DNA of 64,000 nucleotides. Origin: an uncultured Ectothiorhodospiraceae bacterium. Its GTDB lineage: Bacteria > Pseudomonadota > Gammaproteobacteria > UBA6429 > Thiohalophilaceae. The stretch lies in the NCBI GenBank assembly GCA_947260005.1, contig CAMYOL010000026.1, positions 62,001 to 126,000 on the forward strand. The letters are read 5' to 3'. The position numbers and the translations under genes were made by a program. Numbering within the stretch: position 1 is the first letter of the stretch; every line of letters begins with the position of its first letter. The notes beneath the pieces were generated by a model, which had not been told where the DNA came from, did no database searches, and saw only the letters and a list, made by a program, of their open reading frames with translations. Shown here in pieces: positions 1 to 64,000 of this stretch.

Positions 1-123
1 CCAAAATGTTTGATAACGAAATGATGCAAATGTATAAACGGCTGGAATTACAATCATCACAATGAGTGAGATGATTATAGCTGTCCATAAGGTTATTTTT
101 TTTAGTTGAACTATGTCATCCAA
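1..123 (-). CDS. N-terminus of a membrane protein (probable sensor), truncated by window edge
   Basis: Reverse-strand open frame from a TTG just downstream of the PstS-like stop: LDDIVQLKKITLWTAIIISLIVIVIPAVYTFASFRYQTFW, a cytoplasmic stub plus TM helix typical of sensor/GGDEF proteins. Rest lies outside the window. Confidence 0.4.
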   Translation of the reverse strand, partial: MDDIVQLKKITLWTAIIISLIVMIVIPAVYTFASFRYQTFW

Positions 124-134
124 GTAAAGTAACC

Positions 135-983
135 TTATAGCGAGAAATGAATGGCCTTGTGCCCGGTCCGTTCAAGGATGTTTTTACCTTCTTTAGAGGT
201 CAGGAATTTAATAAATTTAGTAACAACCTCATTACTATCTTTCGATATAACGATGTAGAGATCTTTGACTAAACTGTAGTGCCCATTGGTGATGCTCTCG
301 ATTGAAGGCGTAATACCATTAAGTTTAAGACTTTTTAACGGTCGTTGCTCGGCAATGATTAATGAAAGCGTACTGGTGCCAATCGCACCTGGCACGGATG
401 CTATTTTGTCAGCGCTATTTTGATCCGTTGTTGCGATCGGAACACCACGTCTCTGGTAGGCTTGTTGCAAAGGTTCGATCATCCAGGGTAAGTGCTTTTC
501 AACTAGCAATGTATCAGAATCAGATTTAGGTCTTAAAATTGGCCGAGCGACTGTGCCGTCAGGCCAATACGGTGATTTACCAGAATAGATATCTTTCAAC
601 TGTGTCGACGTGATACCGTCTGTTGGATTTTTTCTTGCGGCTGCAAAGACCAGCGGAGTCTGGGCATATTTAAACGCTCGTATAGATGGTGTTTGTTCTT
701 TTGGTTTTAAAGGACGTGAGGTGATCGCGATATCTAATTTACCTGCCTGCAAGGCTTTTACTCCACCACTGCTGCCCAGGCTTGGCGGTATTTCAATCGC
801 CAGGTTATTTTGTGTGGCAGAAAAGATATCAGCCAACTGTCTGATTGTTGCGAGATCAGTTCCGCTACCGCCAATTCGGAGTGTCGTTTCGGCTAAGGTA
901 CTTGTTGAAACGGTTGTCAGGGCAATAGTAGTTGAATATCCCAGCACTAAAAATCTGGATAAAAGCCAGTTTAATCGATGCAT
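135..983 (-). CDS. PstS-like phosphate/anion ABC transporter substrate-binding protein
   Basis: 282 aa with signal peptide; LRIGGSGTDLATIRQLADIF, GSSGGVKALQAGKLDIAITSRPLKP and C-terminal FIKFLTSKEGKNILERTGH are PBP-like/PstS-type motifs. Confidence 0.75.
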   Translation of the reverse strand: MHRLNWLLSRFLVLGYSTTIALTTVSTSTLAETTLRIGGSGTDLATIRQLADIFSATQNNLAIEIPPSLGSSGGVKALQAGKLDIAITSRPLKPKEQTPSIRAFKYAQTPLVFAAARKNPTDGITSTQLKDIYSGKSPYWPDGTVARPILRPKSDSDTLLVEKHLPWMIEPLQQAYQRRGVPIATTDQNSADKIASVPGAIGTSTLSLIIAEQRPLKSLKLNGITPSIESITNGHYSLVKDLYIVISKDSNEVVTKFIKFLTSKEGKNILERTGHKAIHFSL

Positions 984-1248
984 TGTACGATCACCTTTGC
1001 AAAATAATTAAAGTAACTTATTGATTTAATTAAATTAATGTTTTTGTTGTTTAAACGCTACACTATAATTATCGGCATTAATATGAAAGACTTAATGCGT
1101 TGCGTGAAAGAAAAAGTATAGCATTTGACAACATAACTCTTAAATTCTGTGGATACAGTTCGTAACAACAGCCTCAGGCATATTCTCAAGATTAGTAAAT
1201 TTATTAAAATAAAATGAAGAAAAATAACTTTGATATATTTGCGAATTA

Positions 1249-2607
1249 ATGGAAATGATAAAGCGCGTAACTAATTTGCTCCAGGATTCCTGGCAAGGGT
1301 TTTGTCGTGCCGTCGTCGCTGTTTTTTACCGCAATATTGAAATCGATGGTCTGCAGTATTTTCCCATGAACGGATCGGTCTTACTGTGCGCCAACCATGC
1401 CAATGCCCTTGCAGATGCGGTGATCATACAAGCGGTCATTCCACGGCTGTTGCATCCTATTGCGCGCAGTGGTTTGTTTAAAAATTGGTTACTTAAACCC
1501 TTTATGTTGACCATGCAAGCGGTACCAGTCTACCGGCGACAGGATAATGAAGCCAGTACGAAGGAAAATGTTGGCACTTTCCAGCGATGTTATGACATGT
1601 TAGGGCAAGGTGAAGTGATACTCATTTTCCCGGAAGGGCAGAGTCACTCGGATCCATGTTTACGCCCTATCAAATCCGGCGCAGCAAGAATGATCCTGGG
1701 TTGTTATAAGCAGGGGATACCACTCACTGTGCTACCCATTGGTTTGACTTTCTCTAACAAAGGTAAATTTCGTAGTAACCTGTTTATAAAAATAGGTGAA
1801 CCTGTTGATTTGGCTTCCGCAAATGACGGAGCTGGTAATGAAGTACGCCAACTTACAGCTGATATACAACATTCTATTGAGTCTGTCACGATCAATGTAG
1901 AAGAGTCAGAAGATCTTGATTTTCTGAAACGTGTAGAACGATTTTTTGCCATGCGTCATGGAAAGTATCGACATCGTAGTATGGCATTACGCTTTCGGGC
2001 ATTGCAGAAAATTAATCATGCCTATCTCCAGCTGCGAAAACATGCACCCGAACAAGTAATCGAGCTTAAACATAGGCTACATCAATTTGAGCGTTTATGT
2101 CACACATGGAGAATCAATGCATATCACGTAACAATCCACTATACACCATCAGTGGTAACGAGATTTATATTACACAGCCTTACTATATTACTTGTGATAT
2201 TACCTATAGGAATTTGGGGCATCATTAATAGTTACATTCCCTTTGTCTTGACTCGCAACTTTGCCAGGTTAATCTCCAAAGGTACCGATCAATATGATAC
2301 CGCCAAGATGGTATTTGGTTTGGTTTTGTTTCCCTTGTTTTGGGCGGGGCAAATTTGGTGGCTAGCCTTACAGATAAATATATTGATCTTAGGAATGTAT
2401 ATCATCAGTTTACCGCTATCTGCTGCAGCTGCGTTGTACTTGCGTCGGGAACGTCAACGTATCTGGGATAATCTTCGTGTCTTTTTCCTGTTTGTGCGTA
2501 AGCGTAAATTAAAAAGTTATTTGGAAAATAGACGGCAGGAACTCGAACGTGAACTCGCAAGGCTTGTTCGTATTGCTAAACAGATTAAACTTTCAAAGCC
2601 TGGTTAG
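1249..2607 (+). CDS. PlsC-family 1-acyl-glycerol-3-phosphate/lysophospholipid acyltransferase with C-terminal TM region
   Basis: 452 aa; NHANALAD (H-X5-D variant), FPEGQSHSDP, VPVYRRQD acyltransferase motifs; hydrophobic C-terminal half. Confidence 0.85.
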   Translation: MEMIKRVTNLLQDSWQGFCRAVVAVFYRNIEIDGLQYFPMNGSVLLCANHANALADAVIIQAVIPRLLHPIARSGLFKNWLLKPFMLTMQAVPVYRRQDNEASTKENVGTFQRCYDMLGQGEVILIFPEGQSHSDPCLRPIKSGAARMILGCYKQGIPLTVLPIGLTFSNKGKFRSNLFIKIGEPVDLASANDGAGNEVRQLTADIQHSIESVTINVEESEDLDFLKRVERFFAMRHGKYRHRSMALRFRALQKINHAYLQLRKHAPEQVIELKHRLHQFERLCHTWRINAYHVTIHYTPSVVTRFILHSLTILLVILPIGIWGIINSYIPFVLTRNFARLISKGTDQYDTAKMVFGLVLFPLFWAGQIWWLALQINILILGMYIISLPLSAAAALYLRRERQRIWDNLRVFFLFVRKRKLKSYLENRRQELERELARLVRIAKQIKLSKPG

Positions 2608-2756
2608 ATTATTTAAAGATAAGAAATACAATATAATATTATACTTAGCTGATACTAGAGTTATTTCACTTCATTTTTGTCCATTCCTATAAATAGACAG
2701 GTACCTTTTATTATTATTATAGTTCGTTTAACCTGGTCCGGTTCTGATGAACGATC

Positions 2757-4172
2757 TTAGGGGGCCTCAAAGGCACCGATACTGGGAGGTGTGTTATACG
2801 CACCCCGATCATAATCGCCGACAAGCCCTCGAGGTACGTCTCGACCCTGACCGACTGCAGGACTACTCGCTGGTATACGGTAATCCACACCAAGATTTGG
2901 ATTCTGTTGTACGATAGGATTTGATTCCGGCGGAATACCCCCGCCGTAGCTGGGGCCGGAAAAATTATTGTTATCCATGGCATACCATAGATTTGATCCG
3001 AAAGTGAAAGTCGCAGGATTAGTATCTGCACCAACATTAACGAAAGTGGAAACCTGACTGGTATTGAACACGATAATATTATTGATATAGTAACCATTTA
3101 TACCCGCCGTACGAGAAGTATTTTCCTCGAGAATACGAGCAATATATTGTTGCGGTTCAATAACGGTATTATTCGCAAACACACAGGTATCACAGCCGAC
3201 AAACGCGACCGGAGCTGAGCCAGGTCGAATAAAAATATTGGCGATGATCTGAATTTGACTACCTTCATATGTGGCATTCAGTGGACGAAAGTAAGGTGTT
3301 CCTGTTGAGCCACCCGCATTAATAGCGCGCTGGCCAATATCAACAAAACGGTTCCCGTGGATGAGAATATTAGCAGTACCACCTTTGGTATTCATGGCAT
3401 TAACTGGCATATCGTGAAAGTAGTTGCCAGTGATGATGCCATCGTGACTACCGACCATATCGATGGCTTCACCGGCATTACAGTTTTCGAATTCACTAGA
3501 CTCTATATAAAAGTTATCGACGCCAGAAAGTTTTAAACAGTCATTGTTACTTCCATTGCCGACATTTCTGATATGTATATTACGTAACACGATATATTCA
3601 CTGGGCGTAACATAATCGCCACCGTCATCAATATTGATGCCGTGCGGGAAGGTGTTTTGAATGGTGAGTCCATCAATGACCAGATAACGTGCGTCTATCA
3701 GGTGTAGCGCCATTTCTGAATTATTACCATCTATGGTGACGACGCCATTTGCAACCAGTGCGATGGGTGCCTGGTCAGTTCCGTGCAAATTAGTGAAGGT
3801 TCCGATCGGGGCATAGTTACCAGCGGCTATATTAATGCGTGTTCCCGGCATTGCATTCAATAATGCATCGCGAATGTTGTTGTACGGTAAAGATTGGCTG
3901 CCGTCACCCCCTGCTGCTGCCGTGCTTGAGACAAAGGCTTCATTTTGGTAAGTAATATTTAGATCAAAGGCCTGCGGGAAACCAGTTGCAGGTGGTGGTG
4001 TAGGTTCTGGCGCAGGTTCTGGTTCTGGCGGTTGAGGAGGAGGCGTGTTATTAGTATTCTCTTCATTATCCGGTGTCGGTGTATTCTCATCACCACCTCC
4101 ACAACCGGACAAGCCAGCCATTATAAATAGAGTAATAAAAACGTAGATTAATTGTTTGAGATAGATTATCAC
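2757..4172 (-). CDS. Lipoprotein with right-handed parallel beta-helix domain
   Basis: 471 aa; lipobox LSGCGG, Pro-rich linker, repeated beta-helix rungs (IDGLTIQNTFPHGINI, GIITGNYFHDMPVNAM, ILIHGNRFVDIGQRAI). Confidence 0.8.
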   Translation of the reverse strand: MIIYLKQLIYVFITLFIMAGLSGCGGGDENTPTPDNEENTNNTPPPQPPEPEPAPEPTPPPATGFPQAFDLNITYQNEAFVSSTAAAGGDGSQSLPYNNIRDALLNAMPGTRINIAAGNYAPIGTFTNLHGTDQAPIALVANGVVTIDGNNSEMALHLIDARYLVIDGLTIQNTFPHGINIDDGGDYVTPSEYIVLRNIHIRNVGNGSNNDCLKLSGVDNFYIESSEFENCNAGEAIDMVGSHDGIITGNYFHDMPVNAMNTKGGTANILIHGNRFVDIGQRAINAGGSTGTPYFRPLNATYEGSQIQIIANIFIRPGSAPVAFVGCDTCVFANNTVIEPQQYIARILEENTSRTAGINGYYINNIIVFNTSQVSTFVNVGADTNPATFTFGSNLWYAMDNNNFSGPSYGGGIPPESNPIVQQNPNLGVDYRIPASSPAVGQGRDVPRGLVGDYDRGAYNTPPSIGAFEAP

Positions 4173-4428
4173 GACAGGTTATTTTCTTAGGTTAGTAATA
4201 ATATTGTATTTTTACACATTCGAGTATATTAATGGATTAGTAAACTAATTTTATGCATTTGTTTCTGATCTGCCAACCGATCCACAATAGTGTTTTAGTA
4301 AAGGTAAATATTGTGAAATACATCACATTAGATACTACTAACTAAGAGCTAGTAAAAATATAAGCTGTAGCACACATTCAGATTAAACATGTTAACCTAG
4401 TTAGCATAAATTACAGGGAGGAGCGGAT

Positions 4429-4896
4429 GTGATAAAACTGAACGTCAACGGTACGGTGCATACCCTTGATATAGATAATGATATACCGCTACTCTGGGTA
4501 TTACGCGAACAACTTGGGTTGACGGGCACCAAGTACAGTTGTGGTATAGGCAACTGCGGTTCCTGCACGGTACATATAAATGGTGAGGCCGTACGTGCGT
4601 GTGTTATTCCAGTGTCTTCACTCGATTCATCCAAGCAGATAGTGACTATTGAAGCTCTGTCTGAGGATAATCGTCATCCTCTACAACAGGCATGGAAAAA
4701 ACTTGATGTCCCACAGTGTGGGTACTGTCAGTCAGGCATGCTCATGAGCGCCGCCGCGCTGTTGAATAAAATTCCACGTCCCAGTGATGAGGATATCGAT
4801 GCCAATATTACGAACATCTGTCGATGTGGCACTTTCAACCGGGTAAGACAGGGTATTCATCTGGCTGCCGACATTAACAAGCGCGGGAGGACATGA
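4429..4896 (+). CDS. iorA: (2Fe-2S)-binding subunit of a molybdenum hydroxylase (isoquinoline 1-oxidoreductase alpha-like)
   Basis: 155 aa; GTKYSCGIGNCGSCTVHINGEAVRAC and CGYCQSGMLMSAAALL...CRCGTFNRVRQGI, i.e. both [2Fe-2S] motifs. Confidence 0.9.
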   Translation: MIKLNVNGTVHTLDIDNDIPLLWVLREQLGLTGTKYSCGIGNCGSCTVHINGEAVRACVIPVSSLDSSKQIVTIEALSEDNRHPLQQAWKKLDVPQCGYCQSGMLMSAAALLNKIPRPSDEDIDANITNICRCGTFNRVRQGIHLAADINKRGRT

Positions 4897-7118
4897 TGAA
4901 AAAAGAAATCATCAACGTTTCACGCCGCGACTTTCTTATTACGACGGGCAAAGCTGGTGCAGGCATGAGCCTTGGTTTTTATTTATCAGGTTGTCGTGAA
5001 AATATTTCCAATGAAGCACCCACAAGTCTAATGGCTGCGGCAACAGAAAAACTTGCGCAAGTCCCGGAAGTCAATGCATGGGTGGTGATTCAACCAGATG
5101 ACACCGTGATTATTCGTATTGCGCGCTCGGAAATGGGGCAGGGTACGTTGACTGGGCTGGCACAAATGGTAGCGGAAGAACTCGAGTGTGATTGGTCAAA
5201 GGTCACCACGGAATATCCTACTCCCGGTCAAAATATAGCGCGAGATAATGTATGGCGTGATTTCGCTACCGGTGGCAGTTTTGGTATTCGTGGTAGTCAT
5301 CAGTATGTCCGCAAGGGTGGTGCAGTCGCCCGCCACATGTTGCTTGAAGCGGCGGCAGAACAATGGGGTGTCGAGATGGCTGAATGTAAGGTGGCCAACA
5401 GTGTGATTACTCATGTTCCAAGTGGCCGTACGATAACTTATGGTAATGTTGCGGCAGCAGCGGCTGAGTTGTTTCCACCTGAGCAGATAGAACTCAAAGA
5501 TCCTAAAGACTGGCAACTTATTGGCAAACCGGTCCACCGTCTGGATACGGATGACAAACTCAATGGCAAACAGATCTTTGCGGCCGATCTGACTTTACCT
5601 GACATGTTAAATGCCAGCATCAAGGCATGCCCGGTTTTTGGAGGCAAGCTCAAAACGTTTGATGAAACCAAAGTAAGCAACATGCCGGGTGTACGCAAGG
5701 TAGTGGCGGTTCATGATGATGCCGTTGCCGTTGTGGCTGATACCTGGTGGCAGGCAAAGAAGGCATTGGATGCGTTACCCATTACCTGGAGCAAGGGACC
5801 CAATACGAATGTGAATAGTGCCTCCATCGACAAAATGTTGGATGAAGGTTTGACTTCGAAAGAAAATGTATTTGTGGGTAATCAGATTGGTGATGTTAGC
5901 AAAGCACTTGAAGGTGCTGCGAAAGTTGTGGAAGCGACTTATCGTTATCCATTTCAAAATCATGCCACGATGGAACCGATGAACGCGACGGCACTTTGGA
6001 CCAAAGACAAATGCGAAGTCTGGTGCCCGACGCAAAACGGCACGGCTTCATTACACGCGGCTGCCGATGCTGCGGGTTTACCGGTTAGCCAGTGTGATGT
6101 CTACAAGATTCATCTGGGGGGTGGTTTTGGTCGTCGTGGTGCGTTTCAGGACTATGTGAAGCAGGTGGTCGCCATTGCCAAACAGTTACCAGGCATACCG
6201 GTTAAACTACTTTGGACTCGAGAAGAAGATATGGCTCATGGTCATTATCACCCCATCACTAAATGTAAAATGCGGGGAGGCCTGGACGATAAAGGTAACT
6301 TAACCGGTTTGCATGTGCGAATTTCCGGCCAATCCATTCTCGCTGCGGTGAATCCCGGCTGGATGACCAATGGTGCTGACATGTTCACCTTTCAGGGTAT
6401 GTTACCGAAAGGTGATCATAGTATCAGCTACACGGTACCGAATTTGCTGGTTGATCATGCCATGCGTAATCCACCGGTACCTCCCGGCTTCTGGCGTGGG
6501 GTGAACATAAACCAGAATGCTATTTATATGGAATCTTTTATCGACGAACTGGCACATGCTGCCGGAAAAGATCCCTTGACGTTTCGACAAAAGTTAATGG
6601 TAAAGCATCCTGAAGGTTTAGCGGTTCTAAATGCCGTGGCAGAACAAGCCGGTTGGGGTAAGCCAGCAGAAAAAGGTGTGTATCGAGGGCTGTCTGTATG
6701 CAAAGCCTTTGCCAGTCATATTGCAGCCTGTGCAGAAGTGTCAGTCAATGAAAAAGGAAAATTAAAAATTCATCGCATTGTTGCGGCGACGGATCCCGGC
6801 TATGCTGTAAATCCTCAACAGATTGAAGCACAGGTGGAAGGTTCATTTGTTTATGGTTTATCCGCATTACTTTATGGCGAATGTACGATTAAAGATGGTG
6901 CGGTTGAGCAAAGTAATTTTCATGATTATGGTTCAATGCGAATCAATGAGATGCCAAAAGTTGAAGTTATTGTTATGCCGTCGGGTGGCTTCTGGGGTGG
7001 TGTAGGGGAACCCACCATTGCTGTGGCCGCTCCAGCCGTGTTGAATGCCATTTTTGCGGCAACGGGTAAACGAATACGTCATTTCCCATTACAAGGAACT
7101 AACCTGTTAGCGAGTTAA
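4893..7118 (+). CDS. iorB: Xanthine dehydrogenase-family molybdopterin-binding subunit (IorB-like), Tat signal plus lipobox-like motif
   Basis: 741 aa; SRRDFL Tat motif and YLSGC; ARSEMGQGTLTGLAQMVAEEL, HLGGGFGRRG, GFWGGVGEPTIAVAAPAVLNAIFAATG. ATGA overlap with upstream gene. Confidence 0.92.
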   Translation: MMKKEIINVSRRDFLITTGKAGAGMSLGFYLSGCRENISNEAPTSLMAAATEKLAQVPEVNAWVVIQPDDTVIIRIARSEMGQGTLTGLAQMVAEELECDWSKVTTEYPTPGQNIARDNVWRDFATGGSFGIRGSHQYVRKGGAVARHMLLEAAAEQWGVEMAECKVANSVITHVPSGRTITYGNVAAAAAELFPPEQIELKDPKDWQLIGKPVHRLDTDDKLNGKQIFAADLTLPDMLNASIKACPVFGGKLKTFDETKVSNMPGVRKVVAVHDDAVAVVADTWWQAKKALDALPITWSKGPNTNVNSASIDKMLDEGLTSKENVFVGNQIGDVSKALEGAAKVVEATYRYPFQNHATMEPMNATALWTKDKCEVWCPTQNGTASLHAAADAAGLPVSQCDVYKIHLGGGFGRRGAFQDYVKQVVAIAKQLPGIPVKLLWTREEDMAHGHYHPITKCKMRGGLDDKGNLTGLHVRISGQSILAAVNPGWMTNGADMFTFQGMLPKGDHSISYTVPNLLVDHAMRNPPVPPGFWRGVNINQNAIYMESFIDELAHAAGKDPLTFRQKLMVKHPEGLAVLNAVAEQAGWGKPAEKGVYRGLSVCKAFASHIAACAEVSVNEKGKLKIHRIVAATDPGYAVNPQQIEAQVEGSFVYGLSALLYGECTIKDGAVEQSNFHDYGSMRINEMPKVEVIVMPSGGFWGGVGEPTIAVAAPAVLNAIFAATGKRIRHFPLQGTNLLAS

Positions 7119-7121
7119 TCG

Positions 7122-8102
7122 ATGCCACTTTACGGAACTGATCTGGAAATATTGCAGACCGCTCGCCAATGGTTACAGCAGGGACTTGAAGTTACATTGG
7201 TCACTGTCTTAAAGACCTGGGGATCATCCCCGCGTCCACCGGGATCGCTCATGATCATGCATCGTGATGGTGTGGTGTGCGGTTCAGTATCGGGCGGCTG
7301 CGTTGAAGAAGATCTGTTGCAACGTTATGTTAATCATCAACTCAGTGACAATTATCCTACGCGTCTTAATTATGGTGTTAATCGTGATGAAGCGACACGT
7401 TTTGGATTACCGTGTGGAGGCCGTCTCGAGCTGCTTGTTGAACAGTTAGATAATCTTGGGCAACTTGAGCAATTACTGGATGCTATGCAGCAGAAAAAAT
7501 TAACTGCACGTCACGTGGATCTGCAATCAGGTCAAGTCTTACTGGAAAAAGCCAGAACTGAACATGATTTTGCTTACACTAATATATATGTACGTAAAAT
7601 CTTTGGGCCGCAATGGTATATGTTATTGATCGGTGCCGGTCATCTTTCACAGTATGTTTCGCAAATGGCATTAATGCTTGGTTATCAGGTGATCGTATGC
7701 GACCCTCGCGAGGAATATGCGCAAGCCTGGCAGGTCGAAGGGACTGAACTAACGACAATTATGCCGGATGACGCGGTACAGAAATATTCCCGACAACCGC
7801 GTAGTATTGTGCTTGCATTGACACATGATCCTAAATTAGATGATATGGCCTTACTTGAGGCATTAGAGTCGCCTGCTTTCTATGTTGGTGCGATTGGCTC
7901 ACAGCGTAATTGTGACTTACGCCGTCAGAGATTAACAGAGTTAGGTCTATCAACCGATCAGTTGCAACGTTTACATGCCCCGGTGGGTTTATCCATTGGG
8001 AGTCATACTCCCCCAGAAATCGCCGTGTCTATTCTTGCAGAAATCACTTTACACCGTAATATACTGGATCAATCCGAAAAACAGACAATCAGTATTGTAT
8101 GA
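7122..8102 (+). CDS. XdhC-family molybdenum hydroxylase maturation factor
   Basis: 326 aa; LVTVLKTWGSSPRPPGSLMIMHRDGVVCGSVSGGCVEEDL; Rossmann motif LLIGAGHLSQYV; YVGAIGSQRN. Confidence 0.92.
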   Translation: MPLYGTDLEILQTARQWLQQGLEVTLVTVLKTWGSSPRPPGSLMIMHRDGVVCGSVSGGCVEEDLLQRYVNHQLSDNYPTRLNYGVNRDEATRFGLPCGGRLELLVEQLDNLGQLEQLLDAMQQKKLTARHVDLQSGQVLLEKARTEHDFAYTNIYVRKIFGPQWYMLLIGAGHLSQYVSQMALMLGYQVIVCDPREEYAQAWQVEGTELTTIMPDDAVQKYSRQPRSIVLALTHDPKLDDMALLEALESPAFYVGAIGSQRNCDLRRQRLTELGLSTDQLQRLHAPVGLSIGSHTPPEIAVSILAEITLHRNILDQSEKQTISIV

Positions 8103-8680
8103 GTAATCGACCGGTCGGAATATTACTTGCAGCTGGGCAGAGTAGTCGTTTTGGTACCAATAAACTGCTACATCCTGTCTTCGATGATATACCGATGTTA
8201 TTTGCGTCAGCACAAACGCTGGTAAGTGTAATATCTAAAGTAGTTGTTGTCATTAACCCTGGATTAACTCAATTCACACCTCAACTAGAAGAGTTGGGTT
8301 TGACGGTTGTTGTCAATGAACATTTTGAGACTGGAATGGGCAGCAGCATCGCATGTGGAGTTCGGGCCAGCGAAAATGTCCCTGGATTTAACTCGGGATG
8401 GTTAATTGCCCTGGCCGATATGCCGTATATTAAACCTGAAACGATTTCGTTGCTGGTTGCTAAAATGAACGATGGGGCTGATATTGTTGCCCCGGAATTC
8501 GAACAGCAACGAGGACATCCAGTCGGGTTTAGCCATCGCTATTTGAGTGAATTGATCGGATTAAGTGACGATATTGGCGCTCGACATATTATTAACAAGC
8601 ATCAGGATAATTTAGAATTAGTTTCAGTCATAGATGGAGGGGTAATCAAAGATATCGATTTCGCGAGTGAACTAATCTAA
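8099..8680 (+). CDS. MobA/MocA-like nucleotidyltransferase (molybdenum cofactor cytidylyltransferase-like)
   Basis: 193 aa; GILLAAGQSSRFGTNKLL, GMGSSIACGVRA, LADMPYIKPETI; ATGA overlap with xdhC-like gene. Confidence 0.88.
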   Translation: MSNRPVGILLAAGQSSRFGTNKLLHPVFDDIPMLFASAQTLVSVISKVVVVINPGLTQFTPQLEELGLTVVVNEHFETGMGSSIACGVRASENVPGFNSGWLIALADMPYIKPETISLLVAKMNDGADIVAPEFEQQRGHPVGFSHRYLSELIGLSDDIGARHIINKHQDNLELVSVIDGGVIKDIDFASELI

Positions 8681-8725
8681 GTTCGAATTGTATCGGTTCG
8701 AATTATATCGGTTCGAATTATATCG
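8681..8725 (+). repeat. Three tandem 15-bp direct repeats (gttcgaatt[g/a]tatcg)
   Basis: gttcgaattgtatcg / gttcgaattatatcg / gttcgaattatatcg read directly, followed by a partial unit gctcgag. Confidence 0.9.
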
Positions 8726-8731
8726 GCTCGA

Positions 8732-8976
8732 GATGTGTTGATGATTCCAATAGGTGGCAAGACCGCTCATAACACCATGGATGTAGAAGGAGCCGTGCAA
8801 GTCATCACTATGATGCGACTTAAATTAGTCATACCCTGTCATTATAATTGTCCGGTTTTTTCACGAAAACGTATAATCCTGCAGATGATATATTGTTCAA
8901 GCGAGAGGTGGAAAAAACAGGAGCGAAGTGTATTATATTAAATACAGGCAATTCACTTAGTTTATCTAATGAATAG
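8732..8976 (+). pseudogene. 3' remnant of a UPF0173-like MBL-fold metal-dependent hydrolase, with a frameshift
   Basis: Frame 1: DVLMIPIGGKTAHNTMDVEGAVQVITMMRLKLVIPCHYNCPVF. After one missing T in the poly-T the frame becomes (F)TKTYNPADDILFKREVEKTGAKCIILNTGNSLSLSNE*. The N-terminal region is absent. Confidence 0.8.
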
Positions 8977-9295
8977 GCATATTCAAAACTATCAAGCATT
9001 ATCGAGACTCCCCAATCACCATTAAATATTTTGTAAATGTCTTAATCGTGTCCCATAAATGCAACATGCTGAAATGTAGTACTGATTAAGTCATACAAGG
9101 TGAAGGTATTTTATTGAAATCAGTCCTAAGTCACGTTTGAATTGCTATTATTAAACCAGATTTTAAGGATTGGGATGGTAGGGCAGCAGTCGAACTATTT
9201 ACATATTATATATGTGGTTTATTTGAGCGTTCGTTGTCATAGCGCATTTTGGGCTAACTACGCTTGGGATTGAGAAAAAGGTTATCTTATTAATT

Positions 9296-12256
9296 ATGGA
9301 TCTTGCTGGAAAATTTACAATAATAATAACTGGCACAGAAAAAAGTCTATTTACAGCCGTAATCAGATTATCCGGTGACGACCGATTAAGTTATCAATTA
9401 AATTCAACGGTTACCCGCTTACTGGTATTTCTGATTTTTCTAATACTAACTCTTAGTGTTTTCTTGCAGCCTGGAAATCTACAGGCCGCGCCAAAAATTC
9501 CTTTAAGTACTGAGGAAAGTCTGTGGTTGAAAGATCATCCTGTTATTCGCATCGGTATAGATGCGGATTACGCACCCTATAGTTTTGTTGCTTCTGACGG
9601 GAAGTACCAGGGGGTGGCACCGGATTTGATTAAACGGATTGGCGACATGTTAGGAGTGCGATTTGAAATTATCCCTGACTTGACCTGGCCACAGATACTG
9701 CAAGCTGCAAAAGATTATACATTGGATACGGTTGCAACTGCAGTTTGGACAAAAGAGCGGGACAAATTTCTTAATTTTACTGAGATTTATATTCCTACAC
9801 CGTTGATTATTATGACCAGGAACGATGATGTTGCTATCAACATAGCTGATGACCTGGCAGGGAAGAGAGTAGCATTAGTCAAAGGTTATTCTTCGAGTAA
9901 AAAAGTGTTACTAGAGCATCCGTCAATTCAGCAGGTTCAAGTCGAAACCAGCCTGGATGGACTGCGAGCTGTCGCTACAGGCGAAGCCGATGCCTATGTC
10001 GGAGTTCTTGGTGTCAGTACTTTTCTAGCCAGTAAACATGGCATTATTAACCTAAAGGTAGCGGCACCATATGAAATGAGCATTAATGGCCAGCGTATTG
10101 GTGTTCGAAAAGACTGGCCAGAACTGGCTGCAATATTGGATAAATCAATAAAGGCTATGCCAGAGGCTGAGAAAATCAGTATCTTGAAAAGATGGGTGCC
10201 AATCGATGTTTCAAAAAAACAGCCAAGACAACTATGGTTAACTGACAACGAGAAACACTGGTTATCTCAGCACAAGGAAGTTCGCCTTGCTATCGACCCG
10301 GATTTTGCGCCTGTAGAATTTGTTGATAAGCAAGGAAATTATTCAGGCATTTCTGCTGATTATGTTAGAAAGTTAAGTGAAAAAATTGGTATAACGATGC
10401 GTGTCGTGCCGGACCTAACCTGGAGTCAGGCATTGAACTTAGCTAAAAAAGGTGAAATTGATATTTTTGCTGCCATCACTCCAACAACTGAAAGAAAAGA
10501 ATATCTTAATTTTAGCAATCCCTATTTCAAATATCCTGTTGTGATATACACAAGAAGTGACTTTCATATTATTTCCGGACTAGGCAGTTTATCGCAAAAC
10601 AAAATCGCAGTAGTAAAAGATTATTTTGTCCATGAATTATTAAGACAAAATCATCCTGAATTGGAATTGACTCCCTTTGATAGTACGTATGCAGGATTAT
10701 CCGCAGTATCAACCGGGCGTGCTGATGCCTTTATAGGCGATATTGCGACTGCAACTTATGTGCTGCGAAAATTTAATCTTACCAACCTGAAAATAGCAGG
10801 ACCTACAGATATCGATAGTTCAGGCCATGCCTTTGGGATTCGTAAGGACTGGCCTGAACTGGTCGGAATTATTGATAAAGCGATGGATTCAATATCACCT
10901 GAAGAGCATCTCGGTATAAGCCAAAAGTGGATAGAAATTGAAGTCGAAGAATTCCCACGCTACTGGATATGGATAGCACTGACGGCTGCCGGATTAGTCG
11001 TCGTTTTTATCGTAGTAAGCACGATTTTGCGTATTCAGGTACGCGCCAGAACGGCTGAATTAGATCTTAAAAATCAACAATTAGAAAAAGAAAATAATGA
11101 TCGTCAACGAGCTGAACAACGTCTTACTCAGTTTTTCCATGCGACGTTTGAGATGGTTTTTTTTCATAACAATGGCCAAATCCTGGACGCTAACCCTGCC
11201 ACGATGAAAATGACTGGTTATAATTCAGATGAGATTATCGGTAAAAATCTCATCGAATTTGTTACAGAGGATTCCAGGCAACATGTTATAGCCAAAATGG
11301 GTGAAGGGGTCACCGAGCCTTATGAGGCAAATATAATGACTAAAACGGGCATGATTATGCCTGTTGAGATTCATGCAACAAATATCAATATGGATGACCA
11401 TGTGTCAAGAGTTGTTAGCTTGCGTGATATTACTGAACGAAAAAGAAGTGAGGAAGCATTACAGCATGCACATGACATGTTGGAAGTTAAGGTTCAAGAA
11501 AGAACGGCTGAATTGAGATTTGCAAATGAAAAACTGAAAGAGTTAGACAAGCTGAAATCAATGTTTATTGCTTCGGTTTCACATGAATTAAGAACTCCGC
11601 TTAATTCCATCATTGGTTTTTCGAATATGATGATGCAAGGTACCTATGGTGAACTTGGTGAGAAATATCAGGATTATATAACTCGCATCAATCTTTCCGG
11701 TCAGCACTTATTGTCACTTATTACAGATATTATTGATATTTCTAAAATAGAGTCGGGATATATTGACATTGAAATGTCAGACTTTGAGCTATATGAAATA
11801 GTGGCTGAAGCAATTATGAACATGCGGCAACAGGCAGAAAGTAAAGGTTTGCTGTTGGAAATTAATATTCCGAAAGGGTTGAAACTTCACACAGATAGAA
11901 GGCGATTACTTCAGTGCCTCCTTAACTTTATTAGTAATGCGATTAAATATTCGGAGCAAGGAAAGATAACGGTGTTTGCAGAAGAGTTAGGTGACCAGCT
12001 TATGCTTTCTGTTCAGGATACAGGCATCGGGATCAGCCAGGAAGACATACTGCGGTTGTTTGATGCATTTGAGCGAATCGACTCTCATTTGCGAGTGAAG
12101 GCCGGAGGTACAGGTTTAGGGCTCTATCTTACTAAAAAAATCGCAACAGAACTCTTGAATGGTGAGCTTGGCGCACAGAGCGAGCTCGGTAAAGGCAGTA
12201 CTTTTTGGATTAAGATTCACAAGAATTTACAGAAGCATCAGCAAACACACTTATAA
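9296..12256 (+). CDS. BvgS-like sensor histidine kinase with tandem SBP_bac_3 domains, PAS and HisKA-HATPase
   Basis: 986 aa; two SBP repeats (LKDHPVIRIGIDADYAPYSFV, LSQHKEVRLAIDPDFAPVEFV), TM, PAS, SHELRTPLNSIIGFS H-box, GTGLGLYLTKKI G-box. Confidence 0.93.
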   Translation: MDLAGKFTIIITGTEKSLFTAVIRLSGDDRLSYQLNSTVTRLLVFLIFLILTLSVFLQPGNLQAAPKIPLSTEESLWLKDHPVIRIGIDADYAPYSFVASDGKYQGVAPDLIKRIGDMLGVRFEIIPDLTWPQILQAAKDYTLDTVATAVWTKERDKFLNFTEIYIPTPLIIMTRNDDVAINIADDLAGKRVALVKGYSSSKKVLLEHPSIQQVQVETSLDGLRAVATGEADAYVGVLGVSTFLASKHGIINLKVAAPYEMSINGQRIGVRKDWPELAAILDKSIKAMPEAEKISILKRWVPIDVSKKQPRQLWLTDNEKHWLSQHKEVRLAIDPDFAPVEFVDKQGNYSGISADYVRKLSEKIGITMRVVPDLTWSQALNLAKKGEIDIFAAITPTTERKEYLNFSNPYFKYPVVIYTRSDFHIISGLGSLSQNKIAVVKDYFVHELLRQNHPELELTPFDSTYAGLSAVSTGRADAFIGDIATATYVLRKFNLTNLKIAGPTDIDSSGHAFGIRKDWPELVGIIDKAMDSISPEEHLGISQKWIEIEVEEFPRYWIWIALTAAGLVVVFIVVSTILRIQVRARTAELDLKNQQLEKENNDRQRAEQRLTQFFHATFEMVFFHNNGQILDANPATMKMTGYNSDEIIGKNLIEFVTEDSRQHVIAKMGEGVTEPYEANIMTKTGMIMPVEIHATNINMDDHVSRVVSLRDITERKRSEEALQHAHDMLEVKVQERTAELRFANEKLKELDKLKSMFIASVSHELRTPLNSIIGFSNMMMQGTYGELGEKYQDYITRINLSGQHLLSLITDIIDISKIESGYIDIEMSDFELYEIVAEAIMNMRQQAESKGLLLEINIPKGLKLHTDRRRLLQCLLNFISNAIKYSEQGKITVFAEELGDQLMLSVQDTGIGISQEDILRLFDAFERIDSHLRVKAGGTGLGLYLTKKIATELLNGELGAQSELGKGSTFWIKIHKNLQKHQQTHL

Positions 12257-12270
12257 TTAAGGAAGTTAAT

Positions 12271-12642
12271 ATGGAGATAGCGCTAGTCATTGAAGACAAC
12301 CCGGATAATATGACGCTAATTTGCGATATTCTGGAATTAAATGGATACAAGGTAAAAAAGGCAACGACCGGCATGCAGGGTGTTGAGATGGCAAAAACTA
12401 AGCAACCTGATTTTATTATTCTGGATATTCAGCTTCCAGATATTGATGGCTATATGGTATTAGATAAGATTCGCAGTAATTTTGAGACTGAAAAAATACC
12501 GGTGATAGCCATGACATCATATGCAATGGCAGGTGATAGAGACCGACTTTTAAATGCAGGGTGCGATGGTTATGTTGAAAAGCCAATTGATCCAACGATG
12601 GTTATGCAACAAATTCAACAAGCAATTGGGGAAAAATTATGA
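12271..12642 (+). CDS. CheY/DivK-like single-domain response regulator
   Basis: 123 aa REC: IEDNPDN, IILDIQLPDIDG, MTSYAMAGDR, GYVEKPID. Confidence 0.92.
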   Translation: MEIALVIEDNPDNMTLICDILELNGYKVKKATTGMQGVEMAKTKQPDFIILDIQLPDIDGYMVLDKIRSNFETEKIPVIAMTSYAMAGDRDRLLNAGCDGYVEKPIDPTMVMQQIQQAIGEKL

Positions 12643-14822
12643 GGGTACTTGTTGTAGAAGATACTGAGGACTCAAGAATTATTCTTGTAGATATTCTCAG
12701 AGCCAATGGCCATGACGTAGACTCAGCCATCAATGGAGTTGATGCATTAGAAAAAATCAAGCAGGCCAGGCCTGATCTCATTATTTCTGACATTCTTATG
12801 CCCGAGATGGATGGTTTTGGACTATGCCGACAGATCAAAAGCGATCCCAATCTTCAATCGCTGCCTTTAATCTTCTATACCGCGACCTATACTGATTCTC
12901 GTGATGAACAACTTGCGCTGTCTCTTGGTGCCTCAAGGTATGTTATTAAACCTCAAAACCCAACACACTTATTAGAAATTATTGATGAAGTATGGTCTGA
13001 GTTTAAAGACGGGAAACAATCTCAGCATGACGAAACTGTTGCTGATGCGACGCTTGAACATATGCATGCAGAGGCGCTCAATAGAAAGCTGAGTGAAAAA
13101 TTACTGAAACTGGAGCAGCAAGAAGAAGAATTAAAACTGGCTTCATTGGTTTTCCAGAATAGCAGTGAAGGCATGATGGTTACAGATGCTAATAATCAGA
13201 TCATTGCTGTTAATCCGGCATTCTCGAGTATAACCGGCTATAAATTTGAGGAGGTGAAGGGTAAAAATCCAAGACTGCTTCGGTCTGGTCGCCATGATAA
13301 TGCTTTTTATGAGTCGATGTGGCAGGAGCTGATCAAAACGGGAAAGTGGCAAGGTGAAATATGGGATAAACGAAAAAATGGTGAGACATATCCTAAATGG
13401 TTAACTATTAATACAATTAGATCTTTTGATGGTTCTATTCACCGCCATGCTGCGATCTTCTCAGATATTACCGAGAAGAAAAAAACGGAAGAATTGATTT
13501 GGAAACAGGCCAATTTTGATACCCTGACAGGTTTACCTAATCGCAATATGTTTCGAAATAGCCTGGATCAGGAATTGAAGAAATCAAGACGAGATAACCT
13601 GTCACTTGCCCTGTTATTAATAGATCTGGATCTCTTTAAAGAGGTGAATGATACGCTCGGACATGATGTCGGTGATTCTTTGTTGCAGGAATGCGCAAGC
13701 CGAATCCATGAATGTGTACGTGAAACTGATATAGTAGCGCGATTAGGAGGAGATGAATTTGCAGTCGTTCTTACTGAACTTTCTGATACGACCCATGCAG
13801 ACAGCATTGCCCAGAAAATTTCTACGCAACTGGCCAAGCCCTATCATATTGGTAATGAAGTTGTTTATGTCTCAGGCAGCACTGGCATCACTTTATACCC
13901 GGAAGATGCGACAAACTTAAACAGTTTGTTGAAAAATGCTGATCAGGCTATGTATGCCGCCAAGAAAAAAGGGCGTAATTGTTTTGCATATTTTACCCAG
14001 TCATTACAGGATGCGGCACAGACCCGATTACGGTTAACCAATAATTTGCGCGGTGCTTTGCTCGGTGATCAATTTAAAGTCTATTTTCAGCCTATGATAG
14101 ATCTGGCAACAGGAGAAATATGTAAGGCTGAGGCCTTGTTAAGGTGGCAACATCCCCAACAAGGTATGGTTGCACCATTGGAGTTTATACCCTTAGCAGA
14201 AGAAACAGGTCTTATTAATAGTATCGGCGATTGGGTTTTTAAAGAATCTACCCGGTTGGCAAAAATTTGGAACAATCAGTTTCAAAGTGATTATCAGATT
14301 AGTGTCAATATGTCACCAATTCAGTTTAAAGTTGATGATCAAGTCTTTGTGAACGGGTGGTTGGAATATTTGCAAGAAATGGAGCTGTCAGAAAAAAATA
14401 TTGTTATCGAAATTACTGAAGGTCTTTTGTTGAATGCGGAGTCTAGAGTTACGAATAAACTATTATCATTACGAGATGCCGGTATTCAGGTAGCGATAGA
14501 TGATTTTGGTACTGGTTATTCATCACTTTCATATCTGAAAAAATTCGATATTGATTATCTTAAAATAGATCGTTCGTTCGTTCACAACCTCGAAACTGAC
14601 AAGAATGATGTTGCCTTAGCTAAGGCGATCATTGTGATGGCCCACGAATTAGGATTAAAAGTGGTTGCCGAAGGTATAGAGACAGAAGGGCAGGAAAGGA
14701 TTTTGGTCGATGCTGGTTGTGATTATGCTCAGGGTTACTTGTATGCAAAACCTGCCGCGCCAGTAGACTTTGAAAAGCTACTTAAACAAGAAAAATTAAA
14801 AAGTCATTCAACAGTAGGCTAG
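12639..14822 (+). CDS. REC-PAS-GGDEF-EAL cyclic-di-GMP regulator
   Basis: 727 aa; REC (VVEDTEDS, DILMPEMDG), PAS (GMMVTDANNQIIAVNPAF), GGDEF (RLGGDEFAVVL), EAL (AEALLRW, DDFGTGYSSLSYL, AEGIE). Confidence 0.94.
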   Translation: MRVLVVEDTEDSRIILVDILRANGHDVDSAINGVDALEKIKQARPDLIISDILMPEMDGFGLCRQIKSDPNLQSLPLIFYTATYTDSRDEQLALSLGASRYVIKPQNPTHLLEIIDEVWSEFKDGKQSQHDETVADATLEHMHAEALNRKLSEKLLKLEQQEEELKLASLVFQNSSEGMMVTDANNQIIAVNPAFSSITGYKFEEVKGKNPRLLRSGRHDNAFYESMWQELIKTGKWQGEIWDKRKNGETYPKWLTINTIRSFDGSIHRHAAIFSDITEKKKTEELIWKQANFDTLTGLPNRNMFRNSLDQELKKSRRDNLSLALLLIDLDLFKEVNDTLGHDVGDSLLQECASRIHECVRETDIVARLGGDEFAVVLTELSDTTHADSIAQKISTQLAKPYHIGNEVVYVSGSTGITLYPEDATNLNSLLKNADQAMYAAKKKGRNCFAYFTQSLQDAAQTRLRLTNNLRGALLGDQFKVYFQPMIDLATGEICKAEALLRWQHPQQGMVAPLEFIPLAEETGLINSIGDWVFKESTRLAKIWNNQFQSDYQISVNMSPIQFKVDDQVFVNGWLEYLQEMELSEKNIVIEITEGLLLNAESRVTNKLLSLRDAGIQVAIDDFGTGYSSLSYLKKFDIDYLKIDRSFVHNLETDKNDVALAKAIIVMAHELGLKVVAEGIETEGQERILVDAGCDYAQGYLYAKPAAPVDFEKLLKQEKLKSHSTVG

Positions 14823-14993
14823 TGAGAATGTGATGGGTTTACATAAAGCAGATGCTGGGAGGAAATGAAAGTTTTAAATCAAAAAAAATAATGATTATAT
14901 GGTGTGAAAGTAAATTATTTATATACGGTCTACAGTTCATTCACTCTGATAAATTAAATAGAAACCATGAGGTTGAGTTTAAATAATCTCTTC

Positions 14994-15025
14994 ACTCCAG
15001 CCCATCAATTAATTAGGGCTGGAGT
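14994..15025 (-). terminator. Putative hairpin downstream of catalase
   Basis: Inverted repeat actccagccc-N12-gggctggagt. No strong U-tract on the minus strand. Confidence 0.5.
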
Positions 15026-15046
15026 ACAAAGATAACTATCAAACTA

Positions 15047-16513
15047 CTATAAAGCGACTTCTAGCTCAGAGAGCGATATACCTAATGCCTTCGCGACGCC
15101 TTCGCCATATGCCGGGTCGGCTTTCATGCAATTACTAATATGACGCTTCTGCACTTCAACAGAGGCACCACCAACCGAACGCGCTGTGTTTTCAAATAAC
15201 AACTGCTGTTGTGCAGGGGACATTAATCTGAATAGTTCGCCTGGCTGAGTATAATAGTCGTCATCGTCTTCACGTGCATTCCAGTGATCGGCAGCGTCAT
15301 CAATTGCCAGTGGTGGCACCTTGCTTTCGGGTTGCTCCTGCCATTCACCCAGGCTATTGGGTTCATAGCCTTTGGTACCACCAAAGTTGCCATCTACACG
15401 CATTAGACCGTCACGATGGAAACTGTGTACAGGGCAACGTGGTGCATTCACCGGGATCTGCGCATGATTGACACCGAGTCGATAACGTTGTGCATCACCA
15501 TAGGAGAACAGGCGTCCCTGCAACATCTTGTCCGGTGAGAAGCTGATGCCGGGTACGATATTGGCTGGATTGAATGCCGACTGCTCGACCTCGGAATGGT
15601 AATTTTCCGGGTTACGATTAAGTTCCAGTACACCTACATCAATCAACGGATAGTCCTTATGTGACCAGACCTTGGTTAAATCGAATGGATGGAAGCGATA
15701 GGTCGCTGCGTCTTTTTCTGGCATAACTTGTACCTTGAAATCCCAGCGCGGGTAATCACCGTTTTCAATACTCTCGTAAAGATCTTTTTGATGACTTTCA
15801 CGATCTTTACCAACTAACTCCTCAGCCTCTTGATCGGTTAGATTCTCAATCGGCTGCTGGCTCTTAAAATGGAACTTGACCCAGAAGCGTTCGTTGTCGG
15901 CGTTGATGAAGCTAAAGGTATGACTACCAAAACCATGCATGTGACGATAAGTGCGGGGGTTACCGCGATCACTCATGAGAATGGTAATTTGATGCAGAGC
16001 CTCAGGCAGCAGAGTCCAGAAGTCCCAGTTGCTCTGTGCACTGCGCATATTGGTACGTGGGTCACGCTTGACCGCATGATTCAGGTCAGGGAACTTTAGC
16101 GGGTCACGCAGAAAGAAAACGGGTGTGTTATTACCGACGATGTCCCAGTTACCTTCTTCGGTGTAGAACTTCACTGCAAATCCGCGGATATCGCGTTCGG
16201 CATCTGCTGCGCCACGCTCACCGGCGACGGTCGAGAAACGTAAAAATAAATCGGTTGTCTTACCTACTTCTGAAAATATTCTGGCCTTGGTGTATTGGCT
16301 TATGTCATTGGTCACAGTAAAGGTGCCATAGGCGCCAGAGCCTTTGGCATGCATGCGTCGTTCGGGGATGACTTCACGGTCAAAGTGGGCCAGCTTCTCC
16401 AGGAACCATAGGTCCTGTAACAACATCGGGCCGCGTGGTCCTGCGGTCAATACATTCTGGTTGTCAGCCACGGGTGCCCCATTGGTCATCGTTAACTTGG
16501 ATTTGTCGCTCAT
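15047..16513 (-). CDS. katA: Monofunctional heme catalase
   Basis: 488 aa; [79 protein letters not shown]. Confidence 0.96.
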
Positions 16514-16853
16514 GTCGTTCTCCTTGCTGATATAGCCTGGTTGGCGTACTAAAGCCCAATACTTAATGGGTATGAGTACACTTTAGGAGGAAACAAGTCA
16601 TTCGTAAAATCGTTTATTTAGATTAAAATGATAGTAATTGCCTATCAATTACCAATCAATTTCAGGTAAAGATAAATACGTGTCTCCCTGCAACAACTAT
16701 AGGTATGAGTTGGTCTAAATCAATTGATTAGGATCAAGCAGTCGACAGTCGTGGTTGGCCAATCTTGACCATTTTGCTCTTTCTCGATTAGTTTAGAAAT
16801 TCTTCCCAAGGTGTCTCATAAACACACTTATGCACTTGTGGCGTGTTTTAAAT

Positions 16854-19379
16854 TTAATATAGGCTGTTAAAAATATCATTAGGAAGATCACGTCTTAGCG
16901 TGAAATACCGTTCTGAGAAAAGGTATCTGATTAAAACCATCCCGGCTAAATCATTATATTGTGGACTAACGCGAGCTCGAATTACCGCGGCCAGTTGCCA
17001 GGATGTTGCACCGATTTGTTTTACTCCGGCAATATCCAGCTGGGCCGCAACACCATTATCACTGTTACCTGCATAGGTTTGACCATCAGGAGCAAGGGGG
17101 AAATAGGGAACTGAATCTTCTTTATGATGTTGATAACCAAAAGCGAAATCAGTTTGCCATAGGAACCGCTTACGTTCTTTACTCAAATAATGTCCGCTTA
17201 TACCTAGTTGGGCAAGCTGTTGCGGACTAAAGTAACCACCATGGCCTAGTGTAAACTTGCTAAGATTGTCCTGATAGGACTGGTATAAAACATAGGGTCC
17301 GATATTAAATTCCTGGCCATTAATTACAGTCAGATTTCGATTCGCTTTTGCATAGAGACCAAAATGACTGTTGTCCTTGACGCCTTCGCCAGCAAGTTGT
17401 GCGAATATTAAGGACCCGGACCATTGCCAATTCGAGTCGATTGAATGGTATCCCATCGTTTCAAGTGCGGTCCTGGAGACTCCACCCCAACGTGTTTGTG
17501 AAAAAGGATCGAGTAACCCGGTATATGAAAGAAGTGATTCGCGTACTGGAGTTTTAGTTAGCGCAAGCTGCCAACCGGAATTTTCCTGGAAGTCTTCTAT
17601 TCCGAATGCACCTTGTAAATTTCCATCCACCTCACCATTAGTCGCACTGAAACCAAAGGCGGCAAAAAGGGTTTTATTTGTGGTATGACGTAAGCGTAAA
17701 ACACTTTCGATAGAATTATTGAGTTCGCTGGTTGGCGCATTAATTTGACCTGGACTTCCTGTTGCATCACTACCGATTAGGGTTCCTTGTGCTGGGGAGC
17801 CTGCATCTATCGTCACTCGGTCGAGCTGTAAACTCCATTCTGTTGACTCACCTGCCGGTGAGTGGAAATAAACAATCGGAATTTTATTAAGACGCATTTG
17901 GCTCGTGCCTGATTCGCCTGATTTACTACGTCCGGCAAACGCCATAGCAATCTGAGACTCAGGTAAATTAGAAGGTAATGCATAGATTGTCGCTGATTCG
18001 TTAATCGTTAACTGTAACTCCTGTGGAGTCTTGCCTGTTTCTATTCGTGCTATCACTTTATCATCCGGCAATAAATTACTTAGTGGACCTGACAGTTCTT
18101 TTTCAATTAAAAGTAAATGCGGTAGCTTTTCCGCATGGAATAAACTGAAGACCAATCCTCGAGCGACATCCATAGCAGGAGCCTGACGGTATATGTTTTC
18201 GAACTCTCTTGCGGCTATGTCGTATCTTTGTAGATGATACTGAGTCCAGGCAGATAAATGTCTGGACTCTGGATTTTGGGCGTCAATTTTTTTAATGGTA
18301 TTCAATATTGAGAGTGTTTGCTGATAATCTTTTTTTGCATAGGCGTGTCTTGCCGAATCTAATGCGATCTCAACTTTTATGGGATTGCTATTGCCACCTG
18401 ACTTCTCAATATTTTTAATCAGTAATTCTGCATTCGGTTTGTCACCTGCTTTAAGATAACGGCGAACCAGTGTAATGTTATTATCCATGTCTCCTGACCA
18501 ATCTGCGGCGTATTCTAACCAGGTCAGTGCACTTTTTTTATCGGCCAAAACATCCTGCGTGTTGGCAAATAATCGGGCTGCATCCGTATCTCGACGCGAG
18601 ATTATGTCTGCTTCAATCCGTTTAAGGTAAGACAGTGTCTGAGTTGGTTTCTGATCAGCCTGGTTTGCAGCAAGAAGATAAATACGATATCGATAATCCT
18701 GGAATTCCTTTTCGATTGACTTAGTACGTACTGGTCGGCGATCCTCCAGTCCGAGTAACTGTATGACATATGCTAGCGGAATATTCTGTTCGGCTTTATA
18801 TAGGGTAACCAAACGCTTTTTGGCTGAAGCACAGGACGTAATAATACGGCGATAAATATTCGTCCCATTTTGTAACTCATTTCTAATAAAATAGCTCTCT
18901 GCCAAAGCCCATAAATGGTGTACCTCAACACATCGAAACCGACCAGGATAGCGGTGATAGAGGGTAATTAATTCGCCATGTGATTTAGATTTTATCGCAG
19001 TGGCAATTAATTTTCGTTGTTTTGTATTTTCAAATTCACGTAACAATGCTAATGAAGGTTGCCATTCAGGATGTTCGGATCGAATAGATTCGAGTACGGT
19101 TTGAAACTTTTCCAACTGATCGTTTTTTAAGTAACCCCATAGTTTTTGCTCACGTTTTTGTTGCTCCGTTAAGTTTCCAGAGTGTAATTGCTCGATTGAG
19201 CCAGGGACTGGGATATCAGGATTTTGTATTAAGTTTTGTTGTGTAGATATATTTTGATCGATAATGGCTTTCTGCTCATCCTGTTCATCTGCATAAGCTA
19301 CTGCTAAAGAAACGAGCAATGGTAATATTAATAATATTGTCCAATAAGCTCCATTATCCATATTAAAGTTGACTCTCAA
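16854..19379 (-). CDS. bcsC: Cellulose synthase BcsC-like outer membrane protein (TPRs plus BCSC_C beta-barrel)
   Basis: 841 aa; signal peptide, TPR-like helices, C-terminal barrel (YALPSNLPESQIAMAF..., FSPQQLAQLGISGHYLSKERKRFLWQTDFAFGYQHH); operonic with bcsZ. Confidence 0.8.
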   Translation of the reverse strand: MRVNFNMDNGAYWTILLILPLLVSLAVAYADEQDEQKAIIDQNISTQQNLIQNPDIPVPGSIEQLHSGNLTEQQKREQKLWGYLKNDQLEKFQTVLESIRSEHPEWQPSLALLREFENTKQRKLIATAIKSKSHGELITLYHRYPGRFRCVEVHHLWALAESYFIRNELQNGTNIYRRIITSCASAKKRLVTLYKAEQNIPLAYVIQLLGLEDRRPVRTKSIEKEFQDYRYRIYLLAANQADQKPTQTLSYLKRIEADIISRRDTDAARLFANTQDVLADKKSALTWLEYAADWSGDMDNNITLVRRYLKAGDKPNAELLIKNIEKSGGNSNPIKVEIALDSARHAYAKKDYQQTLSILNTIKKIDAQNPESRHLSAWTQYHLQRYDIAAREFENIYRQAPAMDVARGLVFSLFHAEKLPHLLLIEKELSGPLSNLLPDDKVIARIETGKTPQELQLTINESATIYALPSNLPESQIAMAFAGRSKSGESGTSQMRLNKIPIVYFHSPAGESTEWSLQLDRVTIDAGSPAQGTLIGSDATGSPGQINAPTSELNNSIESVLRLRHTTNKTLFAAFGFSATNGEVDGNLQGAFGIEDFQENSGWQLALTKTPVRESLLSYTGLLDPFSQTRWGGVSRTALETMGYHSIDSNWQWSGSLIFAQLAGEGVKDNSHFGLYAKANRNLTVINGQEFNIGPYVLYQSYQDNLSKFTLGHGGYFSPQQLAQLGISGHYLSKERKRFLWQTDFAFGYQHHKEDSVPYFPLAPDGQTYAGNSDNGVAAQLDIAGVKQIGATSWQLAAVIRARVSPQYNDLAGMVLIRYLFSERYFTLRRDLPNDIFNSLY

Positions 19380-20400
19380 TTTCTGCTATACGTGCCAGTA
19401 AAGATAAAGTTACAGAATAGTAGTCAGTACTATTTTGTGTATTACTTTCTAGTATTTCATGGTGTATTAATGAAGGTGAATTATTATGTAAACAACGTTG
19501 TAACATATGAGCGATCCGACGCTGGCCAGATGTCAGGACATAAGAAGCAGAATCGCCATTATTTAAGTCAATCCAGGCCGATGTATTTGGCCTTGTCCAA
19601 TAAGAATCTATATTTTCTAGTACATCAACATCATATTGTTTATCCCAGCAGAAATACAGTGGGATCCGCAACGCATCAAAGCCAAAACGAGCTGATAACA
19701 ACTTTGATAATGATACATTTTCGTTACGTAATACTATCCAGTCCGGTGGTAGTTTAAATTGACCAAATTGACTCATGTCAGATAATATTTTTCCGCTTTT
19801 AATTATCTTTTCCCAAATTGGATCGGGATCAAAGTGAGATATTTCACGCAAAGCCGGGTAGACCCAATAGGAGAGGTTTAAGGTGATATTATTGCCATGT
19901 ACAAATCCTTTTTCGCCTGGTAATAATACAGGCCCAAGTTTGGTTGTTTTAATCAACTTTCGACGTATATCATGAACAATTGAGATACTATTTTTTTTAT
20001 ATACGCCACTATCCCAGAGTGATGCCGCTCGATATAAGGCCCAGGCGATTAACAAATCTCCGTCACTCGCATTATTTTTGTCAAGGACGTGATTTTTAGT
20101 ATCAGGATCCCATTTCCAGGCAAATAGATGATCATCTCTCACTTGTAAATTATTTCGTGTCCAAATCCAGATACGATCAAAGGTTATACGATCTCTAGCC
20201 GCAACAGCCAATAACATTGCATAACCCTGTCCCTCAGAGTGGCTGATACCCTTATTTCCAGTATCAACAACCCGTCCATCTTTGCTGATGAATAGATTCT
20301 GATAAGCTAACCAGTCGTCATGTAGTATTAGAGGTGGATCTGTCCGTTCACAACTTGATAGAAACAAGATTAGGAGTGCTAGTACCTGAACTTTATGCAT
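19363..20400 (-). CDS. bcsZ: Glycoside hydrolase family 8 endoglucanase, BcsZ-like
   Basis: 345 aa; lipobox-like SSCER; HSEGQGYAMLLAVAARDRITFDRIWIWTRNNL, DGDLLIAWALYRA, DALRIPLY. Confidence 0.9.
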   Translation of the reverse strand: MHKVQVLALLILFLSSCERTDPPLILHDDWLAYQNLFISKDGRVVDTGNKGISHSEGQGYAMLLAVAARDRITFDRIWIWTRNNLQVRDDHLFAWKWDPDTKNHVLDKNNASDGDLLIAWALYRAASLWDSGVYKKNSISIVHDIRRKLIKTTKLGPVLLPGEKGFVHGNNITLNLSYWVYPALREISHFDPDPIWEKIIKSGKILSDMSQFGQFKLPPDWIVLRNENVSLSKLLSARFGFDALRIPLYFCWDKQYDVDVLENIDSYWTRPNTSAWIDLNNGDSASYVLTSGQRRIAHMLQRCLHNNSPSLIHHEILESNTQNSTDYYSVTLSLLARIAEIESQL

Positions 20401-22648
20401 TGTCGTCGACGCTCGGGTGATGCTTTTTGCGAAAACGAACTAGCAACCATCTCGAGACGATAACGAAAAAAAGAATTCCAACCAAAATGGTGATTATAGC
20501 CTTTAATGGACTGTCTGAAAAATAATACCCTAAACGCGACCGTAAACCGGCATTACCGATATAAAATGCCGGGGCTGATTCAAAGTGTTGTAGATCCTGA
20601 CTGTCCGGATGCCAGAGCAACATGCCGCCCGTCAGTTTTCCCCAGGTACTATGTTCGATTAAGGTCGCTAAGCCTGTTGCTAGATCTCTGGACTCAATGG
20701 CCGATACGATAAGCACACTTCGTCCCTGTTTATAAGGTGATTCGAACTGAAATAAAATTAACCCATTATCCAGACCACTACTATATTGGACAATATCTTG
20801 CGACTGTTCTTCTTGTTGTGATTGATTTGTAAACCAGTTGGTTAGTGCAGCAAATGTACTTTTTGTTTCTGCTGTACCTTGCGATACAATAGTTGAAAGA
20901 GGGTCGGAGAGTCCCTCTGGAACAATATTTTTGTGAATTAGAGATAAGCTTTTTTCACGTCCGATAATAATTAGATGGTCGTGCTTATCGTTTATTTCTC
21001 TACCAATTTCAGCATTTAATAAGGGACGGTTAGCAGTCTGAGCTAATTTAGCCATTAATATCCAGGCAGAAGAGATCGTTGCACTATCGGTTTCAGTAAT
21101 CTGTATTGAAACGTCAGAATTATTATGATTCATCGTATAAGGAAAACCTGTTCTGCTAATTAATTCTAAGTCAGGCAATTTTGCAAAACTAGCAACACTA
21201 TCCATTTTGAAGTACGAATCGTCAAACAATGTAACCAGCAAATTATCGGTAAATAATGGTTGACACTCTCCGCCTCTGTTTGTAGGCAACATACTGGGCC
21301 GGAAGTCTATTTCATTCCAACCGGGTTGCAGACTGGAGATAAGAAACTTAATTACATAATCATAATAAACAACACCATGAGGTTCGGTCATATGTACGGC
21401 ATGCTCAAATCGTCCATTTAAGAACACATTTAAGGTTGATTGAGGATCAATGCCTGCACCATAAGCCAGATGTAAATGCATAGCTAATGTCTCATCGCTG
21501 GCTGCAAATAGATCCGGTGCAACCCAGAAACGAATTTGTACTGGTGCTGGATACATGCCTTTTAGTGTTTTAGTCTTATAATTAAACTTAGTAAAATGAT
21601 ATATTTTCTCTGGAGTAATAGCATGAGGTCGCTGATAACCAGGACGGTCTTGAATTATCGCATCTTTGATTAAAACATATTTTTGAGCAGGCAATTTATG
21701 GCCGCGAATAGACATCACCTCAGCAGCAAGCTGCATATCGGCTTCTGTTATTCCAGATATTAGCAATATAAAACGGGATGGATCTTTCTCCTGAGGAAAG
21801 ATTCCAATATATGAACCTTTTATTTGTTCCAGCACTCCTGGAGCAACCAGTCCTTTTAGCTGTTCACGTGTTCCGATTAAAACACTGTCTTGACCAGTTA
21901 AAGGCTTCCAGTCTAAGCCTGGAAAATTTAGCTTAGAACTAGCGTTACGATTGCTTCGGCTGACTACTTGATGAGAAACAACGAGTGGTACATAGTCTAA
22001 TAATAATGCTGCGCCCTGGGCGACTAATGAGCCTGTGGCCAGAGTTTCATCGCTGGGATCATCAGACACCGTTAATATTGTCAATTGGTAGTCAGCCCAT
22101 AATTTTCGATCAATTAGATCAGGCAGACTGTTTAATCGAAAATCTAAAGGTTTTGTTTTCGCCTTGAAAGTAATGATTGATTTTTCGGTGTTTATTTGAG
22201 TCCATAATTCGGGTGATGAGGGGTCTTCGCATGAATCGGTATAATGTTGTGCAACCCCTAAGGTCAATTTGTTATATCCGCTATTCAGTAACGTTGATGG
22301 TAAGCGGACGCGAATACGTCCTTCAGGGCTGCGAGCTCGTAATGAGACTTGAGCTATAACTACATCATTAAGAGAAACCGTTAACTGTGACCGAGGTACC
22401 AGGGAAATAGAATTTGTATATTGTAACTCCAGTGTTGCTTCCTCTACCAGCATTCTGGCAGAGAGGGGCACACCGAAACTAAATTCACTTTGAGCACTGC
22501 GTAAGATGACCGATGTATCTGTGGCCATCAGCTCCTTTAAGTGAACCCTATAATTACCCTCATTTTTTTCTGTGTTATTAGCTGATACTGAAATTTGAGG
22601 TACACATATTAAACTTATAAATAGAATAATGAGTTTTCGACTCATCAT
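20393..22648 (-). CDS. bcsB: Cellulose synthase regulatory subunit BcsB
   Basis: 751 aa; signal peptide, paired carbohydrate-binding/flavodoxin-like layout, C-terminal TM; between bcsZ and bcsA with short overlaps. Confidence 0.9.
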   Translation of the reverse strand: MMSRKLIILFISLICVPQISVSANNTEKNEGNYRVHLKELMATDTSVILRSAQSEFSFGVPLSARMLVEEATLELQYTNSISLVPRSQLTVSLNDVVIAQVSLRARSPEGRIRVRLPSTLLNSGYNKLTLGVAQHYTDSCEDPSSPELWTQINTEKSIITFKAKTKPLDFRLNSLPDLIDRKLWADYQLTILTVSDDPSDETLATGSLVAQGAALLLDYVPLVVSHQVVSRSNRNASSKLNFPGLDWKPLTGQDSVLIGTREQLKGLVAPGVLEQIKGSYIGIFPQEKDPSRFILLISGITEADMQLAAEVMSIRGHKLPAQKYVLIKDAIIQDRPGYQRPHAITPEKIYHFTKFNYKTKTLKGMYPAPVQIRFWVAPDLFAASDETLAMHLHLAYGAGIDPQSTLNVFLNGRFEHAVHMTEPHGVVYYDYVIKFLISSLQPGWNEIDFRPSMLPTNRGGECQPLFTDNLLVTLFDDSYFKMDSVASFAKLPDLELISRTGFPYTMNHNNSDVSIQITETDSATISSAWILMAKLAQTANRPLLNAEIGREINDKHDHLIIIGREKSLSLIHKNIVPEGLSDPLSTIVSQGTAETKSTFAALTNWFTNQSQQEEQSQDIVQYSSGLDNGLILFQFESPYKQGRSVLIVSAIESRDLATGLATLIEHSTWGKLTGGMLLWHPDSQDLQHFESAPAFYIGNAGLRSRLGYYFSDSPLKAIITILVGILFFVIVSRWLLVRFRKKHHPSVDDNA

Positions 22649-25014
22649 GCTGACTCCCTGATAATATCTGTGGTCTTGACTACCTGATTTTTAAGTATTT
22701 TATCTGTATGTAAATTGTTTAGAATATTAACTGTTTCTGGGGTATTACTCTTAGTATTTTTAGGTTTCCATAATGATGCCACGAATTGACTCAAAGGGTT
22801 TATTAAAAATTTGAGGTGTCCAAAACTATGTCTTATTCCAATTTTCAACAGAAAACCTAATGCACGAAAAGCGCCAATTGAATGTTGACGACGCTTCAAA
22901 CTCTCTTTCAAGAGAGTGCTGTTCCCGAATACCAGAGCAACGATTTCCCGCCGTTCAGTCAAATTGTGTGGATTAAACTCCAGGCCAATCAACATACGTT
23001 TGTTTTTAACTTTTGGGATATCGGTTATCACACGCTGGATTCGTGTATGGAGTCGACTTGTACGGGATAGTGCTTTATTGTTCAGCATCAATTCAATCTC
23101 GGTATTAGATGAGAGACTTAATGCCTCTGAAGCCGGAGCATAGACACCGACACCCGTGGCTGAAACGTCAACGACTTCACAAGGTATCTTAATATTATCC
23201 AGTATTAAATGAGCATGTAAATTCATGGGTATGTGGATACGCGGATTTTGTCGACGTTGACGCCGCTCAAACAAGGCACCTAGCGCACCAAACAACAGAA
23301 TAAGATTGAAAGTCGCCCAGGCACCGGTGATGATTGCCACATCCTGTTGCAATGGGTAATTAATATAGCGAAAGGTTGCTGCCGATATACAGACCAAAGT
23401 AATGGTAATTAATATATAAAAAGGAATGGCCAAAGAAGAAATAAAATCTTTTTCCAGGTGTTCGCCTTTTGGGGTTACGTTAAACTGCGGCGCGTGTGGA
23501 TTTCGAAATACCTTGGCAATCGCGACCAATGAAAATATCGATTGCATTGTTTCGTAAAGTTCCGAGATAAATGGCCATCGTGTTTTTCCAAATAAAAAAT
23601 TTGACAATAGAATGGATGCCAATACATGCGGTAAGGCATAAAAGAAAAATTCCTGCAGGTTGGCTGCGTAAATCTGTAGCCCAAACAATAAAAAGGCAGC
23701 TGGAGCCAGTAAAAAAATGGTTCGGGCAAAAGGAAAAAACCAAAAAAATGAGCTGCTGGTATAGGCGAGTCTTTGGTTAAAGCTTAAGTTTTTCATCAAC
23801 CAGGGGTTTTTGAGTAAAAATATTTGTACCATACCTTGCGCCCAACGAACACGCTGTAAGATAAAACCACTGAATGTTTCAGGTTGTAACCCTGCAATGA
23901 GGGGTTCCCCTAAATAAATGCTTCGATAGCCTTTTTCATGTAAACCAAGTGCGGTTTCGGCATCTTCAGTAATTGTTTGACCGCTGATCCCACCATTTTC
24001 CTCCAGGTAACAGCGGCGTAGCAATGCCGCAGAACCACAAAAGAAAGAAGCATTCCAAAAATCCAGACCATGCTGGATAACCGTGTAAAACATTTCATTT
24101 TCACCCGGCATTTGTTCGAAGGTATCTAGATTACGTTCAATCGGATCTGGGTTGATAAAAAAGTGTGGTGTCTGAACTAAAAATAACTTTGGATCTTGCA
24201 CAAAAAAACCAATTGTTTTCTGTAAAATATCTACGGTTGGTACATGGTCAGCATCCAGAATCAGGATGATTTCGCCCTTTGAATGTTTCAATGCAGAATT
24301 AACATTACCTGCTTTGGCATGCTCATTTTTATCTCGAGTAAGATAGGTCGCTCCGAGATTTTTACAAAGTTCCTGTAGTTCTCGATGTCGTTGCCAGGCC
24401 TCTGCAGATTTTTCAGGGTCGCTGTCTGCGCGTTTTTGAACAGTACCACCATCATCTAATAAGTACACGTTTAGTTTTTCAGCTGGATAATTTACTTGCG
24501 TTGCCGCCATTAATGTAATTTCCAGTAATTTCGCATCTTCGTTGTAACTCGGTATCATGATGTCTACGGTTGGATAGTCTTTGGGATCCGCAGGTAATGG
24601 TAGGGGTTTGCGTTTTAATGGTGAGATATTAACGAAGGCGCCCAATAAATAGATGATTATCCCATAGACTTCTGCTGCATACAGTAATAGCGCCGCCGCA
24701 AAACTGAACGGATCGGCATATTCAATTGTTGTAAATGTACGCCAGAAAAAATAACGCATTGTAATAAAAACTGCACCAGCAATAACAAAGGTGCGTAAAT
24801 AAGACATTAATTGCGGTTTTTGACTATCTTGAAATCGGCCGCGTGTCGCCACCCATAATAACAATATCAAACAAATTACTACTATTGCCTGAGTATTGAG
24901 ATGAACCGGGATTGATGCCAGATACAAAAATAGAATACCAGCGGTTAACCACAGCAAACGAGTTGGGTGGTATAAAACTGATGTCAGGACTGAGTAAAAG
25001 CGAGTCAATATCAT
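22645..25014 (-). CDS. bcsA: Cellulose synthase catalytic subunit BcsA with PilZ domain
   Basis: 789 aa; GT2 motifs (DDGG, DADH, TEDAETAL, QRVRWAQGM), PilZ region with DVSATGVG after an arginine-rich RRQRR motif. Confidence 0.95.
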   Translation of the reverse strand: MILTRFYSVLTSVLYHPTRLLWLTAGILFLYLASIPVHLNTQAIVVICLILLLWVATRGRFQDSQKPQLMSYLRTFVIAGAVFITMRYFFWRTFTTIEYADPFSFAAALLLYAAEVYGIIIYLLGAFVNISPLKRKPLPLPADPKDYPTVDIMIPSYNEDAKLLEITLMAATQVNYPAEKLNVYLLDDGGTVQKRADSDPEKSAEAWQRHRELQELCKNLGATYLTRDKNEHAKAGNVNSALKHSKGEIILILDADHVPTVDILQKTIGFFVQDPKLFLVQTPHFFINPDPIERNLDTFEQMPGENEMFYTVIQHGLDFWNASFFCGSAALLRRCYLEENGGISGQTITEDAETALGLHEKGYRSIYLGEPLIAGLQPETFSGFILQRVRWAQGMVQIFLLKNPWLMKNLSFNQRLAYTSSSFFWFFPFARTIFLLAPAAFLLFGLQIYAANLQEFFFYALPHVLASILLSNFLFGKTRWPFISELYETMQSIFSLVAIAKVFRNPHAPQFNVTPKGEHLEKDFISSLAIPFYILITITLVCISAATFRYINYPLQQDVAIITGAWATFNLILLFGALGALFERRQRRQNPRIHIPMNLHAHLILDNIKIPCEVVDVSATGVGVYAPASEALSLSSNTEIELMLNNKALSRTSRLHTRIQRVITDIPKVKNKRMLIGLEFNPHNLTERREIVALVFGNSTLLKESLKRRQHSIGAFRALGFLLKIGIRHSFGHLKFLINPLSQFVASLWKPKNTKSNTPETVNILNNLHTDKILKNQVVKTTDIIRESA

Positions 25015-25437
25015 CTGTGTGTCATTTCTGCCATTGTTTCAGAGTATTAATGGATACTTAACCAAGCAATAAATAGACCACTATTAGTATACTTATAAAA
25101 TACATTATGAATATTTTGTAAGTGTATGATTTATAAATATTAATTAAGAATTGAAATTAACCAGATTTCGATCTACTGGATATCTGCCAAAATACTGACG
25201 ATATTGTGAATGGTAGGGTAGTAAGCAGTCTGGAAACAGATGAAAACTGTCAAATAAGGTCAGATCTAGACCATGTAGGAGCGCCATTCAGAGCTAAGCG
25301 ATAATAATTCGTATCTTGAGTGGCGATAAGTTACTTAGAACCGAAAATCACCAGGGTATCCAGTTGCAGGTAGCTATTTCTTTATCGAGTACAGATAAAT
25401 TTTGCCTTACTGAAACTGGATAACACGATGAGGATGG

Positions 25438-26127
25438 TTAGTCGTATGTGGCTTCCTGGGTGATGGGTAGTAGTGTAAGCTCAACACGACGGTTTAGGCT
25501 CCGGCCTGATGCAGTGTTATTATCAGCAATCGGATTACGTTCGCCAAAACCGATTACTTCAAATCGGACCGGGTTTACTTTCTTGCCTTTTAAATAAGAT
25601 GCAACTGAGTTCGCACGTTGTTCTGATAGATTCTGGTTATAGGAGTCACTTCCCCGGCTATCCGTATAGCCCGCAACCGCAATAATGGTTTTTTCAAACT
25701 CCTCAAGTACTAGAGCAACAGAATCGAGCACTTCGTAAAAATCCACTTTTAGGGAGCTACTTGCGGTCGAGAAAGTTATATTGCCCGGCATGATGAGATT
25801 TATGTTGTCGCCATCGCGTTCAACTTTAACACCCGTTTGGCGTAGTTGTTTACGTAATTTAGCTTCTTGTGTATCCATGTAGTAGCCAACACCACCACCA
25901 GCGATAGCACCAATGCCAGCATCTCGTAACATACGCTTATTACGTTCGCTGCTGCTTTTGTCCTTATTTGCAAGGTAAGATAAAACTAATGCTGCACCTG
26001 CACCGATTCCTGCACCTTTAGCGGTATTCGATGTTTTTTCTTCTCCTGTATAAGGATCGAATGTCGTACAAGCACCGAGAGTAATGACACTAGTTATTGT
26101 TATAATACTTGCTAAGCGATATTTCAT
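25438..26127 (-). CDS. OmpA-family lipoprotein with glycine-zipper domain
   Basis: 229 aa; lipobox LGACTT; GAGIGAGAALVLSYLA/GAIAGGGVGYYMD; OmpA motif GYTDSRGSDSYNQNLSEQRANSVASYL...SGRSLNRRVEL. Confidence 0.9.
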   Translation of the reverse strand: MKYRLASIITITSVITLGACTTFDPYTGEEKTSNTAKGAGIGAGAALVLSYLANKDKSSSERNKRMLRDAGIGAIAGGGVGYYMDTQEAKLRKQLRQTGVKVERDGDNINLIMPGNITFSTASSSLKVDFYEVLDSVALVLEEFEKTIIAVAGYTDSRGSDSYNQNLSEQRANSVASYLKGKKVNPVRFEVIGFGERNPIADNNTASGRSLNRRVELTLLPITQEATYD

Positions 26128-26421
26128 GATTATTTTCCTTACCGGTTGTTTCGATTTACGTATGTAAGCATATAATGTTACAACTTAGATAACTATGTTG
26201 TATTCGTCTGACAATCATTTCTTCCTGGTAGTCTAAAGAACTATTATAGCAATGACGAATTATTTTTAGAGATAGTTAAATGTCAGCAATTGTCAAATTG
26301 GATAGCAGGTATTGCTGCGGCTTTAATTCCTGTATTTGGTGTCGGTGATAGAGAGGCTGCTACGTAACTGTCAATAACTGGGCAATTAAAAAAACGAATA
26401 AGTATACTTAACGTAATTGGT

Positions 26422-26447
26422 AAAAAACCCGCCATGGCGGGTTTTTT
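26422..26447. terminator. Bidirectional rho-independent terminator
   Basis: aaaaaacccgccatggcgggtttttt: GC stem flanked by A6 and T6. Confidence 0.85.
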
Positions 26448-26476
26448 ATATTTCATAAGAAATTAATGGGAAAGTA

Positions 26477-26893
26477 TCACTTCGATGTCGTAATAATTTC
26501 CGCTCGTACTAACTCTCCATGGCTATTTGTGTAACAAGTTACGTTAAATCGAATTTCGTGCCCATCATTACCCATTTCGCCAATTATTATCTGACTCACC
26601 AGGAAACCTTGATGAGTTTCGATAACTTGTCCCTGCTGAATAATTCGGGCGAAATCTGGTTTTTGGCCAAGTCGAATGGCTTGTCGGTGACAGGTTTGAT
26701 TTGCCTTTGTCTTTTCCGGTGCGATGAGTCGGTCGATTGAGTTATCGATCAATGGGATCTCTTTTTTTGCTATAAACATGACAATAAATGAAATCATTAC
26801 CATCAGCACGATTTTATTTTTTCGCTTACCTGTCCCCTTACGTTGAGAAGTAGGTTGGTATTTTTGATTAAGAGTCATAATGTATTTAATCAT
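26477..26893 (-). CDS. Hypothetical single-TM protein
   Basis: 138 aa; basic N-terminus followed by TM helix (IVLMVMISFIVMFIA). Terminates against the hairpin at 26422-26447. Confidence 0.6.
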   Translation of the reverse strand: MIKYIMTLNQKYQPTSQRKGTGKRKNKIVLMVMISFIVMFIAKKEIPLIDNSIDRLIAPEKTKANQTCHRQAIRLGQKPDFARIIQQGQVIETHQGFLVSQIIIGEMGNDGHEIRFNVTCYTNSHGELVRAEIITTSK

Positions 26894-27272
26894 GATTAGG
26901 TTAGGTAACTCAATACAGATTAACCTAAGCCCAACGCCGGGTAAATTGACTTGATAGCCATATAGTCATTTGGCCCAGGCCAGTTCCCCGCCTTACTGTC
27001 TCTCTTACATCGAGTGCCTCGGAATAACTGGGTTTCTGCTCACCCTACGCCGGAATAATTTTTATGTTAACGCAACTTAAACGTTAACCATTTTAGTATA
27101 AACCACTCCTGTGCATCCTTGCAGTTACCAACAGCGCCTGAGAGGGAAAAGTCTTAAGAAATATTGGATCTTATTATTGAAATGGTGCGAGTTATGCGAA
27201 GGGAGATTAGGTACAGACTTGTGTTTCAATCGAGTGGCCGTTTTTATTAATGTAACTAACTAAATGCAATAA

Positions 27273-27773
27273 TCAGAACCACTGGATTTTGAAATAGTCC
27301 GACAGCTGATATTCGTTTCGTTTTTTGTTTGGTATCCAGTCAGTATCATCATATGTGCCAAACACCTTATCCCAGAAACTGAAGGTTATTCCAAAGTTGT
27401 GATGCCACATTTTTTCCTTGTGATGTAGGTGGTGTACCGGTTTCTTTAACCAGAATACCAAATCGGGATTATCATGTTGTACCTGGTGAGCATAGGCCGC
27501 AATACAAGCATATATAAAGCCACCTAGAGCCCAGCCGATACCTGCCGCTACGGAATACAGGAACCCGAACCAGAGGAACGGAATCGTTGGTAAAAAATAA
27601 TCCAGGAATTCGCCCCACCATCCCTGACCGGTACCTTCTTTATGGTGCTCCAGGTGCTTCGTGCCCAGAACATAACGCGCATGCATCAATCGGTGGATCG
27701 TGTATTCCATAAAAGTACTGAACAGGAGTGCCAGTAGCAGTACAAAGAAAAAAATTAAAAAATCTTGAGTCAT
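27273..27773 (-). CDS. Sterol desaturase / fatty acid hydroxylase superfamily protein
   Basis: 166 aa; His clusters HRLMHARYVLGTKHLEHH, HQVQHDN, HHLHHKEKMWHHNFG. Confidence 0.85.
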   Translation of the reverse strand: MTQDFLIFFFVLLLALLFSTFMEYTIHRLMHARYVLGTKHLEHHKEGTGQGWWGEFLDYFLPTIPFLWFGFLYSVAAGIGWALGGFIYACIAAYAHQVQHDNPDLVFWLKKPVHHLHHKEKMWHHNFGITFSFWDKVFGTYDDTDWIPNKKRNEYQLSDYFKIQWF

Positions 27774-28110
27774 TGGAAATCCAGGAGTCAGTCCATACCC
27801 ATGAATAATTCATCTAGAATAGACTATTTGTAATAGTCTTGATGAGGCTAAAATGATACAACCATATACATTTAAGTTCAAATTCACACGACTTGTTTAG
27901 TTTGACAATATCAAGAATGAACATCCCCAGCCAGGCAGTTAGCTTAAATCTGAAGCGCTAAACCCCATAAATTGTATCTCTATTAAGCATGGAATATGTG
28001 ACTTACGGCATATAATTTTACTAGAAGCCCTGCTGCAATTTGATTCATTAGACTTATTATTTTATTTAGGGTATGAATAAACTATAAATCACAATTTTAA
28101 TTAGGTACTC

Positions 28111-29472
28111 ATGATGAGTAAACAAAGCAACATGGATAAGCAACCACTAATCACCCCATCAATGCCGGATGGTTTACCCCATTCCGCAAATCCGGCGGAA
28201 CAAAAAAATCAACGTGCCAATGTGATTGGTATTAAAAAGAAAATAGAGAAAAAAAATCAGTCACAGACGGGGCAAGCAAACGTTAATAAACTGGATCGTT
28301 GGTTTGTGAACCAGATCCTTGAAATGGTCGGTTACCCTGAATTGACGGTCATATTATGGGACGGCAAAGAATTTTATTCGCGCGGTGAACAGAATGTCCC
28401 AACCATGACGATATCAGATCGAGCCTGCTTGTTTCGGTTGCTGGTCAATCCTGAAATAAATTTTGGAGATTTATACAGCAATGGGCGCATACAATTTGAG
28501 GGGGATTTAGCTGCGTTTATATCTGATGTATTTAGTCGGATAACGGATTATGGTGTTGGTAATAAACTACACAAATTCTTCAGAGAATTTCTACATTTTA
28601 CCTTTGGAAATAGCCTGATCCGAGCTAAACAAAATATTTATCATCACTATGATCTAAGTAATCAATTTTATGAAATGTGGCTTGATAAAAGTGCCATGCA
28701 GTATACTTGTGCCTATTTTCCTGATTCCAAAATGACACTGGAGCAGGCCCAGGAGGCCAAATTACATCACATATGCCAGAAACTTCAATTAAAAGAAGGC
28801 GAGACAGTGATTGAAGCAGGGTGTGGTTGGGGCGGTTTGGCGCGTTTTATGGCCCAGCATTATGGTGTATCGGTAAAATCCTACAATATATCCAGGGAAC
28901 AAATTGCGTTCGCTCGTAACAAAGCAAATGACATGGGGCTGTCAGATAAAGTTGAATATATAGAAGATGATTATCGCAACATTGCTGGACAATGTGATGT
29001 GTTTGTATCCGTCGGCATGCTGGAACATGTTGGGTTAAAGAATTACAAAACACTGGGAAAGATCATTGATCGCACACTTAAGTCCGATGGCAGAGGATTA
29101 ATTCATTCAATTTCGCGTGATGAACCCGGTCAGGCGGGCACCTGGATTGAACAGCGCATTTTTCCGGGTGCCTATGCGCCTGCCCTGAGTGAGATCATGA
29201 CTCTATTTGAAAGCTATCAATTCTCAATCTGGGATATCGAAAATCTACGTTTGCACTATGCGAAAACGTTAGAGCATTGGCTTTTACGGTTTGAAGATCA
29301 CGTTGATGAAATAACAAATATGTTTGATGAGAGTTTTGTGCGTGCGTGGCGTCTTTATCTTTGTGGTTCAATTGCTTCATTTTTATCCGGTGCGAATGGA
29401 TTGCTGCAGATACAGTTCGCCAGGGGAAGCAATAATCAAGTTCCACCGTCGCGCCATTATTTGTACGAATAG
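28111..29472 (+). CDS. cfa: Cyclopropane-fatty-acyl-phospholipid synthase family SAM methyltransferase
   Basis: 453 aa; HHYDLSNQFYEMWLDKSAMQYTCAYF, VIEAGCGWGGLARFMA, SVGMLEHVG, WIEQRIFPGAYAPALSEI. Confidence 0.94.
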   Translation: MMSKQSNMDKQPLITPSMPDGLPHSANPAEQKNQRANVIGIKKKIEKKNQSQTGQANVNKLDRWFVNQILEMVGYPELTVILWDGKEFYSRGEQNVPTMTISDRACLFRLLVNPEINFGDLYSNGRIQFEGDLAAFISDVFSRITDYGVGNKLHKFFREFLHFTFGNSLIRAKQNIYHHYDLSNQFYEMWLDKSAMQYTCAYFPDSKMTLEQAQEAKLHHICQKLQLKEGETVIEAGCGWGGLARFMAQHYGVSVKSYNISREQIAFARNKANDMGLSDKVEYIEDDYRNIAGQCDVFVSVGMLEHVGLKNYKTLGKIIDRTLKSDGRGLIHSISRDEPGQAGTWIEQRIFPGAYAPALSEIMTLFESYQFSIWDIENLRLHYAKTLEHWLLRFEDHVDEITNMFDESFVRAWRLYLCGSIASFLSGANGLLQIQFARGSNNQVPPSRHYLYE

Positions 29473-29666
29473 GATACACAATATCAATGACCTATCAAGA
29501 ATTCGGGATCTTTTAAATAATGAAATTGTGGAAATACTTCCGAAAATTATCAACTACTAATATAACCGTATAATGATTAAATTTACGATTGTATATATAC
29601 TATTTATTATAGATTGAAACTATTATTAGAGATTGAAGTTAGCAATAGAGAATAAGGGGCAAAAAT

Positions 29667-29903
29667 ATGCAATTTAAGATAATTCAAGAGGTTATTGCGA
29701 AAGAAACTGGATGCTCAATCTCAGATATCAGCCCTGATTCACGTTTAGAGGATCTTGGTGTTGATTCCCTATCTGCAATTACTATTCTTTTTCAGTTAGA
29801 AGACCGCCTGGATATTGATATTCCCAGTGATGATATTGATTCGATCGTTAAAGTCAGCGATATTATCGACAAAGTGAATGAGTTGTGTGAAACAACTGAA
29901 TAA
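29667..29903 (+). CDS. Acyl carrier protein
   Basis: 78 aa; LEDLGVDSLSAITILFQLEDRLDIDIP, DSL phosphopantetheine motif. Confidence 0.92.
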   Translation: MQFKIIQEVIAKETGCSISDISPDSRLEDLGVDSLSAITILFQLEDRLDIDIPSDDIDSIVKVSDIIDKVNELCETTE

Positions 29904-29909
29904 ATTTGT

Positions 29910-31118
29910 ATGACAAGAAATGTTGTAATTACTGGTTTGGGGGCAGTTTCAGGTTTCGGGCTCTCTGTCGATGCATTCTGGCAGGGGCTTAGCTCAGGAA
30001 CATCTGCAATTAAAGCACTTAATGGTGAGGCACAGGGTACATCGATTAAAGTCGGTGCCACCGTTCCTGAATATGATTCCACTCAACACTTTTCATCGTC
30101 TGATCAAACGCTCTTTGATAGATTCTCGCAGTTTGCGGTTATTGCCGCACGTGAAGCAATTGCTGATGCCGGCTTAACGGTGGGTGACGATATCGTCTCT
30201 CGTGCTGCCGCAATCATTGGTACCGGTTGTGGTGGGAAACAAACAGATGAAGAAACCTATTTACAGTTGTACAAAAACCAACGTAAACGCGTACACCCAC
30301 TGACCATCCCACAAGGAATGCCAAGTGCCGCCGCTAGCGCGGTAAGTATGCAGTTAGGCATCATGGGCCCGGTGTTTTCGATAACCAGTGCTTGTGCTTC
30401 TGGTGCGCACGCTATCGCTCAGGGTTATAGCATGATTAAATCCGGTATGGCTGAAGTCGTTGTCGTTGGGGGCACCGATACTCCATTTACCTATGGATTA
30501 TTAAAATCATGGGAGGCCTTACGTGTTTTAACGGACGACACGTGTCGCCCATTTAGCAAAGATCGACGTGGTCTTGTCCTGGCAGAAGGGGCAGGAATGA
30601 TCGTGCTTGAATCTGAACAGCATGCTAAACAACGTAATGCAAAAGTGTATGCACAGTTAACAGGTTGTGGAATGACCGCCGATGCCGATCATGTTACTCG
30701 ACCCAATCAGACCAGCATTATAGCCGCCATCGCTGCAGCATTGCAGCAAGCGGGCTTGACCACTTCAGATGTTGATTATATTAATGCACATGGTACCGGG
30801 ACACAGTTAAATGACCGAATTGAGACCTCGGCCATCAAGGACGTTTTTGCTGAACACGCGATGAAGCTTGCGGTGTCCTCTACAAAATCCATGCATGGGC
30901 ATGCGATGGGGGCTTCCAGTGCACTGGAATTTATAGCAACGGTTTTAACCTTATCTAACCAATTGATTCCGCCTACCGCAAATTATACCGAAGCCGATCC
31001 TGAGTGCGATCTTGATTACGTACCCAATGAATCAAGATCCAAAACAATCGATACCGCTCTATCGAATTCATTTGCTTTTGGCGGGCTCAACACCGTATTA
31101 GCTTTATCACGGTATTAA
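29910..31118 (+). CDS. Beta-ketoacyl-ACP synthase (FabF/KAS II-like)
   Basis: 402 aa; TSACASGAHAI (Cys), NAHGTGTQLND (His), KSMHGHAMGASS (His); starts 6 nt after the ACP stop. Confidence 0.94.
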   Translation: MTRNVVITGLGAVSGFGLSVDAFWQGLSSGTSAIKALNGEAQGTSIKVGATVPEYDSTQHFSSSDQTLFDRFSQFAVIAAREAIADAGLTVGDDIVSRAAAIIGTGCGGKQTDEETYLQLYKNQRKRVHPLTIPQGMPSAAASAVSMQLGIMGPVFSITSACASGAHAIAQGYSMIKSGMAEVVVVGGTDTPFTYGLLKSWEALRVLTDDTCRPFSKDRRGLVLAEGAGMIVLESEQHAKQRNAKVYAQLTGCGMTADADHVTRPNQTSIIAAIAAALQQAGLTTSDVDYINAHGTGTQLNDRIETSAIKDVFAEHAMKLAVSSTKSMHGHAMGASSALEFIATVLTLSNQLIPPTANYTEADPECDLDYVPNESRSKTIDTALSNSFAFGGLNTVLALSRY

Positions 31119-31273
31119 AAATAAGCTTTTTTAGAGATTAGAACGTCAGGGCTTGTATCTATGCTTCTTACCTTGTTAGGTTTATATTTAAATAGCTAGA
31201 GTTTGTATAATAACCATACTTAGAATGTCTATTTAAAGTCTATTCTAAACCGATTGATTGATGGAGTGGGTTA

Positions 31274-32911
31274 ATGGAAAAGCTGGACAATGTAACTTTC
31301 AAAATTGCCAACAAAGACTGGGAGTTTGAACAAATACATTCACTTAACTATCGAACCTTTGTCGAAGAGATACCACAACATCAAAAAAATGAATCAAAAC
31401 AGCTTGTCGACAGGTTTCATGATCAAAACGATTATATTATCGCGATTTATAATCACAATATAATCGCTATGGTCGCTATTCGAGATCAACGTCCTTTTTC
31501 ACTCGACCAGAAACTTCCTGAACTTGATACATATTTACCTCGTTATCAATCGATTGTCGAAATACGTTTGCTGGTGATAGAAAAAGAATATCGCAAAAGC
31601 GCGGTATTCATGAACTTGATGATTCGCTTATTGGAAGAATGTAATAACCGGGAATATGATATTGCTATTATTTCAGGTACGACTCGTGAATTAAAACTCT
31701 ACCAGCTTTTAGGATTTAAACCTTTTGCCCATCCTGTTGGTGCAGAAGATGCGCTTTATCAACCCATGTATATTGATAGAGAAACCTATCAACAGGTAGA
31801 GACTTACGAGAGAATATTTAAAAAATTCGGATACTTATCTTCCACTCAGGAGGTGTTTAATTATTTACCCGGGCCGGTGAGTTTTCGACCCGAGCTAAAA
31901 GATCATTTTACAAAATCACCCATTTCTCACAGAAAAAATTTATTCGTGGAAGATTTTAATAACTTAAGAGCCTTGCTTTGCCAACAACTTAATGCTGATT
32001 ATGTACAGGTCGTGACAGGTTCAGGAACCCTGGCAAATGACATTGTCGCTCAATATATAAAAACGTTAGACCAGCCGGGCCTGATACTTTGTAATGGTGA
32101 GTTTGGCAGACGACTTACCGATCATGCGAACCGAATTAATCTCGATTTTGAGGTCGTCGCCCTGGAAGATGGGGAAGGGTTTAGTGAAGCCTATCTGGAA
32201 AAAATATTTAAAGAGCATGACTCTATTGGATGGCTTTGGATGGCTCACTGTGAAACATCCACGGGTGTACTAAACCCCTTGCAATCAATAAACAAATTAT
32301 GTCTTCACAACGGGATCAAGCTATGTGTGGACGCCATCAGCTCTGTGGCTTGTGTGCCGGTATCTTTTAAAAATGTCTGGATGGCGACGGCGGTGAGTGG
32401 TAAAGGTATCGGTGCGTTACCTGGATTGTCGCTTGTATTCCATCAGGAAGATATATTATCTGGCTGGAAGGATTTACCTCGATATATGGACCTGGCGAAT
32501 TATGAGAAAAACAAAGGACTGCCATTTACCATATCATCGAATGTCGTCTATGCACTTATATGTGCCTTAGATAATATCGATTGGCAGGCGCATTTCCAAC
32601 ATACTAGTGAAACGTCTAAACGATTAATTGAACAAATTCTCGACCGTGACCTTACCCTGGTCGCCGATACACATTATCAATCGCCACATGTGATTACGAT
32701 TAAACTATCGCCTGCAATATCTTCAGTTCTTATTGGGGAATATATGGAATCAAAAGGATTTCAATTAAGCTACAATAGCTATTACCTTCGTAAATCAAAT
32801 TATTTACAAATATGTTTGATGGGAAATTTTAGTCCCCCTTCTAAACAATTAATTAATCAGCTTGCGGATAAATTACAATCGATGGAGCTGGCTTCAGGTA
32901 TCGCATCTTAA
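31274..32911 (+). CDS. Fusion of GNAT/N-acyl amino acid synthase-like acyltransferase and class-V PLP aminotransferase
   Basis: 545 aa; N-terminus FVEEIPQHQKN...IVEIRLLVIEKEYRKSAVFMNLMIRLLEEC...YQLLGFKPFA is GNAT/FeeM-like. C-terminus VVTGSGTLANDIV, HCETSTGVLNPL, CVDAISSVACVPV, SGKGIGALPGLSLVF is class-V AT. Confidence 0.85.
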   Translation: MEKLDNVTFKIANKDWEFEQIHSLNYRTFVEEIPQHQKNESKQLVDRFHDQNDYIIAIYNHNIIAMVAIRDQRPFSLDQKLPELDTYLPRYQSIVEIRLLVIEKEYRKSAVFMNLMIRLLEECNNREYDIAIISGTTRELKLYQLLGFKPFAHPVGAEDALYQPMYIDRETYQQVETYERIFKKFGYLSSTQEVFNYLPGPVSFRPELKDHFTKSPISHRKNLFVEDFNNLRALLCQQLNADYVQVVTGSGTLANDIVAQYIKTLDQPGLILCNGEFGRRLTDHANRINLDFEVVALEDGEGFSEAYLEKIFKEHDSIGWLWMAHCETSTGVLNPLQSINKLCLHNGIKLCVDAISSVACVPVSFKNVWMATAVSGKGIGALPGLSLVFHQEDILSGWKDLPRYMDLANYEKNKGLPFTISSNVVYALICALDNIDWQAHFQHTSETSKRLIEQILDRDLTLVADTHYQSPHVITIKLSPAISSVLIGEYMESKGFQLSYNSYYLRKSNYLQICLMGNFSPPSKQLINQLADKLQSMELASGIAS

Positions 32912-32913
32912 TG

Positions 32914-33474
32914 TTATTTTAAAGCGCAATGCGGCCAACCAAATCCCCATCGCCAGGGCAAGAAACTACAAGGTTTACCACCGATACGTATCGTTTGATA
33001 CATTAGTTCTGCTGTAGCATTTACTTGTGATTCAATAGTCGCCTGCGATTGATTGAATTTTTCTGCCAGGCGTTTCGAATTATTTTTACCCCAGTCTTTG
33101 ACACATTGACGTAAAATTCTATCGGATTTAAGGCGTTTGTTAAAACCATCTTCGGTTTCACCTTGCCAATAATCTTTGTCATGACTGGTACAACAATACT
33201 CCCAGGGTGGACGTTCACCAAAATGTTGTTTAAAGTCAGGAAAAGCATCTGCAAAGCTATTCCAACCTGCAGAAAGTCCTCCGCTACAACCGTCAGAGAC
33301 AAATTTTACTTTTTTAGATTTAGGGTCTGCCTGTATTTTTGCTAGCTGTTCCAGGCTCCATTCTTCCAGATCACGGTTCATTTTTAGGATTACATTTTCC
33401 TGTTCGCCATATGAAAAATGACTAAAACAAAAGAGGGGGAGTAAAACGAAAAAATTTAACAAAAGTTTATTCAT
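32914..33474 (-). CDS. Secreted phospholipase A2-like protein
   Basis: 186 aa with signal peptide; VSDGCSGG and EYCCTSHDKDYWQGETEDGFNKRLKSD, a CCxxHDxxY PLA2-type core. Confidence 0.65.
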   Translation of the reverse strand: MNKLLLNFFVLLPLFCFSHFSYGEQENVILKMNRDLEEWSLEQLAKIQADPKSKKVKFVSDGCSGGLSAGWNSFADAFPDFKQHFGERPPWEYCCTSHDKDYWQGETEDGFNKRLKSDRILRQCVKDWGKNNSKRLAEKFNQSQATIESQVNATAELMYQTIRIGGKPCSFLPWRWGFGWPHCALK

Positions 33475-33632
33475 TGCTCGCTCCTGAAAAACGAAGTGCT
33501 TTTTGACTATATACTAATATTTATATGGTCAGATAATACATGCCTTATAACATACTCTGATATAGATACGGTTCCATTTTAGGTGAAATAATTGTATAAA
33601 GAGAAGGGTTTACACGTTCTATTTAACTTGCT

Positions 33633-34223
33633 ATGGAGGTAATTCTCATCGAAGGAATTGATCTATATATTGTACTGGATTTATTTCTCGCTTATTTAAT
33701 AGGTAATCTAAGTCTCAGTTATGCCTGGGTGAAGATTAAACTAAAGAAAGATCTCAGAAAGATCGGTAGTGGCAGTCTTGGTGCCACAAATGCCTCACGT
33801 GTACTTGGGAAACCTGGCTTTATCGCAACCTTCCTGTTTGATGTTCTGAAAGGCGCTCTCGCGATTTTATTGCTTGGCTTATTTACTGATAATAGTTTTA
33901 TTATCAGTCTTGCTGCCGTTTTTGTCGTAGCAGGTCATGTATGGCCAGTTATCTTTGGTTTCCATGGTGGAAAAGGGCTCAGTACAGTATTGGGCGCATT
34001 TCTTGCCATTGATCCTTATATCATTTTTCTGTTTTTTGCAGTAGCGACACTTATTTATTTAATTAAACGGAATAAGATATTTGCTGGTGTGATTGGATTC
34101 CTGGTCTTACCACCATTATTAATCGCGTTTGGCTATAGTTATGAGTTTTATATTCCCCTTATCTTGGCAGAGCTTATTATAATATGGGCTCACCGTACTA
34201 ACATTAAAGAGCAGTTTGCTTAA
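33633..34223 (+). CDS. plsY: Acyl-phosphate:glycerol-3-phosphate acyltransferase PlsY-like
   Basis: 196 aa; LAYLIGNLSLSYAWVK, KIGSGSLGATNASRVLGKPG, VAGHVWPVIFGFHGGKGLSTVLG. Confidence 0.93.
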   Translation: MEVILIEGIDLYIVLDLFLAYLIGNLSLSYAWVKIKLKKDLRKIGSGSLGATNASRVLGKPGFIATFLFDVLKGALAILLLGLFTDNSFIISLAAVFVVAGHVWPVIFGFHGGKGLSTVLGAFLAIDPYIIFLFFAVATLIYLIKRNKIFAGVIGFLVLPPLLIAFGYSYEFYIPLILAELIIIWAHRTNIKEQFA

Positions 34224-34335
34224 ACCGATCTTAAAAGAAAAACCAGGTCAAATTATTATGAAATATAGAATCGATAAGTTAAAACGGTATCCTGAATGCA
34301 ATTTTCGTCTCTATTAATGAACAGAAGGCAGATCT

Positions 34336-35154
34336 GTGATTGAAAAAAAATGTCCAGGTTGTAAAGAAACAGGCAAGTTAGAGTCGTTTACAAAAATAAA
34401 GCCTAAATTATTGATTAAACCGCCAATATATATTTGTCCGTATTGTGGTGCTAAAATCAGAAATAATATTTTTGCTGATATTTTGCATTTAATTGCTTTT
34501 TTCACCCTCATGAAAATTCTATTTTTTTCGGGCGTAGAGTTAACTACAGAGTATGTAGTCACCTGGGTTCTTGCCTATATCATTATTGTTATTATGATTA
34601 GCTACTTATTACCGGACTTTATTAGTGCGAAGTTTAAAAAAGAGGAATATTATAATGTTGAGGATATAGAAAGTGCTCAAGATAAGAAATCAATCCTTCC
34701 CCCATCTAATGCACCCGAAATTCGGGTAGAATTTAAAGATGGGGACAATGTAATTATATTAATAAATTCTATTTCCGGTGTTGAGTCAGTATATGTGAAT
34801 GGTGAGTTGAAACATAAAAAGCGATGTCTATCCAGGAAATCTAACATTGCTTTTGAACACGATTCAAACGAATACTTGTTTGAGATTAAAATCAAAAGTT
34901 GGTTGTCGGGGACTGTCAATATACGCTTGATTAAAAATAAAACACTTATTGGTACGGCGCGGGCCATTGCGAAAAATGCATTTATTATCAATATGGTAAG
35001 TATATTAATGGTGGTTTCCATAATTGTGTTAGTGTATTTCGATAAATATCTCGAGATAGTAGGTGTGCTTTTCTTTTATTTTCTTTTTAACTTGATTGTT
35101 AAGCTTAAAATAGTCGTATCTGTATTTACGCCTGAAGAGTCTGATAAGAGATGA
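34336..35154 (+). CDS. Membrane protein with N-terminal zinc ribbon
   Basis: 272 aa; CPGCKETGK...YICPYCGAKIRNN then TM helices; C-terminal TM hairpin. Confidence 0.65.
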   Translation: MIEKKCPGCKETGKLESFTKIKPKLLIKPPIYICPYCGAKIRNNIFADILHLIAFFTLMKILFFSGVELTTEYVVTWVLAYIIIVIMISYLLPDFISAKFKKEEYYNVEDIESAQDKKSILPPSNAPEIRVEFKDGDNVIILINSISGVESVYVNGELKHKKRCLSRKSNIAFEHDSNEYLFEIKIKSWLSGTVNIRLIKNKTLIGTARAIAKNAFIINMVSILMVVSIIVLVYFDKYLEIVGVLFFYFLFNLIVKLKIVVSVFTPEESDKR

Positions 35155-35206
35155 AGCTCGTACTTAAAATTACTATGTATTACATCCTTAAGATAAGTGT
35201 GAAATA

Positions 35207-36631
35207 GTGAAGATTAAATCAGAACTAACAGGATTGATGTGCAACCTGACAGCTGGATTTATGTTGTCGATTTTCAGGAATGTAGAGAAACGGTATTTTC
35301 ACACAGGCATCGATCAGGTGGTGTTATTGGTTTTTACTCTTAGTGTATTAACTTTCATTATTACACTTTTTACAAGTTTACCTGAACCTGAGTTTAGTCT
35401 AATGGGGCTTGCTGACGTGGCATCACAAGTTAGCTTTATTATGCTTGCTTCATACATATTATCGAAGTTACTTAAACAGGAACCAGATTTAATAATGGTA
35501 ATACTATTGTCTATCTGGCCATGGTTGTATCTGACCTGGGCATTTTTTGGAGAGGGTGAAAATTTTAATAGTTGGTTATTTTCTGGAAATAAAAAAATAT
35601 TATATATCGTGTACATTACTTATTTTTTTGCTGCCGTGTGTGCAGCAATTATCCGTCTTGATTATAAAAAGATAAAATATTATATTTTAGTTCCGATTGT
35701 CTGTTTGGTCGGCATTTTCATTCCCCTTCATTATATTTATACAGGTCAATTTTGGCATCTTGCTTATGATTATGACGATAAGTTGTCAAGTTATAAAAAC
35801 ATCAATCAGGAGGATACCTATTATAAACAATTTGAATTCATGGCTGATTTAAAGAATACGCTACTTCCAACGAGAAAAGATAAAACCGATTTATATTTTG
35901 TAGGGTTTGGTAGTTACGCATATGAAGATGTTTTTATGAAAGAAATATCTTATATAAAAGAACTTTTTGACAACAGGTTTAATACGAAAGGTCGTTCTGT
36001 CGCGTTAATTAATAATTACAAAACGGTTGATGAGGTACCGATTGCATCAAGGACAAACCTCGGCATGGTGCTGCGGACATTTTCAAATGTAATGGATAAA
36101 GAAAACGATATTGTTTTCATCTATTTGACCAGTCATGGTTCTGATAAAAATTATCTTTCGGTAAATCTGGAGCCACTTCGGTTAAATTCGATACGGCCTG
36201 GAGATTTAAAATTCTATCTGGATTATGTTGGTATCAAGAATCGTATCATTCTGGTGTCTGCCTGTTATTCTGGTGGTTTTATTGAGCCATTAAAAGATGA
36301 ATTCTCAGTGATAATGACGGCCTCTTCATCTGACCGCACATCTTTTGGCTGTGGAAGTAAAAGTGAATTCACTTATTTTGGACATGCAATTTTTCGTGAA
36401 CAGCTTAATCAGAAATTTAATTTTATCACAGCTTTTCAAGATGCTATTGCTGCGATTAATGAACGCGAGAAGCTTGAAAAATTAAAATCATCACAACCAC
36501 AGTTGTATGTTGGCAGTCAAATTGGATTGAAATTAGAGAAGCTAGGGCAGGATTTGGAAGGAACATTTAATAGTAATAAAAACGAAAAATTAGTTGAATC
36601 GGAAAAATCCATGCCATTGAATAAAAAATAA
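35207..36631 (+). CDS. Multi-TM protein with C13-family (caspase-like) cysteine peptidase domain
   Basis: 474 aa; about 5 TM segments, then IVFIYLTSHGSDKNYLSV (His) and IILVSACYSGGFIEPL (Cys). Confidence 0.85.
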   Translation: MKIKSELTGLMCNLTAGFMLSIFRNVEKRYFHTGIDQVVLLVFTLSVLTFIITLFTSLPEPEFSLMGLADVASQVSFIMLASYILSKLLKQEPDLIMVILLSIWPWLYLTWAFFGEGENFNSWLFSGNKKILYIVYITYFFAAVCAAIIRLDYKKIKYYILVPIVCLVGIFIPLHYIYTGQFWHLAYDYDDKLSSYKNINQEDTYYKQFEFMADLKNTLLPTRKDKTDLYFVGFGSYAYEDVFMKEISYIKELFDNRFNTKGRSVALINNYKTVDEVPIASRTNLGMVLRTFSNVMDKENDIVFIYLTSHGSDKNYLSVNLEPLRLNSIRPGDLKFYLDYVGIKNRIILVSACYSGGFIEPLKDEFSVIMTASSSDRTSFGCGSKSEFTYFGHAIFREQLNQKFNFITAFQDAIAAINEREKLEKLKSSQPQLYVGSQIGLKLEKLGQDLEGTFNSNKNEKLVESEKSMPLNKK

Positions 36632-36789
36632 AATGCTCTCAGGTTTATCTGGGTCTCGCCCAAACATAATCCATTTGTGACCCTGGTCAAATATAGTTGT
36701 TGCTTTCATTTATAAATCACTTAACGCTATTTAAATGAGCGTAACTGTCAGATAATTTTTCTTTAATGTATATAGCTGGTTTGTCGAGC

Positions 36790-37173
36790 TCACTGGCCAC
36801 AACATAATGAATTTATATATTTAGCGTTATTATTTTTATTTTTAACCAGATAAAAACGCTGGTAAGCATCAACATAGCGTTGCTTATTAACTGCCATTTT
36901 AGACAAATGCAGTGCAACACCTGTAATATCATTTATGCCGGAAACGACTTGTTGAGAAATTTCATCGATAAATTTTGTGATGGGTCGAAATCCTCTACCT
37001 TTCTCACCCGCCTGTACGGACATAATTTTGACATTTTTGGCGGCAATTGAAACGCTCCAGGTTACCGTCTTGACTTGATGCAATTCGGCCGCAATGCCGG
37101 CAAGCGCAACCAGTTTGTCCTCCGTATTTCTGTATTTTTTGTGGTGAATTTCATTAAATATTGTTGCGGTTAG
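36790..37173 (-). pseudogene. Probable MCP-like/chemoreceptor-type gene remnant lacking a normal start
   Basis: Open frame back to 37173: LTATIFNEIHHKKYRNTEDKLVALAGIAAELHQVKTVTWSVSIAAKNVKIMSVQAGEKGRGFRPITKFIDEISQQ... No ATG or GTG at the head; one internal TTG. Confidence 0.45.
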
Positions 37174-38015
37174 TCAATTTAGCTATTTAATGTATATCGG
37201 TAAATCATACCTAATATTAAATGAATTGATTTATAAACAATAAAAACTTGATCTCGATCAATGAAGTGGTGTTTAAATAAATTGTTGTAAAAGGTTTGAT
37301 GGTTCAATAGTTCATTGCTGAATATTTAAAGATGCATAATAGTGAGGTTTAATTAGTAAAATTGATCATCCTGGAAATTTGTAACATTATATTTTTTGTT
37401 GATATTTAATCTGAAGAAACTCTAAGCTAGTTGTGGAAGGCGGATCTATTTATAAAGGGAGTAAATTTTTAACTTGGTGAGCAAAGTCACTTTCAGATGT
37501 CTTCGATATTATTCAATCTCGCCAGATTACTAGCAACTGTTCCAAAAATGCATCACGTGAAAACGCAACTATGTCAATTGATTCGGACTCAATTGTGAGT
37601 AGGTTAGTTTGTGTACAAAGGTACCTATTCACTTAAGTGCATTTGGCTAAATATGTTCTGAGTTAGAATTTAGACTAAAATGTATAACAATCATAATTAT
37701 ACTTTATAAGTAAACCTTCATATAGTTGCGCTTGCATGTGGCATTCACGGAATATTCTAAATTTAATTGACAAAAGATGTAATTTAGATTTTAATTTAAT
37801 GGCAGATATTATTTTTATAAAGCATTAGTATTTTATAAAGATCTAAATCGCCACAAAGGTGATTATATAATTATTAAATTCTGTACCTGTCTTTTAGCAA
37901 TATTTATTTGAAACTCGTTTACTAACTTTTGTTGTATTAATAATTCAATAATGCAGTTGCATTGAGGTATTGATAGTTTAGAACGATCTACAGACTTTCA
38001 TCTAGGGAGGGGATA

Positions 38016-38639
38016 ATGATAATTAAATTCTGGTTTTTTCAACTTTTACTTATATCCTGTTTATTCAAGGTATCTTCGGCCTCTGCGATTATGATCGATT
38101 TCCTGCCTACGAGTTCATCCGTTGAGGTCGGTGCGGCCTTTGAAGTTGATGTTGTTATATCGGATTTGGCTGCAGCAGGAGAGATCGTATCCGCTTATGA
38201 TCTCAATGTCTCTTACGACGCTACTAATTTATTAGCGACCGGCGTGACTTTTGGTAGCTACCTGGATGATCCCTTTTTCCCTGGTTTTACCCTACAAGAT
38301 TCGGTTTTGACAACAGCTGGACTAGTTAATTTTTCTGAGTTGTCATTTCTTTCTGATGCGGAGTTGGCCGCACAACAACCAGATAGTTTCACGCTTGCAA
38401 CACTTTCTTTTGAGGCTTTATCGGTTGGTTCTAGTTCATTACTTTTCGTGCCTGATCCATTTTTTGGTATTGATATAAAAGGCAATTTATTTAGCGTTTT
38501 GCCAGTAACGACTGGAACAGTAAGTGTCATGGTGAATGCGCCTGCTGTTGCTATTCCGGAGCCAAGTTCGCTAGCCCTTTTTGCATTGTCATTTTTATTT
38601 ATCGGTATGTCCCGTAGAACGACGAAGAATATTATGTAA
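38016..38639 (+). CDS. Cohesin-like domain protein with PEP-CTERM sorting signal
   Basis: 207 aa; signal peptide; SVEVGAAFEVDVVISDL...VSAYDLNVSYDATNLLATGVTFG (cohesin-like); C-terminus IPEPSSLALFALSFLFIGMSRRTTKN. Confidence 0.88.
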   Translation: MIIKFWFFQLLLISCLFKVSSASAIMIDFLPTSSSVEVGAAFEVDVVISDLAAAGEIVSAYDLNVSYDATNLLATGVTFGSYLDDPFFPGFTLQDSVLTTAGLVNFSELSFLSDAELAAQQPDSFTLATLSFEALSVGSSSLLFVPDPFFGIDIKGNLFSVLPVTTGTVSVMVNAPAVAIPEPSSLALFALSFLFIGMSRRTTKNIM

Positions 38640-38752
38640 TTTATATGTTGAAACCATATTCGTCACAGCAGGAGAATTAATTAACAATTAGATCATAAAT
38701 CAGAGAAAGACAGGTGTTCTGACTTACACTTCACCGTAGGGAGATTAGTATA

Positions 38753-41700
38753 ATGAAACGGATGTTATGTCGTGCCTTATTTATCACTTTCTTGATGGGG
38801 TTGTTCAACCCAATAGCATCGGCAGTTCCCTGTGACGTTGACGCGGATTCAGATATTGATCGCAATGATATCAATGCAATATTTGCTGTCCGTAATACCC
38901 CTGCAGATGGTCCTGATGATCCCCGTGACGCAGACGGTGATGGTATTATCACTGTAAATGACGGGCGGCAGTGTGTATTGCAATGTACCTTGCCACGCTG
39001 TGCCATTGTTGATGTTGATCCTAATGATGTCGATAATGACAATGATGGTTTTACCGAGAATCAAGGCGATTGTAACGACGAAAATCCAGATATTAATCCC
39101 AACGCTACGGAAATACCCGGAAATGGCATCGATGAAAACTGTGATGGCATCGATCCTCCGCTTGAAATTGCTTTAATTGAAGTCATTCAAGATCCTCTCG
39201 ATCTGGGTGAAGTTTTTGTTGGCGGTTCTGCGAATGCCCAATTAGCAGTGCGCAATACAGGTGAGGCAACACTGGTCATCGAGAGTGTTGCAACCAGTGG
39301 CGCACCATTTAATGTATTTCCTCCTACTAGCTTAACGATTGAACCCGGCGATTCGACTCAAGTTATAGATGTTGGATTTAGTCCCACTAGTGTGGGCGAA
39401 TTCACGGGCAATATTACCTTCATCAGTAATGCCGATAATCAAAATCCATTGGTAGTGACGGTGACCGGCCGTGCTGTTGAACCGACGTCAGAACAGGTTC
39501 CCGATATCAGCACGCTACCCAGTTTGGAATATGGCAGTGTTGAGCAAGGTGCCAGTGTTGAAAAAATACTAACTGTTAGTAACAACGGGACTGCACCACT
39601 GACGGTTAGTAATGCTACCATCGATAATCCCGCTTTTGAGATTGTCACAACGGCTAGTGATACATTGCCCTTCGTCATAGAATCAGGGCAAAGCAAAAAT
39701 ATTACGGTACGTTTTACAGCACCGACTGGGAATACCAGCCCTGATTTAAGCGCCACTTTGACTCTTGAAACTGATGATGCTGTTGTAATACTGACTGATG
39801 TGTCTTTAACTGGGGCAGTGATCCCGCTGCAAGCGCCATTAGAAAATAATCCAGTTATACGCGCGCAAGTGAATGGCCTGATTAGCCCCGCTAATTGTAC
39901 AAGTGTTAGCGGTGAAGTGGAGTTCAATGCAGATGCTACGGGTGCGGAGACCTTGCAAGTGATCATACAAGATCAAGGTGGTGTGACTGCGACTAGCGGT
40001 ACTCTGGCAAGCCCCAATGGGGTAGGGGTTGTGGCGTTTAATGGTATCGATGCCTGCGGTTTAGCCGATGGGGTGATGGAGGTCAGTGTTGCAGTTGATC
40101 GCAGTGGCACGGCTTTGCCTGAATTTATTGGTGCACCTGCGGTCATTAATAGCTCCAATTTTCCTGCTCCAATTTTAAATCCCTTACCGCCAGTAACCTC
40201 GCTTGATGAAATTGAGGTCTGTGGTAGCGCAGCGTCTAATTCAACTGTGCGTGTTGAGGGGGGTACTTATGTTGTCTGGACAGCACTGGATGCGAGTACT
40301 ACACAATTTTGCCTAAATGTGCCATTGCGTCAAAATACGCAGAATATCTTAATAGCATCAGCTATTGATAATAATGCGGCTGCGCCCAGACCTATTGCTT
40401 ATGCCACGCCGGAGTCCATCGTTCATTTCGATCCTTCTGAAATTTTAATTACGGATGTCCAGGTTCGTCCACTGACTGAAGCTGAGATCGCAACCTTAGT
40501 GAGCAATGGTGTGATCGATCTCGATAATCCGGATAACTTCAATGTGTCGATGTTTACTGTAGTATTTACTATTGGTTCGTTCCAAATACCGATATCGATT
40601 ACGCAACCGGTTGCCGTCTCTCGAATGACGGGAAGTGTCAGTTATGGTGGGGGTAGTCCGGTGTGGTCGACTGGATTCGGCGGTGGAGGGTCGGCTGGAG
40701 GATGCCGAACCAATTGTGGCCAGATCTTTGTCTACCGGGCACCATCAGGGCAAACGATTCCTGGTCTCATCATCATCGATGGGCGGATTAAGACGCTTAA
40801 GGAATTTTTCCAGGCGACCGTCGCGGTGTTTAATAATTCCGATTCGTTTGTGTTACAGGACATGCAAGCCAATATTGTGTTGCCGACAGGCTTAACTCCG
40901 TTCCGAGCGGGTTTAGGCACCGATGTCTCGACTATTAATACTGAAAGTGAGATTGATCATATTACGATTGGTGATGTGGGACCAGGAATTACTGGTGTTG
41001 GGCAATTTATCTTCCGTGGTGACAGCATTGGTACGCACAATATCAGTGTGAACTTTCACGGTTTTCTGACCGGAGGTGGCTTACCCGAACCGATCGCTGT
41101 AAGTAGTACAGCGCAGACTACGGTAGAGGTTCAGGGACCACCACGACTTGGTGTTGTGGTCCGACATCCTAGTGATCCGGCTGGGCCAGATGTTTTCGTC
41201 GGACAAATTTATGATTTAATTGTTGAAATCACTAATCAGTCAAATCGCCCCGCTTTATATACCAGTCTTGAATTGTTTGTTGGCGGTGGTGTTGAGTTAG
41301 TGGATGAAAACGGTGATCCCATACCCGATTCAAATGTACTGCGAACGATTGGCACCATCCCACCCGGGCGTACCGCACGTTTAGCCTATCGAGTACGCTC
41401 TTTCATTGAGGGTGAGATCATCGCCTGCCAGGGAATAGCAAGTGAAAATATTACACTCTCAGTTGATACCGGACCTGGTGGAACGGATTGTAATATTAAC
41501 AACATGTATCCGGCGCAGTTTGTGCCATTACCTGCCGATCTGCCACCGACGATTATTGGTATCAATCCGCTCAATGGTCAATACAATACTCCCGTCACCA
41601 CTTCAGTGGTTGCAACACTTACGCCACAATCGGCGTGTTTAACCGCTGACAGCTGGACCAATGTTGTTACGGAACCTATCGGTGGCAATCCCGCTAATGG

Positions 41701-44700
41701 TTTCGAAATTGTATCGGCGACTCGCACTGGAACTGGGACCTTTTATTTAGAAGAACTCAATGCATCCGGTGAACCTGTTCGCCATATCCCGACTGATCTG
41801 GTTACTGTCGATCCACCAGCAGGTGGCACCACCATCGCTGTGTTGCGATTAGGTTTAGCTGCACCTTTGAGTCAGACATTTCTCAGACCGAACACATCTT
41901 ATCGCGTTACTATGGTTGGAGGTGTTGGCGGAGTCTGTAGTGCAAGTTCCGGTGCGGAGATGCCGGAGTCATATAGTTGGACATTCAGTACAGCGCAGGA
42001 TTGTTCTGTTACAGGACCGATGGAACTGACTAGTATTGTACCTAACGATGGGTCAACTGATCAGCCACTGAATCGAAACATTGTATTGAATTTCAGTAAC
42101 CGAATTGATGCATCGAGTCTTCGTTTTGTGCCTGGTAACCTGGCTGCAAGCAGCTTTGGAGTATATGCAAACCCAACTATAACAGGTGATGATATCAGCG
42201 CAGAGGGCACAGCAATTCTTCGGGGCGGTGTGTTTAGTAATTTAGCCAGTACATTAACTTATTTCGCTCCCCAGAACTTGCCTGAAGATGCACAAGTTTA
42301 TGTACGACTGACTGATTCGGTACGTGATGTTTGCGGTAATCCATTACAAACCCCCCCCTCTGGTATCTTGCTAACAAGCTTCGCTACAGTTCCACCCGAT
42401 ACCACACCACCGCCCGCGCCTGTCGTGAATCCGGTTACAGCGCTAACCAATGACCAGAGCATTCTGATCACAGGTTCAGCAGAACCCTATAGCGTGGTTA
42501 CGATTACGGGTGGATTAACACCGGTCACAACAACGGCATCAGGGTCAGGATTATTCAGCGTATTCGTCCCACTCAATCAGAATGCGGATAACAACCTACA
42601 GGTGCAAACGAGTGATGCTGCAGGAAATACTTCACCTGTTGTGACGACCGACAGCAACGGTGCGTCGCTCACAGTCACCAATGCACCATTGGATTTTCCA
42701 ACGGTATTAACTACAGATATAAATATTATTTCAGAAGATGTAGTGCCCAACACCGTATCCGGTAATGTACTGAGTAATGACTTTGATCCGGATACCACCT
42801 TAACCGTAACCAATGCGGCATTACTACAGGGGACCGGTAGCTACGGTACCTTAACCATCAATGCTAGCGGTGCTTATACCTATACACTGGATAACAATAA
42901 TGCAGTCGTCAATGCGCTGACGACGGGCCAGTTACTTGAGGTGTATAACTATAATGCCAATGGTTCAAGTGCGACTCTGACCATTTATATCAATGGTATC
43001 GATGATGCGTCAGTGCTGATCGCGGACGTCGATAGCATTAGAGAAGATGCCGTACCCAATACCGTGTCGGGCAATGTGTTGGATAATGATATTGATACAG
43101 ATACATCGTTACTGGTTACTGATCCAAGGACACAAACTGAGCCCGAGGGCACGTTGGTGCTGGATGCTTCCGGCGCTTATACATTTACCCTGAACAATGC
43201 CGACCCATCAGTCGATTCTTTAGAGGATGGTGACACATTACAACTCGGTTATAGCTATACGGTCACCGGTGGTCTTACCAGTACCTTAACGATTACGATT
43301 ACTGGTGTGAGTGATGGAACCGTTAATATTAGTGGTGTATGGAATATTGCTACCACGGTTACGAATGAAAGTCCGGCTGGTTGTACGGGAGGGGTTGGCT
43401 CGGTAGGCGCTTCTGTGGTGACGATCGCCCAAACAGGGAATGCACTGGATATTAGAACGGTCAATAGTGACAACATAACAGGGACAATCAATACGACGAC
43501 CGGTGATTTTACGGCTGCCGGTTCAATCAATGGTGTTGAAGTCGATTTATCGAATCCAACCGATGATACTGCCTTTATAAATTGGGATGTCTCATCAAAT
43601 GCAACCGGTACTGGTGTAACAGCAAGCTCATTGTCCGGTTCGATCACGACTGTTGAAAGTGATGATGGTCTAACAACCTGTACCTTTACGGAGGACTTTA
43701 ACGGTACCTTTGTTTACCGGCATACAGGGACTGAGAATTACAGTGGCGTCTATGCCTTTGAATTCGCCGAGCGTATAGAAAGTAGCGATGGCACAACGAA
43801 TATTGATCGCTATGGCTTCCCGCTTGAACTTGAAATTAGTGGGTCGAGCCTCACCATTCATGTCCCCGATGAAGGCCCTGCTGGTGTAAACGACCGACTT
43901 ACATTCTCAAATCTTGTTTTTGAACCCACCACCGGTTACTTCAGTTTTGAGCTAGAAGAAATCGAACGCAATGATAACGAGCCTGCAGATGGGGTTATCG
44001 ATACATCGGATATAGCACGTTTTATGTTTTCTGGCATCTTTATGCGTGATCCCTCTGTAACGAATGGTGTGAATGGTGCACCGTTGGTCGTCATGACGGA
44101 CTATGGATATGAACGTTTCTATACCGGTGATGTCGATGATGCTACAGGTATACCTGTTATGGCTGAAAATATAGATTCATATGCCTATGGTAAACGCCTG
44201 GTCACGCAGGGTGTAACACGTACCATTCTGTTTGAGCGGGGTGATCAAACCGATGGCACGAGTATTCTCGTAGGTTTACAGAATCCACCATTGAGGCGTT
44301 TGGATCCAGCAACCAGTACACTCTATCTCGAAGTGCTGAATGGCGGCGGGACGGTATTATGTTCTGTACCGTATATCGGCGCGGTTGCAGGTGAGGGTCG
44401 TTATTTTGAGCAAATCAACATGGGTTTCTCAACCTTTGAACCCTTGGACCCTGATTTTAATTCACGGGCTTTCCGTGGTGACAATTACAGCTCGGTCAAT
44501 TGCGATGCCACAAATGATGGCGCTAACACGATTACAGATGGAGAGAATCTGACACTGCGGGTTGTTGATTCCGGGCCGGATGGTGTCCTTGGCGGTGGTG
44601 ACGATACACCGGTGACGATAGCGACAACCGGTACGGATGCCATCATCTATCCTGCTGAGGTGGTTGCTGCAGGTGAGCGCTTCACGGATACACCGAAAGT

Positions 44701-46195
44701 ATTCAACATCAATGTGAACGGTGTGCAAAGTTCCGCCTCTATCGGTGGTACTCCCGTTCCGTTATTCGGTTACTTTGACGTGACCGATCCGCTGACCGTT
44801 TCCTGGCCAACCGTGCCGGGTGCCGATAGATATCAAGTGCGTTTGCAGGAAACCGGCGTGGATGACTTTGTTAAATTCCGTTTTAGGACTACAGCGACTA
44901 ACTACACAATACCAGTGGGTGGTTTTGATAATGACGAGACCAATCTGCGGCTGGTCGCGATAAACGATGCCACCTCCAATGGCGCGCAGGCGATGTCGTT
45001 TAGTCGACGTATGAATATCATGCCGGGTATCCGTGGGTTGTTTAACATTCAGTTAGGTAACGTATTGCCCTTATCTCATCAGACGATGCAGATCTTAATT
45101 AATGGCGATCCTTCGTTTGCGACCTGTAGTATGAGTTCAACCTTATGGCCGGCGACCTGTATGGCGGCAAGTGTGGATTACACGACGGATACAGTGACCC
45201 TGATTATGCAAGACGATGTAATTGGAACTTATACATCGGTGCCCAACGGTACGTTCAGTTTGGTGCTTAACTTCACCGATTCTCGGCTAGCCGAGGTAAC
45301 CTCGCCTGATAGTATTCCGGGTGTACCGGCAACGACGGGTTCGGGTATGGCATCAGCAAGAGCGGCTAGCCCGGAATTCTATCTACGGACGCAACGCTTA
45401 TCGAGTAGTGGCAACCAGCGAACCCGCTTGAATATAACTAATTCCGCCCCCTTGCTCTTTACGCGGGCGGTCCTGGCGCGCGAAGATGGTGGTGTTTTTG
45501 GTGATGGGGTGACGACGTCGTTAGTGTTGTGGGATGAAGCAGCGGGTTTACCCTATTTAGATGTGGCTACCGAATTTATCCGCGCACCCACGAATAGTGG
45601 TCATGCACAAAGGACTAAATTGATGGCAAGCTTTAGTTCGAATGGTATGGGTTTTGGTACGGTCGTACTGGCACCCGGTGTGTATCGACTGACATTGATC
45701 GATCAAACGGGTAACGAGCCGAATGCAGTGTTCCGCTATAACTATTCAGCACCGAATGCGGCCAATTATATTGCGCCAGACGATCTAACCATTACGCTTG
45801 ATGGTACGGCTTGTTCTGGAACAATCTGCAACAATCCAGCTGCACCCGTGGCGGTTAGCTCAACTCCGGATGTGAGTTGGGCGGTAGACGCTAACGTTCC
45901 AGCTGGCAGCTTTTGGCGAGTGGTGTTCCGTCCGACAAACAGCACCGGTAATGCGGCGAGTGAAAGCATTGGTCAGGTTCGTACTCCATTCATGCAAAGC
46001 GGTGACTTCGGTTTAACTATTTCAGGCGGGGTTGCCACCTGGACAAATCCGGGTAGCCTTAGTTTACCGTCGGGTAACTATGAGGTGCAGATGATTGTGT
46101 ACGATAGCAATAGTGGGTTTGGAAGCACCGTTATAGGAACAACCACTGGCCCGAGCGGAGTAGGTAATGATCTTACCTATATAACGGTGCCGTAA
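38753..46195 (+). CDS. Giant secreted multidomain protein: dockerin-like, MopE-like metal-binding, HYDIN-like, Ig-like and two VCBS/cadherin-like repeats
   Basis: 2480 aa; signal peptide; [18 protein letters not shown]...[51 protein letters not shown]; two [24 protein letters not shown] repeats. Confidence 0.9.
   Translation: [2480 protein letters not shown]
42351..42358 (+). repeat. C8 homopolymer tract within the giant surface protein CDS
   Basis: acaaaccccccccctctgg context, read in frame as Q-T-P-P-S-G. Confidence 0.9.
42700..43320 (+). repeat. Two tandem VCBS/cadherin-like protein repeats inside the 2480-aa CDS
   Basis: [31 protein letters not shown]...YTYTLDNNN and [31 protein letters not shown]...YTFTLNNAD. 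Confidence 0.8.
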
Positions 46196-46441
46196 TAGGA
46201 TATCTATGTCACATCAAACTCATCAGGCTTTTTTTACAATACTTAAGCAATACAGCCTTGCAGATATAACCAGGCAACCACAAAAAAATTATAAATCTTT
46301 TAAGTTGGAAATCTTAACCAGAAATCTATTATGATCAGTGATGGTCTTAAGTGACAAAAAAGTTATTAGTTGAAGTTCTTCATCCCATTGTGTTTCAGGC
46401 ATTAACTTAAACTTAAATAAGTTATTATCATGTATTGAAAT

Positions 46442-46535
46442 ATTGGTCGGGGGCGAGTAGTCGTTTCGGGCTCCTGCCCTCACGCGAAATTTTTACGTGG
46501 CCCAGGCCAGCTTCTCGACTTCCAGTCTCACCTTC
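46442..46535. repeat. Dispersed ~93-bp repeat, copy A
   Basis: attggtcggggg...ctcacgcgaaatttttacgtggcccaggccagcttctcgacttccagtctcaccttc, nearly identical in its 3' two-thirds to 57347-57439. Confidence 0.85.
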
Positions 46536-46790
46536 TCCATGTACGTCAGGCTGTTGAACCTCCGACCCCCACTTCCCGAATGATTTTTACCTAGTGAGAA
46601 AACAATGGGTTAATAGTTAAGCCATTGAAATTACATTACTTTCAAACACAGTTGGTACCTACCAATCACACTATGAATATTTAGTAACTGTCCCAAAAGT
46701 GTCTCAAAAACGCACCGGTTTTAAACGCTGTACCCAGTCATTCATATGAACTGCTAGTATGGATATTTTTATAAAACTGATATTATAGAT

Positions 46791-47414
46791 ATGGTTACTG
46801 ACAATGTTACCAGTATAGTGAATGGGGCTAACGATAAAATGCCAAATCTAATGGAAACGACCGATCTATATCAGGAACATCATTGTGAGCTAGTGCGCTA
46901 CCTGAAGCGTTTCGTTTCCGACACGCAGGCCGAGGATCTTACCCAGGAGGTCTTTATCAAGGCGGACAAAGGATGGAAACACTTTAGGAACGAAGCGAGC
47001 CCGAAAACCTGGCTTTACCGGATTGCCACCAACACACTTCTCGATTTTCTGCGCAGCAAGAGTCATCGAACCGATGACTCTACCATCTATATTCCAGTAC
47101 AGGAGCTTGAAAAAATTACTGATACAACATCCCCCGGCGCTTTGATCGAGCAGAGTACGATCAGGGATGAGATGTGTGCTTGTATTAGGGAATTTATTCA
47201 GCGATTACCAGAGAGCTATAGTACGGTACTGGTTCTAAGAGATTTAGAAGGATATTCCGGTCAGGAGGTGGCAAATATCCTTAATCTTTCTATTGATACG
47301 GTAAAGATTCGACTACACCGTGCGAGGGCAAGACTGAAAGCAGAGTTGTCGCAAGGTTGTGATTTCTCGACCAACAGTGACAATACCTTGCAATGTCAAC
47401 GCAAAGAAGAATAA
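46791..47414 (+). CDS. ECF sigma factor, SigZ-like
   Basis: 207 aa; LVRYLKRFVSDTQAEDLTQEVFIKA (region 2), TWLYRIATNTLLDFLR, ESYSTVLVLRDLEGYSGQEVANILNLSIDTVKIRLHRARARLKAEL (region 4). Confidence 0.92.
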   Translation: MVTDNVTSIVNGANDKMPNLMETTDLYQEHHCELVRYLKRFVSDTQAEDLTQEVFIKADKGWKHFRNEASPKTWLYRIATNTLLDFLRSKSHRTDDSTIYIPVQELEKITDTTSPGALIEQSTIRDEMCACIREFIQRLPESYSTVLVLRDLEGYSGQEVANILNLSIDTVKIRLHRARARLKAELSQGCDFSTNSDNTLQCQRKEE

Positions 47415-47549
47415 ATCCGTAGCTGCCACCCTTTCTTCTTAAATCAATTCCACATAAATCAACATTTTTCCAATTCTGCAGATAATTGTATCCTTTGTAG
47501 ACCGGGTTTCGTCTGTACATATAGGAGTCGAATCAAAAAGAGAACTGTT

Positions 47550-48611
47550 ATGCTGAATAAAAAATTGACTGTTACATCCATATTATTTGCACTAATTCTG
47601 CTTGTATCCTGGTGGATATATAAAGAATTGACACCACTCTATAGTGAAATGCAAGCCTTAAAGAATCCTCGCTTTGAACCAGGCGAAAACAAAGGTGCCA
47701 GGTTTTGTGCCACTTGTCATCAGCAGATTTATGATCAGTGGGCAAAATCTTCAAGACACGCGATTGCGACAACCGCGCAGTCATTTCATCACTACAAAGA
47801 TTTATTTACAGGTAATTTTATTCACAATACCTTGATGGGTGAGGAATTGTGTTATGCCTGCCATGGAAGTAAGGCGGTTAACGAGGGCGTTAACTGTGAG
47901 ACATGCCATGGTATAGCCGATCCCAATGTGCCCATCATGGAAACGCATGAACAGAAATTTAAAGCTAACCGAGACAAGCTTAACAAAGCCGAGTTTTGTG
48001 GAAAATGTCATGAAATCAAGAACCCACTCTCCGGTGACCTAATCATAGCTTCATATAGCGAATGGCAAGGGAGTGAAGCGGCGAAGCAAGGTATCACATG
48101 TCAGGAGTGTCATATGAAATCGCGTAGAGGAAAATTGGCATATCATGGGTTTGATACCCTCATTCGTAATCCGAATATCTACAATGGCGATATATCGATT
48201 AACGATATCAAATTACAGTTCCCTCTACTTAGCCTGGTAATCGAAAATCATATTAAGGGTCATGGAATTCCAGCTGGCGGACCATCGAACGTACTTGTTT
48301 TGGAAGTGTTTTTTAAAGACAAGAATGGAAACATACTTTTCAAAGCGACTGAAACCTTCTCGAAATATTTTTCACTTATGCCAGTTGCGGGCATTATGCC
48401 ATACAAGTTATTAAAAAATACTCAACTTAAAAGTGGTGAAAAACGCCAAGTACGAATAAAACTCCCTATAGGTGTATCTAAAGATAAAATCACCAAGGTA
48501 GAATTGTCGCTTAAATTATTTCAGGTGTCTGATGAGTATCAAGGTAATATTGCAAAGGCTCACTGGAAAAGTAAACCTATAGCTAAACAGGAACTTTCGC
48601 TATTAGAGTGA
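47550..48611 (+). CDS. Membrane-anchored multiheme (five CXXCH) cytochrome c family protein
   Basis: 353 aa; N-terminal TM; CATCH, CYACH, CETCH, CGKCH, CQECH. Confidence 0.9.
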   Translation: MLNKKLTVTSILFALILLVSWWIYKELTPLYSEMQALKNPRFEPGENKGARFCATCHQQIYDQWAKSSRHAIATTAQSFHHYKDLFTGNFIHNTLMGEELCYACHGSKAVNEGVNCETCHGIADPNVPIMETHEQKFKANRDKLNKAEFCGKCHEIKNPLSGDLIIASYSEWQGSEAAKQGITCQECHMKSRRGKLAYHGFDTLIRNPNIYNGDISINDIKLQFPLLSLVIENHIKGHGIPAGGPSNVLVLEVFFKDKNGNILFKATETFSKYFSLMPVAGIMPYKLLKNTQLKSGEKRQVRIKLPIGVSKDKITKVELSLKLFQVSDEYQGNIAKAHWKSKPIAKQELSLLE

Positions 48612-48653
48612 CGGTGAAAATTTAACTATATAAACATTAACAATGGGGCCTGA

Positions 48654-48866
48654 CCGGATCGTCATGAAACTGCAACATATATTCGCAATGGAAGTTCGGG
48701 AGATAATTATCGTGTGATTCCAATCATCCTGATGACGGCTAATGCGATGAAAGGTGATAAGGAGAAATGCCTCGAGGCGGGTATGAGTGATTACCTTAGT
48801 AAACCAGTAGAACCCAAAGAAATTGAGAAAAAAATATATCAATGGCAAGCAGTAAGTCAGAAATAA
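48654..48866 (+). pseudogene. Truncated C-terminal half of a response-regulator receiver domain
   Basis: Translation [70 protein letters not shown]. The phosphoacceptor half is missing and a stop lies immediately upstream. Confidence 0.8.
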
Positions 48867-48936
48867 ATATGTGATTATTTTGAATTATTTCTCTAACGCT
48901 TATCTATCGTAAATAGTATGTCAAATTAGAGTCAGT

Positions 48937-48961
48937 GCAGGATGGGTAAAACCCATCCTGC
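48937..48961 (+). terminator. Rho-independent terminator
   Basis: gcaggatgggtaaaacccatcctgc followed by aaagttttttatt. Confidence 0.8.
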
Positions 48962-48969
48962 AAAGTTTT

Positions 48970-51795
48970 TTATTGTGTTGTATAACTTCTCACTACACTG
49001 GATGTTTCACCGCCGTTGCCGTCATTGGCAACCACCGCCCAGTAGTAGGTAGACCCTGTATCAAGTCCCGAGACGGTATAGGTCTTGTTTCCCGTACCAT
49101 CATTGCCACCACATGAACCTAACATTGATGTAATCACAAGTAGTGCGACCAAAAATGCAGTTTGTCTACGGCTTCTGATGCCTCCAGTTAAGGTGATACC
49201 CAGTATCATGATTCCACCACCCAGACCAAGACCTGCAACATAAACTCCGTTACCGAGCCCTGTGTTTAGTGAAGCGACTTCCGCAAGTCGGGTACAATTA
49301 TTTACCGGGTCACTGTCCATACAGTTATAAACATCATAACTCACCACATCGCCGTCCGGGTCAGTGGATGGCTGCCACTCCAGTGTCACATTTGTTGATA
49401 GTCCTTGCTGGCCATCTGCAGGGGAAATAAGATTTGGACTTGAAGGCGGATTATTTACGCCTGCCAGTCCCGTTCCACTTACATTGACGGTTACAGAACT
49501 TTCGTCAGGATCATTTGATGGAACGTCAAAGCTGTCACTGAATACGCCAGCGACTGTGGGAGCAAAGCGGACATCAAAAGTACAATCAGCGGCTACTGAT
49601 ATCGTTTGACCAGAACAGTTGTCATTGATCACACTAAAGGGGGCGCCCAGAGTATTGACCTGCGCAATATTGCCCATGACCAGATCCGCATTACCATTAT
49701 TGCTAATCGTGACGGTTTGATCCGATATTCCAGCAATCGTTAAATCCGCAAAGGGTATCTGGAGATCATCCACCGGTACGATCGCATCAGTGACCGTCAC
49801 ATCGGGAACGGGTGTTGCCGTACCCGTTCCACTTACAGCCAATGTTACAGAGGCCTCATCTGAATCATTCGAAGGAATATCAAGCGTATCGTTGAATGCT
49901 CCAGTGGAGGTGGGTTCAAACTGAACTGTGAAGGTACAACTGGCCGCTGGTGTAATCGTTTGCGTCGAACAGTTGTCGCTAATTATGCTAAAAGGTGCTG
50001 CCAGTGGATCGACCATGGCAACATTACCCATCACCAGATCCGCATTACCATCATTGCTAACCGTAATGATCTGCTCGGCAGTTGTCATCTCAGTAACATT
50101 ACCGAACGGCACTTGCAGGTCATTAACGGGCGCGACTTCATCAGTGACAGAAATATCTGGAGTAGGTACGCCGATGCCGTTACCATTGACACTGAACGTG
50201 ACCGGGTTTTCATCCGGGTCATCAGAAGGAATATCAAAGCTGTTATTGAAAGCACCAATTGATGTCGGAGAAAAGCGAACAGTAAAGTTGCAATTTGCCG
50301 CCGGCGTCAGAGTCTGTGCTGAACAGTTGTCATTCAAAATACTGAACGGTGCAACCACTGGATTTGTGACGGCAATAGAACCAAGCACCAGATCCGCATT
50401 GCCATCATTGGTCACCGTGATAGACTGATCCGATGTGGTCATTTCGGTAACATCGCCAAATGGTATTTGTAAATCATTGTTAGGCGTCACTGAGTCAGCA
50501 ACGGTAATATCGGGTAATGTGGATGATAAGGAGGTATATAGATAAATTGCGCCTCTTCGGAAGAGCTCACCAGGTGTACCAACGATAAGGGTATTACCGC
50601 TTATTGATATAGAATAGGAAAATTCATCTGCAAGTGTACCATCAGAAGCTACCAGTATTTGATCTTCTGTCCAGATATCAGTTGTCGGGTCTCGCAAAAA
50701 TACATAAGCCGAACCAGAGTCTGCTGATCCACCACTAATTGCACCGACAATCACTGTATCGCCCAGCAATGCAACGGCGCCACCCATGTAATCGAAAAGC
50801 TCCCCGTCGGAAGCAATAAGTTTTTGTTGCTCAGCCCAAACACCTGTAGCCGGATCACGTACAAATATATAAGCTGAGCCAGAGTCGGTGCCATTGTCAT
50901 CGTCATTAGTTGCCCCAATTAGTGCTGTATCATTATTGATGACGACAGAACTTCCAAAATAATCTATAAATGCCCCATCCGAAGAAAGTAACTTCTGTTC
51001 CTGACTCCAGACACCTGTACCCGTATCGCGAACGAATACATAAGCTGCACCTGCGTCGGTTGTCGTAATGTCTTCGCGCGGTGCGCCTACGATGGCTCTA
51101 TCGCCCTCAATGAAAACGGAGATAGCAAAAAAGCTGTCATTCGCGGTAATGCCGGTCGCCAGTAATTTCTGTTGTTCTGACCAAATTCCAGTCGCTGGAT
51201 CGCGTACATAGACATAGGCGGCGCCAGTCCTGAAACCGTCATATGTATTACTTGGCGAACCAACGATAGCCGTGTTTCCACTGAGTGAAACAGATGTACC
51301 AAATGCATTACTCGCTGCACCGTCAGAGGCGAGTAGTTTTTGTTGCTCACTCCAGATGCCTGTGGCAGGGTCGCGTACATAGACATAAGCTGATCCGGAA
51401 AATTGACCAATATCATTGTCAAGGGGGACACCAATGATGGCCGTGTCACCGCTAATTGAAACCGATGCGCCGAATTGCTCATTTGCGTCGCGGCCGGTTG
51501 ATGGAAAGAGTTTGCTTTGCAAACTCCAGACTCCAGTAGACGGGTTTCTTGTGTAGATATAAGCACTGCCAAATCCGTCATCTCTGCGCGCACCCATAAT
51601 TGCAGTATCACCACTGATGGAGACGGAGTAGCCAAATTCGTCATTTGCCGCGCCACCAGAGGCTAACAGTTTTATTTCATTTGCAAAGTCAGCATAAACC
51701 GTAATTGGTATAAGCAGTATAGTCATCACCATTATTAATACGCTTAAACATTCACAATGTATATTTCTTCTCATACCCGTCGTTGATTTGATCAT
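48970..51795 (-). CDS. Secreted FG-GAP-like beta-propeller plus three HYDIN/choice-of-anchor-D repeats plus interrupted FN3 domain
   Basis: 941 aa; about seven repeats of the form S[V/I]S[I/L]SG[D/N]TAI[V/I]G...GSAYV[Y/F]VRDPATG; three repeats with SFDIPSDDPDE-like ends; C-terminal FN3 split by a hydrophobic/lipobox segment. Confidence 0.85.
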   Translation of the reverse strand: MIKSTTGMRRNIHCECLSVLIMVMTILLIPITVYADFANEIKLLASGGAANDEFGYSVSISGDTAIMGARRDDGFGSAYIYTRNPSTGVWSLQSKLFPSTGRDANEQFGASVSISGDTAIIGVPLDNDIGQFSGSAYVYVRDPATGIWSEQQKLLASDGAASNAFGTSVSLSGNTAIVGSPSNTYDGFRTGAAYVYVRDPATGIWSEQQKLLATGITANDSFFAISVFIEGDRAIVGAPREDITTTDAGAAYVFVRDTGTGVWSQEQKLLSSDGAFIDYFGSSVVINNDTALIGATNDDDNGTDSGSAYIFVRDPATGVWAEQQKLIASDGELFDYMGGAVALLGDTVIVGAISGGSADSGSAYVFLRDPTTDIWTEDQILVASDGTLADEFSYSISISGNTLIVGTPGELFRRGAIYLYTSLSSTLPDITVADSVTPNNDLQIPFGDVTEMTTSDQSITVTNDGNADLVLGSIAVTNPVVAPFSILNDNCSAQTLTPAANCNFTVRFSPTSIGAFNNSFDIPSDDPDENPVTFSVNGNGIGVPTPDISVTDEVAPVNDLQVPFGNVTEMTTAEQIITVSNDGNADLVMGNVAMVDPLAAPFSIISDNCSTQTITPAASCTFTVQFEPTSTGAFNDTLDIPSNDSDEASVTLAVSGTGTATPVPDVTVTDAIVPVDDLQIPFADLTIAGISDQTVTISNNGNADLVMGNIAQVNTLGAPFSVINDNCSGQTISVAADCTFDVRFAPTVAGVFSDSFDVPSNDPDESSVTVNVSGTGLAGVNNPPSSPNLISPADGQQGLSTNVTLEWQPSTDPDGDVVSYDVYNCMDSDPVNNCTRLAEVASLNTGLGNGVYVAGLGLGGGIMILGITLTGGIRSRRQTAFLVALLVITSMLGSCGGNDGTGNKTYTVSGLDTGSTYYWAVVANDGNGGETSSVVRSYTTQ
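49084..49270 (-). other. Hydrophobic plus lipobox-like segment embedded in FN3 domain
   Basis: LNTGLGNGVYVAGLGLGGGIMILGITLTGGIRSRRQTAFLVALLVITSMLGSCGGNDGTGNKTY lies between FN3 halves YDVYNCMDSDPVNNCTRLAEV and TVSGLDTGSTYYWAVVANDGNGGETSSVVRSYTTQ. Confidence 0.75.
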
Positions 51796-52025
51796 TTTTC
51801 ATTCTCCTGCACTTTACGACTCATTTTTTTCCTGACAGTCGTGCCTGCCAGATTCATTCCTGTCACTATGTCCCACAGTTCATTGGCACTGGTGAAGGGG
51901 ATTTGTTGTTCATTTTCAATGCCCTCTACTATCCCAAATACCTCGGTATTATCGACTGAACCATCACCGTTTTCCCGGCGGTAAATATGCACGAGGTAGA
52001 TATCCATGAACTTGACAGTCTCCAA
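51792..52025 (-). CDS. Small hypothetical protein, 4-nt overlap with downstream propeller gene
   Basis: 77 aa; ATG at 52025; acidic and soluble; stop overlaps the start of the next gene, suggesting translational coupling. Confidence 0.55.
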   Translation of the reverse strand: METVKFMDIYLVHIYRRENGDGSVDNTEVFGIVEGIENEQQIPFTSANELWDIVTGMNLAGTTVRKKMSRKVQENEK

Positions 52026-52199
52026 TATCCTCTGATTAACCTAAACACCATCAAGTGGTATCTTTAGTACTGATTAACGTACCCCACAGGGGGTCACAAA
52101 CCAGTCACAAAGTTTGGGAAAGTGCTAATTTGGAAGAAGAATGTATGAATTGAAAAGACGTCGCTGGGATCACCCTAAAACGACAGGCGTTAAACAGAT

Positions 52200-55100
52200 T
52201 TAGGCTTTATTCGGAAAAGAACGCTGACAAGCATCACACAGATGTTCCAGCTGTGATGGCTCGTAATTCTTGATGGTATGGTAGAGTTGCTGGGTTTTTT
52301 GTGAAGGTTCGATATTAAATAGTGATTTGAATAAATTATAGCAATTAGAATAAACGTCCAGGGCCTTTGCCAAATCCCCCTGACCCGCATGGCACTTCAT
52401 CAGGCCGCGATGATACTCTTCAGCCAGTTGATCCAGTTCGATTGCTTTTTCATATAAAGCGATCACTTGCTGACATTGTCCCTGTTGACTATAAAATCTA
52501 ATTAGACTTTTTAAGGCACGCAATAACTTTAAGCGCAGGCGTTCTCGTTGGGATAACATCCAGCTCATCTGGGTTTGTTTAGCCAAAAAGGCGCCTTTAT
52601 AAAGAGTCAGAACCTTTTGCAGGTCTTGTTCAATTTTTTCCAGGTCGTTCTTCTTATTGCCTGTTAACTGCTGCTCCAAATTAGTTAATATTCGTTCATA
52701 AGCCCAGCTGTCCAGCCAACATAATCGATCGTTTAAACTTAATTGCCCATCAAACATGAGTAAGGCATCGGAGGATAATAGTTTACGTAAACGCGACAAG
52801 GTTGTGGTGAAGGCACTATGGGCAACATCGCCTTCAGCATCAGGCCATAATGCTTCGGTGATTTTAGTTTCACTGACATCACGACCGCCGAATGCTATAA
52901 GCACTTTAAGTAGCTCAAGGGGTTTTTTCTTACCTTTTGTATCCAGCAAAATAGGTTTTTCATCCAATACCACACTGAATCGCCCGAGGGTATAGATTTT
53001 AATTTTCCATGGCCAGTTTTCCATCTGAACCGGTGGGTTGTCGGGTAGTAGATGACGACACCGAATTAATTCCTGTACATAATCGACTTCGATATCGTGT
53101 TGCAAGGCTTTAAGACAAAGCTCCAACATGGCATAGGGACGCCACCAGTCAATGTGCCGATAATGTTTAGCATTACCCAGTTGCAATGCTTTTGTCAGCA
53201 CTTCAATACCGGTTGTCTCATCGTTTTGTGCGAAGGCCGATTCCGCCTCGGCCAGATAAATACTGAATTCCAGTATTTTACTCTTCATCTTAAGTGCTAT
53301 TTCTTTCGATTGAATGAGCCAGTCACTGGCTTCATCATAACGTTCGAGTTCGATCAATATTCTGGCTATGGCGATGGTGTAGAGCGCATAGGGAAAAGGC
53401 ATCCCTATGTCGGCTATAAGCTCCACGGCCTTTTCAAGATGTAACAGAGCACGTTGTGGATCACGTTGCAATGCGGCATCGAGGGCGGCCATATAGTAGT
53501 AATTTGACTGGGCCGAATGGTCTCTAGTATCCATGATCGCACGCAAATTTTGCAGGTGGTTTTCCCGCTCCTGCGGTGTCGCGATATTAAACTGTGCGTA
53601 TGTCCGTAACATTAGCAACATGTAATCCAGCAGATGGATGCCATTACGCTCTCCTATTTCAAGTGCGTTTTGGATAAATGTATCGCTTGTCTCGAAATCG
53701 GCAACCAACCAGTGATGCATGGCCTCGGCCTGCTGCCAGGCAATCTGGTTAATCGGCTGCACCTTGTCAGGGGTGATGTAAGGCCGCAGTCTCTCGAGAA
53801 CCATCGCGGCCTTTTCGAATTCACCTATCCAGCAGAGATAGATAATATATTGGGTGGCGATACTGATACGCTTGTTTGCGTCTGGTATGTTTTCCAACAG
53901 GGTATCGACACGTTGCACCCAGACCGGCATGTCCGGATGCTGGGGTTGGTGGCACATCAGACTGCAAAACATGCCGAACACCACGCGTGCTTCAACCATG
54001 GAATTAGGGAAGACCGGGTCTTTGGCCAACTGGGCATCCATCCAGACGATCCAGTCACTCAGGAGTTTAAGATCACCCCAGGTGAACACGATACTATCGA
54101 TGATGCCGGCCCAACTGAGGAACATGCCCGCGCGATCATCTATTTGCTCAAAGTCACGCAAGGCTCGTTCATATAGACTTTGACACTTTTTTTGATCAAA
54201 AGGTAGCATGGCTGTCGCCCGCCAGTAGCGGAGCCAGGGATTATTTAGAGATTCTTTAGGTAGTTTATTAATCAGAGTCTGTAGTTGTTGCAGGCGGCCT
54301 TGCTCTGCCAGTTGTGGAGCATATTTTAGAATTAAATTAACAATGGCTTCATAATCGCCTGCTGCATCAAGTAATATCGAGGCTTCTTCAAATTTATTTT
54401 CAGCTAATAACAGCTCGGCCGCCAGTTTTTGTAAATTCTGGTGCTGTGTTTTAGAAAAAACCTGTTCACCTTTTTTTAACAGGAACTCACGAAATAAATC
54501 ATGATACTGATAAACGGGAGGGGATTGGGCATGCAGGGTTGTAAAATAACTTTGTTGATTAAGACGGGCCAGTATTTTACCGCTATTCCTTGTACCGGTT
54601 ATGGCAAGTAACATTTTGTTTGACATATACGGCAGCAGGGCACTTTTCAAAAGTACTTCTTGCTCTTGTTCAGACATCGTATTAAAAATTTCTACTGCGA
54701 GGTAATCGAATACCTGTGAAGAAGTTGGCTGAGCCTTTTCAAAATCAATATCGTTAATTCCCTGTTGGAGTTGTAACACCAATCCCGCACACCAACCGTT
54801 AAAACGTTTATTTAATGCCTGAATATTTTCAGTGTCGAAATCTTTGTAGCCAAATAATTGTACAAGTGATTTTGTCTCATCAAAATTAAAACTAAGATCA
54901 GATGCATTAATGAAAGACATGGTCTGATTGGCTTGCAAGCGGGTGAACTGGGCAGGTGGTTCCGTGCGGCTGATGATAAAAACAGATATTCCTTCTGGTA
55001 TTTCAAGTAGTGCATCAGCGATAACCTGATGCATGGGTGATTCGGGTATGTTCTGATAGTTATCTAATACCATCACCCCGGGAGAACTAATACGCTCGAA

Positions 55101-55454
55101 GATGTCACGGAAATAATTTCGTGTAAAGGTCGGCAACTCAGGTAAATATTCCGGGGTCAATAAAGGCAGTGGTTTGCGTCGACGGGGCGCAACCTTTTTT
55201 CCGGCCTGTCCCATATAATAAAAGAATGAGGCAATATCCCCGTCACCACTATCGAGCAGATACCAGAGACAGGGTAGTTTTGTTTCATTCAGGTAGCTTG
55301 CAATCAGTGACGTCTTACCGAAACCGGCCGGTGCAGAAATCCAGGTGACAGGTCGTTGACGGGCCTGATCTAATTGTTTGAATAACCGTTTGCGAAGAAA
55401 GACATTACCCAGTTGCGGAGCAGCGATTTTTGCAAGGGCAGGTGTCGTGGCCAT
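52200..55454 (-). CDS. MalT/LuxR-like ATPase plus C-terminal BTAD (SARP-like) transcriptional regulator
   Basis: 1084 aa; Walker A SAPAGFGKTSLIASYL; VMLDNYQ-like Walker B (VMVLDNYQNIP); TPR-like middle; C-terminal winged helix IYTLGRFSVVLDEKPI...ALWPDAEGDVAHSAFTTTLSRLRKLL plus BTAD. Confidence 0.88.
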   Translation of the reverse strand: MATTPALAKIAAPQLGNVFLRKRLFKQLDQARQRPVTWISAPAGFGKTSLIASYLNETKLPCLWYLLDSGDGDIASFFYYMGQAGKKVAPRRRKPLPLLTPEYLPELPTFTRNYFRDIFERISSPGVMVLDNYQNIPESPMHQVIADALLEIPEGISVFIISRTEPPAQFTRLQANQTMSFINASDLSFNFDETKSLVQLFGYKDFDTENIQALNKRFNGWCAGLVLQLQQGINDIDFEKAQPTSSQVFDYLAVEIFNTMSEQEQEVLLKSALLPYMSNKMLLAITGTRNSGKILARLNQQSYFTTLHAQSPPVYQYHDLFREFLLKKGEQVFSKTQHQNLQKLAAELLLAENKFEEASILLDAAGDYEAIVNLILKYAPQLAEQGRLQQLQTLINKLPKESLNNPWLRYWRATAMLPFDQKKCQSLYERALRDFEQIDDRAGMFLSWAGIIDSIVFTWGDLKLLSDWIVWMDAQLAKDPVFPNSMVEARVVFGMFCSLMCHQPQHPDMPVWVQRVDTLLENIPDANKRISIATQYIIYLCWIGEFEKAAMVLERLRPYITPDKVQPINQIAWQQAEAMHHWLVADFETSDTFIQNALEIGERNGIHLLDYMLLMLRTYAQFNIATPQERENHLQNLRAIMDTRDHSAQSNYYYMAALDAALQRDPQRALLHLEKAVELIADIGMPFPYALYTIAIARILIELERYDEASDWLIQSKEIALKMKSKILEFSIYLAEAESAFAQNDETTGIEVLTKALQLGNAKHYRHIDWWRPYAMLELCLKALQHDIEVDYVQELIRCRHLLPDNPPVQMENWPWKIKIYTLGRFSVVLDEKPILLDTKGKKKPLELLKVLIAFGGRDVSETKITEALWPDAEGDVAHSAFTTTLSRLRKLLSSDALLMFDGQLSLNDRLCWLDSWAYERILTNLEQQLTGNKKNDLEKIEQDLQKVLTLYKGAFLAKQTQMSWMLSQRERLRLKLLRALKSLIRFYSQQGQCQQVIALYEKAIELDQLAEEYHRGLMKCHAGQGDLAKALDVYSNCYNLFKSLFNIEPSQKTQQLYHTIKNYEPSQLEHLCDACQRSFPNKA

Positions 55455-55624
55455 GTTTTTACATCTTTTCTAATATTCTACTAAAACTGTCGGTTAAAGA
55501 CTTCAACCTGACTTTCATACTACTACAATCATGACTTGAAAGGCACTCCAATATATAAGCTTTTTAGTATATAGCTAGAAAATCACTCCTACAAAATCAG
55601 CACCAGGAAACCTTATTTCCTTGA

Positions 55625-56911
55625 TTACCAGCGTCTTAGCGCCGAGTAGTGAATGCTATAAAACTCAGTCTCGATCTGAGTGTTGGATCCGAATGGCAGA
55701 CTGGGATTGGTATAGGTTGCTTCGGCCGGTAGGTCATATTGAAACACAAATTCTGACGACCAGTTTTTATTATGTCGGTAGCTGAAGCCTGCCAGCAAAT
55801 GGTGTTCGGTGATCGGTGCCAATAGAGGGCTTAAGGTCTCGTTGGGAATCGGATTGCGGCCATAGTTATAACCTGCACGCAAAATCATTGCCTCATTCCA
55901 TTGATAGGCCGCTCCGATAGACATCACGTATTGATCACGCCAGTTGTGATTGTTGGTGATTTGTATAACGGCTTGTGCACCGGCATTGTTCGGTTGACTG
56001 GCCGTTAATCTGGACTGATGAAATGCATCTGACCAGTTGATCCAATTTAATTCAAAGGCCAATAGCCAGTCGGGGGAGGCTTGCCAGGCCAGACCGATGC
56101 CAAGCTCCTGCGGTTGATCGGCGCCTTCCAGAATTAAATTTTGATAGGTCACGTGCCCCAATCCGATCGAAGATTGATTAGAAACCAGCGTTCCGCCTTC
56201 CAACTTTAGACTTACCGGGCTGGTATAACTAATGCCCCAGGTAATTTCTGGAGAGGGTCGATACTGCAGACCGAGTTTATAGCCAAAGCTAATGTCTTCA
56301 GCCCCACGAATGCTGGAGCCAAAAAAAGAAGCGGATGGTTGTGATAAATTAAAAAATGACGTTGCAGGGAAAAAATCCTGTTCAGCATCGGTATAGACGG
56401 TTAACAGTGAAAGACCTAAGGCAAACGATTCATTAACTTCGTAACCCAGGCCAAGATTTAAACGCGCGATGCGCGTCAAGTTCTTCATATCATCCTGAGT
56501 ACCAAAGGCGGTTTGCACATCCTGATATTCCACCCCGGTACCGCCCTGGGCAAACATTCCAATACCGATCGTCAGTGGTAATTGCTTAAAACGTGTTGCG
56601 TAACCAAAACCACCATAAGCAAGCGAATCTCTGGAATTTTTTACCTCGTTACCAAATTGATCTGAATGAACAATGTTACCAATGGCTCCGGAAAAATTTA
56701 GATCGAGGGCCTGATTGTTTATTTTCGCTAAACCGGCTGGATTGGTATTTAATGCAGAAGTATCTCGTGCAATCGCAAGATCGGCACCACCCAGGCCAAG
56801 TGACTCAGTACCAAAACCGATAAGATTTAAACCGTTAGTGCCATATGCAGGTGCTGTCACAGATAAAGTCAGTAACAGAAACAAGCCCCATTTAAATTGA
56901 GAGCCGTACAT
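55625..56911 (-). CDS. OmpP1/FadL-family outer membrane transporter
   Basis: 428 aa; signal peptide then NGLNLIGFGTESLGLGGADLAIARDTSALNTNPAGLAKI; C-terminal beta strands ending in aromatic residues. Confidence 0.92.
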   Translation of the reverse strand: MYGSQFKWGLFLLLTLSVTAPAYGTNGLNLIGFGTESLGLGGADLAIARDTSALNTNPAGLAKINNQALDLNFSGAIGNIVHSDQFGNEVKNSRDSLAYGGFGYATRFKQLPLTIGIGMFAQGGTGVEYQDVQTAFGTQDDMKNLTRIARLNLGLGYEVNESFALGLSLLTVYTDAEQDFFPATSFFNLSQPSASFFGSSIRGAEDISFGYKLGLQYRPSPEITWGISYTSPVSLKLEGGTLVSNQSSIGLGHVTYQNLILEGADQPQELGIGLAWQASPDWLLAFELNWINWSDAFHQSRLTASQPNNAGAQAVIQITNNHNWRDQYVMSIGAAYQWNEAMILRAGYNYGRNPIPNETLSPLLAPITEHHLLAGFSYRHNKNWSSEFVFQYDLPAEATYTNPSLPFGSNTQIETEFYSIHYSALRRW

Positions 56912-56960
56912 CTTCTCTCCCTATGTAAATTATTTTTATATATTTGTTTATTTAATAATA

Positions 56961-57290
56961 ACAGAGATGGGGATATCTTACTGAATATATTGTATTTCAA
57001 TAATGAGCGTCCCCATCATGCACTTAATGATCTATACTCGGGTAACGTGTATACACCTTGGATCAAAGTCAATCTATTACCTGATAAACCCGGTTATCTT
57101 TTTCATAATTGTACTCATAAGTCTGACACAGTGTGGATGCGGAAGATTAATATCTTGCCGGACAAACCGTAAGGGTGAGAGAAGTTGCGGACTAAATATG
57201 GCTTGTCAGTGTTATGGGGTATGATCTATGCTTCTTCGATGAGGATGAAAAATGAATTGACCCGGCTTCAAATCCTTTGTGCTAGAATTG
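56961..57290 (+). pseudogene. Frameshifted C-terminal remnant of an IS481-like transposase
   Basis: YFNNERPHHALNDLYSGNVYTP, then across frameshifts PGYLFHN..., AGQTVRVREVAD, IWLVSVMGYDLCFFDEDEK; matches the expected order of an IS481-type C-terminus. No intact ends seen. Confidence 0.65.
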
Positions 57291-57346
57291 TAAATAATGT
57301 TTCCGGTATAAAATCTAAACTCTGTGCCCGCAATGGACCTTTAAAA

Positions 57347-57439
57347 ATTGGTCGGGACGAGAGTTCGCTTCGGTCTCCTGTCCTCACGCGAAATTTGTAC
57401 GTGGCCCAGGCCAGCTTCTCGACTTCCAGTCTCACCTTC
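57347..57439. repeat. Dispersed ~93-bp repeat, copy B
   Basis: attggtcgggacgag...ctcacgcgaaatttgtacgtggcccaggccagcttctcgacttccagtctcaccttc; matches 46442-46535. Confidence 0.85.
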
Positions 57440-58209
57440 GGCATCTAAGACACATCACCATATAGATAGACCGGGGCAATTTCCCCCAGTAGCGGCTAGC
57501 CTCTCGATCCCTGGTCTCATCTTTTCCCTGCGCTCGCGCCGCATTTGTACATCCATACACATCATCGCAAGCATCGAAACCCCTGAATGTTATAAATAAG
57601 ATTTTCTATCATATGAAGAAAAAAATGATACACAAGAGGCCGTTCAATTTCCTGATGCGCGTGCACTGCCGCAAGGCCGGTTATTTGATTAGGGAAAATA
57701 CAATAGATAAGTACAGGGAGGTTGATGAAAATAAAGGGCAAGGAGGGGGATCAGCCTGTGTGTCCGGCGGGATGAGAAAGAGCCGAAATAGGGTGGCAAT
57801 TCAGGCGGTTTGGTCGATCCGAGGAGCGAAATATGATTTATTGAGGGGGGGGGATGGATTCAGATCAGCGGGCTGGCCTTTTAGTCAAAAAGGGTCTTTC
57901 TACTTCTTAAACTCGTCCTGATTATTGGTTGACCACTAAATTTGAGAAGCGTGGCCTGCGGCTTGGGCGTGGAGTCTGGGACTTATTGTTAAAAATAAAC
58001 TAAACAACTGAATATATTCATGCCGGGCTAATTTGAACTTTATTTATCTCGCGTCGTCACAAGAATCCAGGATCAGCGTTTAGGCTATGGACAAAACCAA
58101 GTACTGAAATACCATACAATTTAAACCTATACCTTTTAAAACCTATAGCCCAGAACATTGATATTTTATAAACTACCCGAATATTTTAAAAAACAAGAAT
58201 TTAAGTCTT

Positions 58210-59172
58210 ATGCCACATCAACAACAATTACTAAATTTAAAACATTATGTCGAACAACATATTATCGGTCAGCCACAATTGGTAGATCGTTTATTAATTG
58301 CCCTGCTTGCTGATGGCCATCTATTGGTCGAAGGGGCGCCGGGTCTGGCCAAGACCAGAGCCATTAAAACTCTGAGTGAGGGTGTGGAAGGTGATTTTCA
58401 TCGCGTCCAGTTTACCCCTGACTTACTCCCCTCGGATTTAACCGGTACGGAAATTTATCGACCTCAGGATGGTAGCTTTGTTTTTCAGAAAGGCCCATTG
58501 TTTCATAACCTGGTATTAGCCGATGAAATTAACCGTGCTCCTGCTAAAGTGCAATCGGCGTTGTTGGAAGCGATGGCAGAACGTCAAATTACTGTGGGTT
58601 CAGTAACTTACCCACTTCCCAAATTATTTCTAGTCATGGCCACACAAAATCCGATCGAACAAGAGGGCACCTATCCTTTACCAGAAGCACAACTTGATAG
58701 ATTTTTAATGCAAGTAAATATTAATTATCCAGATTCAAGTGCAGAAAAATCTATTTTACAATTGGCCCGCGGCGAGGCCCATCAGAGTCAAACTGTGGTA
58801 CCGGTTGAACCTGTTAGTGAGGAAAGCCTGTTTGCCGCACGTGAGGAAGTACTCGATATTCACATGGCTGAAAATATCGAAAACTATTTACTCGAAATTG
58901 TTTTAGCGACCCGACAGGCTGAGAAATACAGTCAGGATCTTGCTAGCTGGATACTATACGGTGCCAGCCCACGTGCCTCGATTTCACTTGATCGATGTGC
59001 CAGGGCGCATGCATGGTTAGCGGGGCGTGATTTTGTTGGTCCGGAAGATATTCAGACCATGGCCTTTGACGTGTTACGTCACAGGGTCATCATGAGTTAT
59101 GAAGCGGAAGCCGATGGCATTACCCCCGAACGTTTTATCGCAGAGTTAATTCAAGCTATCGCCGTTCCCTGA
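58210..59172 (+). CDS. MoxR-family AAA+ ATPase
   Basis: 320 aa; GAPGLAKTRAIKTL, LADEINRAPAKVQSALLEAMAERQ, ATQNPIEQEGTYPLPEAQLDRFL. Confidence 0.95.
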   Translation: MPHQQQLLNLKHYVEQHIIGQPQLVDRLLIALLADGHLLVEGAPGLAKTRAIKTLSEGVEGDFHRVQFTPDLLPSDLTGTEIYRPQDGSFVFQKGPLFHNLVLADEINRAPAKVQSALLEAMAERQITVGSVTYPLPKLFLVMATQNPIEQEGTYPLPEAQLDRFLMQVNINYPDSSAEKSILQLARGEAHQSQTVVPVEPVSEESLFAAREEVLDIHMAENIENYLLEIVLATRQAEKYSQDLASWILYGASPRASISLDRCARAHAWLAGRDFVGPEDIQTMAFDVLRHRVIMSYEAEADGITPERFIAELIQAIAVP

Positions 59173-59176
59173 CACC

Positions 59177-60145
59177 ATGTTTTTCAATCGTAGTAAACCC
59201 GCTTCCCCTAATCAGTCAGATCAGTCGGCGCCATCAGAGCCAGCGACCGAAGGTATAAACGGACTCACATATATCGATCAGACGTCGATGATTCGTATGC
59301 GGTTGTCGGCGAGTAAATTAAAATTACACAGTCGAAAAATATACGCGCAGCAAAGTGGTTATCGGTTATCGTCTTTCCGGGGGCGTGGTATGGAATTTGA
59401 TGAGTCCAGGATCTACCAACCCGGTGATGACATCCGTAGTATGGACTGGAAGGTGATGGCGCGTACGGGATCCGCGCATACGAAAATATTTCGTGAAGAA
59501 CGCGAACGACCAGTCCTACTCTGGGTCGATTATCGTGAACCAATGTTTTTTGCTACCCATGGTGTGTTTAAATCGGTTATCGCAAGTCGTGCCGCTGCGG
59601 CCCTGGCCTGGGCCAGTAACCAACAGGGAGACAAACTCGGTGGCCTGATTTTTTCCGACTATCAACATGCTGAAGTAAGACCAAAGCGTGGTAAAACCAG
59701 CGTCTTACATTTTATTAAAAAACTTCATGAAGCTCAGCATGTTAAGCAAAACGAAGAAATGTTAGTTGATGCCGAACAGGCTTTATCCCGTTTACGCCGT
59801 GTAACGCGTCCAGGCAGCCTGATATTTCTTATTAGTGATTTCCGAGCGCTGGGAGAAAAGGCTGAATCCCATATTACGCAACTGTCACAGCATAATGATG
59901 TGGTGATGTTATTTATCTATGACGAGCTGGAAAAAACATTACCCCCTGATGGCCAGTACCTCGTGCAACATGGTAACTCAAACTTGTTATTTAGCAGCAG
60001 CGAACTAAGGCGCTCGGAGTATCAGGATCTTTTCAAACAACGTTTTGATACTCTACAACGTTTTGCGTACAAACATCGAATCAATTTGATTAGTTGCAGT
60101 ACGCAACAAGACCCGCTGACGATTTTACAGCGTAGCTTTGGGTAA
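59177..60145 (+). CDS. DUF58 domain protein
   Basis: 322 aa; GRGMEFDESRIYQPGDDIRSMDWKVMARTGSAHTKIFREERERPVLLWVD. Confidence 0.93.
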   Translation: MFFNRSKPASPNQSDQSAPSEPATEGINGLTYIDQTSMIRMRLSASKLKLHSRKIYAQQSGYRLSSFRGRGMEFDESRIYQPGDDIRSMDWKVMARTGSAHTKIFREERERPVLLWVDYREPMFFATHGVFKSVIASRAAAALAWASNQQGDKLGGLIFSDYQHAEVRPKRGKTSVLHFIKKLHEAQHVKQNEEMLVDAEQALSRLRRVTRPGSLIFLISDFRALGEKAESHITQLSQHNDVVMLFIYDELEKTLPPDGQYLVQHGNSNLLFSSSELRRSEYQDLFKQRFDTLQRFAYKHRINLISCSTQQDPLTILQRSFG

Positions 60146-60160
60146 CTGGATCGGATAGCT

Positions 60161-60691
60161 ATGCAGCCAGATCAAACACACTTACCTCTACGTGACATAC
60201 ATCTACCGGATAGTGTTTCCTGGTGGCCTATTCCACCGGGTTACTGGTTAGTCTTACTTTTAATTTGTGTTTTAGTTGCTTCGATTTGGTTAATTAAACA
60301 TTGGTTGCGTAATCGACAGTTAAAAAAGTCTATTCAACATGAACTTTCTATTATTGAAGCCGAGTATTTTCAATCCAAAAACGCACAGTCCTTGATTCAG
60401 AATCTATCAATATTATTAAGGCGAGTAGGACGGGCTTACTTTCCAACGAGTGGTTGTGAATCATTAACGGGTACAGCCTGGTTAAGCTTTCTGGATAACC
60501 GTCTTGTGGGAGCCAATAAAAATAAACCTGACAGAATTAAATCCACTGATTTCCAAACAGGAGTGGGAAACGTACTGATAACGGCACCCTATACCAGACA
60601 AGCCGATATTGATGCCGATGCAGTATTAAACTTATGTAAGCGTTGGATTCAACAGGTGAATAAAAATAATTTGTTCAGGATTCCGAAATGA
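60161..60691 (+). CDS. DUF4381 domain membrane protein
   Basis: 176 aa; LRDIHLPDSVSWWPIPPGYWLVLLL; position between DUF58 and BatA genes. Confidence 0.85.
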   Translation: MQPDQTHLPLRDIHLPDSVSWWPIPPGYWLVLLLICVLVASIWLIKHWLRNRQLKKSIQHELSIIEAEYFQSKNAQSLIQNLSILLRRVGRAYFPTSGCESLTGTAWLSFLDNRLVGANKNKPDRIKSTDFQTGVGNVLITAPYTRQADIDADAVLNLCKRWIQQVNKNNLFRIPK

Positions 60692-61677
60692 TTCATTTTG
60701 ACTGGTTATGGATGTTTTTCCTGTTGCCTTTACCGATCGTGTTTCGTTGGCTTTTACCGCCGGTGGCGCGAGAAAAAGAAGCGGCGTTAAGTATTCCATT
60801 CATGGACGATTTTAAATCTTACTCAGCAAGCCAGCAAACAAAATCAGGTACGCTGATGTTAACTTTGGCCAGTCTGGCCTGGATTATTTTAATTATTGCC
60901 GCGGCGCGCCCTCAATGGTTGGGTGATGTTGTCGAAATACCTATTAGTGGACGAGATCTGATGCTGGCTGTTGACTTGTCTGGCAGTATGGAAGTCAAAG
61001 ATTTTACAATTAATGGACGTACCGTTGATCGTTTAACCGCAACCAAACATGTTGCCAAAGATTTTATAGAGCGCCGTGTAGGTGATCGTATTGGTTTGAT
61101 CTTGTTCGGGCGTAATGCCTATTTACAAACCCCCCTGACGTTTGATCGCGAAACGGTTAACACTCTGTTATCTGAATCGGTTATAGGCCTTGCCGGAAAA
61201 GAAACCGCCATTGGTGATGCGATTGGTCTGGCCATAAAACGGTTACAAACTCAGAGTGAATCGAGTCGTGTGTTAATTCTATTAACCGATGGTGCGAATA
61301 CCGCCGGTGAGATCAGCCCCTTAAAAGCCGCTGAATTGGCGGCGCAATATAATCTTAGAATATACACCATTGGTATTGGTGCAGATGAAATGGTGATTCG
61401 ATCCCTCTTCGGTTCACGTAAAGTGAACCCTTCAGCGGATTTGGATGAAAAGACACTGACTGAAATTGCGACTAAAACCGGAGGTAAGTATTTTCGTGCA
61501 CGTAATGTAAATGAATTAGATAAAATTTATCACTTGCTGGACAAGCTGGAACCCGTTGAAAAAGAAACCCAAAGTTTTCGCCCGGTAAAGGCCTTGTACT
61601 TCTGGCCTTTAGGCATCGCTTTTGGCATTGCAGGCCTAATGGGTTTAATTCGAATTTTGACACGAGGGGCGCTATGA
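60688..61677 (+). CDS. batA: VWA-domain protein, BatA-like
   Basis: 329 aa; DLMLAVDLSGSMEVKDF MIDAS, LILLTDGANTAGEISPLKAAELA, flanking TMs. Confidence 0.92.
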   Translation: MIHFDWLWMFFLLPLPIVFRWLLPPVAREKEAALSIPFMDDFKSYSASQQTKSGTLMLTLASLAWIILIIAAARPQWLGDVVEIPISGRDLMLAVDLSGSMEVKDFTINGRTVDRLTATKHVAKDFIERRVGDRIGLILFGRNAYLQTPLTFDRETVNTLLSESVIGLAGKETAIGDAIGLAIKRLQTQSESSRVLILLTDGANTAGEISPLKAAELAAQYNLRIYTIGIGADEMVIRSLFGSRKVNPSADLDEKTLTEIATKTGGKYFRARNVNELDKIYHLLDKLEPVEKETQSFRPVKALYFWPLGIAFGIAGLMGLIRILTRGAL

Positions 61678-63524
61678 ACGAATTTCACTTTATACGTCCG
61701 GAATGGTTTTATGCCTTCATTCCTTTAATTATTATTTCTGCTCTATTATTTCGGATACAGACGAAACATCGTGGCTGGCAAGCGTATTGTGATAAGAAAT
61801 TGTTACCCTATCTACTGGCAGAAAAATCAACAAAAAAATCACGTAGCGTAATATCGCTCATACTCATTGGCGGATTAATTTTAATTACGACCTTAGCGGG
61901 ACCAACATGGGAACAACGCCCCATCCCTGTTTTCAAAAAACAATCGTCGCTGGTAATTATTCTCGACTTGTCTGCTTCGATGGATTCTACTGATGTAAAA
62001 CCCAGCCGTCTAAAACGAGCGCAGCATAAAGTGCTGGATATTCTAAAGGCCCGTCAGGAGGGACAGACGGCATTGGTGGTATTTGCCGGTGAAGCGTTTA
62101 GCGTAACGCCTTTAACGGAAGATACTGAGACAATTGCCTCGCAGGTGAAAAGTTTAAACACTTCCATTATGCCTATTCAGGGAAGTAACAGCGATAGCGC
62201 TTTAAAATTAGCATTAAAGTTATTAACTCAGGCCTCACAAGTAAGCGGCGATATATTACTTGTTACCGATGGAATCAATACCGAATCCTTACGACGAGCA
62301 AAAGAAATTTCCGCAAAGGGATATAGGATTTCGGTGTTGGCCGTGGGCACGAAACAGGGTGCGCCTATACCATTAGTTGATGGTGGCTTTTTAACAGACT
62401 CATCGGGTGCCATGGTGATGCCATCAGTGAACTTTTCTTTATTGAATCAGATTGCATCTATTGGTCATGGTCAGATTCAACGTCTTAGCGCAGATGACAA
62501 AGATATTAACCGCCTGCTTGCCCATACCAAGTCGCTGGATCACGCCGATAAGTCAGATAAAACTGAACTCAATACCGATACCTGGTACGAAATGGGCCCT
62601 TATTTATTGATATTATTAATTCCCCTGGCAGCATATGGATTTCGAAAAGGTATTGTTGCGGTGTTGGTGGTATTTTTAATTCCTGTTGCGCCTCATCCTG
62701 CTCAGGCAATAGAGTGGTCGTCGTTATGGAAAAATGACAACCAGCAGGCGATTGAACATTTGCAAAACAATAATGCCAAAACGGCAGCCGAACAATTTAA
62801 CGATCCAGTTTGGAAGGCTGCAGCCTTGTATAAAAATGGGCAATATCAAAAAGCCCTGGAAATCTATAATCAACTCGACGAACTTGATACCGAAACACTA
62901 TATAATAAGGCTAATACATTAGCGAAGCTTGGTAATCTGGGTGAGGCCATAAAGACATACGATGAAGTACTAAAACAAGGTCCTAACGAGGACGCTGAAT
63001 ATAATCGTAAGCTTTTGAAACAACTGCAAGAGCAACAAAAGAATTCAGATCAAAGTCAGGATTCGTCACAACAATCTGATAAAAAGGAAAAATCAGATCA
63101 GTCTGAACAAGCTAAGTCATCACAAGAACAGCAGGAATCATCCAAATCTGAAAACTCTGACCAAACAGGACAACAGGATCAACAACAATCCCCTGAATCA
63201 GAAGAAGAGCAGAAAAATTCTCAGCAACAAGAGTCATCTGAACAATCCGATAAGGAAAATAAGTCAGCGACCCAGGAGCCGGCTGATGAAAAAGAACAAC
63301 AAAATGAAAACCAGGCTGAAGAATCTGAAGAGAAGACTAATTCACAACAGGCCGCGAGGAAAAATAATAAGGAGCTAACGAAAGAGCAAATGGAACAGTT
63401 GCAAGCTAATGAACAATGGCTTCGCCGTATTCCTGACGATCCCGGTGGATTATTAAAACGTAAATTCCACTATCAAGCCAGACAGAAACCACAATCTAAA
63501 TCCGATGGACGTGCCCAATGGTAA
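61674..63524 (+). CDS. batB: VWA plus TPR protein, BatB/BatC-like, with Gln/Ser/Glu-rich C-terminus
   Basis: 616 aa; VIILDLSASMDSTDVKPSRLKRAQHK, LVTDGINTESL, TPR (AALYKNGQYQKALEIYNQL), low-complexity tail. Confidence 0.9.
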   Translation: MNEFHFIRPEWFYAFIPLIIISALLFRIQTKHRGWQAYCDKKLLPYLLAEKSTKKSRSVISLILIGGLILITTLAGPTWEQRPIPVFKKQSSLVIILDLSASMDSTDVKPSRLKRAQHKVLDILKARQEGQTALVVFAGEAFSVTPLTEDTETIASQVKSLNTSIMPIQGSNSDSALKLALKLLTQASQVSGDILLVTDGINTESLRRAKEISAKGYRISVLAVGTKQGAPIPLVDGGFLTDSSGAMVMPSVNFSLLNQIASIGHGQIQRLSADDKDINRLLAHTKSLDHADKSDKTELNTDTWYEMGPYLLILLIPLAAYGFRKGIVAVLVVFLIPVAPHPAQAIEWSSLWKNDNQQAIEHLQNNNAKTAAEQFNDPVWKAAALYKNGQYQKALEIYNQLDELDTETLYNKANTLAKLGNLGEAIKTYDEVLKQGPNEDAEYNRKLLKQLQEQQKNSDQSQDSSQQSDKKEKSDQSEQAKSSQEQQESSKSENSDQTGQQDQQQSPESEEEQKNSQQQESSEQSDKENKSATQEPADEKEQQNENQAEESEEKTNSQQAARKNNKELTKEQMEQLQANEQWLRRIPDDPGGLLKRKFHYQARQKPQSKSDGRAQW

Positions 63525-64000
63525 ATCACTTTCGATTTTTATTTATAATATTGATTACCCTCATCTACTTGTCTCCCGCCTATGCCGCTAAGATTTCGGC
63601 CTTTGTTGATCGCACAGACATTAGAGTCAATGAATCATTTACCATGACGTTTGAGTCAGATGGATCGGTTGATGATGATCCTGATTTTAAACCATTGCAA
63701 GTCTACTTTGATATATTGAATCAGAGTCAAGGTAGTAATATGACAATAATTAATGGCAAAGTCACACGAAAGTCGAGCTGGAAATTATCACTCATGGCGA
63801 AGAGGGCGGGCCAATTTACGATACCAGAGATCGAATTTGGTCGTGATCGTAGTTCTGCCATCTCGATCACGGTCGCGGCTGACACAGTTAACGCACCCAC
63901 AAAAGATTCTAACCTGATTTTAGAGGCGGAGGTTTCTAATAAATCAGTCTATGTTCAATCTCAGATCATCTATACTTTACGTTTATTTCGTGCAGTTAAT
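63518..64000 (+). CDS. batD: BatD-like protein, N-terminal part, truncated by window end
   Basis: MVNHFRFLFIILITLIYLSPAYAAKISAFVDRTDIRVNESFTMTFESDGSVDDDPDFKPLQVYFDILNQSQGSNMTIINGKVTRKSSWKLSLMAKRAGQFTIPEIEFG. Confidence 0.85.
   Translation, partial: MVNHFRFLFIILITLIYLSPAYAAKISAFVDRTDIRVNESFTMTFESDGSVDDDPDFKPLQVYFDILNQSQGSNMTIINGKVTRKSSWKLSLMAKRAGQFTIPEIEFGRDRSSAISITVAADTVNAPTKDSNLILEAEVSNKSVYVQSQIIYTLRLFRAVN

What the first reader, a model, noticed from the sequence alone, without database searches (positions are those of the whole stretch)
31274..32911. Fusion of a GNAT acyltransferase and a class-V PLP aminotransferase in one polypeptide
The first ~190 residues read as a GNAT/FeeM-like fold and residues ~200-545 as a class-V aminotransferase with a plausible PLP lysine (SGKGIGALPG). 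The fusion implies that amine generation and N-acylation may be coupled. Substrate is unknown; the AT part most resembles the alanine-glyoxylate / 2-aminoethylphosphonate group by motif.
Basis: partly seen in the sequence, partly recalled or inferred. Interest (0 to 1): 0.7.

Follow-up and report, generated by a model that had tools for sequence, protein, structure and literature searches.

The report
Two-domain N-acyl serinol synthase fusion
The gene encodes a genuine fusion of an amine-making enzyme and a fatty-acylating enzyme, most likely a bacterial N-acyl serinol synthase of a kind already shown in other bacteria to make a signalling-like lipid; the new point is that its relatives in many phyla sit beside a dedicated phospholipid-type acyltransferase, which suggests the product is built into a membrane lipid.

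Summary
The ORF at 31274-32911 (545 aa) is one polypeptide with an N-terminal GNAT domain (PF13444/FeeM, AHL-synthase-like fold) and a C-terminal class-V PLP aminotransferase (PhnW/AGT fold) with intact Lys377 and Asp353. The fusion is not unique: full-length relatives (40-48% identity) occur in at least ten phyla. The coupling idea (make an amine, then acylate it) is well supported, but the amine is very unlikely to be aminoethylphosphonate. No PEP mutase reaches cut-off in 18 fusion-bearing genomes, and the substrate Arg of PhnW/AGT is an invariant Gln. The literature gives the likely answer: a single PF13444 gene from Bacillus sp. 2_A_57_CT2, a close relative of B. firmus, makes N-palmitoyl serinol in E. 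coli. In three Cytobacillus firmus genomes here the only PF13444 protein is this fusion. So it is most likely an N-acyl serinol synthase: dihydroxyacetone (phosphate) to serinol (phosphate), then N-acylation. I found no description of the next point: in 55 of 82 loci, over seven named phyla, a distinct clade of PlsY paralogues lies beside the fusion, and the window's PlsY paralogue (33633-34223) belongs to it. This suggests a diacyl, amide-linked phosphatidic-acid-like lipid, which remains untested.

The parts
31274..32911 (+). GNAT / class-V aminotransferase fusion (545 aa), predicted N-acyl serinol (phosphate) synthase
31263..31266 (+). GGAG ribosome-binding-like site, 7 bases before the ATG
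   Evidence: read directly
31274..31831 (+). GNAT N-acyltransferase domain (residues 1-186); invariant D46, N52, E96, R98, R107, Y143, Q163, M165
   Evidence: PF13444 and FeeM hits in 61/63 members; AF2 pLDDT 92, nearest long folds AHL synthases BjaI/TofI/LasI; residue counts
31859..32908 (+). class-V PLP aminotransferase domain (residues 196-545)
   Evidence: PF00266 in 61/63 members; best Foldseek matches, target TM-score 0.80-0.87, are AEP transaminase, AGT and related class-V enzymes
32402..32404 (+). codon of Lys377, PLP Schiff-base lysine (SGKGIG)
   Evidence: invariant 63/63
32330..32332 (+). codon of Asp353, PLP pyridine-N aspartate
   Evidence: invariant 63/63
32807..32809 (+). codon of Gln512, at the place of the substrate Arg of PhnW/AGT (FR-I/V-G motif)
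   Evidence: Gln in 63/63 fusions, Arg in 7 of 8 free-standing class-V ATs aligned
33633..34223 (+). PlsY paralogue (196 aa), predicted partner acyltransferase
   Evidence: PF02660 133.7 bits; belongs with the fusion-linked PlsY proteins, apart from the canonical PlsY of the same genome
29667..29903 (+). acyl carrier protein (78 aa, DSL motif), possible acyl donor; not conserved next to other fusions
   Evidence: PF00550 E 6e-15
29910..31118 (+). FabF-like beta-ketoacyl-ACP synthase; not conserved next to other fusions
   Evidence: PF00109/PF02801

Best explanation
It is a bifunctional N-acyl serinol (phosphate) synthase. The class-V aminotransferase domain aminates the C2 ketone of dihydroxyacetone or, more likely, dihydroxyacetone phosphate to give serinol (phosphate). 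The fused GNAT domain then transfers a long acyl chain from acyl-ACP to that amine, giving N-acyl serinol (phosphate). In most lineages, including this one, a dedicated PlsY paralogue probably O-acylates the product to a diacyl, amide-linked analogue of phosphatidic acid. Shown here: architecture, intact PLP residues, family spread, PlsY linkage, absence of an AEP pathway. From the literature: one PF13444 gene of a close B. firmus relative makes N-palmitoyl serinol in E. coli. Inferred: that this gene is the same family, DHAP rather than free DHA, acyl-ACP as donor, and the PlsY step.
For: E. coli carrying the single hm-NAS gene of Bacillus sp. 2_A_57_CT2 or Desulfitobacterium hafniense DP7 makes N-palmitoyl serinol (PMC9605164). 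hm-NAS enzymes are PF13444 proteins (PMC9762135). That Bacillus is close to B. firmus (PMC3261151). In three C. firmus genomes (L071, L079, L084) and seven other Bacillales genomes the only PF13444 hit over cut-off is the fusion, in an open frame of 537-548 codons. MIBiG BGC0001683, the N-acyl serinol cluster of that strain, is the nearest known match of two phosphonate clusters, as expected if it holds a PhnW-like AT (PMC12795557). A DHAP-to-serinol-phosphate transaminase exists in nature (RtxA; PMC3222319). Gln512 replaces the PhnW/AGT Arg in 63/63 fusions. PlsY-like neighbour in 55/82 loci, forming one side of a branch (SH-aLRT 99) against the canonical PlsY of the same genomes.
Against: The sequence of the characterised gene could not be fetched; identity with this family is inferred from the PF13444 content of close relatives. 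My memory that Cohen et al. 2017 describe an aminotransferase-N-acyltransferase two-domain protein could not be checked (paper not held). The window protein is only about 44% identical to the C. firmus fusions, so the substrate may have shifted. Some fusion genomes (for example the congener G001, and G069, G073, G075) have one canonical PlsY only, so the PlsY step is not obligatory.
Confidence: 0.72

Rival explanations
1. The AT domain works in 2-aminoethylphosphonate metabolism (PhnW/AepZ) and the product is an N-acyl aminoethylphosphonate or a phosphonolipid.
For: Best NCBIfam match is TIGR03301 PhnW-AepZ, which matches all 63 members; AEP transaminases are among the best folds, including the PntC-AEPT fusion 6pd1.
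Against: 135 bits against a cut-off of 361; PEP mutase over cut-off in 0 of 18 fusion genomes and no hit in the own genome; PhnA over cut-off in 0 of 22 and PhnX in 4 of 22, not the own genome; phosphonate/carboxylate Arg replaced by Gln in 63/63.
Confidence: 0.06
2. An N-acyl amino acid or aminolipid synthase of OlsB/GlsB logic, in which the AT domain makes an alpha-amino acid that the GNAT acylates and the PlsY paralogue O-acylates.
For: PF13444 is shared with OlsB/GlsB-type enzymes; the AT is AGT-like; pairing of N- and O-acyltransferase is the OlsB/OlsA design.
Against: The carboxylate-binding Arg is lost in 63/63; the own genome already has a separate OlsB-like gene beside an acyltransferase-like gene; OlsB-type enzymes take ready-made amino acids and need no AT (established knowledge).
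Confidence: 0.12
3. Transamination happens on acyl-DHAP made by the PlsY paralogue (order PlsY, AT, GNAT), so free N-acyl serinol is only a by-product seen in E. coli. This is a variant of the best explanation with another order of steps.
For: The PlsY gene usually lies immediately upstream of the fusion, often overlapping its start by 4 bases.
Against: E. coli makes N-palmitoyl serinol with the single gene (PMC9605164), so the PlsY paralogue is not needed first, unless host enzymes substitute.
Confidence: 0.1

Closest known systems
N-acyl serinol synthase (hm-NAS of Bacillus sp. 2_A_57_CT2 and Desulfitobacterium hafniense DP7; MIBiG BGC0001683)
   Same: PF13444 acyltransferase; close relatives of the Bacillus strain carry this fusion and no other PF13444 protein
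   Different: Window protein is about 44% identical to the C. firmus fusions; gammaproteobacterial host; PlsY paralogue downstream instead of immediately upstream; no LtaS-like gene directly after the fusion
2-aminoethylphosphonate transaminase PhnW / AepZ (TIGR03301; PDB 1m32, 7e7g, 9kk8)
   Same: Fold, PLP Lys and Asp, overall AT sequence
   Different: Substrate Arg replaced by Gln512; scores far under the family cut-off; fused to GNAT; no phosphonate pathway
FeeM N-acyl amino acid synthase and LuxI-type AHL synthases (BjaI, LasI, TofI)
   Same: GNAT domain of the long-chain acyl branch: FeeM model hits 61/63, query TM-score 0.71-0.79 to AHL synthases
   Different: Stand-alone enzymes, no fused amine-making domain
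RtxA N-terminal domain of Bradyrhizobium elkanii
   Same: DHAP to serinol phosphate transamination, fused to a second enzyme domain (PMC3222319)
   Different: Second domain is a dihydrorhizobitoxine synthase; sequence not compared here
PntC-AEPT fusion (6pd1) and Mycoplasma penetrans MetRS (9os7)
   Same: Class-V AT with a domain of another enzyme at its N-terminus
   Different: Their N-terminal domains are nucleotidyltransferase-like (PMC13215547), not GNAT

Membership tests
N-acyl serinol synthase (hm-NAS) | PF13444 acyltransferase domain | tested here: met
   32.9 bits against cut-off 22.4
N-acyl serinol synthase (hm-NAS) | Same protein family as the characterised Bacillus sp. 2_A_57_CT2 gene | tested here: inconclusive
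   Gene sequence not available; its close relatives C. firmus have only this fusion as PF13444 protein
N-acyl serinol synthase (hm-NAS) | Active aminotransferase domain able to make serinol | tested here: inconclusive
   Lys377 and Asp353 intact in 63/63, Gln512 fits a substrate without carboxylate; activity not assayed
N-acyl serinol synthase (hm-NAS) | Product N-acyl serinol | not testable with these tools
   needs expression and mass spectrometry
PhnW/AepZ AEP transaminase | Score over TIGR03301 cut-off (360.8 bits) | tested here: not met
   134.9 bits
PhnW/AepZ AEP transaminase | Substrate-binding Arg (FRIG motif) | tested here: not met
   Gln512, 63/63
PhnW/AepZ AEP transaminase | Phosphonate pathway in the genome (PEP mutase or PhnX/PhnA) | tested here: not met
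   own genome: none over cut-off
GNAT superfamily / FeeM branch | FeeM or GNAT profile and fold | tested here: met
GNAT superfamily / FeeM branch | Canonical R-x-x-G-x-G/A acyl-CoA loop | tested here: not met
   R107 invariant but the glycines are not kept (RKSAVF); the loop is diverged across the family
PlsY (window 33633-34223) | PF02660 over cut-off and conserved PlsY residues | tested here: met
   133.7 bits; S46, N53, R56, H102, G112, G113 shared with canonical PlsY
PlsY (window 33633-34223) | Equivalog cut-off for G3P 1-O-acyltransferase (TIGR00023, 137.2 bits) | tested here: not met
   125.3 bits; separate group in the tree

The most novel reading that the evidence does not exclude
The fusion and its PlsY paralogue form a widespread, undescribed pathway for a membrane lipid: PlsY-type O-acylation plus GNAT N-acylation of serinol phosphate gives a 2-amido analogue of phosphatidic acid that bypasses PlsC and feeds head-group enzymes (LtaS-like in Bacillales, a CDP-alcohol phosphatidyltransferase in one Geobacteraceae locus). 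The N-acyl serinols known as gut signalling lipids would then be intermediates or breakdown products of that lipid.
Probability: 0.33. Interest if true: 0.8.

Novelty: new member of a known kind. Interest (0 to 1): 0.5.

Why it matters
N-acyl serinols are known from human commensals as GPR119 ligands that affect GLP-1 and blood glucose (PMC11271093, PMC9605164), but I found nothing on their role in the producing cell. The family seen here is far wider than gut bacteria (Gammaproteobacteria, Verrucomicrobiota, Kiritimatiellota, Geobacter relatives, cable bacteria, Bacillales and others). Its conserved PlsY partner gives a testable answer: they may be parts of a sphingolipid-like, amide-linked membrane lipid. 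It also corrects the automatic reading of these proteins as AEP transaminases.

Tried and rejected
A single-sequence scan of genome contigs and viral contigs with P0001 found nothing; the alignment scan worked. phmmer of the GNAT part alone found no clear PDB relative. 9os7 ('Methionine--tRNA ligase') looked like a GNAT-AT chain by length, but the paper shows a nucleotidyltransferase-like N-terminal domain. An AEP/phosphonate pathway was tested and rejected. ACP and KAS as conserved partners were rejected: no other fusion locus has a KAS directly upstream. A PlsY signature motif (GSGS versus GSGN) was rejected: Bacillales paralogues keep GSGN; the separation rests on the tree instead. The first PlsY neighbour count (46 loci) was too low because of overlapping ORFs and was redone on six frames (55 of 82). 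Cohen et al. 2017 and Dutta et al. 2026 could not be read.

Full report
Observation. The ORF 31274-32911 (+) encodes 545 residues. Pfam places PF13444 and FeeM in the first 154 residues and Aminotran_5 at 216-494. The AlphaFold2 model built on 63 homologues has mean pLDDT 91, with a weak linker near 180-191. The window lies in a 3.7-Mb, 81-contig genome, G000. Its congener G001 appears to be the same genome as G074, behind locus L037, whose record title names an uncultured Ectothiorhodospiraceae bacterium.

Family. A scan of GTDB species genomes with an alignment of four homologues matched 277 relatives; the 80 best are fusions at 40-48% identity. Both scan motifs lie in the GNAT part, yet every kept relative continues into the AT part; ranking by E-value favours full-length hits, so this is not a census. 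Sampling found the fusion in 3/369 Gammaproteobacteria and 27/249 Bacilli, while more Gammaproteobacteria hold only a free-standing AT. The family is therefore widespread but patchy.

Catalytic sites. In 63/63 members Lys377, Asp353, His219, Arg220 and Arg280 of the AT and Asp46, Asn52, Glu96, Arg98, Arg107, Tyr143 and Gln163 of the GNAT are invariant. The canonical GNAT RxxGxG loop is diverged, but the whole-domain profile and the fold remain: the nearest folds by coverage of the query are the AHL synthases BjaI, LasI and TofI. The AT is nearest to AEP transaminase, AGT and related class-V enzymes. At the position of the substrate Arg of those enzymes (FR-I/V-G; role of this Arg from established knowledge of PhnW and AGT structures) all fusions have Gln512, while 7 of 8 free-standing class-V ATs aligned have Arg. 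That argues for a substrate without a carboxylate or phosphonate at that place.

Not AEP. PEP mutase is over its cut-off in none of 18 fusion genomes and has no hit in the own genome. PhnA is over cut-off in none of 22, and PhnX in 4 of 22, not the own genome.

Link to N-acyl serinol. Literature held here reports that E. coli with one hm-NAS gene from Bacillus sp. 2_A_57_CT2 or Desulfitobacterium hafniense DP7 makes N-palmitoyl serinol (PMC9605164), that hm-NAS enzymes are PF13444 proteins (PMC9762135), and that this Bacillus is close to B. firmus (PMC3261151). Of 12 Bacillales genomes searched with PF13444, ten have one hit over cut-off and it is the fusion frame; one has a hit below cut-off and one none. 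The ten include three C. firmus genomes. The N-acyl serinol cluster of that strain is the nearest MIBiG match of two phosphonate clusters, at low similarity (PMC12795557), which fits a PhnW-like AT. From memory, unverified: Cohen et al. 2017 describe the serinol enzyme as an aminotransferase-acyltransferase protein. A precedent for DHAP to serinol phosphate is RtxA (PMC3222319).

PlsY partner. On six-frame search 55 of 82 loci have a PlsY-like gene next to the fusion, usually directly upstream and often overlapping; four of the 27 others are cut off by a contig end. The linked loci are in Bacillota, Verrucomicrobiota, Kiritimatiellota, Thermodesulfobacteriota, Pseudomonadota, Chloroflexota and Gemmatimonadota. 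By a rough estimate (two PlsY genes among some 4000) chance would give well under one. The linked PlsY proteins and the canonical PlsY of the same genomes are the two sides of one branch (SH-aLRT 99; a quick tree with several long branches, the window's among them, so caution is due). The window's PlsY, separated from the fusion by one convergent gene, falls with the linked group; the genome has another, canonical PlsY. In 25 Bacillales loci a sulfatase-fold, LtaS-like gene follows the fusion directly. Some fusion genomes have only a canonical PlsY, so the partner is common but not obligatory.

Mechanism proposed. AT: DHA(P) plus an amino donor to serinol (phosphate). GNAT: acyl-ACP to N-acyl serinol (phosphate). 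PlsY paralogue: acyl-phosphate to the free hydroxyl, giving a diacyl amide lipid. The first two steps rest on the literature and homology, the third on gene order and phylogeny only. The phosphate is suggested, not shown: PlsY acts on glycerol 3-phosphate, and DHAP is the commoner metabolite.

Verdict. A real fusion, probably a new member of the N-acyl serinol synthase kind. The AEP or amino-acid reading is disfavoured. The PlsY link is the part worth following.

Noticed in passing
window 32914-33474 (-): Secreted protein with a CCTSHD motif and a weak match to prokaryotic phospholipase A2 (E 0.17), convergent with the fusion and lying between it and the PlsY paralogue.
   Followed up: partly
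window 16854-25014 (-): Apparent cellulose synthase operon (glycosyltransferase with a PilZ-like C-terminus, BcsB-like, cellulase-like and BcsC-like proteins), judged by eye from the translations.
   Followed up: no
window 38016-38639 and 38753-46195 (+): A PEP-CTERM sorting-signal protein (TIGR02595 over cut-off) followed by a 2480-aa secreted repeat protein.
   Followed up: no
window 35207-36631 (+): Membrane protein with a peptidase C13 (caspase-like) domain, E 1.9e-20.
   Followed up: no
window 27273-29472: Fatty acid hydroxylase and cyclopropane-fatty-acid-synthase-like methyltransferase upstream of the ACP/KAS pair: a local cluster of lipid genes.
   Followed up: no
G000:C49:46840-47175 (L142): The same genome holds an OlsB-like ornithine N-acyltransferase beside an acyltransferase-like gene, so an ornithine-lipid route is probably separate from the fusion.
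   Followed up: partly
Bacilli genomes (for example G526, G515, G480): A second, more divergent group of the fusion (430-540 bits against 645-780 for the main group) in Bacilli; may have a different substrate.
   Followed up: no
L097, gene directly upstream of the fusion: CDP-alcohol phosphatidyltransferase 14 bases before the fusion in a Geobacteraceae MAG (PF01066), in keeping with a phospholipid product.
   Followed up: partly
L046, L056, L059: In two Dadabacteria loci and one Desulfobacterota locus the fusion has a thiol-oxidoreductase-like (DCC-type, by eye) gene before it and a membrane protein of one family after it, with no PlsY.
   Followed up: no
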